A stretch of DNA of 64,000 nucleotides from positions 913,831-977,830 of the forward strand of contig KN832562.1 of NCBI GenBank assembly GCA_000827205.1, written 5' to 3'. A model generated the notes under the pieces. The model was not told the origin of the DNA. It ran no database searches and saw nothing but the letters and a program-made list of their open reading frames with translations. Origin of the DNA: Plicaturopsis crispa FD-325 SS-3. Taxonomy: Eukaryota; Basidiomycota; Agaricomycetes; Amylocorticiales; Amylocorticiaceae. Position numbers and translations under genes: made by a program. Positions within the stretch are counted from its first letter, which is position 1. The number at the start of each line of letters is the position of its first letter. Positions 1 to 64,000 of this stretch are shown here, one piece after another.

Positions 1-640
1 CATAATTCAATATTAATGGCAGTGCTCCGGTTACCTGAACGGACAGAAGAACGCCCACCGTGATGCAGTTTGCTGTTCCTGGCTGCATATATAAGGCGTT
101 ATATTCAGCACCCCGTTTCACAACTCCCTCAACGCCACTTGAGATTGAGAAGGTGAGTCGAAACCAAGTGATCTGAGCGTCGTTCTGTCGGTTCAATGTC
201 ATCATGAAAGTCATAGACGTCGCGTCGCTGCGATCTGCGCTGCTGTGCAATTTGCTTTAACCTTGAACGCTGAACGTTTCGACTTTTGAAATTGAATCCA
301 CTTAACGGAGACGAACTCAATCTCGAACACGTATCTTCACAAAACCTTGATAAAATTGAATCAACCTATGACGACAACGCGGTGAGCAAGCAGTCATATC
401 CGAAGGTCCTGTCGAGCTCGTGGGTAACATGTGGTCGACGTCCTTCGTCCAAGAGCAAATACCGCAAGGCGGCAAGCCGTTCACGCCCATCGAACTCTCT
501 AGCTGTCAACATCACCTTACTCAATCACTGCCAGTGTACAGGTCGCAGCCGTCTACCGCAGGGCCAGGTTTTACAAGCCTTTGGTTTGTTCCGTATCACC
601 CTGTGGGCCTTCACAATATCTCACGATAATCTGACGTAGC
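1..640. other. 5' flank of the F-box gene, no coding region supported
   Basis: No open frame here has a recognisable product. A TATA-box-like octamer lies at 88-95, and a good splice donor (AAG/GTGAGT) lies near 150. The upstream part could therefore carry a promoter and a 5' UTR intron for the F-box gene at 641, but this cannot be settled from sequence alone. Confidence 0.4.
88..95 (+). promoter_or_regulatory. TATA-box-like element
   Basis: The octamer tatataag stands in an otherwise mixed-composition stretch. It is about 550 bp upstream of the next plus-strand start codon, so it fits that gene only if the 5' UTR is long or spliced. Confidence 0.3.
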
Positions 641-1843
641 ATGGCCCAACTTCCCCCCGAGCTCTGGGATGCCATCATTGGCCATCTTGGCGATAATCGC
701 GACGCACTCGCGGCTTGCGGAGCAGTCTGCAAGGGCTGGCTACCAGCGAGTCGCTTCGCTTTGTTCGGCGGTGGCGCCGCATACGATGATAATGCGTTGC
801 ATACTCATCTCGAGACAACATTCATCACGAGGCCGATTGTCCATGAGTTTGTGGCCCTCCTAGAGTCCCCCAACTGCACATTGGCATCCGCCCTGCGCTA
901 CCTTCGTCTTTGGAATAGATATCCATGGATGAACAGATATCTGCACAAATTTACCGCCTTCTGTAATCTCCGGCGCCTCGATCTGGACCGCACTTACTTG
1001 GATGGCCTCTCCCCGGAGGCTTGGTCTGTGCTTACTTGCAATTTTCCGAACACTGTACGCATCCTGCGGCTGGAGTACATTGGATGCGCCAGCATAGAGA
1101 GGCTCGTGGAACTCGTAGCGTCATATCGTCTCCTCGAGGTCTTGTGCGTAGCACGTACGATCGAATGCCCGCACGGTTCTCTTGCAACCTTCCAGCGGCC
1201 CCATGTTGCAACAAAATTCCGCCCATCCTTACGCGTGCTGGATTTGCCATCCGGCGAGTCTTCCATCGCAATTCTCAACTGGATCTCATCGAAACCCGCG
1301 CCGTCCGTCACCGAACTCCGTATATCTATACCCGAGGAAGAGAGCTATGTAGACTCGATATGCTCATTCATCAAACTACTGGGGCCGTCCCTCGAGCGTC
1401 TCCTCGTGCGGATCGGCTTCCCGTCGTATGCTGCCCACCTCGAACACCGCCTCGACCTGTCGCTCAACACGAACCTTCGTGTCCTCGACTTGGGCGACGT
1501 GCCCCTTGCAGACCTTGTCTCGCAGGATTACATCCCACTCGTGTTGTCACGGATCGATTCTTACCACATCCAAGAGATCAGATTTGGTCTTGTCCAAGTA
1601 GACGATTACGGGAACTTCCAAGCGGACATCGACTTCAAATGGCACAGTGGACGTGCTATAGGAGGCATGTTAGCGCAACAACAGATGTCTAGCTTGAGGG
1701 CGGTGGTGGTCCGGTTGTGTCCGCACGACGGTATTGCCATTGACAAGGACCCGCGCGTAAAGTGTGTCAGAGAATCATTACGGGAGTGCGACACCCGGGG
1801 GATTCTCAAAGTTGTGTCGGTAGGACACGCTGGGACAATCTAG
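641..1843 (+). CDS. F-box / leucine-rich protein
   Basis: Single-exon frame of 400 residues. Residues about 3-40 form an F-box (LPPELWDAIIGHL, then AACGAVCKGWLPASR), which in this family docks the protein to Skp1 of an SCF ubiquitin ligase. The rest is a string of Leu-rich strand-helix stretches (LRRLDLDRTYL, LRVLDLPSGE, LERLLVRIGF, LRVLDLGDVPL) resembling degenerate leucine-rich repeats that would hold the substrate. Agaricomycetes carry many such F-box/LRR paralogues with unknown targets. The start fits the F-box at the extreme N terminus. Just after the stop, an intron-like segment (GTGAGT at 1860 to CAG near 1915) may be a 3' UTR intron. Confidence 0.88.
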   Translation: MAQLPPELWDAIIGHLGDNRDALAACGAVCKGWLPASRFALFGGGAAYDDNALHTHLETTFITRPIVHEFVALLESPNCTLASALRYLRLWNRYPWMNRYLHKFTAFCNLRRLDLDRTYLDGLSPEAWSVLTCNFPNTVRILRLEYIGCASIERLVELVASYRLLEVLCVARTIECPHGSLATFQRPHVATKFRPSLRVLDLPSGESSIAILNWISSKPAPSVTELRISIPEEESYVDSICSFIKLLGPSLERLLVRIGFPSYAAHLEHRLDLSLNTNLRVLDLGDVPLADLVSQDYIPLVLSRIDSYHIQEIRFGLVQVDDYGNFQADIDFKWHSGRAIGGMLAQQQMSSLRAVVVRLCPHDGIAIDKDPRVKCVRESLRECDTRGILKVVSVGHAGTI

Positions 1844-2712
1844 AAGGAGTGACTTGAAGGTGAGTTCCGACTATGACTCCTACTCACTGATAGTGTGGTA
1901 ACTCACTTGAACAGGTATTGTTCTTGACCGTCATGGCTTCCAGTTATATGGACCAGATGGCAATGCTAGAATGTTGACCGCTGAGCCCGATTTCAATTTG
2001 AGCCGGTCGCCTACAAGAGGCTTGCTATCACCTAAGGAACGATTATCTTCCTACTCGTGTGGCTGCCTACGGGAGACTAGCTATGACCTGCTTCACGAAA
2101 CGACGCCGGAATCAAATTGCCCTCCTCGGACCTTGGTTCTATCGTCGTTCTGGCTGACGTCCTCAAAGTCCCTGCCAGCGGCTCAGCGCAGCTCGACCCT
2201 ACCACGCCTCATCTCTTTGCGAAACAGAATACGTCTCGGAGAGGGATGGGCGGTTTTGTGTCCCGAGGCGTTCTTGACCGAGTCAGCCGTCGTAGTGGCT
2301 ACCTCATGCTGTCCGCTGTTAACGTTAACGGCGCCCTGGATTTCCAACATCCTACCGAGGGCCTAACGCCGACGGTAAGGGGCTCAACTTCAGTGCCCTG
2401 GTGAGTTACCCATGATCTCTGAGGCGCTTTAAGCTACAGGGTATCTCGGACATGCCCACTTACTACGCGCCGCGTCGCTGACCGCTACTCATGTTATCAT
2501 TGGTTCTCGGTAAGTACTTCCCGTCTGCAGATCGATATTGGTTTCTGCGGCCCTCCCTCTGCAAAGCTATACAGTTGTCAGTGAATAACGCTGATGGCGT
2601 TTGTCACTCTATTATATTAACCAAGGCTATGTTGCCTCATCAGGAAAAATGAGAGGTGGTTGGTAGGTGTTGCAGCATGTTGCCAACCCCAACAGCTTTC
2701 AACGACCTTCCC
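1844..2712. other. Gene-free stretch
   Basis: Two overlapping open frames near 1971-2404 read differently in adjacent frames and match no family I recognise. I see no start, splice or domain evidence that would make either a gene. Confidence 0.4.
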
Positions 2713-2888
2713 CTGTTGCCAACATGTCGCCAATACACTGCTATACCGAAAATTGTTGGAAACCAGCAAATCTGTGAGATTCTTGGCAACAATAGTTTGA
2801 GCACCTGGAACTCAGGTGAACAGATCAGTGGATCCCAGAAAAAAGGTAAAAGTCTGGATGAGGAGGTCGCGAGAGCTGGAAACCAGAT
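2713..2888 (+). repeat. Left arm of inverted repeat
   Basis: Pairs with 3308-3455 on the other strand. In the aligned blocks identity is high (for example accgaaaattgttgg versus accgagaattgctgg). Confidence 0.65.
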
Positions 2889-3307
2889 ATTGGTGATCGA
2901 TCGCAAGATCTACCTCGGCAAAGGACTTCACAGTGTTTTTGCGACTCGGAGGCGGTCTGCAGCCGCGCGGAAAGCGCATATGTAGAGGCTCGGATATGAA
3001 TATTTTCACTTAGCACCAGCCTCAATATGTGGTGCTTATAAAAGTTATATGTAAAGTCCGAGTCCTAGGTTCCTGCGCCGCCAGTGATTTGACGCACATA
3101 GGCCTGCGAGCATGTCGAACGCCCGTGGGTCACGACCCGCGTAATCTGGTACATGAATGTTCCTCTTATTTCACTGCCAAATCGTGCAGTGGTATGTCTG
3201 CCGCTCATGAATTCACTTTTTGTACCCTGAGAGGTCTCATTTTCGACCCACTGCGGGGCATTTTAGCGACGCTCGGAAGGATCTGATATTGCTGATGATC
3301 CCATGTG

Positions 3308-3455
3308 CATGATTTCTGGTTTCCAGCTTTCGCGACTGCCTCATCCAGACTTTTACCTTTCCTGTGGAATCCACTGATCTGTCTACCTGGCTTACAGCAA
3401 TCCTTTGATTCCCTGGTTTCCAGCAATTCTCGGTATAGCAGTGTAGGTTGTCAAT
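3308..3455 (-). repeat. Right arm of inverted repeat
   Basis: Reverse complement of the 2713-2888 arm, shorter because a segment matching about 2775-2810 of the left arm is reduced. Confidence 0.65.
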
Positions 3456-4801
3456 AGGTTGACAGCACCGTCGGCTAATGAAACTTCACATATTCACGCC
3501 AATTCACGCATCTTGAGTCGGAAGTATGCGCGTCAGCAGATTGACCAGTCTGTCGGTCCCAACTAATCTGAATCCTGTACGCCAGGCCGCAGGGGTCGCA
3601 ATTTTTAGTGGGGGAAAAACAGCAGATCTATTGCACGAAAGGCCTACATACTGTACAGAATGATAGCTACTAGCATACGAAGGAAAATGGGAGAAAGACG
3701 GCAGCGAAAACTGCCCATCACGGGTAGCGTGCCAGCAAGCGCTCGACAACGCGTACGGCAGGCCGATGGTTGAGCTCGAGACTTCAAGCTTCAAGTGACG
3801 CTTCATGCACAGGCTCGTGAGCGAGCGTGCAGCGGAAATGCCTGATGCATGGACGCCGCCGGCGTGGTGCCCGTGAATATTGGATACGGCGTGCGCCATC
3901 GCATTTGTTCGGTGTCTACGATGATGACAACGTTAGAGCTGGTTGGAACGAGAGAATGCTGGTAGCTACTCACCTTGTAGCCTACTTCGAGCATAGCATG
4001 GAGCTTGAGCGCGTCCACAATGTCGAGGATGGAGACTTAAAGCAAGTTAAACAGGATCATAAGTATCAAACAAGAGAGATATAGAGGTCAGTGACGCACC
4101 TAGACTGGTTAATACTACATAGTAGTACTTGGGTCAAGGTTTCGGATGAGCGTGCATAGGGAAACGAGAAAAAAAACGCTAAGTCCAAACGCCGCTCCTC
4201 CAGGACGCTGCGAAGACGTTCAGCCGAGGCGGCATTGTGCTCGAGATCACTCATAGGGGCTTTTACCTGATATGGATCCTGTCAACTGTTCTCAACACTT
4301 GCCAACTCTCGATTGTTGTTGGTACGGTTGGTAGAGGTTGGAACGTTAGCCGAGCCTCAGCCGTTTTCCAGATGCTTGATGCTGCCAATCAAAGCGCCAT
4401 ATGTAATGATATTTAATCGAGTGCAAGTGATTATACTAATTTATAGAGTGGCACCACCAGCATGAGCTTCCTTACCTGCAACCAATAGCGTTCACTGCAT
4501 CCTCAAGGCAGCCCATCCACCCGTCGGAAGCCAACAAGACGGCGAGACGACCATCTCCTCGAAATGTACATCTTATTACCATGAGAGGCATCAACAGATT
4601 CACAACCCTGCCTGCCAATAAAACTTATAACGCGGCATTGACGCGGCATGTAAATATGCCCAGGTCTCATGATGATTTCATCCGACGGAACTTTTCCTCG
4701 TTCCCAGGTCCTCGTCCACCAAAGCGTTTACCCGTAACGATAACTTATATAGCAGTGGTCCTCTCAAACATGTGGTTCTGTCACCTACACACCGCCTTGC
4801 C
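3456..4801. other. Intergenic region upstream of the P450 gene
   Basis: No supported gene. Short open frames on both strands lack splice or domain support. The last 60 bp contain a TATA-like element of the P450 gene. Confidence 0.4.
4745..4752 (+). promoter_or_regulatory. Probable TATA box of the P450 gene
   Basis: The octamer ttatatag lies 50 bp upstream of the P450 start codon at 4802, a normal distance for a fungal gene with a short leader. Confidence 0.5.
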
Positions 4802-6734
4802 ATGTCCAACGCCACCGTACTGCCGTCCGTGCAGGACTGGAATCTCTTGTCAACTCCCCCCGCCGTCGCCGCTACAGCAGGATGCCTTCTAGTGGTCGTC
4901 GCATTCTACGCCTCGTCTCTGTTCTCTGCGAGGAGCAAAACCTCCATCCCAGAGCTGGGCGGCATCTCGATACTCACCGCCTGGCCGTTTTTCAATAAAC
5001 GGTTCGATTTCATGAAGAAGGGTTTTGCAAAGACGAAGGAGTCTATGTTCCAGTTTAAGGTCTTGCAGGTGAGAGCGCAGTCTTGGCTTCTTTGCGGCGC
5101 TAGTATTGACCGGCTCTCAGCATCGCGTCGTTGCGCTGTCGGGAGAGGAGGGCCGTAAAGCGTTCCTCTCGGACAAGTCCCTCAACTTCAATGAGGGGTA
5201 CAAAATTCTCATGGGTGGTGTGAGTCTCGTTAGCCCGCCTTTCTGGAGGCATACATATGCTCAATAGTTTTTAAACGTGATCAGGCACCGCGGCTGGAAG
5301 ATATCGATGTACACTCAGCAGTGGACGATGATGCTACGCAGTTGAATCTCTTCAAGAAAAGACTCCACGAGTTGTTGCACAAGGACAGGCTTAATGACGG
5401 TACGCTTTACCCGGGATACGACCCGATTGTCGCTCATGTCTTTTGTATGCAGTGCTTCCCACATTGTTCGACGACATGAATGAGCGCATGCAAGAGTGGG
5501 GACACGATGGCAAGTCAGGCAGGATCAATCCCTTCAAAGATGTCTACGACGTACGTAGAGCTAACCACATGTGGTCGCTGAATTGTAACTTATCGTGTTT
5601 GTGTTCAGCTTGTCTTCCAAATGACCGTCCGCATGGCAACGTGCAGGGAGCTCTCCTCGTCGAGATCCGAGGTCGAACGTCTGTCGAAGCTGTACTGGGA
5701 ATTGGAGAAGAGCGCAACGCCCGTCAAGCTGCTCCTGCCATGGTTCCCTTCCAAGGCCAAGAAGGACGGTGAAAACGCGACCATGGGCCTGTACATGATG
5801 CTCAATGATTACGTTGAATTGAGACGCAATGCCAAGGTACCGAGCTCAGACGCCATTGATGTACTGATCCAGGATGGGACGGACAACCCAACTATTATCG
5901 GAGTAAGTACGCTTCTAGCCTCCCCAGAGTGTTGCTAATCACGCTGTACAGTTCATCCTAGGCGTCGTTTTCGCTGGAGTCATCAACACTGGAATAAACT
6001 GTGAGCACACGTTCACTTTTTCTATTTGGTGTTCAGAGGCTACAATTTTTTTTGCAGCTTGCTGGGTCCTCATCTTCCTCGCGGCGCATCCCGAGTGGAA
6101 GGCGCGCGCCACTGCCGAGGTCAACGCTCTCGTTAGCACCCACACCAACACCACGGGCTCAGACCCCCTTCACAAGCGCCTGGCGGCTATCCCCATGTCG
6201 GCCTGGGAGGAGGAAATGCCAGTAATCGAGCTGATCATCCGCGAGACACTCCGCCTCATCATCAACGGCACGCTCCTTCGCCGCAACGTCGCGCAGCCCC
6301 TCGAAATTGACGGCAAGATCATCGACAAGGCTGCCTTCCTCGCCTACAACACCTCGGACGTGCACTTGAACTCGGACATCTACTCGGACCCTCTCACATT
6401 CGATCCGTCGCGCTTCAACCCCGGACGGGAGGAAGACAAGAAAGGCACGTTTACCTACCTCGCCTGGGGTGCGGGGCGTCATCCGTGCGCGGGTATGAAG
6501 GTCGCGAAGCTCGAGATGAAGATGATCCTGGCACTCTTTTTGGCTGGCTACGAGTACGACCTCGTAGATGAGTCTGGGAAGTTCCCGAAAACGTTGCCGC
6601 AGCCGAATCGCAATGACTTACAGCAGGTACCTTGATAGAGTATACTCTCCTCAGCGTGGTTTCTGACTATTGACCACCAGGCGAGACCGTTGGGAGATCC
6701 CTGCTATCTTCAATTCAAGCGGGTTGTCGAGTAA
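4802..6734 (+). CDS. Cytochrome P450 monooxygenase
   Basis: Eight exons (4802-5068, 5121-5219, 5285-5399, 5453-5550, 5609-5902, 5952-6000, 6058-6626, 6681-6734) join in frame to 514 residues, normal for a fungal P450. An N-terminal hydrophobic segment (about residues 24-42) would anchor it in the ER membrane. The I-helix motif AGVINTG is the oxygen-activation site. The K-helix ExxR is ETLR, followed by a PERF-like FDPSRFNP. The haem-binding loop is WGAGRHPCAG, with Cys451 as the iron ligand. The loop begins with Trp where most P450s have Phe. The overall look of the C terminus recalls the CYP51/CYP7-like group, but the loop also occurs in Agaricomycete-specific families, so the substrate is unknown. 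All introns are GT-AG and short. Confidence 0.92.
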
Positions 6735-7660
6735 TTTCTCGGAGTGTTCTACATCTTGGAGGACCGGACTCTTGGCGTTGGGCCGTCATATTTATTTCCT
6801 ACTACTTACCACGATCTTTGCCAATGGCCTTCATATTTTTCTTGAGGATGCTCTGATCCACTATACAACTTATTACAAGCATTCAAACTCGGTTGAAGAC
6901 CCATTACAAGTGGTGTAAGTAGAAAGACTACAAAAGTTATTGAAGCTCCGATTAAAGCCGGACTTAGTAGTGATCGCGCCTGGTTAGAATATGTTTGAAG
7001 TTGCCTTTCACCCGAGGCTTTCGCTCTCTGCTGCTTTTCGTTTCTCTATCTTTCGTCGCAACTACCGTTTAACGGTGCACATACGAGGACACGAAGTTCG
7101 TTTCTCGGTGCTAAGCTGTGGGTGCGCGAGAAAAGGTGAGCCAACGTCGATCAGAGCAACGTGATATCACCGGCTGATACGGTATGTCTATGCAGTCCTG
7201 TCCTTGACAAGGCTAAATTTTGGCGAGCGACGATTTCAACCGTAACCGTTCGTGCAGAAAAGGCGTGCGGTGGTTCACGGAGTGGTGGTACGTGTCACTT
7301 ATACTTCACTCCACTCCCTAAGGCTGTACGGACGCGACGTGCAGCTTGGTGCTTTGCGTGCCTTTATCGTGTTCGCGAAATGGCGTTGCATATGCTCACG
7401 CTGCATTGATCAGTAGCTTTCCACCACACCATACATGCAGACGACGGCCAAACTCTGTTAACTCGGGCGCGCCCACGTTCGTTCACTCGTCTATCTAGCG
7501 ATATCCTGCTCGCTCGACTCTCGCGGTTTCCTGCTTATTCTATCTACCCCGGCGACACATTCGTTTCGAATCTGCCATTGGTCTGCCGACGTTGTGTATG
7601 CCAGCGCTCCATAGTCGACCTCGTTCGTTGAGCCGGTAACAGCGGCGCGTCCTGCGAGGC
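6735..7660. other. Intergenic region, P450 3' flank and promoter of the next gene
   Basis: No supported coding sequence. The last 200 bp before 7661 are pyrimidine-rich on the plus strand, as is common for fungal leaders. Confidence 0.4.
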
Positions 7661-10600
7661 ATGAACACCAGCAGTCAACACCCGAAACCACTCGCGCGCT
7701 TATCTCGTCTAGCTCTTAGCGGCAGAGCGCTACTGTCCCCCACATCACCCTCCGCCCGTTCACCACAGTCCGCACGTGACGAGGACGAGTGGTACATCCC
7801 ATATAACGGGCCCTACGAGATTCCAAAAGACGGTAGTACGAGCACTGCGTTCAGTTCGAACGCTGCACGAAAGCGGTCCGCGTCAATAGCGTCGACTAAG
7901 ACGGGGAAAGGACGTGCGCAAGCCCCTACCTTCATTAACCTAGGCGCGGCGAGCGGTATTGGCGAATCCCCTGTGGCCCATACACAAATGTACTACGGCG
8001 ACCGAAATGAACAAAACAACGCACAATCGCCTACCTCGCCTCCACACGAAAAGCGCACAAGTTTCTTTGGGTTCGGCCGGCGGCGATCTATATTGTCTGT
8101 AAAATCGAAGGACGACGTGGTGGTATCCCCGTTGGAAGAAGAACCGGTGCGAGGAGACGATGATGCCTATTATAACAGTTATTATTCAACTCTAATCGGT
8201 ACCCCTACTTCGGGGTCCGGTCGGTTCAAACTGAGTAAGGGCAAAGGAAAACGACCTCCTGTGCCTGCGCGCTCAGCTTCCGACGTCCGGAGGGAGAATT
8301 CGTCGAGAAGCGAGATGGAAAGTCCGGTCACCACCACGCGCAGTCCTGCTCACCCGTCCTCGCAACCACGGTCGCAAGGGCAACACCCGTATGCGTACCC
8401 GTTCCCGAGCTCGTCACCTACGCCCAAGGTTGACTCCCCTCCCATCACGGCTGCGAAGACCACGGTGTTGCCCAGCGTCACGCTTACTCAACCGGAGATA
8501 CTCCCCTCATATCCTTCTCAGTCTGCAGATCCTTTCGCAGCCACGGTCAACATGCCACCGTCCTCCCATGCACTCCGGACTTCCACGTCTACTCCCAACT
8601 TCCGAGCTCCCCCTCCGCCCGCACGAGCACCTACTCCACCGCATCGCTGGCTCTCAGCAGAGACATGGTGTGACGCATTACTTTTCCCACGCCCCCGCTT
8701 CCGCGTCCGCCTCGGTTCACAGTCGCGTACGTCGACACCCACCGCGAAGTCACATCAAAATGGAGGAGGGAGCGCGAATGGCAGCGGGCGTATTGTCAGC
8801 CCTCCAGACAGCCCCATCCACCAGCATCAGGATTCGAGGGACGGTTCGGCGTGGCAGGAGAGCGGGGTGGGACGGGAGAAAGCTGGGGCAGGACTCAAGA
8901 CGCGAGGTCTTATGAAGTCTCGCTCACATGCTGACTTGCTGAGCTCTACAAATAGGAGCGTATTGAATACCACTGAGGGTAAAACTGCTCCGGATCCGAA
9001 TTTATTGTCCGTGCGCCGAAGTTTCGCCCAGGATGACCTGGCATTGCCAAGTCCAGTTCCTTCGCTTGCTCGGTACGTTAACCATTTCTTTTCTTGGTGC
9101 AATGCATATGACATTGACGTACCGATCATAGTGTCCTTGAAGAGGGCGACGAGTTGACGCGCCAGCGAGAGCAATGGCAGGCTCTCGCAAAACATGGGTT
9201 TGGAAATTCTGTATCACGCGCGCACTCTCGCAAGCGATCGAAGTCGCTGAAGAATGCATCCAGCAGTGGCGTCAAGGACAAAGAACCCGGGGGATTCGAC
9301 TTCTTGGCCGCGAGAACACTCTTGGGAAGCCAGCGTGTCCAAGTCCGTGAGCACACGACATTGGAACGCACTTCAGGGACTACGGGGACCGTGTCGTCCC
9401 ATACTGTGTCGCACTCGCACTCGCATTCGCATGCGCACTCACACGCGAGCTCAAAACGCCAGGGGCATACCCGCGGGGACTCCTGGGGGAAGTCGGCTTT
9501 GCGGCTGTGTGGTATCAATGGGATCGATCCTACGAACGTCAGCCCCGTTGACGAAAATGGCACCGTGCTGGAGAGGGAGAGGGCAAAGGACGTGCCCCGT
9601 AAAGATACCCTTGCGCCAATTTCCGTGCCAGGTCTCGGCGGGCCCCCAAGAATATCCCCAACACCCTCTAGTATGGAGGGTGTGGGCATTGCGATCTCCA
9701 CACCCCCGCCATCAGATGATCATTCGCGCGAAACGTACGATCCAATATCACTCCCAGATCATCCTTACGCACAGGGTGCATCACTCCCTTACTCCCGCGA
9801 CACGCCCAAGGCTCCCTCCCGCAGTCCAAGTCACTCCCGTACGCACTCACGAAGGGGTTCAGATTACGCGGGGCCCCATCCTTCGTCTCACATCGTCCCT
9901 CCGCCCACTACTGGAAGCAGTGATGTCTCCTTCCGTCATCGGTTGCCTCCACAGGCGACACTAAACTACCAGTTCACGCACCCATTTGCCGCGCAATCGC
10001 CCGATGAGGCGGCAGATATCCATCCACGGATGCGTATTGACAGCAATGTGCCGCCACCTGCTAAAATGTACGTGGAATTGGCACCGGGCGACGTGCGCGA
10101 GATTCTTCCGCACGAGATTCAATATTCTCCGCTTCCCATGAATCCTGCGGAAGATGACGGGATTGAGTCGCAACCCCTGCACGCCTACGCTGCTGCTACT
10201 CGTAATCAACACAGAGAAACGAAGCTTGGAGTTGGTGAAGCCCTGTCATATACTTTGCATAAACAAAGTAGCAGGGATAGTGGAATAGGGACGAGCGAGG
10301 ACCATGACCCAAACATGCCCCGGGATCGTCGGCGCCCAGAAATTGTACGAGAAAGTTCCTCGTGCGGCCCCAGCTCAGCTAAGGCTGGCACCTCTCTGGC
10401 GCATCGCAAGCCAGTTATGTATGACCAAGCGGATCTCCCTCAGTTCCAGCGCATGACAACACAGTCCACGGAGCCGAGGTCGCTGCACACTGTAGCTTCT
10501 TCGCAGATCGACAGACTTGCGCCCCCCAGTGCCCGTGAAATCTCAGGGACCTTGAGCAATCGGAAACTCTCTGATTCCAATTCATCCCGGGTGACTTCAC

Positions 10601-11701
10601 AAGACTCTTCTCCCCAGATTTCGCCGCGACCATTGGGCAACGGAGACGACTTGGAGCGATTCCGTGACCTTTTCTATAATCCCAACCAATCTGAAATCAC
10701 CGCAGGGGGTAACGTCGACACGTATGCATCTCCTGAATCAAGCAGGGCGAGCGAGTTTTCTTGGGAACCTACCCCGAGAGAGCATCACGGCTTGTCGGAT
10801 GTCGTCCGCCAGCTCAGCCTTGAACTCGAAGAGTTTTCAGGCATGCAGGAGCAGCATACACCACCACACTCGCACACTCGGAGTCCATCCCTCCTTTCCG
10901 AACAACATTTTGGCCGCTCGCATAGTGGTCGGCGACCTCCAAACATCTCTACCAACTCCTTTGGATTTGTCTCGGCTGAGGTGGATAGGTCGCCGTCGCC
11001 CAACGACGAGACGCTACCTCTACGTATTCCTACGCGCGGTATCCGTCACAACGATTCATCCCTCAATGTTCCGGAGGACATAGCATCGTCGCGGGCTTCC
11101 TCCGTTCTAGAGCCATCGCCGGTGGAAGATGACACGTTTGGTAATGCTGATATCCTTTGCTCTGCGCCGCGATGAAATGCTGACTAGCGTGCTATGTTCT
11201 GTAGGCGTTCATCTGCGGATGGGCTCGATCGAAGCTGTGACTACCCCACCTACGACCGCGGGTGATCATCGAATTTCAAGTCATCTAACCTACCTCGAAG
11301 ATCGTCTGGCGCAGTCTGGCCATCCGCACGATAGGGGCAGTGCTGACCAGCCCGCAGAAAGCTCGACACGGATACTCTCGACCGACAGCTTACAACCTCC
11401 TCACTCGTTTGATCTCGCCCGTTTCAGCTATGTGACATCCAACACAGACACGTCTAGAATCTCTAACCTGTCCGATTTCCCGGTGCCACCCAAAGCTACT
11501 CCCGGTCATATGTCGCTCCTGCAATCGTACTTCGAGAATACTCCTGAACAACAGGCACAGGACTCTGCAGACTATTTCCCCCAGCATCCGCATGACGAGC
11601 CGGAGAACTCAGGGAATCGTCGACACCCCAGCTACCGAATGACCTTTGGCGGCGAGGAGGACATCGAGAACATCGCTGCTATACATTCTTCTCACATCTA
11701 A
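7661..11701 (+). CDS. Large Ser/Pro/His-rich low-complexity protein, function unknown
   Basis: Three exons (7661-9072, 9132-11140, 11205-11701) join in frame to 1305 residues; both introns are short GT-AG. Most of the protein is predicted disorder rich in Ser, Pro, Thr, Arg and His, including proline runs (APPPPARAPTPPH) and a His-Ser tract near 9410-9460 (HSHSHSHAHSHAS). One more ordered, charged block spans the first intron (EEGDELTRQREQWQALAKHG). RxxS-type sites are frequent (RSASDVR, KSRSHADL), suggesting a phosphorylated cytoplasmic scaffold or signalling protein. No catalytic or membrane domain was recognised. It converges with SMC1, whose stop lies 315 bp downstream. Confidence 0.8.
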
Positions 11702-12015
11702 TCTCCGTTGCTTTCTTTCGTTGTTTGTTGTGTTATACATTACTGCATCTTCTGCGCTTTCTCGCGCAGTTTCATGGTTTCACCGATGGACCACGGAATA
11801 TTTTTAACATCACATATCTTGCCTTTTCTATTGCGTACGACACGGCTATCCTTCATTTGCGTTGCTCTACATCGGTTTGCACATATCAATATAATACTAA
11901 GTACTGGCACAGCTAGTGATACAGCCAAACGGTGAAACAGAAAACAATACGACGAAAGCAATCGAGAATGAAAAGGATGCGCAGTGGTCAAGTTTGCGAG
12001 CTGGCTTTGGCGTGT
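11702..12015. terminator. Shared 3' region of two convergent genes
   Basis: A 314-bp AT-richer stretch between the stop of the Ser-rich protein gene (+) and the stop of SMC1 (-). It must hold both polyadenylation regions. No open frame of note. Confidence 0.4.
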
Positions 12016-15000
12016 TCACTCGTCATATTGCGTCAGCTGCCAGAGGTTGTTAGTACAGCGGGTGGCTATGAGAGTAGTGCACACTCACATCCAAAGTTAA
12101 CGTTCGAGAGCTGTTGACGTCCTGATCGCGGTAGATACCAACGAGGGAGTTGCCACGTTCATACAGAGAGCCCTTGAGACTTATCACGATGAATTGGAAG
12201 GTATCGGAGGCCTGTGATCGTATGTAGTTCGCGATCTTGGCAACGTTTGTGTTGTCCAAGGCCGCATCGACTTCATCTAGCACGAAGAATGGAGCCGGCT
12301 GGTAACTGCAAATCGATAGCAATCAGTTGAGTTCAAATTTCGGAACGAGTGTCTGTCTCCAAACCTATGGATGGCAAAAAGGAGAGCCAAGGCGGCGACA
12401 GTTTTCTCGCCGCCTGACAGCTGTTCCATGTCACGGAATCGCTTCATGGGGGGCATGGCGTGGTATTTGATACCCCCAGCATACGGTTCCTAGACAATAT
12501 ATTCCGTCAGAATTTACTTGATAAAAATGCTGCGGTGACTCTTACCTCGCTATCTTCCAAACTTAGATACGCTACGCCGCCCATCGGTGACGCTTTACCC
12601 TTTGTCAGATCTTTGTACACCTTATCGATGACCTCCGATATGTGATTGTAAGCCTTGTTGAATAGTTCGCATCTTGTGATACAATTCAATATTGGTTTGA
12701 AAAAACTCACGGACTAACGGCAAAACTCACCGACGTCGTTTTACATCGTTGAATTGATCTCGTGCTGTTTTGGAATCTTTACGAGCTTTGTCGGCTTCTT
12801 TCTCGGTGTCAGCAAGTTTAGATTCAACGTCGTCCAGCCTGTAGCAAAATGAGCCACTACACGCCACTAGCGCGAATCGGCGTACCGTTCCATAGCTTTC
12901 ATGTTGGGTGCCATCCTCTCAATATCGGCGTTCAGTTTCGCTATAGAAGCCTCGAATGCTGCGGCCGTTTCTGCAGACCCGTCCTAAAGTGGGAGTTAGT
13001 AATCTAGTAGGCACAGTACATATCTTGCATCAAGATTGACCTGTCGTTCATCGTCATCTAGAGAATCGAAATCGACTTCAATCCCATAGTCTTGAACTTT
13101 CTTAACATGCTGAGTCCCATCCTCGTTCTCGTCCACATCCATAGCGACCTCCTCGCGAAGATTCTGAGAGAAAGCGTTAGCCTTAGGCCGATCGAATGTG
13201 GTCCGAAACTGACCTCCTCCATGGGTACATTCTTCAAGTTGCCTTCAATCAGCGGCAGCTTGATTTCTTCTAATCGGCATTTGCGATAGATCGACGAACG
13301 CTCCAGTGCCAACTTCTCTATCTCATCATTCTAGATCCAGTATAGTTAGCTTGGAGCCGCGAGTGCATATGAATGAGGTGCGACTAACCCTCGAAGTGAT
13401 ATCCTTCAGAGCCTGATCGAGGACTTTCGAGGCTTTGGACGTGGTCCGTTTTACCTGCTCGACAGCGGTTGTCTTTTCTGCCAACACGTCATTTAAGACC
13501 TGCAGTTCCTCTCGCAGTGATTTAAGAGCATCTTCATCTGCAGCAAGTTCTTCTTCAAAGGATTGCTTCTGCGCCCGAAGCCGCGCAAGTGTAGCCTCCT
13601 CGGTCTTGATAGTGGATTCGAAGTTGCTCACGCGCTCACGTATGCCCGCTACTACTCTTTCTTGAAACTCCGACCTTCAAAGTCGAGAATGCATGAGTAA
13701 ACGTGAACGTATACCACCTTTTAGTGGAAGGGCGTACTGATTTTTGAGACGGGCAATTTGGGTGTCGAATCGCAGCCTCGCATCGCTTTCTTCTTGTGCA
13801 ACCTTGAGCTGGCGTTGTTCATATTCTCTGATGTTTGCGACCTTGATTTGTCGGCAGAAGTCTGCGAAAATGCCATCCTCAGCCTGATATATGATGGCGG
13901 AGATCTCGTCGATCTTCTCGCGGAGTGAGTCGAACGTCGCTTGAGCCTGGAGAATGTACAGTCGTGAGCATTCAGCAGCTCCTCAGATTTGTATAAGAGG
14001 GAACCAACCTTCTTCAACTCGGGAGTGTTCTTCTTCAGCTCTCTGTCCAGATGTTTCAGCTCATCTTTGGCACCGGTGAGCCTCAGTTTACATGCACTCT
14101 GCGGTATTCGTTCGTCAAAATGTACGCTTATGCGCAAGAAAATTACTCACAAGGTCGTCGCGCGCAACATTCAGAGCCGACTCCAGGCGGGCTATTTCTG
14201 CAATGAGACTTTCGTCCAGCGAGGCGCGAGGCTTCATTTTTCCAAGATCGCGGAGCTGGGCCTGCAGTGCATCGCGAGCACGATACAAACCTGTCATTGA
14301 CGGAGCTCAGTAACGTATTACTTTGAAGAGACATGCTAGAAGGATAGCAATACCTATCACGTCCTGCTCATCCCATTTCTTCCCATTGCCGTGCGTGCTA
14401 CGACCACCTGTCATCAGGCCACTCTTGTGGATGATGGTCCCCTCCAGAGTCACAGCTGCACGTCGCCATGAATATCGGGTCCCTTACCCAGAGCGTTAGA
14501 CCACACCGACGCACCTTTCACCTCTTGCCCCTTCTCCCAGCGAACGTACTTGGCAATTTCCAATGTATCGCACACGAGCGCGTTCCCACATACATGGTGC
14601 ATGGCGCGCTCAACAGCAGGTTCGTACTGGATGACATCGACCGCGAGCCGTGCGCCTTTCGCAAATGCGCGGAACTTGTCGTTGATCGGCTTCGCCTGAA
14701 TAGTGTCCAACGGCAAGAATGTTGCAGACCCGGCACGCTGGTTGCGCATGTACTCGATACAATCAATCGCAGTCCTCTCCTCGTCCACAACGATGGCATC
14801 GATGTTCCGGCCGAGCACCACAGAGACGGCGGTTTCATACTTGCGCTGAGTGGGTTTGCACAGGTCGACAACGCGGCCACGGACGCCGGGGAACATCCGC
14901 TGTAAGCTAGCGAGCGTCTCCTTGAGCTTTGCCTCCCTTTCGGTCTCGTTCTTGTCGACACCCGCTTGGAGTAGCTTGTGATAGACACCCTGCAGCTTTT

Positions 15001-16836
15001 CGTCGGCTTCCTTTTCCAAGCGGCTGCCCAATGCATATCGTGAGCTCATAAACTTTGGGTTAAGGATATGCAGAATAGACATACGTGATTCTGACACGCT
15101 CGGACTGCTGGTTGTCAAGTTCCTGCCGTGAGCGCGCGAGGTTACTACTCAGCGTCGCAATACGCTCCTCGAGCTCATCCTTCTTCTCGGTGAACTTGCG
15201 AACGTCCTCTGCGAGCTGCGTGCGCTTCTCCTCTAGTGCGCTTTGCTTGTCTCGGAGTTGCGTAAGTGCTCGTGAAGAGGTTTTCTCGTCCCGTGTGAGG
15301 GTCTCCAGCGACTGCCGCTCGTCAATAGCTAGAAGGGCCGCAGAAGCTTTACTGCAATATGCTTATGCTTAGTAGATGTAGCAGGAGAGAATTGGTATCA
15401 TACAGTTTGCGGTATTCGTCGAGGGATGCCTCGCTCAGCGACAAATTATTCCGGGAAGTCTTCCGCTGCGCCTCTAAGAACTACCGTTGGTGTCGCTGCT
15501 AAAATGAAATCGCTGTGCTTACCTTGAGCAGCGTCTGCATCCCTTTTCACACTCGCGAGATCCTTCTTTAATGCATCGAGCTGCTCCTGTTGGCGTTCAG
15601 CGTCTTTCTTCACTTGTTCCCCCGTCTTCTGCGCATTGTTCAGTTTGCGTGTCGCATGTTGGATTTGAGCCTCCGTTGCGACAAGGTCCGGTTTCTAAAC
15701 ACGCAATGAGCACTTTTCTTGCCAGCTCGAGTCGGTAATATATACCTTGCCGTCGAGGGCCTTTTCAGCCTTCTTGATTTTCTTCTCTTTCTTCATGACG
15801 TCGCCGCGTGCTTTGGATTGTGCTGCACGCGCCTCGGCGAGCGCTTCGTCGTGCACGCGCTGCTCTTCCCGCAGGCCCGCGAGCGCTTTGTTCTGCTTCT
15901 TGATCTCGTTCGCGTTCTTTTCGATATTCTCCTCGATATGGAACAGCCTGTACAGGAAACGGCGTAAAATAAGTTCATCCTGCGGCATGTCAGCGTTGTC
16001 TGAGTAGTTCACGAGTTACGCAGGGCGCACCTTTTCCTGGCAGAGCGCCTCGAAGCGCTCGGCTTCGCCTTTCTGCTCCTTGTATTGCTTGATTTCTCCT
16101 GCAATGCCGCGACGCTTGGTGAAATTGAACGTCGCGTTCTCGGTTGCACGGTCTTGTGCCTCCTTCGCCTTCTCGTATTCACCTGCGAGCTCGAGGGAGC
16201 CGCTAATTTGGTCAATGAGACGCGCTAGCTGTGCTGGCGACTGTGAAGCCACTGCCTCGACGTCACCCTGGAACACGAGAAAATTCTTGGCTTTGACGAG
16301 GATATTGTGCGAAGTGAGGGCGGTATTGTACGCGGCATATGTCACGGACTTGTTGTTCAGCTTGTATTCTGAGGCGCCCGTTGTAGATATCCTGTACGCC
16401 AAGGTGAGCAAGCGGGTGAGACCAGGAGACCTCCAACACACGCACGTCCGCTGAAAACGCCATTCCTTGCCCTCTGTATCCTCGTATACAGCTAGCACCC
16501 ACGCCTTCTTCGCAGAGCCTTCTCCGTCGTCCTCTCCGTCGTCCTCCTCGCGTGCGGCTTCTGAATCTTCCTCGGCGAGCCTGCGACCACGATACACGAG
16601 GTCCTTGAGCTGACTACTCCTAAGCTGCGCGCTCTTCACACCCAGCACGAACGATATCGCGTCCATTAGATTGGACTTTCCAGCGCCATTGGGACCGATA
16701 ACTGAAGTGAAATTTCTGAAGGGGCCGATGGTCTGGTGCCCACTGTATATTGTTTGTCAAAGGCGTTAATGCGCGAAAAAATGATAACGTACCGATAGGA
16801 CTTGAAGTCTGAGACTTCAATACGAACCAACGGCAT
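12016..16836 (-). CDS. SMC1: Cohesin subunit SMC1
   Basis: A many-exon gene on the minus strand. It starts at 16836 with [15 protein letters not shown], splices to [12 protein letters not shown], then the Walker A loop GPNGAGKSN. Long coiled-coil exons (15.1-16.0 kb and 12.8-14.3 kb) flank a hinge at about 14.45-15.1 kb. The ABC signature LSGGEKT lies near 12.41 kb and Walker B ([15 protein letters not shown]) near 12.25 kb. A last mini-exon (LTQYDE) ends at 12016. SMC1 pairs with SMC3 through the hinge and uses ATP to load and release the cohesin ring that holds sister chromatids together. A Glu/Asp-rich insertion follows the first ATPase block ([10 protein letters not shown]). All parts needed for ATPase function are visible. 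Individual exon borders in the coiled coil were not all resolved. Confidence 0.96.
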
Positions 16837-17228
16837 ATTGTGTACAGTTTACAGCGCGTAGAACCTGTTCGGACCGGGGATTCGACGTGAAGGCAGGCCC
16901 AGGACTTTGTACAAGATGGAATTGACGCGACTGAAGAGGTCAAGGTCGCGTTGTGGCGCCGCGCGCGTCGTCGATTCGGTCCACTGCCACCAGTTCGGTC
17001 CCCACGCCACTGACTGCCACTGCTCGGCGCGGTGGCTGGTGAACGGATGGTGGAACGGTGATAAAGTACAGAAAAATCATATAAACTAGTAATGGCACAG
17101 TATGCAGTACATACAAGGGCCCGAGGAGACCGACAATAAGTATACGAATCTGGATATGAAAATATCACATCCTCCAAATCAACCTGCCGTGCCTATCCAG
17201 TGATACAGCACAGCACCCTATAGACGGA
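16837..17228. other. Intergenic region between SMC1 and DAM1
   Basis: A 392-bp gap holding the SMC1 promoter side (minus strand) and the DAM1 3' end. No coding sequence supported. Confidence 0.4.
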
Positions 17229-18310
17229 TTAGAGCGAGATCTAGAAGCGCAACACAGGACAAAGTAGAAAGACATACAGTGCTGTTCTCTTTCTGTACAA
17301 TCTTGCGGTTCACCAAGGCGATTAGACATTTGTTGACGCGCGCCTGCGTCAAATCCGGGGGATGGACGAGTTCGAGAACTGTGAAAGTTGTACGTGAGCG
17401 AATGTCGAGAGGAAGAAGGCGCAGCTTTCATACGTTTCAGGCCCTTGCCGGCGTTGTCCATTAAGGACTCTATAACCATCTCGATATTTCGCCGGAGATT
17501 CTACAAAATGAATGCGTAAATAAGGGTGTGAATCGTGAATTAGCTGCCACTGCGTACCGGATCGTTTCCACGGAACTCGAGTGGTAGAGATGATACGGCA
17601 TTCTCAATCGCAATCTGTGCAGAGAGTTTCAGAGAGGTGCCCACATCCCACAGTGACCAAAACGCACATTCCGTTCTTTCTTCTCCTTGGCACTGAGCTT
17701 TGGCTTTGCGCCCTTCTTCTTCACTACCTTTTTCACGCCGGAGGTAGTCGCTATTGTGCTGGTAGTGCCTACATCTGTAGTAGTGTTCGCGTGCGAATCG
17801 GGCACTGGTTCCGGGACAGTAGTTTTGTCCGGCTCAGGGATCGACGCCGCCGCCAGCGCGGCAAGAGCTGCCTGGGCATCTTCCTCTACGTGGATTCTGT
17901 GAGTAGACAAGTTAGAAGATTGAATGAAAACGTACCTGCCCGCCGACGCGCGAGTACGAACGACGCCTCCGTTGGTGCCTACTTGTCATGATGCTCAACA
18001 TCCGCCATCTATATTTCGCAAGTTTACACACCTGTAGCCAATCCACAGTCAACGCGTTCATATTCATAATATATAGCAATCCCGCGAACGATTCGTTGAA
18101 GCCTTCTAGCGCGTCGCCGAGGGCCTTGAGGCCGTCCGCGTTTGCGGAGAGCGACTCCGCCTCGTCCACAAGTTCAGCTAGCGCTGGTTCGAGGAATCCA
18201 AGACCGTGGGGTGCATCAGGATTGGTATTGGAGTGTGAGAGATGAAATAGAGAATTCTGAGAAATGCGGCGAAGGGGCGTGCGATGCGGGGTAGGGGCAG
18301 GGCGCGACAT
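17229..18310 (-). CDS. DAM1: DASH complex subunit Dam1
   Basis: Exon 1 (from 18310) encodes the DASH_Dam1 core: LEPALAELVDEAESLSANADG, then LGDALEGFNESFAGLLY and MNMNALTVDWLQ. A short exon at about 17.94 kb continues with APTEASFVLARRRA, then EEDAQAALAAL and a Lys-rich linker. Later exons encode LPLEFRGNDPNLRRNIE and a helical C terminus (LTQARVNKCLIALVNRK). The last tiny exon ends at 17229. Dam1 is the microtubule-facing subunit of the ten-protein DASH ring that couples kinetochores to spindle microtubules. The exon chain was chosen because each junction keeps frame and family continuity; one acceptor has an alternative 15 nt upstream that would stop the frame. Confidence 0.82.
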
Positions 18311-18627
18311 GTTTGCAGCTCAGGACACGCGAGATGATATCGCGCTCGTTCGTTACTCGATCCGCGCGTATTCGGGCGTCCGAGTGGCTTCGTGGCGGCT
18401 GCACGGCGAAAACGCGTCTCGATATTGGTGAAACACAGGTGAAACAGGGATTTTGAGTTGAGTGTTCGGGATCGGAGGCTTGGGCGCGATGCCCCGGTCG
18501 CGTCCGGAATCAATTCCTTGCTTTTGACCACCATCTCCTCTCCGTCGACAGGGCGTTTTTCAACAGTAAGTCGCGGATCACCGTTAGTTTTGAGTTCTCC
18601 TCCAGCTGAAACAAGGCATCGTTGGTC
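18311..18627. promoter_or_regulatory. Bidirectional promoter region
   Basis: A 317-bp gap between the divergent start codons of DAM1 (-) and the 239-aa protein gene (+). No clear TATA box on either strand. Confidence 0.45.
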
Positions 18628-19347
18628 ATGTCATTGCCAAGGGAAATGCTATGGACATTCGCACTGGCAGCGGCATTGCCGCCGTCGATATATGTCTACT
18701 GCGAAACCCAACGTCTCAGCAGAGCTTATCCTCTACGCACTTCGCCTGTGGAGCCATTGCTTTCTGTGCCGCAGGACCCTTCACGCCAACGTGTCTCCCG
18801 CAAGGGAGCAGAAGTGATCTCTGCCCGTGTGCCCCGGACAGCGCTCGCCGCACTCGCCGACAAGTCGGACTCGTCGCCGAACGAAACATGGGCACGAGTG
18901 TTTTTGAGGAGGCGTACGATTCAGCTCGAGTCGCGTCTGGTAGCCATTCTACAAGGGCGCGAGAATAACACAGAACTAGCATTCGTCCCTGGCGGCATTT
19001 TGCTCAACGGGTTATTCACTGTGGTGGAGCCCCCGTCGCCCACTCGACCACTGGTCACCTCCTGGTCCATGCCGCCCCGTGCCGTGCACTTTTTCGAGCG
19101 ATTAGCAAGCTGGGGGTCACCGTGGCGGATCATGTCTGGCGGAAGGCATAGCTGGGAGGTTGTGGACGATTCTGACGGCGACTACGTCCGCCTAGAATTT
19201 GGATGTTCTGCCGACTTTGCGATCGCTAACTCGCTCACAGGACAGGAGGACGAGAAGGAGATGCCTCGATGGTGCTTGTGGGCTCATCGCATGTATGCAA
19301 AATGGTTGTTGGACGAGGCCGTTGGTCGGGTACAAGGTAGAGCATAG
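18628..19347 (+). CDS. Uncharacterised 239-aa protein with N-terminal hydrophobic segment
   Basis: Single-exon frame from ATG 18628. Residues about 5-20 (REMLWTFALAAALPPS) are hydrophobic and could be a signal anchor or mitochondrial presequence. A mixed-charge middle follows, and then a Trp-rich C-terminal half (FFERLASWGSPWR, GGRHSWEVVDD, RWCLWAHRMYAKWLLDEAV) that looks like a folded globular domain. I do not recognise a named family. The composition is that of a real conserved protein rather than a chance frame, and it sits in a gene-sized gap with its own divergent promoter. Confidence 0.72.
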   Translation: MSLPREMLWTFALAAALPPSIYVYCETQRLSRAYPLRTSPVEPLLSVPQDPSRQRVSRKGAEVISARVPRTALAALADKSDSSPNETWARVFLRRRTIQLESRLVAILQGRENNTELAFVPGGILLNGLFTVVEPPSPTRPLVTSWSMPPRAVHFFERLASWGSPWRIMSGGRHSWEVVDDSDGDYVRLEFGCSADFAIANSLTGQEDEKEMPRWCLWAHRMYAKWLLDEAVGRVQGRA

Positions 19348-19567
19348 GTGTATTATCAGCACTAGGACTGTCTTTTTTCTCTGTTGTATCGTATTCAGCA
19401 TGTAATTTACTTACATCTATCTAACCACCATTCATACTCGAACACGAGCACATGACGACCAGTTCAAGTCGACGCGCTCGACTTTGAGATTTCGCGCGTT
19501 CCTTCCAACTTTCATCTTGTTTGTCGTTTCTTGCTTGTTTCGTTTCGCTTTCGTTTCGCTTTCTGCT

Positions 19568-22500
19568 ATGACCACGAACGTTTTGGACACTCTTCAGGAT
19601 GCGATAGGATCCATATTCGACCAGGCGCAGGTCTCGGTCGCGAACCATAGGAAGAACTGTGTCGCATTGTACAAGTTGCACACGCGGGCCAACACAGTCA
19701 CGAAGACGATCAAGAATGGCGCATCCGTCAAGCTCGTCGGCGAGAAAGCGTTCGGGGACGCGTACCTTGACATGATTTCGCGTATACTCCCCGTAAAGAA
19801 GGGCCCCGCCGCAGCCGATCGCGTCGTAAAGTTTATCGGCGCGTATATGAAGTTTATGAACGAGAAGGGTGTGCCCAAATGTCACTCGTTGGGCAGCGTA
19901 AACGGCTAACCGTTTGAGTAGCAGGATCTGAAAACAAACCTCAAGATGAGGACGATGATACACCAGCGTCGCGTTTTGTCGCGCGCGTCTTGGCATGGCT
20001 CCTTCGAGCTTTCACCGCAAAGAACAAGAACATTCGTTTCCGTGGTGTCTCTGTTGTTGCAGAGGTGATTGCTTACCTCGGTGAAATTGAGTATGTCTAC
20101 CCTCACTGTGTAATTACTGCCGCTGACCTTCTGGTCAGTGAAGAGATGTATACTGCGCTGCGTAGCGGCCTAGTAGACCGCGTGTACGACAAGGAGTCGC
20201 TCATACGTGTCCACGCGATAGCTGCATTGTCGAAGTTAGTCGGCAGCGAAGACCCCAGCGAGTTTGCCCAGGATGAAATGAGCATCCTCGACATCCTCCT
20301 TGAGCGCCTGTGCAATGACCCGGCCCCGTGCGTCGCTTTTGTCGTAACTACCCATCCTCTGGCTGACTATTGTCTAGGGACGTCCGGCGCTCCGCGCTCC
20401 TTCACGCTCCCCTCACCCCGTCGACGCTGCCCATCCTCCTCACACGCACACGCGATACCGACGCGCTCACCCGCAAGCTCGTCTACACCGGCATCTTGCT
20501 TTCCCGCATCGAGCATCCGCGCCACCTCACCATCGCGCAGCGCGAGCTGGTCGTGCAGGACGGACTGCGCGACCGCGAGGTGGCCGTCCGCGTCGCCGCC
20601 GGGAAAGTCCTCGGTGCGTGGTTCGACATCGCGCGCAGCGAGTCTGATGACACCGTCACTGCTCTGGCGGCGTTTTTGCGATTGTTCGACGTGCTCGGGG
20701 CTGGGGAGTGTATTGCTGTCGATGCCTTAAATTCCGTATTTTTGACCAGAGCGGAAGTCCTCAATGACGTCGTTTTTACTGGTATGTTGTTCACCCCTAG
20801 GCGGGGCTCGCGTCTCACTCTGCGCAGATGCGTTCTGGAAGGAACTGACGCCCGAATCTGCCCTACTTGCACGCGTCTTCGTCGAAAACTGCCATGCCAA
20901 GTCAGCTCAAGCAGTCCTCGAGGCAGCCTGTCTCCCTGTTGTCACGGCTTTTGCATTCCAGATACAGGAAAGTTACAATACTCTACTAGAACTCAGCGAA
21001 GAAGATGAAACGGCGAGCCTTCTCGGAGACACCGAAGTCGCCGAGGAGGAACGGGACAAGAGGGAGGAAGATATCGAGCTGGGGCGATTCGTCTTGGGGG
21101 AGTTGCTCTTGATCGCCCTGCGGCTTGACTTTTCCGACGAAATTGGACGTCGCAAGCTGTTTGCTGTAGTCCGTGAGCACATTTCTCCCCGCTGGAGGAG
21201 TGACCTTGCGTCTAATTTTCAGGTGATATCATGTCTCACGAGGATTTGCCTGAGAGCCTCATAGAACGCTACATGGATGTGCTCAAGGCCATACTACCCG
21301 ATGAACGGGAGTTCATTCGCGTCGTCGTGGAGGCGATACACGAACTTCGGGACGGAGCTGAGGGCGAGCCTGTCGAACAAACAGTAAGTTTGCATTAGCA
21401 CTTGTTTTAGGTTGCTGATGTATATGGATTCAACAGCAGAGCGCGGGAGATGAGACTCAAGCTGACTACACGCAATCGCAGAGCGCGATAGTGAAAGAGA
21501 AGACACGGCTCCTGCGCTCCAAACAACGGCACGAAATGACCGCCGAAGAGGCTCACATTGCAGATGTCATCGATATAAGATGTTTAACGTTGTGCATCGG
21601 CATGCTAGAACGTGTAAACGGAGTGAGTAAATCGTCTGGCATAAGAGTATAACATTGCTGACGGAATGAAACCAGAATTTCGACGACAATTCGACATTAG
21701 AAGGCATACTTGGTGACCTAATCCTCCCGGCTGTCAAGAGAAAAGAGCTGGTGATGCGCGAGAAGGGCCTCGTCAGCCTCGGCCTATGTTGCCTCATCGC
21801 GAAAGTCAGTTGACCAGTTACCATTTCTTAATGCTGTACTCGCTGACCAGCATCATAGAACATGGCTCTGAAGTCTTTCCAGCTGTTCCTTGGGCAGGTA
21901 CAGAGCTCGCCCGAGGAGCTCCAGATAAAGGTCTTGCAGATTGTATTTGATCTGCTGTTGGTCTACGACCAGGAATTCTTTGGCAGAAATGAGGAAATAG
22001 TGCGTGTCCCCTGCTGTCTGTCTCACAAATTTTGTTTGACGTAGCGAGAAAGGCCGAGCGCATAATTGCGTTTCTTCTGCAAACTTTCGAAAACGAAGAA
22101 TCGAAGATGGTTCAGGCCGTGCTGTGCATCGGGATATCCAAACTATTGCTGAGCGGGCTTGTCGTCGATCCCAAGGTATTCCAAATTGAATCCATCAGGA
22201 GATACTAAACCCACACTGCGATAGGTCTTGACCTGTCTCGTCATGGCCTACGTCTCTCCCGCGACTGCAGATAATCTCGAGCTCCGCCAATGCCTATCGT
22301 ACTTCTTCCCGGTTTACTGCTACTCCTCGCCTCTCAACCAGAGTCGAATGCAATTGGTATGTGTAGTGTTACCTACTTGTCTAGCGGAAGGTAGTTGACT
22401 CTTTTGCTGCAGCTATTCATGACCGCATATGATTTGATTTGCCAAGTGCACGAGAGTTTGGACGACGACGAAGTCATGATCACTCCGTACCAATTCGGTC

Positions 22501-23898
22501 TGCTGTTCATCTCTGACTGGACGAATCCGCAAAAGCTCGCCGCCACGTAAGACTTCTTTCGCTTGCCTATACTCTGGCAATCTGACTTTCATTGTGTTGA
22601 CAGCTTGGAAAATGGTGTCGTGAATGGCGTACATGTTGACCTTGCTATTGATATCCTGAAAGCTCTGTATGAATCTGACCGAAACGGTATGTTTCGCCGC
22701 CCACCAAAACATAATTTGTGCCTCTCATCATATAAAACTGCAGAAGAGAGCCGGAAAACTTTGCTGCAGCTTCTCGGGCACCTGCATATTCCCGACGAAG
22801 TCGACATACATTCTATTATCAGGGTCCACATCCTTGTATCTCATCTCCAGGAGGTTCGATTATTTTTCACAAAATATAATTTGACACACAAATGACTTGC
22901 AACCTCCAGCAATGCCCCCTCGAGAATCCCACCTCGGGGAAACCTTTGGAGCGCTTCCAAGCCCGATTCAACAAGCAATTCGGAAGGGACCTTCGGCAGT
23001 GCGGTGATATGGGTCGATACACGGACGACGAGGATATCCGCAGCTTATATCAATATATTGGCGTCGATCCTCCGGAACGCTGCGAGGCTGAAGGTGACAC
23101 TGGAGATGTCGTTGTTGTTCCTGAGGTGGACGAAGTATCCCCTTCAGCTCTGTCCAAGAAGGAGGATGAGCCAGTTGACTCTTCCGAAGATGAGGATGCT
23201 GGTCACAGGTGTGTACTATGCTATCAATTGACACGATGGTTTGTGACGCATGTACAGCTCGCCTACCCCCACGCCTAAAGTCAACCGGACGAAGGGCAAG
23301 CACCGAGCTGCTGAAAACACTAGTAGTCGACCTCTTTCACGGCAAAGGTTCGTGTTTTGATTGTTTCGCACCTCATCAAGCGCTATATTCAATTGTTTTA
23401 TGCAGTTCTAGGAGGAATGAAGTGGACAAGGAAAACAACGGATCCATAGCGACGCCTCGAAAGGGCTCCAAGTAAGTTCATTCATGTTCTCTTGCGACGA
23501 CCACGATGTTCATCTAGGCTTTAGGCGCATGCGCAATCCCGCACAGCCGACGCTTCCTTCACCATCCCTCAAAAAACGCACGCGTACCGGAAGTCCCAGG
23601 TAAGTTGCAATAAGTGAGAGACCGGTGAAGTTTTTTAACCGTCTGGATGAATCACAGGAAGGCGCAATCGACGACGGATGATCCTTTTGTGGCTTCTGGG
23701 AACAGGCAGAAGAGGCTCGTCCTGAACGACGAAGCTTCGGCCGTCTCTTACACAAAGAAGAGGATGATTGAGGACAGCGATTGCAGTGATGACGAGGGCG
23801 ATGCACATAATGTTGGCATCGTACCGCCTAGTGGGCGTAAACGTGTCATCAGGGACGTTCCTTCCGATAGCTTCATGGGCAGTGATTCGGACTATTAG
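19568..23898 (+). CDS. YCG1: Condensin complex subunit 3 (Ycg1/Cnd3/CAP-G)
   Basis: Many-exon gene starting at 19568 (MTTNVLDTLQDAIG). An in-frame ATG 84 nt upstream exists but would add an unlikely Phe-rich leader. The body is a series of HEAT-type helical repeats (for example AYMKFMNEK, then FRGVSVVAEVIAYLGE; VRVAAGKVLGAWFDIARSE; LLIALRLDFSDEIGR). CAP-G is a HEAT subunit that clamps DNA together with Brn1/CAP-H and is needed for mitotic chromosome compaction. The tail (23.1-23.9 kb) is acidic and basic low complexity broken by several short introns, ending SDSFMGSDSDY, as is usual for this family. Introns of 50-65 nt recur throughout. Confidence 0.93.
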
Positions 23899-28673
<4,775 letters not shown>

Positions 28674-29565
28674 ATGGCATCCCATACCGCGACCCCTCCG
28701 TTTGACGGTTATCAGCTGGAGCCTCTGCACGGACTTCAGCTTTTGCCTCCGTTCGTCGATGACCACGACCTCGACCAGACACCCAGGTATGTATCTGACA
28801 TGTCTCGTATTTCGCCTACTGAGGTTGACTCGATGTGACTCAGGGCTACTGGCGGTGATGTCACACCTTTGCTCGTGAGAGCCGACATGTATTCCCCGGC
28901 CCGGCGCTTAACTGAGTACGTTCTGTGGAACCACTTCCCCTGCATTCCATATTCATTGTGGCTTCATGCATAGCTACTCTGTACCTTGCCGAATGATCTC
29001 TACGCCGAAAGGCATAGTTCCGTCCGAGCCATGGAATGTCTTACCGCCAGCCACGCCAATGCTGAAAGATATGGACTCTTTCACGGAGGGGACGCATATG
29101 GGCAGTTTTGACTTTATCATGGACGACGCTCCCTCGCATGAGGCTCACTTCTTCCATCCTACTCTTTCGCTTAATCGCGCGTCGGATTCCATTGAAATGT
29201 GGAGGGACGATGTCTCGAGAAACATGGATACCGACCATGAACACGACCCATCTCCTAACCCACACGACCACGCGGCTCTACCCCACGCACGCCCGCGTGC
29301 ATTAAAGCACAGCGTTTCGGCAACTCTGGGTGGTGCGGGTGGCGTGGACGTCGCGCCCGCTAGGCAGCGCCGTTTCGAGTGTGTTCACGACTCATTGCTG
29401 CTCGGCATTCCTGTGACTGTCATTCCGCGGCAGTCGACATGGGATTTGTACGAGTTAGCGCGTGGCCCGTCGTCCCGAAGTGCATATCGGTTCTCGGAGA
29501 GTCGCCCGGCCCGCAAGCACAGATCTTTTTCTGCGCCTCCCCGGTCTGGTATTGCATCGTTTTAA
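28674..29565 (+). CDS. Orphan 258-aa protein, His/Asp/Pro-rich
   Basis: Three exons (28674-28786, 28844-28915, 28974-29565) join in frame through GT-AG introns to 258 residues. The N terminus (MASHTATPPFDGYQLEPLHG) and a His/Asp-rich middle (DTDHEHDPSPNPHDHAALPH) look disordered. A basic, Ser-rich C terminus ends RSFSAPPRSGIASF. The TATA box at 28425 and the clean splice phases argue for a real, probably regulated gene. No family recognised. The short predicted-order segment FECVHDSLLLGIPVTVIP may be a binding motif. Confidence 0.65.
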
Positions 29566-30492
29566 TTTTTGGATTTGCTTCGTATACTCCTGGGTGAGTG
29601 CCTCGAACCTCGTCTTTTTGTGCCTGCTGAGTTTTCAGCCGTGATTGCAGGATCAGCAGGTTCCTGAATGGCTGCTCTCTTCCCATTTTTAACATCCATA
29701 GTTCATGTTCACCCGGAATTCGTTCTCCACCGATTTTACTCTCAGCAAACCTCGTCGAGCCCCTCCGGTGCGGACTTGTTACAGCAGATATATTTACCGC
29801 GTTGCGTGTATATATAACGCAGTGCAGGTATACTAGAGCACCGAGTACTTCATCCGTCCCTGTAAGCGCCCCTTGTTATTTCCCCGTAATGGGCAGAATT
29901 ATTTCCTGTTTTCAGTCTCTCATCTACTTGAGCATCGCACCCGTGTACTTTGCCCAATGCGCTTGAGCGCTTGAGCTTGGTATATGCGCACAGCAGACCT
30001 CGCTGGGAAATTTACGTCCGGCTATGTACTCATAAACAGGAAAGGTCAATTGCTAATTTGGCAACGCTATTCGTCCATCTTCTTGCCAAGTTGCGAATTG
30101 ATCCATAGCCGAACTTGGTACGTGTCCAGGCAATGCCCGGCCGTTCTGTACACAAGATCTGATGAAATTGCGCCTTTTCTTGTTTGCCAGGGTATCCATA
30201 TGCATAAACACCCAAGGGCTTAGCGCTCCCGTGCAGAGCAGCGATGTTACTTTTAAAAGAAAGGCAAGCATTTCGATGTCCCTCCGAATACAATCCGAGG
30301 TCCGGTTCTTCTCGTACCTTTCCTCGTGGTCCTTCTGAAGACTAGGTTGCGCGAAGTACGTCCAGAATGTCGCTATCGGTCGGACCAGCTGTCCTACTTA
30401 AGGATCTCCTTCCGTGCAGTGGGACCGTGACCCCGTACAGCTAGGCCCTGCAACCCCCGGAGCATATCGTTTCGCCGCCCTCGAGCATAGAC
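29566..30492. other. Intergenic region
   Basis: 3' region of the 258-aa gene and promoter of the transporter. A near-palindromic AT core lies near 29802-29821. No coding sequence supported. Confidence 0.4.
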
Positions 30493-33400
30493 ATGGCTGA
30501 AACCGAGATTCGTACGGAGGGGAAGCCCGCGCTCGACTTCAATGGCCCGTATGACGAGAAGGTCTCGCACCCGGGGACAGGACACGACACTGGCTCTGAA
30601 TCTGTGCACGACAAGGAGGCTTACTTGGACTCCGAGAAGGAAGGTGTCCATTCGGATGGCGAGTCTCTCGGCTCTGACGGTGTGCTTCGCGTCAACGGAG
30701 AACCTGTACGTCTTAGTCGCCCGCTGCTGCTTGTCTCACGTCCTATACTTTGCTAATACATCTGTTCAGGTCATCACAACCGGGTTGGATGTCTCGCGAT
30801 TCGCAGTCGATGTTCGCGACGACGGTGACGACTCACTCACGTTTCGATCGATTTTCCTGGGCACGGTGTTCGCTGGGCTAGGAGCAGCATTGTGCCAGGT
30901 GATGAAAGGTTATACTTATTGAAGATTTATATGCTAATAGCGATGTAACGTCAGATCTATGTGTTCAAACCTATCGAAATGACTGTGTCGACAGTCTTCC
31001 TGCTCCTCCTCATCTATACTATCGGTGTTGCATGGGCTACCTTCCTTCCTCGTCGGTCGTGGGCTGAGAAAGCCAATTTACCTTGGTTGGCCCCCGTGCT
31101 GCACTTCATCAACCCAGGAGAATTCAAGTTGAAGGAGGTGAGTTGTGTGTTTTGACTGTGATTTCTACTTTACCAACACATCCTCCACGTAGCACGTAGT
31201 GTCGTCTCTGGTCGCCTCCACGGCTGCGTATGGTTCCACTGCTGTCATGAATTTTGCTGTTCAGAGGGTAAGTCGTCGTACATGGCTTGACAGGTGCACA
31301 AGTTAATGCTACCCGCAAATTTAGCTCTACTATGATACACAAGTCGGGGCAACAACGGCCATTCTAGCAACGTTCTCCACGGCTTGCTTCGGGTAAGTGC
31401 TTCAAAGCGCGTATGTTCTTCTGGCTTAGCCTCTGTCTTCTCAGGTACGGGCTTACGGGATTGCTTCGGCCGATGACCGTATATCCTAGCGAGATGGTTT
31501 ACTGGGCCGTGAGTGTACTCGGCTAGATCTTCAATCTCAGCGTTCTAAAGACGCTTAACAGAATATGCCCACTGTTACGATCTTCCAAGGTTCGCCAACT
31601 CACCGCGCATATATTAACCAGTCTCATCCGCGCTCGTTTCCCACAATACGCAGCCCTTCATTTTGACAGCGCGTTAAATCACAAGCGCATCAAGATTTTC
31701 TGGACCGCCTTTACCGGCATGTTCATTTGGGAGATCTTCCCCGCATACATTTTCCCGCTTCTGAACGGCTTCAACATCTTCTGCCTCGCGTCCCAACACG
31801 CGAGCCAGAAAACCGTCGACGTCTTCACGAACCTATTCGGAGGAGCGGATGGTAACGAGGGCCTCGGCTTATTGAGCATAAGCTTCGATTGGCAGTATAT
31901 CGGGTCTAGGTATGTGCCATTATTCGGCCCAAGGTACCCTGCACATGTGTCTCAATGCTCAATTGACCTCTTGTAGCTACATGAGTTTACCGCTCATTCA
32001 GCAAGGTGCGCTCACCATGCGTGCTCAGACTACATATACAATATCTGATATCTACGCTCTTCAACCCAGCTAATTCGTGGATCGGTGAGCGCCGTCGAGG
32101 ATATGCCGTTCTGTCTTGCATATTGACGCACCCCGCGCAGGCTATTTCTTCTGTTATATTGCCATTATGGGGATATACTATTCAGACACCTGGAACGTTA
32201 GTTTTTATCTTTCTGTCTCTTCCACGCTGGATTAGTATGGCTGACCATCCCCTGTCCGACAGTCGCTCGCCTTCCCCATGCTGTCCACCTCGATATTCAG
32301 CTCCAATGGATCCATCTACAAACAGTCTGCGGTTTTTGGGACAACCTTCCAGCTCAACCAGACGGCGCTCAACGAAATAGGCCTTCCCGCACTGACCGGA
32401 TCGAATGCATGGGCCAACTTGACGCAGAATCTCTCGGTGGGGCTTCTTTTCATTTTGCCCCTGTTATTGTTTCTTAACGATACTGTAGATTGGAGCCTTG
32501 ATCGCGCATTGCATCTTGTTCTGGGGCCCTGCGCTCAAATCTACGTTTGCTCAGGCCCGTGATGGAACACAGCCAGATCCTCACTTCCAAGTGAGTAGTT
32601 CTGTAGTCGTAATTTTCCTCGGTGCTCATGATTTTGTAGGCTATGAAGAAGTACAAGGAGGCGCCGTGGTGGTGGTATCTGATCCTGCTGACTCTATCAT
32701 TCTTCGCGGGTAAGTTCTTCGCAGAATGACTGTGACGTGCCCACCTGATGGGCGTTTCTTGCTGCAGGGCTTATCGTTGTCCTCAAAGGGCAAACTACGC
32801 TTCCTTGGTGGTCTTACATAGTATCGCTCATTCTGGGCACTTTCGTGACAGTGCGTTCACTTTTAAGTATCTATTCCGGTCAACGTTTGCTTATCCTAGT
32901 CTGAAGCCATTCTCTACTCTTCTCTACGCACGGATGGGTAATGGTGTCGCCACGAATCAACTCATGAAGATGGTCGCGGGTGCGATCAATCCCGGGAGAC
33001 CTGTGTCCAATCTCTATGTGCGTGTTTTCTACAAGACACTTGTCCCTCATCGTCGTATTCACGTATCATACTAGTTCTCTATGTGGAGTCACGACGTCGT
33101 GTCTACGTCTATCGGTCTGGCGCAGGACCTCAAAATGGGCCAGTACCTCAAGATCCCGCCGCGCGTCATGTTTGCGACGCAGGTCTACGGCACTGTCCTC
33201 GGCGCTATCATAAATTACGGTTAGTCGATCCTCTGATTCCACGAGTATGATGTCTGAACTGGATAATATCTGGGTAGTCGTCATGATCTCCATTGTGGAT
33301 GCGCAGCGTGATATTCTGCTTGATCCGGTGGGGACGAACGTGTGGAGCGGACAAACTGTCCAAAGTCTGAATAGTGCTGCCGTCACTTGGTCGCTAGCAA

Positions 33401-34067
33401 AGGAGCTCTACGGGCGCAGCGGGCCATATTTCATCATTCCAATTAGTTTGATCATCGGGATGGTTCCCACCTTCTTCCAGTTCCTCATCTCGAAGGTGTG
33501 CAGTCTTTTGCTGGGCTCGGGACAGGGCGCTTAACTAACCATGCTAAACAGCGCTGGCCTTACATTGGTCCCGTCAAAGTCGACGCAATCATGCTTCCCC
33601 TCATATACATGGTGATGAACGCAACTTACGTCGTTTCTTCTTGTGAACTAACTAAAGCAATGCTCGCAGTATTCGTCATGGATGTCCTCTGGCGTCACTT
33701 CTACAATTACTTCTAGTATCATCGTAGGTCTTGTTTCCCAGCTGTGGCTTCGTCGGTACTACCCGGGATGGTACAGAAAGTAAGTCCTCAAGCACGGTCG
33801 TTTTTCTGAATGGTAGGGAGCTAACTATTCCTACCCTTTAGGTACAACTACCTCTTGGGAGGTGCGCTCGATGGTGGCGCACAGGTTATGATATTTATCC
33901 TCTCGTTTGCGGTGTTTGGGGCCTCGGGAAAGTCGAGGCCCTTCCCATCCGTGAGATAGTTTCTTGTCTTGGTGCCTGTTCCTTGCTGATATTTGAGCTT
34001 CTAGTGGGCGGGAAATCCGGCGGTTGGGAACGTCGATTATTGCAACGGCAACGGCGCACTGGACTGA
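30493..34067 (+). CDS. OPT-family oligopeptide transporter
   Basis: Many-exon gene from MAETEIRTEGKP (30493) to CNGNGALD (34067). An acidic cytosolic N terminus precedes at least a dozen hydrophobic segments (for example FLGTVFAGLGAALC, FLLLLIYTIGVAWATFL, LLTLSFFAGLIVVL). The two OPT signatures are present: NPGEFKLKEH near 31.11 kb and KIPPRVMFATQVYGT near 33.15 kb. The family imports tetra- and pentapeptides, glutathione or siderophore-like ligands across the plasma or vacuolar membrane with protons. The last exon encodes the usual short hydrophilic tail (WAGNPAVGNVDYCNG). Which ligand is carried cannot be told from sequence. Confidence 0.93.
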
Positions 34068-34477
34068 GGTTAAGGATCTGTATACATTTTGGGACTTTAT
34101 TTTGGTTTCCGCGGTCTACATGCATGTTGTGCAACCCCCCTGTATTTTCACCCCTCAATAGTATGTGCAATTGTAAGTCATCATGTCGTCGTTTCGGGCA
34201 TTTCAGCATATCGGTGCCCTCACGCCCACAGAGGGCAGGCTGCATAATATTGTGATTACTGGACCTTCCCGATATGGGAGGAGGGATCGGAGATGAAATA
34301 AAACCCGCTGAGATGGATCTTGCCGATATTTTTCTCGACGGGACCGCTTTGACTTACAAATCGATTGCTTATTCCTCTGAGCTGCCTCTGAGTCTTGGAC
34401 TTTTACACCTCGCGTCTGCTCGTTCGCTAGACTGTCTACTCTCTGTTTGAGCTCTACAGTCGACGGAACGAAAAAGA
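34068..34477. other. Intergenic region between transporter and NMD3
   Basis: A 410-bp gap between two plus-strand genes. It holds a terminator and promoter only; no supported open frame. Confidence 0.4.
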
Positions 34478-36521
34478 ATGGAGTTCGTAGCACCACCCCC
34501 TGTTCATCGCGTACTTTGTGCCGACTGTGGTGAGTAGTCTGGGCAGAGCTGCAGAGGATCGTGAGTTGCATGGCTGACTTATTCGTTGTAGGTACTGCGA
34601 TCGAACCTAACTCTGCCAATTTGTGTGTCGCATGTCTAAGAAATACGTGCGTGAGTTTGTGACGATCCCTAGGTTTGAGCCTTGTCTGACAAACGCGATC
34701 GATGACCCCCAGCGTCGATATCACTGAGGGCATCCCAAAACAAGGTGCGTTCATCTTTTGTCGTGTTTTCGGGTAAAGCTTAATCAGCCATGTATAGCAT
34801 CTGTATCGTTCTGCAGGAATTGCGAGCGGTTTCTATCACCTCCACAGACATGGACACTCGCGCGACCTGAATCGCAGGAGTTACTCGCGATCTGCTTGAA
34901 AAAACTCAAGGGCTTGAATCGGGTCAGACTGACGGAGGCGCATTTCATATGGACGGAGCCTCATTCCAAGCGGTTAAGGGTGTCGATGACAATCCAGAAG
35001 GAGGTGCGTGTATATTCCTCGCTTCGAAGTTTTCAGTTGGTGACAACGATTCATGACTCTAGGTACTCACTTCGACGATCCTTGAGCAAACCTTTGAGAT
35101 CGAATACCTCGTGCAACACGGCCAATGTCCTGATTGCGCAAAGCTTGCTGCTAAAAATACGTGGAAGGCGCTTGTGCAAGTGCGCCAGAAGGTCCCCCAC
35201 AAACGCACATTTCTCTATCTCGAGCAGCTTATCTTGAAGCACGGCGCACAAAAAGACACGATCAGCATCAAGGAGGTTAGGGACGGGCTGGACTTTTTCT
35301 ACAGTTCGCGGAGTCACGCTATCAAGATGGTAGATTTCTTGGGAGGTGTCGTACCCGTTCGGTTAGTCTCCACCTTCTGCGTCTTTCCCTTCCTGTTTAC
35401 TGATAGCTATCCATAGCTCCAAAGCTTCGGAACAGCTTCTGTCTCAGGACACGCATACGAACACGGCAAATTTCAAATTCACGTATTCCATCGAAATCAT
35501 TCCAGTGTGCAAAGACGATCTCGTTTGCATTCCGCCCAAGCAAGCACGGACTCTGGCTAACATCAGTCCTCTTACTGTATGTGTCCGCGTTGGCAACTCG
35601 ATCCAGCTGCTCGATCCCGCGACGCTCCAGTCCTGCGATGTGACCGCACAGGTATTTTGGCGGGCGCCCTTCGATGCACTTGCAACGGTTACGGACTTGA
35701 AGGAGTTTACTATCCTCGACATCGAGCCCTCAGGAAAAACTAAAGGACGATGGGTGCTCGCCGATGCGCAGGTTGCACTCTCTGGTGCTTTCCAATCCTC
35801 GCAGTCACGCGCAGACGGCGACGACGACGAGGCGATGGACTACGAAAATTCTGCGATTACTAATCAGATCTACCACACCCGTACACATCTCGGCGCTATC
35901 CTCCAACCAGGTGATACCGCCCTCGGCTACCATCTCTCGCACGCAAATTACAACTCGGACGATTTCGCCGCGCTACCATCGTCGCGGATACCGGACATTA
36001 TCCTCGTCAAAAAGGCATACCCTAACCGCCGAAAGAAGAGCAAGCCTCGTGCGTGGCAGCTGCGCAGTATCGCGAAAGAACACGGCGAGGAGGGCGAGAC
36101 AGGTCACGGCGGTGGACGTGGCTTCGTTGGGCGCAGTGGTGGACGTGACCAGAAGAAGGTCGAGGAGGACTACGAGATATTCCTGCGGGACCTCGAGGAG
36201 GATCCGGAGATGCGCGGGGGTGTGAACCTTTACAAGGCCAAGGAGGTCGACGTAAAGATGGGCGCAGGCTCGGGTCTCGCCGGCGGGAAGTCGCGGAGGA
36301 AGACCAAGGCTACGAACGCGAACGGGGCCGCGATGGAAATGGATGTTGATGACAGCGCTGGTCAGACACCTGCGATGGCACAGGCGGGACCGGCTGCAGA
36401 AAGCGGAGCGGATGAGGATGAGGACGAGGACGAGCCTGATTTCCCCGAAATCAAGCTCGACGAGCTGCTCGAGAACTTCGATGAGATGACCCTCACGTAC
36501 GATGCGGAGCAGGAGGTATAA
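34478..36521 (+). CDS. NMD3: 60S ribosomal export adaptor Nmd3
   Basis: Starts MEFVAPPPVHRVLCADCG at 34478. Early exons supply the paired zinc motifs CADC, CVAC, CRNC and CPDC typical of Nmd3. The central part (EVRDGLDFFYSSRSHA; KMVDFLGGVVPVR) and the beta domain (GNSIQLLDPATLQSCDVT) follow. The C terminus is acidic with a Leu-rich nuclear export signal (LDELLENFDEMTL). Nmd3 binds the pre-60S subunit in the nucleus and recruits the exportin Crm1, then is released in the cytoplasm. Introns in the first 900 bp are dense; the last exon (from about 35.4 kb) is long. The gene is complete. Confidence 0.96.
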
Positions 36522-39500
36522 AGTACTAGAATCTATACGCAAGTACTGTTGTATTTTTCTGTACTTCTTCCTGTCAACTTTTATTCTGACCTGTTGTACA
36601 GCAGAGATGCTACCTCGCTGCATATCTTAGCTCAAAGCCTTTGGTCCTTGCTCCCCCGTGCTTGCAAGTCTAAGTACCAGTCTATCTACCCGGTTTCCCA
36701 AACTTTCTTGTGGCACCTCTATTGTGATTCAAACAGGTTACAGTGTCACCCAAGCTTCTCTTTCTTGCCCAGGTTTTGTACACGATTTACTTCTCTTTTC
36801 CCAGTACGACACCGGAACGCTGGAACAAGACTTAGGGCGGAAGGTCAGGACCTCCACATGCGGACGGCGTTGTACTTATGTAGATCACGGTTGTAGTCGC
36901 TTCTGTCGTTGATCCCACGTCCGCGGGAAATTGTTAACGTCTTTTGTTCCTTCATGTAGGCAGTAGCGGCGAATACGCTTGCATGCAGTACAGTCTCCTG
37001 TGCCAAAGAAGTCTACGGAGTGCCCATAGCAGCACAAAAATGTGGCAACAACATGCTTGACATTCACAATGCAAGCATTACAACAGCGACCTTCAGGCTT
37101 GAGCCCCCAGCCACTAAGTACAATAACGCTTGGGGACATAAATTGGTGGACGTGCCTCCCCGGTGACTGTCGTTCACTCCTCCGCTCTCCCCCCCTCCGC
37201 TCTTCCCTATCGTGATCACAGATGACGGTTCAAGAAAACTACTGGGCACTTGCTGTTCTGCGGGTGTGCTGCTGTGCACAGTGCAATGTGCCTGCATGAT
37301 CAAAGCCAGGCGGCGCGCACGGGACGAGGCGCTCAAGGAAATGATGGGCATCGTGCATGCAAGGCTTGTTGCCGATCCTTCCCATAGCGAAGGCAATCCG
37401 CCGGCTCGGCTGCTCAGGAACAGTCCTACCGGAGACGCGAAATCGGGGCGAGCGACTCTCGGGGCATTGAGTAACCCTGCCTCGCGGAGCAATTGCGACG
37501 CCGTCGAGGTTTCGACAGGAGCGCATCCCAGTCGGAAGGCCGCTTGAGGTATTACTTTCCGAGGCCGCTCGACGCTCGGTGAGCACATCCGTCCTGCCGT
37601 TTGCATGGAGGCGTCCAGTGAGCTTATTCGTAGACAACTCCAGTTGATCCGTCGCACCTATAAGTGTACTTTTGCGCCTGCTATAACAGTGAATCAACGC
37701 TGATCACTCAGATTGAGGATGAGAGAAGAACTTCAGTGCCTTGTACTACTTTCAGAGAGATGCCATATTCGTAACGACGTACACCAAGTCAAAAATCTTC
37801 GTGCCCCCAAGACACCGCTGCTCATGTCCGAGAAGATAAAGCATCGAGCATGTCATCCGAGGTGGTCGAAGTCCGTGAAGCAGCGAGTGCCTGGTGAGCA
37901 CATCTCAGACTTCGCATACTGATCAGCGGGGAAGCGGCAGCGGAAGGTCCTCAAATCCTCGATGGGCTAATAAACAGGGATCCTGTGTAGTGCGAGCGGG
38001 CTAAGAGGGACGGGGTGCAAATGACGGTAAAAGGAACATGAGGGCAGTGGTCGACTTCTCTTGAGCACTGCCGTAGCATGGAGCTTTTGGACGCCCGTGT
38101 AGAGCTAAGTATTGCTCTTGATGCAGATGTTGTTAAGTGTCGCTCACAGAGGCTGTAAGCGTAACGACTGCTTCGAATAAGCGCGTACACTCGCCGGTGT
38201 AATCTGGACAGCCGATCCCTCGTCTCGAGGCCTTTGAAGTAAAGTTAATTACCGCGGTGTTCCGAGTCGGAACGCAGTCCCTTGGGACAAAGAGAAAACG
38301 GCACTGTGACATGAATGGAACATAGGCAACTCACATAAGCAAGACGCATGTTTTGATGTGTCAAACGCAGTGTCTGGTCACCGTTATCACCGACAGAGGC
38401 GTGCATCCAAAACCTTGTACTTCTAAGCGAGGGCGTTTACGCGCATTCCGGCTGCTACAGCACATACATACGTCTGTTCCCGGCAGTTTCACGCATCGAC
38501 AGCCTGAGCTCGGTATCTGAGGTTGACAGGATCAGATAATACGTTCCGGCGTTTAGCTTTCAGTGTGAAAGATAGCGCCATTGTTTCGCGGCGCAACGCT
38601 ACGCGAAACCTTGAATTTAGCCCAGAGTCTAGAGTATGAATGTGAAACATACCGATCTGCGGCGCCAAAAACATAAGCTTCGGCCCTACAGGCCTTGCAC
38701 CTGTCACGAAAAATCTTAACTTTTGGGGAACATGATGGTGAGCATATAGCATCTGACAAGGAGGTTTTTTGGCACGTACACCCGGCAAACGCAGGTCCGA
38801 CTGAGCGCTCGAGTGATTTTACATGATAACATTCATAAGTCTTGTGACAGTTCGTTGCTGAGCAGTTTATCGTAGCGTTCCATATACAGCTAACGCAGAT
38901 TGAACGGCGCGACCTCGGGAGCCGAATCAAAGTCAAAGAAAATCTGGGGTCCACAGCCCGGCCACGGTGAGCTAAGGTGAGGGTGCCTGTGCCACGGTGT
39001 ATCGCAGCAGCACATCAAGATATCTACCCCAAAAATCACATTAGATCTCAACAGAGAGCCAATTTGAAAGAAGTGTAATGCCAGGACTCACCTCGACCAC
39101 GCGGAGACTTCGATGTCTTGAGGTTAGCGGGCGGACAGTCGCCTTGCGGCGAAGAAACGATATGCATGTTACGATCTCATGAGCAAGATACGCCCTCGAC
39201 GACGGTCATGAGTGCAGGTTAAGAGCAACATAGGCGACGTTCTCCCGGGTTTTCGAAGTGGAAGGTGTTCGATTTACCATGAGCAGTGCTCAGAAGTTGT
39301 CGAGGACACTTAGCAATGTGCGCGCCTGAGAGTTATTGGAAGTTTCGCTCTGCGAAGTCGTCTCTATTCGCCCTGGCAGAATGCCCCTCGAGCGGTATGG
39401 GGTCACCGCCAGTATAGACCTATTTGGCAAACAGAGTTAGAATAAAAATGAAGATTGGTGTGACTGAATTCCGTCCGCACCAGCTGCGTATGAACATTTC

Positions 39501-42500
39501 AACGGCTCGCCTTGATATTTTGAAGTCGAAAGTCAACGATATTGCCATTGAACATGAAGAGATGCTGCCAGCCTGCAAACTCAGTACTTGTCTCCGTTTA
39601 CGGTCACGGTACGGTCACCACGTGGCGCTATATACGCGCGGGGCCCGGCGCGCGACATTTTCCTCCATGTACTTGCCTTCGTTCTATACAGGCGGGGCCA
39701 CATATGCACGTTTGCACCGTACAGTTTTCCCATCCGACATACTTGTTTTTTCCCGCGAAGGCGTACGATGCACAGCGCTAAGCTTTGAGGGTGCTCGGGG
39801 AGGTCTCGCAAAAACGCCGAGGAATAATCAATTGGACATCCGAGTCTGCAAGGCAAGTCGCCGTGCCACTTCTGTTCCGTTTTATGTTGTTGATTTTGTA
39901 CACGCCTGTGTTCGTTATTTAGATAAGCTCGGGCGCTACGTGACCGTGCGCCTCGAAGGCGGACATACGTGCACACCGCACATCCTTCGGACAGAATTCA
40001 GAATCACGACGCCGAAACGAACCCCATCCTCGCGCCATCAATGCGTCTCTTGCCACGGGCACTATCCGTTAACTCCGTCGAACCTACTCAGACCTGCTCT
40101 CACGCGTGCGCTCTTGCAGTGTGTGTACAGTGCACTCCTGCCGTACGCGCAGCGCCCGGTATGAAGATAACCCGCGTGCAAGTATTCGCAGCGAAGGTAT
40201 TCTAATTCTTCTCGGGAGCCTACGGATCTCCTGACGTGCTGCCTCCTGTGCTGCAGGGCCATACCATTGGAGGTGTGGCGTGCCCGCCGAGCTATTCCCC
40301 GTTCTCATTCATGGAACTCGAGGGCCAGTGCACGGGAACAGCTTCCAAGATGTGTTCCCTGGCCTTGATTAATTGAGACTCAGCGCCCTATTTTCATCTC
40401 CTCCCGCCCCTTTTGTCATGCTGATATGTGATCTCTCACAGTCACCGCGACGGTGCTGCGGAGGGCGCCACATACGTTGCGCTTCAGGCTAAGCCCTCAC
40501 CTGCTCTCAATTGCAGCGCCCGGCCATCTATCGTGCGGCTACCAAGTGACCGATGGGATGTCTTTCTAAGTCTTTCCACGACCCCACAACTCGTTATCAC
40601 CAATCTTCATTCGCCCAGCATCCTTGATACGTACGTAGTGCTCCCCTCGAAGCCCTCACTTCCCTCTATGCTGATGGTTCCTCTGATATATTTACCGGCT
40701 TGGCCTCGATTATTAAACTGTCACCGAAAAGGCCCATATGTCCCCATATACCGGTCGTCGAGCGTGAGTTCATCCAACTTATTATTATCGTTCAATTCTT
40801 CATATTTAGCACCAGCCTGGGGTGGCGGCGAGTATTCATTTTGAACGCAATTTGTGACCAGGTTGTTGCCGCCGTTGTACGCAAGCCCGAGGATTCGTCC
40901 CGACTACGGTCGTCCGACTGCAGCAATATATAAAAGATGCCGGTCCAGGCGATCTGGTGCTCGACGGGACACATGCGCGCAACTCTCGACACATGGACCT
41001 CTCTTTAGGCGCGCTTCGAAACCCATCTTCCCCATCGGACGTCCGCTAGTCACGAAGCACCGCCGGCTGAGGGGGATTGGAAGATATGCCCTCGACACAG
41101 GACCTGCCTCGCTTCACATCGGTGAGTACTCTGAGTACAAGCTTTGCCTCGCAGTGCGAGAATAATGAGCTCCACATAGCACTTGGAAGAATGTTCGACG
41201 AAGGAGCGACGAAGGTTTGGCCAACACATCGATATGCCCGAGTTCCTCGGATGGACGATACGATCCGGAGACCTCAGGATTCCCTCGCCGCATCCACGTC
41301 GATTCGCATTATAAACGCGCACGACCAATCAACATGTTCACACCCAAGACAGGTCGATCTCGCCACAGTCTCGGCCGTGCAAATCCCTCCTCTGCGTGAG
41401 CTCTTCCCAAGTTCTCTTCTCACACATGCATGCTCCAGATTCGGTCCCGTGTTCTAAAGCAGTCCAAGCGTTCCTCGAAGCGCGCTCAGATGGCCTCGGT
41501 GGTACACGGCGATACAAACAGACTTGCCCATCTGCATGCCTGTATATGCCGTACCCCTCGGCCGCATATGTGTTGACGTCACCCGAACGCCTTTTAATCC
41601 CACCAGCAAAGCAGCCTGGTGCACGCATTCGGCGTCGATGTAGGTGCCCCTTAGTGCCTCCTGGCACATCCTCCTTTGTCTGTTTGCTCCGGCGACGTTT
41701 GATTACCCAAGGGGCTTCCACCCACGACCGCCACGACCTGCACGAGCCGGGGCACGTTCAAGGTGTCGGGCTGCTATTCAAATGCGGCGCTTGTTTAGTT
41801 CCGGGGATACCGGTCCTTATCAAGTTTCTATCCGCGTTGGACGAGTACAAATACGCCGCCAAGGGACTTGTAGCCACCTCATTCGCAGCAGGGACGTGGA
41901 TCCACAACAGTCTACAGTTTGTTCGTGGCGCTGGCAGCGCTTCGAGCGTGTATGCATGTATGCGTCTGTCCTTTTGTGACAGAAACTGCATGGGACATCA
42001 TCTGATCTATTGCTCCAGTGTTGTGCTGCTACTATCCCCGACCTCGGACCGGTGGTGCCCTTTGTGTCGCATGATATCTGCGATTGTCATGGCGAAAAAC
42101 AAGCAACAAAAATTACTTCCGGAGCTTGTTGGGGGTTCGCGTGCAATATGCACGAATTATGCCTCGATTATTGTACGCCGGCACGCACACATTCGATATC
42201 TCCACGACGAGCGGAAGGGCGGCTGCGAGGCGAAACGGGGTATTCACGGATGGTAGCGATTGGAACGGGTGCAGGAGGACGGCTGAGATTCTGGCTACGC
42301 TTCATTGCTGATGTCATGTACCGTTGGACCGCCTGTAATTTTATTGGTACAGTTTTTTTAGTTCACGGCAACGTTTTATCGATAACGAGGGTGCCGAAAG
42401 AGGAAGGCTATTAGCGATCGCGACAAAGCGATGCAACATCCGAGCAATCCTGTCACAGCTTTTGCCGTCCGTTTCTTCTCTCGGACTAAGGCGCCGGCCA

Positions 42501-42656
42501 CGATTTCCCTCAAAGGCTTATAACAATCGTCCCGAATTACCTTCCTTCTGAGTCTTTTCCCCACATCCTCTCTGCCAGTCGTCTGCCCGTTCTAAGCGTT
42601 ACCTTGCAAACTACTTTCCCCCTCGCCACGCCTCTACTACCTTTACCACCATCATC
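36522..42656. other. Gene-poor region, about 6 kb
   Basis: I find no conserved domain, no transposase or reverse-transcriptase motif and no tRNA-like boxes. Open frames up to 246 codons (39424-40164, plus) and 286 codons (41396-42256, plus) exist but have the Arg/His/Cys-heavy, patternless composition of non-coding DNA. TATA-like elements (for example 40927-40936) hint at transcription of unknown products. Confidence 0.4.
40927..40936 (+). promoter_or_regulatory. TATA-box-like element inside gene-poor region
   Basis: The decamer tatataaaag is a strong TATA match. The nearest downstream ATG followed by a splice donor is at about 41086 (MPSTQDLPRFTS then GTGAGT). The product, if any, is unrecognised. 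Confidence 0.35.
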
Positions 42657-42979
42657 ATGCCCGGCCAAGTCATCGCTAGCGCCACCAGAATCTGGGAAAT
42701 CAACGTATATTGGCCGTCGGGAAGCCAGTGTGGGGTGTGGAACCCGAAGATGAGGGGTGTCGACATCTGGCAGTGCATACGATCCCGTAAGTAGCCATGT
42801 TTCTCGTCTTTCTTTCTTCCAGATGCTGACCGTTCCTTTCTCTACAGATGAATCTACACCAGGCACTCAGGTTGGTCACATTCCAGTACCCACCTGTGTT
42901 CTGCAGGGCTCAGAAATGCTAACGTGTCTATTGGCAGCCGCCTAATGGAGTGTACTGGCAATACATCACCCGTCGGTGA
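42657..42979 (+). CDS. 64-aa stand-alone CBM5/12-like (ChtBD3-like) protein
   Basis: Three exons (42657-42786, 42849-42871, 42938-42979) give 64 residues. Both introns (62 and 66 nt) are GT-AG with good branch sites (CTGAC; GCTAAC 14 nt before the acceptor). A pyrimidine-rich leader at 42540-42650 precedes the start. The assembled C-terminal half (DIWQCIRSHESTPGTQPP, then NGVYWQYI) follows the aromatic/Cys/His spacing of chitin-binding CBM5/12 modules, which pack two or three aromatic side chains on a polysaccharide. No signal peptide is visible, so it would be cytosolic or leave the cell unconventionally. The gene structure is well supported; the CBM assignment is an inference from memory of the family. 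Confidence 0.6.
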
Positions 42980-45900
42980 CCTTGTTCGCCCCCCCTCCTC
43001 TGCGAACCGCCATATACACTTTCCGCCGCCTTCACATTCGTGCCGATACCACATCCCTATGTGGATCGCAGCCGCCACCACCCACACGCACTCTGTCTCC
43101 CATATTCAGTCTTGCCGCGTGCATAATGCCGATATCGTTATTGAGGACGCCCCCGCCGCGGCGCATTGGAGGGGCTACAGCATATGTAATATCTAATTCG
43201 CGCGCAGAGGGGACCGCTGGCGTCGCTCTCCGGCAGACTGCGCCCACGTCGTCTGCGCGCTGCATTTGTATCTATGGGCGTTGGGATGCTGGTTGATGAT
43301 CTTGCTATGGGTTTTCTTGCGTTGATTGCTTTCTCGTCTTTCTCTGCACATGCTTTTTTTCTCTCCACTCCGCATTTCTTGTTCCGTACACTACCACTAT
43401 ACGCGCTGATATCGACATACCACCGTCCAGATACTTATAAAATGTTGTATAATTTATTCATCGCTTTCACTCTGCCTCGGATTGCGTCCTCCTCCCCATC
43501 GCTCTGAACACTCCGTCTGCTCTCACTCTGTACTACTATCTACCTCGAGGGACTCTTGACTCTTGAGGGACATATGTTGCTGCTGCGGACAATGCCTATA
43601 GCTAGATCACACGACTCCCATCACAAATGTCAGGACCTTTGCCCTCGTCCTGCGCGCAGCACATGCGCACCCGTGCACGTTCTTGCCTATGCACCGTACG
43701 ACACTGATCATGCCACTTGGCGACCTTGGGACCCATCACACATACGATCTGTGTCTTGCGAGCATGTCCAACGAGCGTCGAGCGGAATGATCGATGTGGG
43801 GACGAGAAGCGACCTCCCCCGGATTCAGAAGCACTTCCCTGCCAGCGATGTCTTTCTCTTTCTGACATGACGTCGCCGCGCCCTGTTTCAACATTCACAG
43901 GCATGCACCCCCACAATCACGTCGAAGTATCGCCGCGACGCTCGCGGTAGCATAACAAACAGATCGGGCGCAGAAACAAGGATGGTGATGCACCCTGATC
44001 GAATTAAGGTCTCGGAGACAGCGTGCAGATAGCCTCGCGATAAAGGATTGGGCACCAGTGGGCAACTCGCCCGGAGACCAGATGGATAGGCAGCACTGGG
44101 GTTATCATGTGCACGCGTGGGTGTATCCGCGCCTCGCACCTCGCACGTTGCGTGCGTGCACGGGGGTCTTCTCCGGTTCCTCGAGGTTTAGCGACGCGTG
44201 TGGTGACGTCGCCAGTCGCCCGCGGGTCATCTTCGGGGGAAGGGGCAGGTTGGGGACAGGAGATGATAGAAGGCCCAACCCGTTGGAGCTGCAGTTATCA
44301 TAGGCTATCGTTGGCCGTGGAGGCACACGACCTGCGCGACGGGGTCGTCCTCGCTGATCCGATAGCGCGTGCACTGCGCCATTGGCTGCACGTCGAGCCT
44401 GCGATTCTCAATCCGTGGGATCGACTATCCGATTGATTATTCGGGATTTGTCCGCGTGCAGGCATATAGAGTCGCAGAGAATGAGAGAGAGACCCGGATG
44501 CTAAAAGCCTGAGCATGATCAGGCGCTTCTCCCGCGATTGTTGACGAGGACGGACACGTCGCGTGCGCACTTGCGAGGGCCACAGCTGCGATATGAGATA
44601 CATCGGAAAAAAGTGGTCGGTAGGTGTGCTCCTCCCTAGGTCGGTCGGTGCCAAATCAGTTGCAACCGTCATGCATGATCATGACAGCCTATGATATTGC
44701 GTGCCATCAGACGGGATCCGTACAGCTGAGAGCAAGGACTACTTATCTGATTCGATTCGGTGACCGCTGCAAAGGGGGACGGAGATGAACGCTTGGACAC
44801 GTTTCTTGTAATTGTGAACCAGAAGCACCGATAGATGGCATCGCGTTGCACTATACCAGCGGTGTGTGGCCAGCACAGTTCCCTCCGAGAATACCCTACT
44901 GGCCGCAGAAATAGATTTGATAATCGTGAGACGAGCAAGACGTTCTAGATGACGGCTAGGTCGTCGTCCCCTCCGTTGGTCGCGTCTTCCACGTCGTGGG
45001 TATGGCGCAAAAGAAAGGAAATCACGAAGATGAGGAGTGCTCGAAAGCCACCATGCTGCGATAGCGCGCATCTTCGAGATGGGAACGGGTGCATAGAGTG
45101 GGTGTCAAACCATCAAGTGGAAGCCTTTCGTCGCCCGTAAGGCGATAGGTCCGAGTTTGGTATTCAGCGCGCGCGTCGACGAACCTACAATGGTCCTTGG
45201 AGACCGGATGAAGATGAATAGGATCCGAGGAGAATAGTATAGTCAATGTCACAAAATTGCGCCATCTTCCCGCCACAGCTCAGTGTAGCACTCGAAATGA
45301 GGCGAGGACGTGTCCTCCTGCCCCAATGCCACTGCATGATCCGCATGCGTGCACTGATAAAATGTAATCAGCATGGCGGTGGCGGCGGCGGCGGCGGAAG
45401 GACACAGGAAGCGTAGACGCATTGAGAAGAGAGGCATAGAAGGGCATAGCTGGGAAGGAACAAGACGATACGTGAGCTTCAGCCACGCACGTCATGGGCA
45501 ATATAAAAATCGGTGAACTTCTGAGCTTCGAAGCGATACACACCTGGGGAATCATGCACGCCGCCCCCTGCCGCGGCGGACAAACAGCTTCCTGTTCCTG
45601 CTCCCACCATTCGGATGAAAAGCATGACCATGGAGCATCACGGAAGGTGCTCGCATGTCGAATATGTGCAAGCGGAACCGTCCGACCAGGAGCAAGCTGC
45701 GCGTTTGCATCGTGGAGATTAACCGTATCTGTGAGCGTCGATTAAATGGGGATGTCGAGCGCGTTATCCACGATTAATTGACCATGGAAAAGGCGGTGGA
45801 TATTCGGGGGGTGGATTTCAAATGCCCGCACTTATCTTCGAATAAATAGGCACTGCATGGGAAGAACCCTGCTTCAAGGTGATGAGAACGCATCACACCC

Positions 45901-46488
45901 GAGCGAATGGGACATTGCACACCTACCTTAATTGAATGACCCTGGCGTAACTTAGATAGTTCAGAGCTCAGGGGGCATCCTGGGAGATACGTCACGGCGG
46001 CCGTGTCCTATTGCTGTAGAATACGGACAGCTGGATGTTTCCGATAGTCGGGCGAGAAGACCCTGCTAAGGAATAGTGAGACAAAGTTGAGCTAGACTAG
46101 AAAGTCCTGGACGTACCAGAGATATCTGGCATCTAAGAGACCCTGCAGGATGTCACCCAGCAGGCGAAACGACGTGCTTCCCATACTGCCGGTGTTCTAG
46201 TCAGTACAACTGCTGTCATGCGATATTTACGCACGTTCCCTATAATGTTCACGGTGCAGAAGTGCGCCAGTACAGTGTATTGTCTGGTCACAGTCGAGAC
46301 CTACATCCTCAAAGCCCAAGTGAAGGACGTGGATCGCTGCACACGACATGAAGGTACGGGAGAGAAAATGAAAAACAGTCGCGTCGCGTATGGCGGCACT
46401 TCCCACGTGGTGCATCCGGATCGGGAACTTTCAAGTTGGCGCACCCGACGCTCAGCCACCTGAAAGTCAAGCTTGCCTCCGTACCACC
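42980..46488. other. Gene-poor region upstream of SDHAF2
   Basis: No recognisable coding sequence. Present are a TATA-like element with pyrimidine-rich leader near 43436-43560, another near 45500, and a short GGC/GGT triplet run at about 45373-45400. None leads to a frame with domain or splice support. Confidence 0.4.
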
Positions 46489-47018
46489 ATGTCGATTTTC
46501 CACCGTTGCTTTGCCCTTGCTCAGCCTTCAAAAAACCTTGGCCGCATGCTGTCTACAACGTCGCGCCTGCACGCTGATCCCTGGCCGCTACCGCACACGC
46601 CTCAGCATCTTGCCGCCACCGCTACGCCCTCAGAACTGCCGCCCCCCGTACCTCTCCCACGTCCAGACGAGAAGGTATCGACGATGCGCGCACGCCTCGT
46701 GTATCAGAGTCGAAAGCGCGGTACGCTCGAAAGCGACTTGCTTCTGAGCACTTTCGCCAGGGATTTCTTGGCCGATATGCAAGAGGAGGAGTTGCGGGAG
46801 TATGACAAAGTACGTCATTGCAGACATGGATAGGGTGTTGTAGCTGAACGTCTGCTCTATAGTTACTAGATGAGCCGGACTGGGACATCTACTACTGGGC
46901 TACGGGAAAGCGAGAGCGGCCTGAGCGATGGGCGAATTCTGCTGTCCTGGAGAAACTTGCAGTGCATGCGAGGAACGAGGGAAAAGTCGTCCGGCGGATG
47001 CCCGCTCTTTCAGATTGA
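46489..47018 (+). CDS. SDH5: Succinate dehydrogenase assembly factor 2, mitochondrial
   Basis: Two exons (46489-46809, 46863-47018) encode 158 residues. An Arg/Ser/Leu-rich presequence ([19 protein letters not shown]) targets mitochondria. The SDHAF2 core has [39 protein letters not shown], and [15 protein letters not shown]. The factor promotes covalent attachment of FAD to the catalytic subunit of succinate dehydrogenase (complex II). The intron falls at the usual spot in the core helix bundle. Length matches the family. It converges with the dehydrogenase gene 195 bp downstream. Confidence 0.95.
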
Positions 47019-47213
47019 AGCTGGAATGACTGGAGGAGAACGTTGTACGCTAGACTTGGCCATGAAGCAGCATCTGTATGGCTTACGAGATATCCAAATG
47101 ACAAAACATGGTCCACGTTCACTTCTATCCTTCCCTTTGCTCATGGCAGGTCTTACGAACATGGTGGCTTCTGCACTACACCGGGCATACACTTCTGCCT
47201 GCAAGGAGGCTGC

Positions 47214-48358
47214 TCAAAACACGGTTCCGCCACCTGGGAGAAGATATTTGGCCCCTTCAGGACACGCACACATCAATTGCAAAACAAAGTACTGACCATC
47301 TACCACAAAGTCCGCTCCGTTCACATACCTCCCGGCTCTTTGGGCACAGATCATAACCGCAACACCCGCTACCTCGTCCGGTGCCCCCATCCTTCCCATC
47401 GGATTTCTCTGCATCCAAGAGCTCCGCCCGACTTCAAGGCCCTCGCCCTCGTTGAGGATAGTATCCATATACCCCGGACTGATGGAGTTCACGCGGATAC
47501 CATAGCGTGCCCACTCCGCCGCGAGCGACGACTTCAGCGCGAGCAGCGCTGCCTTCGACGCATTGTACGCGGCCTGCGGCTGCGGGAAGTTCGTGCGGTG
47601 GGCAGAGATAGAGGCGGTCAGCAGGATGGACCCGCCGGTGCCCAGCGCGATCATGTGCCTGTTTGACACCTGGTCAGCGCGGGTTGGGGTGCGATGTTCG
47701 TACGTGGTAGCCGGAGGATACTTGCTTTCCGGCGGCTTGGGCACATAACCAGCTGCCCGTCGTGTTTACGTCGATGAGGCGGCGCCAGTCATCGACAGGA
47801 AAGTCTACGCTGTGCGCCGCCCCTACGACGCCGGCGAAGCACAGTAACATATCGACACTGCCCATCTTCTCTTTCGCGTCATTCATGGCCTAGATGAAAG
47901 ATTAGCTGGGTGTATATAAGGTATATTGAGACGACGCGCCTGTTCGACACCGGCTGCATCCCGTACGTCAACCTTCGCTGGTAGAACCTGTGCATTTGGG
48001 AATTCCCGGACAAGACCTGCAGCTGCCTCAGCCGGATGCGAAACGTCCATGAGGCATAGCTTCGACAGTCCGTGTTCGAGTAACGCGCGCGCTGTCGCGA
48101 GTGCTAGTGCACCTGATCCACCTGTGACTGTAGCACGCCATCATATGAGGATCATATACATATGGAAAACATGGGTTGAAGAGACTTACTGACGGCATTA
48201 CCGTGCACCGCGAATCGCGCTGCAGCGCGTTCTGCTGGAGACAGGGATTCGGGGAGAGGAGGCAGCGGTGCTGTGAGTGGATTTGACGCGGTGGAAAGCG
48301 TCATGCAGGGGAGCTGACGCGCCGTGAGCTCCGCGCGTGCTGTAGGATCTGCAGACAT
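47214..48358 (-). CDS. NAD(P)-dependent short-chain dehydrogenase/reductase
   Basis: Multi-exon gene starting at 48358 (MSADPTARAELTARQ). The Rossmann loop (VITGGSGALALATARALL) spans the first intron. Next come the cofactor-acidic strand (KLCLMDVSHPAEA), the CFAGVVG segment equivalent to the NNAG motif, the catalytic Ser in LLTASISA and the active-site YxxxK as YNASK. The C terminus ends FVVDGGGTVF after a last intron. The N-terminal extension before the Rossmann fold and the overall look resemble fungal sorbose reductase / arabinitol- or mannitol-type polyol dehydrogenases. The exact sugar substrate is inference. All catalytic residues are intact. Confidence 0.9.
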
Positions 48359-49426
48359 TCTTTGTATCAGTAGGCGGGGGTTTGTTTATGGGTTGTCGAA
48401 GAGGTGTAAAGGTAGTCTTACTTTAGTGCTGGGCATTTATCGATGTCATTTCGCGTACTGTCGGAGAAGGGTCCGCGGTAAGCGTCTAAAATGTGGGGAA
48501 TGCGGGGGTTCCTCTTCGCGGGGCTTTAGCGAGCTATAGATGTTTTGATAAGGTCCCATGTCCACGACCTGTGTCCACAGTGGCTGGGACATGACCATAA
48601 AAGCTGTCGGCCGAGTGACCGTGCTCTGGCTGGATCAGAGCAGTCCAATGGGGACAATTCAAATTTGAACGCGAAAAAATTCGACACGCTGATCCTAGGC
48701 CATGTTCTGCAATGTTGATATTATTCAAGTCGTCCTGGAGGCTACGGAGCCTTGAAATATGCCAAACGGAAGTAGGACTTACAAGCACGTTCACTGGCAG
48801 GCTTCGAACAAGTATCGGTAGGCGTTGCGCGCTCGGTAAATCCCGGTGGCGCTGAGTTGCCCTTTTGCGGCCCTTGCAATTTCTGCAAAACAAACACATA
48901 AAGTGCACAGAATCAGTTTTCACCACAGCATGAAGTCGGGGGACATGCGGCAGCACGATAACAGATTCTTACCTACATTGACCAGCAGGCAAAAGGGAGG
49001 CAAAAGAATTACGGCGCACGTCGCGACAGTTGCAAGCGAAACCGTGCGAAGTCGGTTTTGCAGAGGCAAACTTGGCAAGCCAACCTGGAATTTCTTTTGC
49101 CTGCCTCCTCCCACCAAACGCTTTTCCTACCTTGAATTACTGCGCGTTCGCCGCCGCCGCCTGGCTTCAACTATAGCCTACATAACTGCTCCAAACTTAC
49201 TCATAAATCGGTCAACTTTCCCGACCTCCAAATTCGACCGCTACGCTTGCGCGTACACCACACGATCACCTCCTGCCTTTTTTTCTGTGCCGCACCTTCG
49301 TCGACCGCTGCAGATTTTGTGCCATCCATTATACAACTATAACAAAGACTATAGCACGTCTCAATAACGCCTACAATATCTTACCCTGAACGCCACCCAA
49401 CTCTGAATTTCCAATAACATATCGCA
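48359..49426. promoter_or_regulatory. Divergent intergenic region, dehydrogenase and DHH1 promoters
   Basis: About 1.07 kb between divergent starts. The 200 bp before 49427 are C/T/A-rich, as expected for a highly expressed fungal gene leader. No supported open frame. Confidence 0.4.
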
Positions 49427-51080
49427 ATGTCGCAACAACAATCCTCTTCCTCCTCCACGTGAGTTTTCGACTTTGGATATGTGAAATATGAGTCTAACAG
49501 TCCTGCCTTAGCCCCGCTAGCTCCACCCCAACATCCCTCGAGCCCTGGAAAGCAGGGCTTCGCGCGCCACCCAAAGACGCCCGCCCACAAACTGAAGATG
49601 TCACCGCAACAAAGGGCATCGAATTCGAGGACATGTTCCTCCGGCGCGAGCTCCTCATGGGCATATTCGAGGCCGGATTTGAGAAGCCCTCGCCCATCCA
49701 AGAAGAAGCGATCCCTACCGCACTGACAAAACGCGATGTCCTGGCTCGCGCCAAGAACGGCACGGGTAAGACCGCCGCCTTCGTCATACCCGCACTGCAG
49801 CAGGTCGACGTACAGAAGAATAAGATCCAGGCCCTCCTCCTCGTGCCCACGCGCGAACTCGCGCTGCAGACAAGTCAGGTGTGCAAGGCGCTCGGGAAGC
49901 ACATGGGCGTGCAGGTCATGGTCACGACGGGCGGCACGACGCTCAAGGACGACATTTTGCGTCTTAGCGAAACCGTGCACGTGCTCGTCGGCACGCCTGG
50001 ACGTATACTGGATCTTGCGGGGAAGAGTGTGGCGGACCTGAGCGAGTGCCCGGTGTTCGTGATGGACGAGGCGGACAAGCTGCTGTCGCCCGAGTTTGCA
50101 CCGGTCATGGAGCAACTGTTAAGCTTCTGCCCAAGCGACCGTCAGGTCATGCTCTTCAGCGCTACCTTCCCCATGATCGTGAAAGACTTCAAGGCGCGTC
50201 GCGTCAATTTCATTATGTGCACGAGTACTAATTTTGGCGCAGGACAAACATATGAATCAACCATACGAGATCAATCTCATGGACGAACTGACCCTGCGTG
50301 GTGTCACGCAATATTACGCCTACGTCGAGGAGCGACAAAAGGTGCACTGTCTCAACACACTGTTCTCCAAGGTATGTCCGCGTCTGTACGTCCCGGTCGT
50401 ACGTGTTGCTCATATCGTCGCAGCTCCAAATCAACCAGTCCATTATCTTCTGTAACTCCACCAACCGCGTCGAGCTGCTCGCCAAAAAGGTCACGGAGCT
50501 CGGCTACTCGTGTTTCTACTCGCACGCCAAGATGCTGCAGGCGCACCGCAACCGCGTCTTCCACGACTTCCGCAACGGCGTGTGCCGCAACCTCGTCTGC
50601 TCGGACCTCCTCACGCGCGGTATCGACATTCAAGCCGTGAACGTCGTCATCAACTTCGACTTCCCCAAGAACTCCGAGACGTACCTCCACCGCATCGGCC
50701 GCTCGGGGCGCTTCGGACACCTCGGGCTCGCCATCAACCTCGTCACGTACGAGGACAGGTTCAACCTGTACCGCATCGAGCAGGAGCTCGGCACGGAGAT
50801 CATGCCCATCCCGCAGCAGATCGACAAGGGCCTCTACGTCGCGCCGGGCACCGCGGACGAGAGCGGCGGGCAGAAGCCGGGCGTGCAGGGCCAGACATCG
50901 CAGCAGCAGCAGTTGCAGCGGCAGCAAGGCCCCGCGCGGCCGCCCCAGCAGCAGCAGCCGGCACAGGGCCAGATCGTGTACCAGAGCAACGGGCGGGCGA
51001 GTGCGAACGGTGCGCCTCTCCAGATACAGGGATTGGCCGCGCGGACGCAGGCACGGACTGGCGCGCAGGTGGCGCGATGA
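49427..51080 (+). CDS. DHH1: DEAD-box RNA helicase Dhh1 (DDX6)
   Basis: Four exons (49427-49458, 49512-50193, 50243-50371, 50424-51080) give 499 residues. Motifs in order: Q motif with [19 protein letters not shown], Ia PTRELALQ, Ib [41 protein letters not shown]. The Gln/Pro-rich tail (QQQQLQRQQ) is typical of fungal Dhh1. The protein represses translation and promotes decapping in P-bodies. The third exon starts [13 protein letters not shown]. The second intron has a TACTAAT branch site but no GT at the position that would keep the family sequence: either a GC donor at 50194 is used, or a GT at 50203 adds three residues (ARR). Confidence 0.95.
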
Positions 51081-51706
51081 GGCGAGAGGGACGGGGGCGG
51101 GAGTGTAGGGTGTGGAGGAGAGCGAACGAACGCAACAACACCATGGAGTATTCTATGGACCCAGCCGTTTATTCTCGACCAGACGACTCATTTGTGGGAC
51201 TGGCCGTCGCTGCTCTCATCTTCCTGGTTGATACACATGTGGCATTCGTGGAATACATGCTGTTTTCGTTCGCCTCCGACGTCTCTGCAACTAGTAAGCC
51301 CTGGTATCCTTCAGACGATCTCGGAACGGTCCATTGGGCATAATAACGAGTCGACAGAGAGCGTGAGGCGTGGACCTGGATGTTGAAATAATGAAAAGCT
51401 GATATCTACACGAGAGTTGCGAAGGAAGCTAGCATTCAGCAGATAGCGCCGCGATGAAGAGCAGGAGCAACACGGGAAACCCAGTATCTCTCTCGTCTCC
51501 GATCGGTGCATCGATATTTAACTTTGAGTCTGACAGGTTTGCGTGTTCCTCGTTCAACCATGCATATGGTCATACATCCTGAATCATCCCAAGTACCTCC
51601 GAATGTGACTCAACCAGAGGCCACTATACTTACTAAGTATCGATAGTTGACCACATCCCAACTTCCGCCCCATTCAACTGACCTCTAGATCTGTACAGTA
51701 CGTACG
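51081..51706. other. Intergenic region between DHH1 and the acetyltransferase cluster
   Basis: 3' end of DHH1 and promoter of copy A. No supported open frame. Confidence 0.4.
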
Positions 51707-52601
51707 ATGCAGTCGGTGCCAGACATCCCGAGCGACATGTACCGCACTGCGCGGCTCGTCTACCGGGCGTACGAGGAGCCCGACATGGACCACATCGTGT
51801 CGTGGATGCAGGACCCGCAGTTCGCGTCCAGCCTCTCCCGCCGGGCGCCCAAGTGCGTACAAGTCCACACAGTCGTTATGAGCTCCCATCTGACCGCCGG
51901 AAACACAAACACGACTGGCAGACCGCAAAGCAAGCACGACATGTCGGGTCCGTGGAACGCGTGGCTTTCTGCAGCACTCCTCCGGCGAGTCCAGCTTGCA
52001 CTGCGCTACACATAAGTACACCAGGACTGAACTTGTGCATCAGTGCGATTGTGTGCCTGCCATCCGAGGCGGATCCCTTAGCCGCAGGGACGCCGATCGG
52101 GCTAGTCTACCTCGCGGGCACCGACCCCGCGCTCGCGCACAACAGGACCACCGAGCTGTCTGTATTCTTCGGCCCGCGGTTCCACGGCCAAGGGTACGGG
52201 ACCGAGGCGGTAAGGTGGGCGCTGGAGATGGCGTTCATGCGCCTGGGCCTGCACCGCGTGTTTCTGAGCACGCACGGCTGGCATGCAGCGGCGCGGCGGG
52301 CGTATGAGAAAGCGTACGTGGACTGTCGAATCAGCGGCTCATACAGTAACTCGATTGTGACGCGTTCTAACTTGCTTGCCTACATAGCGGGTTCACGCTT
52401 GAGGGGACGAGCAGGAAGGCCGTGTTCAGGGAGGGGCGCTTTTGGGATATAATCCAAATGTGTGTGTATTTTCCCGTCGTTCGTAAGCGGTTGTTTTTTG
52501 GTCGCGTTGCTGACCGTCTGCGCAGGGGGATTCTAGAGGAGGAATGGTTTGCGCTACAGGGAGAGGATGGTTCTCGCGAGAAATCAGAGAAGAAGACATG
52601 A
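51707..52601 (+). CDS. GNAT-family acetyltransferase, copy A
   Basis: Five exons (51707-51852, 51922-51984, 52044-52313, 52388-52459, 52526-52601) give 208 residues. The N terminus (DIPSDMYRTARLVYRAY) and the acetyl-CoA loop GQGYGTEAVRW, followed by AFMRLGLHRVFLSTHG and RRAYEKA, mark the GNAT fold. The tail GILEEEWFALQ is shared by the whole local family. The enzyme would move an acetyl group from acetyl-CoA to an unknown amine. Intron phases match copies C and E. The donor of intron 2 (after 51984) reads GC where the paralogues have GT; a GC-AG intron keeps the frame exactly. It is the first of six copies in the next 12 kb. Confidence 0.85.
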
Positions 52602-53727
52602 CACGTACACATACAATGTAGCGAAAACGGCAACGGTGGAAGATGTTGCATTCCCTCCGCGCGAAATATCTGGGGTACGGCTGAATGAGTGCGAGCCGGT
52701 GGAATCGGTGCGTGACGACCGCAATTGGGTGGCATGCAGAGGATTTGGATACGCAGGCTTGCGCGGCGCTGAGGATGACACAGCGTAGAGTGCATGCGGG
52801 GAATCGGCGCGTGCACAAGACGACACAGAACATCGCACCGCGGACTCGGACTCGGAAGTCTACTAGCAGGATGCAATCGCGATCCGCAGCGTCTGTTACC
52901 TGCATGCCATAGTGTGTGCGTCAGCCTCTGCCGCATTTGCAGGATCGTCGTTCTGGACAAGACAAGCATACCTCGTTCATGCACGAGTTGTAAGGCATGC
53001 CCGACGCGTGGAGGGTCTTGACAGGCAGTATCAGATCGATAGAGAAGAGAAAGTCACGGTGGCATGGCCGGCGGCCAGTACGGTTGCTTTACCAGTTGGC
53101 TTGAAGTAGGCGTCGGAACTCTAGGAGACTACTGGGAGACTGTGGCTATTATTCATCATCGCTGCGGCAGCGGCGGAATACATGGCTGAAGCCACTGCTC
53201 ATAGCGCAATTGCTGTATTATTTGATACTGAACGTGCACAAGTAAGTTGCGTACTCCAGAGAAGATATAAAGTGGCTGTTCACCTTTTTCTACATGACGG
53301 CGAGAGGAAACTCCTGGAAACTCGCGTCGTGGACCCCGCGTCGAAGTGCGAGTTCGCCGTGTCCTCTGGATTATCTGGATTCTGTTCTGGTACGGTCACT
53401 ATCGATCATATCTGTATACCTCTCCGAACCATGCCGTTTACACGTCGAACGCTCAAGTGTCTCAAGAAAGCAAGAAAGCACCAAGAAAGATACCGCAGCT
53501 TCCAATTCGGAGCCGTTACGGTCAAACACGAGGCTCGTGCGTGTACGGCAACTGGCAGTTCAGCACCCTGCGCAAAACCATAATGTGCCCACGACAAGCC
53601 CACGACTCTTCACGCTGCCAGCAGGCTCATATCTGTACTATATCTATATCGACAGTAAACCATGCTCTTCCTCCTCTCTGAAGTCTGGCTCCGTGCCCGT
53701 CTCCTCCTCCACCGCCTGCGCCTCGCC
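52602..53727. other. Intergenic region with one copy of a direct repeat
   Basis: Holds the 3' end of copy A, the 0.3-kb direct repeat (53101-53405) and the promoter of the coiled-coil gene. No complete gene supported. Confidence 0.4.
53101..53405 (+). repeat. Direct repeat, copy 1
   Basis: Matches 56546-56830 in the same orientation. Both begin ttgaagtaggcgtcggaact, run through a GGC-rich run and an ATG (53182, MAEATAHSA), and share a splice-donor-like site after GTGCACA. Small indels separate the two. The repeated ATG with conserved donor suggests a relic first exon carried along with a promoter. Confidence 0.75.
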
Positions 53728-54801
53728 ATGACGGAATCTACACCCCAACACGATATGCGCTTCTTCAACGAAGTGCCCAAGGAATGGCCCCTGGACGCCC
53801 TCACCGAGCGCCTACTTTCCTACAAGAATCACAGCACGTACCAAATCACCCATCTCAAGCAGTACAAACACAGGAGCCGGCCCGCCACACACGAGTTCGT
53901 GCTCGCGCTCGTGAGTTACGAGGAGCCCGACGGGCGCAGCGGCGAAGGCGCGCTCATCCTCGAGCGCTGCACCCAGCCCACGGCCGTGCAGCACGCGCGC
54001 TCCATGTCCGACAGCGACCTGCGCACGCTCTCCTCCTACTCCACGCACTCCCTGCAGACCGCCTCGCACAACTCCTCCATCTCCAGCTCGAGCGCCGTGC
54101 CCGCGTACGACAAGGTGACGCTCGCGGCGACGCCCGAGGCGCTGCTCCTCGGGCGCAACGCTAAGCGGCTGCGCACGTTCGAGGTCGACATGAACTTCGC
54201 GGAGAGGTCGTGCATGAAGCTCGTGGAGATGGCGAATTTGGTGCACGATGAGTTCCCCCAGTATCACCTGCAGAAGACTCAATGTTACTTTTTCGGGAGT
54301 TTGCTGTACGAGCTGTTCACGCGCATTGTGCGCGATACGTCGAAGGACTTCGTGCCTAACCCGAGGCCGCCGCTTTTGGGCCGCGTTGCGTTTACCAACG
54401 TTTCCATCGGGCAGCCGCCCGATTCGGTGGTTCTGGCCCTTGTTAAGTTGTTTGAGGAGAGGACGTGGCCTGCAGCGGTGCAAGTAAGCCTGCCATTTCC
54501 CTTCCCATCTTTGTGTGACTGAATTTCCGGATTGTAGCGGATCAATGCACGTGAACAGGAACATGCTGCGGAAATCGCTGCGGCTACTAGAGCTGCTGAT
54601 GAGCGGACCAGGGCAGCTGAGGAACGGGCCGAGGAACAGGCCAGGAGGGCAGACGAGCGAGATAGAGCGGCTGAGGAGCGGGCCAGGGCAGCTGAGGAGC
54701 GGACCAGGGCAGCTGAGCAGGCAATGGCGGAAATGGAGGCACAGATGGAGGCGCGCATCGCGGCCGAGCTGGCAAGGAGGGAGGCGGCCAGAGTAGCGTG
54801 A
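53728..54801 (+). CDS. 339-aa protein with C-terminal coiled coil
   Basis: Two exons (53728-54483, 54538-54801). The first exon encodes a globular part (RFFNEVPKEWPLDALTERLL, KNHSTYQITHLKQYKHRSR, MNFAERSCMKLVEMANLVHD). The second is almost wholly a highly charged coiled coil of repeated AAEERARAAEERTR heptads. The start at 53728 was preferred over an in-frame ATG at 53661-53663 because TATA-like sequence sits at 53639-53650. I have seen similar uncharacterised proteins in wood-decay fungi but know no function. The coiled coil points to oligomerisation. It sits between acetyltransferase copies A and B. Confidence 0.78.
54538..54798 (+). repeat. Coding repeat of Arg/Glu/Ala heptads
   Basis: Internally repetitive DNA (gcggctgaggagcgggcc and variants) encoding the coiled coil. 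It also creates long meaningless open frames on the opposite strand. Confidence 0.7.
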
Positions 54802-55321
54802 GCACGCGGTCCTTGTCGATCTTGCTCTATAACATCCTGCTGTCGTATCGCTCTCAGTTGTCGCGTTTGCTTTCAGTCGTCGTGTTTGCTTTCGTACGCC
54901 TCTCGCGGACATTTCGTCTCGCCTCAATGTTTTCCTTAGATTTGTGCTGCTGTACGTACGTCGATGCTCGTTGTCACATATACATTCCTCATTGCAAGAT
55001 CACGATACCTTGAAGCTTGGACGGGACTCTCTGAACCTACTCAACGGTGCTGCGTTTAACCACCACCACTCTCGTATCTATCTTGCTATGGAGCATAGAG
55101 CCAAGCAACAACGGACATATCACCCGCCACGACGTACGCACGTATGTCTCCGGATCCAAGATATGAGTAGATTCGATTGGCCTGGTGCGCGAAAGGGTGC
55201 ATGTATTACAATGCGCGTTGTAGGAACTAGTATGCGTGGGTCGCGTATCATGCCTGCGATACCTGGGGCCTGACTCGGAGCTGCAGCCTCAGTCTGCGAT
55301 GCACCAGCCGCCCCCGCTGCA
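54802..55321. other. Intergenic region
   Basis: 3' side of the coiled-coil gene and of pseudogene B. No supported open frame. Confidence 0.4.
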
Positions 55322-56278
55322 TCATGTCTGCGAATCCAATGCACCCGCTGCAGCTTCCTGCACATCCGATGTACCAGTCGCAGCCTCCTGCGACGCACCA
55401 GCCTCCGCCGCAGCACTGGCTTTCTTCCGCTCCTGCAGCGCAAACCAATCCTCTTCCAAATTCCCCTGCGTGCCGTGCTCGCGAAATCAGCCCACGGCAC
55501 TCCCAGTCCAACGCGAGGGGTAGGACGGGAAACGTACATGTTAATCGTATCCCAAAACATCCCCTCCCTAAACAACGCCTTCCGATTCGTGCCCTCCAAC
55601 ACGAATCCCCTACCCTCTCTCCCTTAGCTCACAATACCAACGTCATATGCTAGAACGACTCACGCTTAATCATAAGCCCTCCGCGCCCCGACATTCCACG
55701 ACGACGCGGTGCATCCCCAGCCTTAAAAACGCCTGCTCGAGGATCCACCCCACGGTTTCCGTGCCGTTGGTGGGCGGGGGCGATGAGGACGGAGAGGGTG
55801 GTGGAGCGGTTGTGGAAGAGGGCGGGGGAGGGCGGGGAGAAGTCGATGGCGCCGATGGGGGTGCCGGGGAGAGGGGAAGAGGGGGAGGAGGGGGCGGGGA
55901 GGCAGACGACGGCGCTAACGCGGGGCATTGGTCACTCAGACTGGTACTCGAGGCTTAGACGGAAGGACGTACCAGAGCACGTTCGGCCCAGTGCTCCGCC
56001 AGTTCCTTCTTGCTCCTCGGGCTGTATGCATCGTCTCCCCGTCAGCCCAGCGCCACGCACGAACGAACGAAAAAGAGTGGCAGAGTGGTAGAGCGGCAAG
56101 ATAGAGCGGAAAGGAACGCACTAGGGCGCGCGCACAGACGACTCTTTGAGCGTCACCGGATCCTCAGGCTGCATCACCAGATCCTCAGGCTGCATCCACG
56201 CGAAGACGTGCTCGACGCCCGCGTCCTCCCATGCGCGGTACACGAGTGCATGTCCGCTGAGATGTTCGGGGCTGCCAT
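55322..56278 (-). pseudogene. GNAT-family acetyltransferase, copy B (pseudogene)
   Basis: Clearly homologous to copy C along its length, but broken. After MAAPNISADMH a 13-nt deletion relative to copy C shifts the frame before VYRAWED. An 18-nt tandem duplication repeats the MQPEDxV segment. The second exon lacks 14 nt at its end (ERAL instead of ERAPAALL). The acetyl-CoA loop region has lost about 12 nt so that the RLGYGTEA stretch is gone, and the motif after LEQAF is also shortened. Splice sites and the last exon (LEEDWFALQERKKAS) are still recognisable, with a short remnant of the Ala/Ser/Gln tail seen in copy C. Lesions of several kinds suggest it has been non-functional for some time. 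Confidence 0.85.
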
Positions 56279-56545
56279 CTCGTCGTTGCGCGCAAGGGGT
56301 TCTACGGCGTGTTAATGTTGCGTTCGCCACGATGTGTTAATGTTGCGACGGCCGGGGTAAGGTGGGTTATATGGGCTCGAGCCAAAGCGACCGGCTCCGT
56401 AGCAAGCAGCCTATAGACTCTGTGCATATGGCAGGCAAGCAGAATTCCAAGGTGGGCCTGGAGATACGAGGAAGACGAATGATCTTGTTAGATCGTTCCT
56501 TGACCCGTTCAATTCACGGACAAGCGTCCGCGGGATATGTGGACT
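56279..56545. other. Promoter-side flank of pseudogene B
   Basis: Contains one arm of an inverted promoter repeat (about 56355-56440) matching the region upstream of copy C. Confidence 0.5.
56355..56440 (+). repeat. Inverted promoter repeat, left arm
   Basis: Pairs in reverse complement with about 58240-58350. Shared blocks are gaccggctccgtag, aagcagcct and atggcaggca. Each arm lies upstream of an acetyltransferase copy pointing away (B left, C right). Confidence 0.65.
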
Positions 56546-56830
56546 TGAAGTAGGCGTCGGAACTCCAGGATATAGTATACTGTGAGACTGTGGCCATCAT
56601 CCATCATCGCGGCGGCGGCGGAATCCATGGCTGAAGCCACTGCTCATAGCGCACATGTTGTATTACTTGACAATGATACTGAATGTGCACAGGTAAATTG
56701 CGTAGACCAGGGAAGAAGAGATAAACAATCGATCACCTTTTTCTACATGACGGCGAGAGGAAACTCGCGTCGTGGACCCCGCGTCGAAGGTGTCCTCTGG
56801 AGTCTGTTCTACGGTCAGTATCGGAGAGTA
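56546..56830 (+). repeat. Direct repeat, copy 2
   Basis: Second copy of 53101-53405. Same GGC-rich run, ATG (MAEATAHSAHVV) and donor-like site, with a few indels. It does not lead into a coiled-coil gene; the 3' end of a kinase relic follows on the other strand. Confidence 0.75.
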
Positions 56831-57063
56831 AGTGAGCTGAGCAATATGTAACTTCTAGCCTGGTGGGTTTCTGTCGGTTTCTCCGGTTTTGCTGCCTGTG
56901 TCTGTCAGTACTCGCTACACGTCGCGCGATGTCCTGCAACTTCCTCGTCGGTCCATGTTGCGCTTGGATTGGCCTCCCGCACAGTGATCTGCGTCTTTGA
57001 TGCCGGTGAGTAGCGTTCGGAACGGACTGGCAGTCGAAATAAGTGGGCAATTCTGGCATAGTA

Positions 57064-57893
57064 CTACTTACGCGCAGACCGAGTCAGGAATAATGCGAAC
57101 TTGATACCTGCAGCGATTTCCGCCGGGAGCGTCTCCCAATTACCTAGAAAAGGCGGCCGTTTGGCGACGTGCTTTCCAAGCGCCTCATACAGGTAGAAGA
57201 TTGACTCCAAGTCGTCGAGATACGTGTGTGGAAGGTGGCCTACTAAGCAGCACCTGGACCGACTGAAATGCATAGGATCCCTGTATACTCGTTAGTCGGA
57301 TATGGGCAGAGACGCTGTACCGTCCTGAGGTCGTGTCTGCGGGAGCTTGTGAGACGGCTGCGCGCGACAGCGGAGTCGAGATCTACCAGGATGCCGCGTT
57401 TTTTCCTGGACCGCCGCAATCATGGATCGGAGGATGTTCTGCGCGCTGACTCGGATGTCGCGATGCAAGATCACGGCTGGTGAGAATCGGTCGCGGTGAC
57501 CTGCGGACATGAGCAAGCGCCTGGAGATTCAGATAGTTAACACGTACCTATGAGGACATCGTGGGCGGCCCACAGCAATTCGAGGCTCCAAGTCGAGCTG
57601 AACTCTGTGTTCGGGCGGGGTGTCGAGACTATCCGGCGGCGCAGGTGCAGGTTGACATTGACATCGATAGACGCGCCCCGGTCTGAGGCTTGCTGCATAT
57701 CGCTTGAGGTCATTTGCATGCCGTCCTCGACAGTGTCCGTTTGAGAGATCTTCGAGTCAGTGCCACGCCCACGTCTGCTGTGGGGCTTGAAACCGTGTTC
57801 CGGGATGCCATGGTAGGACGCAAGAAGAAAGAACAGAATTTTTTCGTTGTACTGTTGTACGCACTCACTGAGCAGTAACGTGTAACAAATCAC
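57064..57893 (-). pseudogene. FunK1-type fungal protein kinase relic
   Basis: Minus-strand fragments of the Agaricomycete FunK1 kinase domain in correct order but in different frames: TPRPNTEFSSTW, an intron, ILHRDIRVSAQNIL (catalytic loop), GILVDLDSAVARS (metal-binding loop), FQSVQVLLS, and HTYLDDLESIFYL (the hallmark DDLES motif). A one-base shift falls in an A6 run between the catalytic and metal loops, another at the activation segment, and another just before HTYLDD. The N-terminal third is missing or unrecognisable. It is most likely a dead kinase gene trapped between acetyltransferase copies B and C. Confidence 0.72.
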
Positions 57894-58239
57894 CGGCAGG
57901 TCCCTAGGTATCAGTGGACGGGACTTCGAGACGGGGTCCAGCGGAGCAGTTGCGCGAAAGTGCAGAGCAAGGCTGAAAGCAGTGTCACGGCTGCAGGCCT
58001 GCGACGAGGTATTGGATGCGAGGCCTCTGTATGACCGGATTGCGTGAGCCCAACTTGTGTAAACGGTTTGAACTTTGCGTACCTTGCGTTGTCACGGTTG
58101 TTACGCGTTTACGGTTGGGTGGCACACGCACTGCGCAGCAGCCAGATAGCGGACGTAATCTGATAAGATCATTCATCATCTGTTCGTCTCCGCGCGCTGT
58201 CACTCTCCTCCTTCTCCGTATCTGTAGGACAATATGGTC

Positions 58240-58350
58240 CCACATCGTAAATCTGCCTGCCATATCCACAAGGTCTAGGCTGCTGCTTACTACGGAGCCG
58301 GTCACTCTGACTCAAGCGAGTAGCACTGCGGAGGTACCCGTCGCCATATA
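58240..58350 (-). repeat. Inverted promoter repeat, right arm
   Basis: Reverse complement of 56355-56440. The segment just downstream contains a catataac TATA-like element about 65 bp before the start of copy C. Confidence 0.65.
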
Positions 58351-58415
58351 ACCCTCTACCCGTCACCCGTTGAACTCGAACGCACGCCGTTTTACTAAAC
58401 ACCCTACACGAAGAG

Positions 58416-59695
58416 ATGGCAGCCCCAGACATCCCGTCAGACATGCACCGCTCCGAGCGGCTCGTGTACCGTGCATGGGAGGACGGCGACGTCGACCACG
58501 TATTCGCGTGGATGCAGGATCCGGTGACGCTTACGAAGTCGTCTGTGCGCGCGCCTTAGTGCGTTACCGTGTTTTTTTCTTTCGGCGTCGCGCTAACTGT
58601 TAGGGAAATAATGAATAGTCCAAGGAGTAAGAAGGAGCTGGCAGAGCACTGGGCCGAACGCGCGCCCGCAGCGCTCCTCTGGTACGTCCGTCCATGCATG
58701 CATCCTCTCCCCTTCCACATCCGCTCATCCCTCCCACACAGCGCGGTAATAACCCTCCCCTCCCCCTCTTCCCCTTCCTCCCCTCTCCCCGGCACGCCCA
58801 TCGGCGTCATCGACTTCTCCCCTCCCCTCCCCTCCCTCGCGCACAATCGCTCCACCACCCTCTCCGTCCTCATCTCCCCCTCCCACCAGCGCCTTGGCTA
58901 CGGCACGGAAGCGGTGGGGTGGATCCTCGAGCAGGCGTTTATGAGGCTGGGGCTGCACCGCGTGGCGCTGAGCGCGTCGCCGTGGAATGTGGGCGCGCGG
59001 AGGGCTTATGAGAAAGCGTGAGTCGTTCGATTTAGCTTGTGTTAATGTGGGGTGGGGACTGATAGAGTGGTGTGGTGGTGGTGTGGGTGGTGCTACAGGG
59101 GCTTCGTGTTGGAGGGGACGAATCGGAAGGCGTTGTTTAGGGAGGGCAAGTTCTGGGATACCATTAACATGTGCGTTCAAGTTTCCCGTTTTCCTGTTCT
59201 CCAGCCCTACCTTTCGCGTCGGAGTATGCTTGCGTTGGAGTACCGTGCGCTAATTTCGCGGACACGGACAGGGGAATACTGGAGGAGGACTGGTTTGCGC
59301 TGCAGGAGCGGAAGAAGACTGCAGCTGGTGCAGAGGCATCGCAGATTGAAGCTCAGGGTGCGTCGCAGACGGCTGCGGCTGGTGCTTCGCAGGAAGGTGC
59401 AGCTGGTGCATCGCAGGAAGGTGCAGCTGGTGCATCGCAGGAAGGTGCAGCTGGTGCATCGCAGGAAGCGGCGGCTGGTGCATCGCAGACGGCTGCAGCT
59501 GGTGCATCGCAGACGGCTGCAGCTGGTGCATCGCAGACGGCTGCAGCTGCGGGCGTTTCGCAGACGGCTGCAGCTGGTGCATCGCAGACTGCCGTAGCTG
59601 GTGCATCGCAGACGGCTGCTGCAGCTGGTGCATCGCAGACTGCAGCTGCGGGCGTTTCGCAGATTGAAGCAGCAGCTGGTGCATCGCAGACGTGA
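58416..59695 (+). CDS. GNAT-family acetyltransferase, copy C, with long repeat tail
   Basis: Five exons (58416-58558, 58619-58681, 58742-59017, 59099-59170, 59272-59695) give 325 residues. All introns are GT-AG; intron 1 has a CTAAC branch site. The N terminus is MAAPDIPSDMHRSERLVYRA; the GNAT core has LAHNRSTTLSVLI, the acetyl-CoA loop LGYGTEAVGW and AFMRLGLHRVALS. After LEEDWFALQERKKTA the protein runs into about 14 degenerate units of AAAGASQT/AAGASQEG, a tail absent from A, D and E. The catalytic part looks intact, so this copy is probably functional. The repeat is likely a disordered, length-variable extension. Confidence 0.87.
59340..59693 (+). repeat. 24-nt coding minisatellite
   Basis: About 14 units of a 24-nt (sometimes 27-nt) repeat built on gcagctggtgcatcgcag, all in frame inside the last exon of copy C. 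Neighbouring identical units (EGAAGASQ three times) indicate recent expansion. A short degenerate remnant is present in pseudogene B. Confidence 0.85.
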
Positions 59696-59931
59696 TTAGA
59701 ACGCGACCTACGCGTGCATATCGTTAATCATTTCAAACTGCGTTAACCCTGGACCTTTCCGCGCCGTGTAATCGAATTTTTATTCTGAAGACATACGTGC
59801 GGTGCTAAGTATACAGTGTCCATGTTGGATTTGAGACAAAGGCACATAGCACGGAGAAACGGACGCCCAATGTCAATATTGATCTTGTCGAACTTGCGAG
59901 CGAAATCCAAAAGAACTACATTATTTAACAC

Positions 59932-60916
59932 CTAGTATCGTCCCCGACTCAACGGATAATACGACACCTCCGCATCCGACGACAATGCACCACCACCACT
60001 CTTCTCCTCCTGCTCCTTCCTCTCCTGCTCCCGCATAGCAAACCACTCCTCCTCCAAAATCGCCCTGTACACGTTTTGCCGGTCAGCCATCCACACCACC
60101 AATTCGTAGACAGGTCGGAGCCACATAGAGACGCGTACGCACATGGAGATAGCATCCCACCACGCCCCCTCGCGCCACCCCGCCTTCTTGTGCACGCCCT
60201 CCAGTCTGAATCCCCTGTGTACCCCGTCCCACACCCATTAGTCCCCACCACACCACACGTAACTTGAATATCACGAGGACGACTCACGCCTTCTCATAAA
60301 CCCTCCTCCCACCCACATTCCCCGCCGCCGCCCCCAGCGTCACCCGATGCACCCCCAGCCTCATAAAAGCCTGCTCGAGCACCCATTTCGTCACCTCCGT
60401 GCCGTACCCTTTCCCTTGATGGGAGGGGGCGACTATTATTGACATACTTGTGGTGCGATTGTGCAGGAGAAGCGGGTCGAGGGGCGCTAGAGAGGCGAGG
60501 GCGATGGGCAGGGAGGATGGGCAGGGGTGTGGAGGAGGGGGAGGGGGAGGGGGAGGGGGAGGGGAGGTAGGCGACGATGCTAGTGGAGGGGAAAGGTGGA
60601 AGGGGAGACGGTAAGAGGTAGGGCAAGAGGGAGGGAGGGGACGTACCAGAGGAGGGACGTTGCTGCGCGGTGCGTCCATTTCTCTAATAGCTCCTTCTTG
60701 CTGCGCGGGCTGCATTGTGTTAGCACAATAACACTGCGAATAAGGTTGGAGAGCAGAAGGGACGTACATGGGCGCCTGCGCACTCGACATCGTGAGCGTC
60801 ACCGGGTCCTGGAGCCACACGAACAGGTGGTCGACGTCCGTGTCCTCCCAGGCGCGGTAGACGAGGCGGCCGAAGGCGGGGTGGAACATGTCGGAGGGGA
60901 TGTTCGGGGCTGCCAT
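59932..60916 (-). pseudogene. GNAT-family acetyltransferase, copy D (probable frameshift)
   Basis: Starts MAAPNIPSDMFHPAFGRLV at 60916 and ends in a Tyr/Ser-rich tail (SYYPLSRGRY) at 59932. Exon 2 (SKKELLEKW) and its GT donor are normal. Exon 3 then begins IVAYLPSPSP in the phase set by the splice sites, but the conserved block HNRTTSMSIIVAPS, loop KGYGTEVTKW and AFMRLGVHRVTL lie one base out of phase. The shift falls in or just after the CCCCCT run at 60533-60568. Either one base has been lost or gained in the run (dead gene or assembly error) or an unusual splice is used. All other motifs are intact, so the lesion is recent or not real. Confidence 0.75.
60533..60568 (-). repeat. CCCCCT microsatellite inside copy D
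   Basis: About five hexamer units (gaggggg on the plus strand) encoding Ser-Pro repeats in one frame and poly-Pro in another. The same linker is Ser/Pro-rich but shorter in copies B, C and E. Confidence 0.85.
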
Positions 60917-61461
60917 GGTTCAATTCGCGCGTAGATGGTATACGTACTGAGCACAGAGGAAGTGGGACGGCTTGAGGTGTATGTATAGATGGTGCGGTGA
61001 GTACCTGCGCAGTGCTTGATTGCAGTTCTTGCAGTCCGCAGTTGATAAGACAAGAGACAGAGACGAGAGGAACGGCCACGCAGTGCGATTCATCTTATCA
61101 GATGGCGTGATAAATCGAGAGCTGACTGTGCACCGAAATCGTGAATGCACATGGCCAGGGCGCTACTGCATTTCGAGGACATCCGGGAAGCACTGCACGT
61201 ATACATAGCACTACGTTTTCAAACGAACGAGACGCAACCCGTGTACGAGTTCGTGCGGCTCACATTGGACGTGCGTACGTATGCATGGGTCGGAGAACTT
61301 GTCAGGTTTTGCGGACGGTCTAGTTTTCAAACGAATGACATCTATCCGTGAAGCATACGAACAGTTAGTTCACAGGTGAACATTATCTGACCACATACTG
61401 CACGCTATCTCTAGACGACGCGTCTCGCGCCCGCGCACTCTATCTTCATTCGCGCGTCGTG
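60917..61461. other. Intergenic region between copies D and E
   Basis: Promoter side of D and 3' side of E. A short direct repeat of the phrase gttttcaaacgaa occurs at about 61217 and 61322. No supported gene. Confidence 0.4.
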
Positions 61462-62348
61462 CTACGAGCTCCCCTCCGCCGCCTCTATCCTCCGCTCAGC
61501 TTCCGCCTTCTCTTGCGCAGCGAACCACTCTTCCTCGAGTATACCCCTGCATGCACATAGCCCGTAAGCGTCCGAGTATACCCCAAGCACACGGAGGATA
61601 GTGGGGAGAAACGAGACACGCACATATTAATGACATCCCAAAACTTCCCCTCCCGGAAAAGCACCTTCCTTGTCGTCCCCTCATACGTGAATCCCCTACA
61701 ACACGCGTACCGTTACCATCTCACACCCAAGAAAACACGGTAGGGTACTCACGCCTTCTCATAAGCCCCCCTTGCCCTCGCATTCCACCCACCCGCAATC
61801 AAACCCACGCGGTGCACCCCCAGCCTTCTGAACGCCCACCCCAGTATCCACCTAACCGACTCGGTCCCGAAGCCGCGCGACTGGAAGGCGGGGGCGAGGA
61901 TGATGGAGAGGGTGGTGGTGCGCGAGTGGGCGAGGGTGGGGTCGATGGGCCAGAGGTCGATTAGGCCGATGGGTTGCGGGCTGGAAGGTGGATTTGAAGC
62001 AGAGGGGAGGCAGATTACGGCGCTGGTGGAGGTGAGTGGATGGGAAGAGGGAGGGGAAGGAGGGACGTACAAGAAGAGCGCGGTTTTGGACCGCTTGGTC
62101 CAGTATTCCTGGACGTCTTGTTTGCTCTGTAGTCTGCCGTGTCGAAGTATAGGTTATAGATGTACGGAATGAGAACGGGATACGCGGACGTACGTGATCA
62201 TGCGCGGCGACATCGACGTGACCGTCTCCCCGTCCTGCAGCCACTCATACACCGCGTCGATGTCCGTGGCCGCGTCCCACGCGCGGTACACCAGCCGCTC
62301 GGAGCGGAAGAGGTCTTTCGGGACTGAGGGGCGGAGGGGCTGCTGCAT
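61462..62348 (-). CDS. GNAT-family acetyltransferase, copy E
   Basis: Five exons (62348-62194, 62133-62071, 62022-61753, 61695-61624, 61546-61462) give 214 residues with the same phases and nearly the same exon sizes as copy A. Motifs: PKDLFRSERLVYRAWDA, AHSRTTTLSIILAPA, acetyl-CoA loop SRGFGTESVRW, AFRRLGVHRVGLI, then TTRKVLFREGKFWDVINM. The last exon is GILEEEWFAAQEKAEAERR with a short charged tail. The start at 62348 gives the same exon-1 phase as the paralogues; an ATG 21 nt further up lies inside a heptamer repeat. It is the most divergent of the intact copies and probably functional. Confidence 0.85.
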
Positions 62349-62351
62349 GTC

Positions 62352-62396
62352 GCAAAGTTCAAAGTTCAAAGTTCAAAGTTCAAAGTTCAAAGTTCG
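62352..62396. repeat. Heptamer tandem repeat at the start of copy E
   Basis: Six or so copies of agttcaa abut the start codon of copy E, followed by decayed copies to about 62440. Its position in the leader could change start-codon context or transcription. Confidence 0.8.
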
Positions 62397-62440
62397 AGGT
62401 GAGTTCAAAGTTCAAGGTGAGTTCAAGTGTAAGGTGAGCT

Positions 62441-62988
62441 GTGAGAGATGAAGGGTAGCAGTGATGTTCAGCGCACCTGCAGGACCTTTATACCGCGATC
62501 TCCTGGGCCTCATCGATGAACACCGACCGAAGGGGCTGTACTCGTTGAATAGAGATTTACGCGGTGCTAGCAAAGTGATTGACGCGTACCCAGAACAGCG
62601 GGCCCGGGCCATTTTGTAAGATGCGGACGAGTCGGCGGCGTGGTCGTCCTATCAGCTAAGTAGAGCGAGTCGAGTCAGACGCTAGTACCAATACTTGCGC
62701 ATCGAGCTACCAGCATGATAGGAAATATAGGATGTTGATGCATGGATATCGATGCAGGTTGGATGCAGGGAAAGTGCGCGGTGCCTTGCAAAGTCGCATC
62801 GGTGCCGAATCCGATATTCAATTTCAGAGTCACGCAACAGCCACAAGATAGATAGCGATATTGAAAATCGAAATCAGTTGTGAACGTTTGGACACTGGAC
62901 ATCCAATCATGTCGACGATCCTATCAAGTCGACGTCGCCTTTGTTATCATGTCGACGCCGCCGCCTTTGCCTCCTGCGCCTCTTTTTC
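62441..62988. other. Intergenic region between copies E and F
   Basis: No supported gene. A short phrase catgtcgac / catgtcgacgcc recurs near 62910 and 62948. Confidence 0.4.
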
Positions 62989-63767
62989 CTAATTAGCAAG
63001 CCACTCGGTCTCCAGGATTCCCCTGCAAGCGAAATGTTGAGTACAGAGGCGACGATAGGATGTAGGATGCAAGGTGTAAGGTGAATTGGATTGGGCGCAC
63101 ATTATGATGGTATCCCACCACTGCCCCTCCAGCCACGTATTCTTCCTCTTCACGCCCTCGTACACGAACCCGCTATCACCCCCAACATATCACCCACCCA
63201 CCCACACACAACATCAGTCACCCTCAAAAAACACATCAGGCTCATAGCACTCACGCTTTCTCATAAACCCTCCTCGCCCCCGCATTCCCCTCCGCCACCG
63301 CCAACCCCACCCGATGGAACCCATACCGCCTAAACGCCATCCCCAGCGTCCACCGCATCGCCTCCGTGCCGTACCCCCGCCGCCCGATGATGATCCCGAC
63401 GCCGGTAGTGCGGTTCTGCGAGGAGGAGGCGTCGGGGGGCGGGAGGTCTACGATGCCGATGGGGGTGGGGGAGGTGGGGGAGGGGAGGCAGACTACGACG
63501 AGGAGAAGCGCGACGGAGGCGTATTTCGTCCAGCCCTCCGCTGTCGTCATGCTTGCAGGTCTTTCCGCGCACCACACCACACGTCCGTCAGTTCCATATA
63601 TGACATTAGATTGGACGACGCGAAGGAACGCACTTGATAGCCTTGGGCCACATATACGCGAGCGTGTGCGGGTCCTGGAGCCACTCGTGCAGGATCGGCG
63701 CGTCGGTCTTCTCGTCCCACGCGCGGTAGAGGAGCCGCGGGGAGCGGAAGACGTCTTCGGGGATCTG
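62989..63767 (-). pseudogene. GNAT-family acetyltransferase, copy F (truncated, early stop)
   Basis: Homology starts at QIPEDVFRSPRLLYRAWDEK (63767) with no in-frame ATG before an upstream stop codon. The second exon runs straight into the third (ASVALLLVVVCLPSP), so the intron present here in copies A-E has been cleanly lost. The acetyl-CoA loop RRGYGTEAMRW, RYGFHRVGLAV and RRVYEKA are intact. The last exon reads GILETEWLAN and then TAG; beyond the stop the frame continues with EKEAQEAKAAAST, the expected tail, to a second stop at 62947. The copy is probably non-functional unless it starts at a non-AUG codon or an upstream exon exists. Confidence 0.78.
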
Positions 63768-63903
63768 CAGACGGCACTGCGTCGAACTGCCAGTAGTAAA
63801 GAAACCGCACAGTCACTGGCCACGCCACCGTGGCTATGTGTGTATGACGTTCCATCCTTCGTATGCAGTTGTTTTATGGTCGCGTCGATGACCGTCTGCG
63901 CAG

Positions 63904-63979
63904 GGGAATTCTCGAGGAGGAATGGTTTGCGCTACAGGGAGAGGAGGGTCCTCGCGAGAAATCAGAGAAGAAGAAATGA
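63904..63979 (+). pseudogene. Orphan last exon of a seventh acetyltransferase copy
   Basis: Nearly identical to the last exon of copy A (GILEEEWFALQGEEGPREKS versus GILEEEWFALQGEDGSREKS), including the preceding intron end and the sequence after the stop up to the window edge. Homology begins abruptly near 63855, right beside the 5' end of copy F on the other strand, and no upstream exons are present. It marks a recent rearrangement breakpoint and continues past the window. Confidence 0.8.
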
Positions 63980-64000
63980 CACGTACACGTACAATGTAGC

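What the first reader, a model, noticed from the sequence alone, without database searches (positions are those of the whole stretch)
51707..64000. A 12-kb birth-and-death cluster of one GNAT acetyltransferase family
Six copies (A +, B -, C +, D -, E -, F -) and a seventh orphan exon share one five-exon structure with conserved intron phases and exon sizes (exon 2 is 63 nt and exon 4 is 72 nt in A, C and E). They are in mixed orientation and in every state from intact to dead. Local expansions with this much decay and tail variation suggest selection for diversity, as in defence, self-recognition or xenobiotic acetylation loci. The function is not known to me.
Basis: partly seen in the sequence, partly recalled or inferred. 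Interest (0 to 1): 0.8.

Follow-up and report, generated by a model that had tools for sequence, protein, structure and literature searches.

The report
Decaying fungal GNAT acetyltransferase gene cluster
A fungal chromosome carries a small local family of acetyltransferase genes, some intact and some broken, that arose by repeated copying and decay; the working copies are under ordinary conserving selection, so this is a real but fairly ordinary gene-family expansion.

Summary
The cluster is real. Copies A, C and E are intact five-exon GNAT genes, all introns in phase 2, exon 2 always 63 nt and exon 4 always 72 nt. D keeps the structure but has one frameshift. B and F are broken (F also lacks intron 2), and an orphan exon 5 closes the window. 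A seventh, partly visible copy (G) follows a 5.5-kb N-run to the right. A second, partly collinear cluster on contig C27 holds four more copies, all broken, plus an exon fragment. So 3 of 11 copies seen have open spliced frames. A neighbouring gene, H, was copied with them. The flanks argue that C27 is a paralogous segment, not a haplotype.

Birth-and-death is supported. "Selection for diversity" is not: pairwise dN/dS is 0.10-0.46 (ML omega 0.135 for A, C, E), and windows over the acetyl-CoA loop stay below 0.8. The proteins are PF13302 acetyltransferases; half of the solved relatives of E are spermidine N1-acetyltransferases, but the SpeG cut-off is not met. Most likely: small-amine N-acetyltransferases, redundantly amplified by segmental and inverted duplication, then mostly lost. 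Substrate, expression and strain variation could not be tested.

The parts
51707..52601 (+). Copy A, intact GNAT, 208 aa; exons 51707-51852, 51922-51984, 52044-52313, 52388-52459, 52526-52601; intron 2 is GC-AG
   Evidence: splice check and translation; PF13302 65.5 bits
53728..54801 (+). Gene H, unknown family, 339 aa, two exons (53728-54483, 54538-54801), charged repeat (coiled-coil-like by eye) C-terminus; copied together with the GNAT genes
   Evidence: no Pfam match at E<=1
55407..56278 (-). Copy B, GNAT pseudogene: 13-nt deletion and 27-nt insertion in exon 1, only 44 nt of exon 2 alignable, 11- and 14-nt deletions in exon 3, 1- and 6-nt deletions in exon 5
58416..59695 (+). Copy C, intact GNAT, 325 aa; exons 58416-58558, 58619-58681, 58742-59017, 59099-59170, 59272-59695; tail made of a 24-nt in-frame repeat (59357-59692)
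   Evidence: PF13302 63.4 bits for its first 230 aa
59932..60916 (-). Copy D, five-exon structure kept, exon 3 is 292 nt (one frameshift, in a CCCTCC-rich tract); a spliced transcript is interrupted; the frame of exon 5 ends at 59932
61462..62348 (-). Copy E, intact GNAT, 214 aa; exons 62194-62348, 62071-62133, 61753-62022, 61624-61695, 61462-61546
   Evidence: PF13302 65.4 bits
62989..63763 (-). Copy F: no in-frame ATG in the open frame of exon 1 before the domain (stop at 63815), intron 2 absent, early stop in exon 5
63836..64000 (+). Orphan 3' module: intron-4 end, exon 5 (63904-63979) and downstream sequence, 88% identical to 52458-52622 of copy A
53130..53590 (.). Cluster-specific non-coding repeat (partial copy at 56544-56789; four overlapping places on C27); a search of the own genome with 52560-53600 found only the two clusters

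Best explanation
A lineage of RimL/SpeG-type GNAT N-acetyltransferases (PF13302) was multiplied by local inverted and direct duplication beside a DEAD-box helicase gene. A block A-H-B-C was also copied to, or from, a second locus (C27), and most copies then decayed. Shown: gene models, lesions, second locus, tree and purifying dN/dS. Inferred: the three intact genes A, C and E make active soluble enzymes that acetylate a small amine (polyamine-like or xenobiotic) with acetyl-CoA, and extra copies are dosage-redundant and free to die. No diversifying selection is needed to explain the pattern.
For: Three intact five-exon genes with phase-2 introns. PF13302 63-66 bits against cut-off 25.4. GxGTE of the acetyl-CoA loop and AYEKAGF are invariant in all three; in E they align with the matching stretches of 3owc and of spermidine N1-acetyltransferase 6vfm. 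dN/dS 0.10-0.46, ML omega 0.135. Pseudogenes B, F, P, Q, R, T and fragments. Tree groups {B,C,R}, {D,(F,G)}, E, and A with P and T. Read in reverse, C27 is T(A-like)-H-R(B-like)-Q(C-like)-P, partly collinear with A-H-B-C (coordinates). Window 44000-50000 is found once in the genome, and for C27:15600-20000 only about 0.7 of 4.4 kb has a second place, so the second cluster is not simply the other haplotype.
Against: dS between the intact lineages is 0.8-1.1, so NG86 is rough and positive selection on single sites cannot be excluded with three sequences. A has H, not Q or R, at the first position of the recalled (Q/R)xxGxG/A motif. Substrate is inferred only from sequence relatives. Nothing shows expression or solubility. 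The 5.5-kb N-run may hide more copies. Divergence is uneven between blocks (H dS 0.09, A-T 0.23, C-Q 0.44), so one single segmental duplication is too simple.
Confidence: 0.7

Rival explanations
1. Diversifying selection: the cluster is a detoxification, defence or recognition locus in which new copies are selected for new substrates.
For: Intact copies share only 50-57% amino-acid identity; tails differ; copy number differs between the two loci (7 seen on C9, 4 on C27). Single windows near the middle and the N-terminus reach 0.92-0.95.
Against: Pairwise dN/dS 0.10-0.46 for the eight larger comparisons; ML omega 0.135; no computed 40-codon window above 0.95; the C-terminal part has 0.09-0.20.
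Confidence: 0.15
2. C27 is the alternative haplotype of the same locus (or a mis-assembled copy), so what is seen is allelic structural variation of one hypervariable locus.
For: Partly collinear order when C27 is reversed; C27 is a small contig (200,731 bp) with the cluster close to one end; a piece of its left end (806-1976) is 83% identical to C9:1251405-1252562, on the same contig as the cluster but about 270 kb away.
Against: C27:1-4700 and 15.6-20 kb show no match to C9:913831-1023000 at E 1e-8, N-run apart; window 44000-50000 occurs once; C27:15600-20000 has only dispersed partial matches elsewhere. A deeper test (C27:100001-104000) was void because the stretch reads N.
Confidence: 0.12
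3. The amplified unit is primarily gene H (unknown function) and the GNAT copies are passengers.
For: H is intact at both loci with low divergence (dS 0.09, 90% aa identity), while all four C27 GNAT copies are broken.
Against: D, E and F were multiplied on C9 without a visible H copy (the N-run may hide one next to the orphan module); the second H on C27 is itself broken (stops inside, frame in pieces).
Confidence: 0.1

Closest known systems
PF13302 Acetyltransf_3 (RimJ/RimL-type GNAT)
   Same: Full-length domain match in A, C and E (63-66 bits, cut-off 25.4); GxGTE and AYEKAGF conserved
   Different: Interrupted by four phase-2 introns; six other PF13302 loci of this genome (three on C5, one each on C3, C14, C15) cover 116-138 profile positions in one open frame
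SpeG spermidine N1-acetyltransferase (e.g. 6vfm, 4jjx)
   Same: 18 of the 36 solved sequences matched by E are named spermidine N1-acetyltransferase (6vfm E 1.1e-11); best NCBIfam model for A, C and E
   Different: Scores 39-46 bits against an equivalog cut-off of 218; in E only about residues 89-200 of 214 align
Birth-and-death tandem gene families (general evolutionary model; recalled)
   Same: Copies from intact to fragment, mixed orientation, several sub-lineages
   Different: Rate and strain variation not measured here
GNAT-named proteins of Rhizoctonia solani AG1-IA (PMC9890813; passages read)
   Same: A fungus reported to encode a large number of GNAT proteins
   Different: That paper spells GNAT as glucosamine 6-phosphate N-acetyltransferase and stresses a 79-aa protein; no cluster of this kind appears in the passages seen

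Membership tests
GNAT superfamily, PF13302 | Domain match above the curated cut-off | tested here: met
   A 65.5, C (first 230 aa) 63.4, E 65.4 bits against 25.4
GNAT superfamily, PF13302 | Acetyl-CoA loop (Q/R)xxGxG/A (motif recalled) | tested here: met
   QRLGYG in C and QSRGFG in E fit; A has HGQGYG, i.e. H at the first position
GNAT superfamily, PF13302 | Acetyltransferase activity | not testable with these tools
   no assay
SpeG spermidine N1-acetyltransferase | NCBIfam equivalog cut-off (NF011709, 218 bits) | tested here: not met
   45.6, 38.9 and 46.2 bits for A, C (first 230 aa), E
SpeG spermidine N1-acetyltransferase | Polyamine as substrate, allosteric polyamine site (recalled) | not testable with these tools
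   N-terminal part of E not aligned to the SpeG chains
Birth-and-death gene family | Intact and dead paralogues in one cluster | tested here: met
   3 of 11 copies seen have open spliced frames; G is seen only from exon 3 on (G by eye)
Birth-and-death gene family | Copy-number differences between strains or species | not testable with these tools
   no relatives of this genome held; only a second locus in the same genome
Diversifying (positive-selection) locus | dN/dS above 1 overall or around the acetyl-CoA loop | tested here: not met
   0.10-0.46 pairwise, windows with the loop 0.22-0.79, ML 0.135; single sites not tested

The most novel reading that the evidence does not exclude
GNAT and H form a co-amplified two-gene module: an acetyltransferase with a fast-changing partner protein that travel and invert together. 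Over the first 240 aligned codons of H the two loci have dN about equal to dS (0.059 against 0.053, omega 1.13, no interval computed; whole-gene omega 0.61, interval 0.36-1.07). H could then be the diversifying component of a recognition or toxin-modifying pair, with the GNAT as the conserved enzyme.
Probability: 0.06. Interest if true: 0.6.

Novelty: new member of a known kind. Interest (0 to 1): 0.27.

Why it matters
It gives one genome with eleven visible copies of a single enzyme gene in stages from intact to remnant, at two loci and with a co-duplicated neighbour. This is a compact case for dating gene birth and death in fungi. If strains differ in copy number, or if H proves to diversify, it would point to an unrecognised detoxification or recognition locus. 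As it stands it is an ordinary expansion of a large enzyme family with unknown substrate.

Tried and rejected
Haplotype reading of C27: weighed and set low. The intended deep control on C27:100001-104000 was void because that stretch reads as N throughout.

Transposon involvement: an open frame at C27:7154-7489 looked to me like a retrotransposon RNase H remnant, but Pfam at E<=1 gave no match, so I make no transposon claim for it. A search with 52560-53600 found only the two clusters, so this stretch is not a dispersed element at that sensitivity.

Rescue of D by another acceptor: the three AGs in the first 200 bases after exon 2 were examined; two leave the frame shifted, and the third keeps the frame but cuts exon 3 to 159 nt. 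The frame is open without splicing through introns 1 and 2 (ORF 60284-60919); I treat translation of such an RNA as unlikely.

Gene H against Pfam: nothing at E<=1.

Literature: 8 searches (two searches returned no paper) listed no paper whose title or shown abstract describes such a cluster. Only passages of PMC9890813 were read; the others were seen as listings.

Structure prediction was not run: the spliced proteins are not a single-frame translation of the window, and I did not test whether the tool would take them.
Full report
What was checked. The window is G000:C9:913831-977830 of a 33.2-Mb genome in 49 contigs. Introns of 48-101 nt and neighbours such as a DEAD-box helicase at 49498-50637, NMD3 domains at 35367-36518, an SMC protein at 16019-16756 and a P450 at 5919-6632 fit a fungus; fungus, and probably basidiomycete, is my inference, and no call names the species.

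Gene models. Splicing A, C and E at the sites found gives complete proteins of 208, 325 and 214 aa with exons 146/63/270/72/76, 143/63/276/72/424 and 155/63/270/72/85 nt; by exon length every intron is in phase 2. Intron 2 of A is GC-AG. D has the same layout (149/63/292/72 for four exons), but exon 3 is 292 nt, one base out of frame against 270-276 nt in the intact copies; of the three acceptors examined, two leave the frame shifted and one would cut exon 3 to 159 nt. That the shift lies in the CCCTCC-rich tract is read by eye. B carries a 13-nt deletion and a 27-nt insertion in exon 1, 11- and 14-nt deletions in exon 3, and only 44 nt of exon 2 align. F has no in-frame ATG before the domain (in-frame stop at 63815), lacks intron 2, and ends early in exon 5. 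The orphan exon 63904-63979 matches all 76 nt of A exon 5 at 93% and lies in a 165-nt module 88% identical to 52458-52622.

Beyond the window. C9 reads N for 5,518 bases from the first base after the window; whether this is an assembly gap or a withheld stretch I cannot tell. Then follows an inverted copy of F (C9:983349 onwards), here called G. F and G are 94% identical over 302 aligned bases of exons 3+4 and 84.5% over 536 aligned columns with introns. By eye, G keeps a complete exon 5, and its exon 3 has a one-base frame break near the N-run, where assembly error is possible. No other match to the window occurs up to C9:1023000 at E 1e-8.

A second cluster. Own-genome search with a family protein (the typed copy D) found, outside C9, copies on contig C27 at 4849-15507 and four weaker hits of 32-40% identity on C3, C5, C2 and C25. 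I name the C27 copies P (+), Q (-), R (+) and T (-), with an exon-5 fragment S (-). All four are broken. P shows no exon 1 or 2 and has three in-register stops. Q lacks most of exon 3, including the acetyl-CoA loop, and exon 5. R has one-base insertions in exons 1 and 4 and one in-register stop. T lacks the first part of exon 1, has offsetting indels in exon 3 that scramble part of the domain, and has a broken frame in exon 5 (the extent of Q's loss also by eye). So 3 of 11 copies seen (A-G, P, Q, R, T) have open spliced frames, all three on C9. The genome search says itself that its counts are lower bounds.

Order and origin. Reversed, C27 reads T (A-like) - H copies - R - Q - P; the part T..H..R..Q parallels A-H-B-C on C9, with an extra inverted H segment (coordinates). 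This suggests a segmental duplication, but block divergences differ (dS: C-B 0.37, C-Q 0.44, C-R 0.46, A-P 0.25, A-T 0.23, H 0.09), so several events or gene conversion must have acted. The C27 flanks (1-4700 and 15.6-20 kb) show no match to C9 in the 109 kb compared, N-run apart. They have dispersed partial matches elsewhere, one of them on C9 itself about 270 kb to the right (1251405-1252562, 83%). The C9 left flank 44000-50000 is found once in the genome. I therefore read the clusters as paralogous loci of a haploid assembly, not as two haplotypes. A deeper control on C27 was void because the stretch reads N.

Tree. A maximum-likelihood tree of exons 3+4 (10 of 11 copies; Q was left out because most of its exon 3 is missing, though it is in the pairwise table) gives {B,C,R} (84), {D,(F,G)} (97; F,G 100), these two together (85), E outside them, and A with P and T on the other side of a branch with support 100. 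B and C join at only 71, and P,T at 47. So at least four lineages predate the recent losses.

Selection. NG86 gives dN/dS 0.24 (C-B), 0.17 (C-Q), 0.10 (C-R), 0.32 (A-P), 0.26 (A-T), 0.37 (A-orphan exon, 24 codons), 0.36 (A-C), 0.45 (A-E) and 0.46 (C-E); bootstrap upper bounds for the last three are 0.52, 0.62 and 0.67. D, F and G were not included. Pairs with a dead member include neutral time and still lie far below 1, so these genes were probably under constraint for most of their history and died late. Global ML omega for A, C and E is 0.135 (GY+F3X4). In 40-codon windows the highest values are 0.95 (N-terminus of A-E) and 0.92 (C-E, before the loop), and one window of A-E could not be computed; windows that include the acetyl-CoA loop (residues about 120-127) give 0.22-0.79, and the C-terminal part 0.09-0.20. 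dS between A, C and E is 0.8-1.1, so these figures are rough, and three sequences cannot exclude selection on single sites.

What the enzymes are. A, C (first 230 aa) and E match PF13302 with 63-66 bits (cut-off 25.4). Only E was compared with solved structures: the nearest chains are a probable acetyltransferase (3owc, 7.2e-12) and spermidine N1-acetyltransferases (6vfm, 1.1e-11; 18 of 36 matched sequences bear that name), with aminoglycoside 6'-acetyltransferases weaker (6erd, 6.9e-8). The SpeG model of NCBIfam is the best for all three proteins but scores 39-46 bits against a cut-off of 218, so they are SpeG-like in the core, not SpeG by that test. GxGTE and AYEKAGF are invariant; A has H where C and E have the Q of the recalled loop motif. 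Small-amine acetylation is thus an inference from relatives. PMC10416765, seen only as a listing with the start of its abstract, describes a canavanine-selective enzyme with the fold of the polyamine subclass, which shows how far substrates may vary. Bacterial relatives are abundant (80 loci kept of 186, best-segment identity 26-48%).

Gene H. Between A and B lies a two-exon gene of 339 codons (53728-54483, 54538-54801), intact also at C27 (90% amino-acid identity), with relatives on C15, C40 and C1 (47-55% identity) and no Pfam match. Its dN/dS is 0.61 (interval 0.36-1.07), and 1.13 for the first 240 aligned codons. This is weak, but it is the only omega above 1 that I saw at the locus, and it is not in the GNAT.

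Verdict. The mechanism best supported is duplication and loss of a constrained small-molecule acetyltransferase, without evidence for selection for diversity.

Noticed in passing
window 53728-54801; C27:9672-10868 (L053/L054): Gene H, a protein family of unknown function copied with the GNATs, possibly fast-changing; a second H copy on C27 (12775-13373) is broken (end of the C27 copy by eye).
   Followed up: partly
window 59357-59692: Coding minisatellite: 24-nt unit, 13.6 copies, in frame in exon 5 of copy C; copy R on C27 has only about two such units by eye.
   Followed up: partly
window 60284-60919 (-): In copy D a 211-codon frame is open straight through introns 1 and 2 and into the exon 3 body, although the spliced frame is broken.
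   Followed up: partly
C9:977831-983348: A run of 5,518 N begins at the first base after the window; it may hide further copies.
   Followed up: no
C27:1-4700 (L053): Left end of C27 is a patchwork of dispersed repeats: 1-545 is 99% identical to C37:18647-19191, and a 116-bp piece (1987-2102) recurs on many contigs.
   Followed up: no
window 62353-62395: Perfect 7-nt CAAAGTT array (6.1 copies) just upstream of the start codon of copy E.
   Followed up: no
C15:717859-718608, C15:745132-745712, C40:9794-10540, C1:3188670-3189457: Further members of gene family H (47-55% identity); whether GNAT genes lie beside them was not looked at.
   Followed up: no
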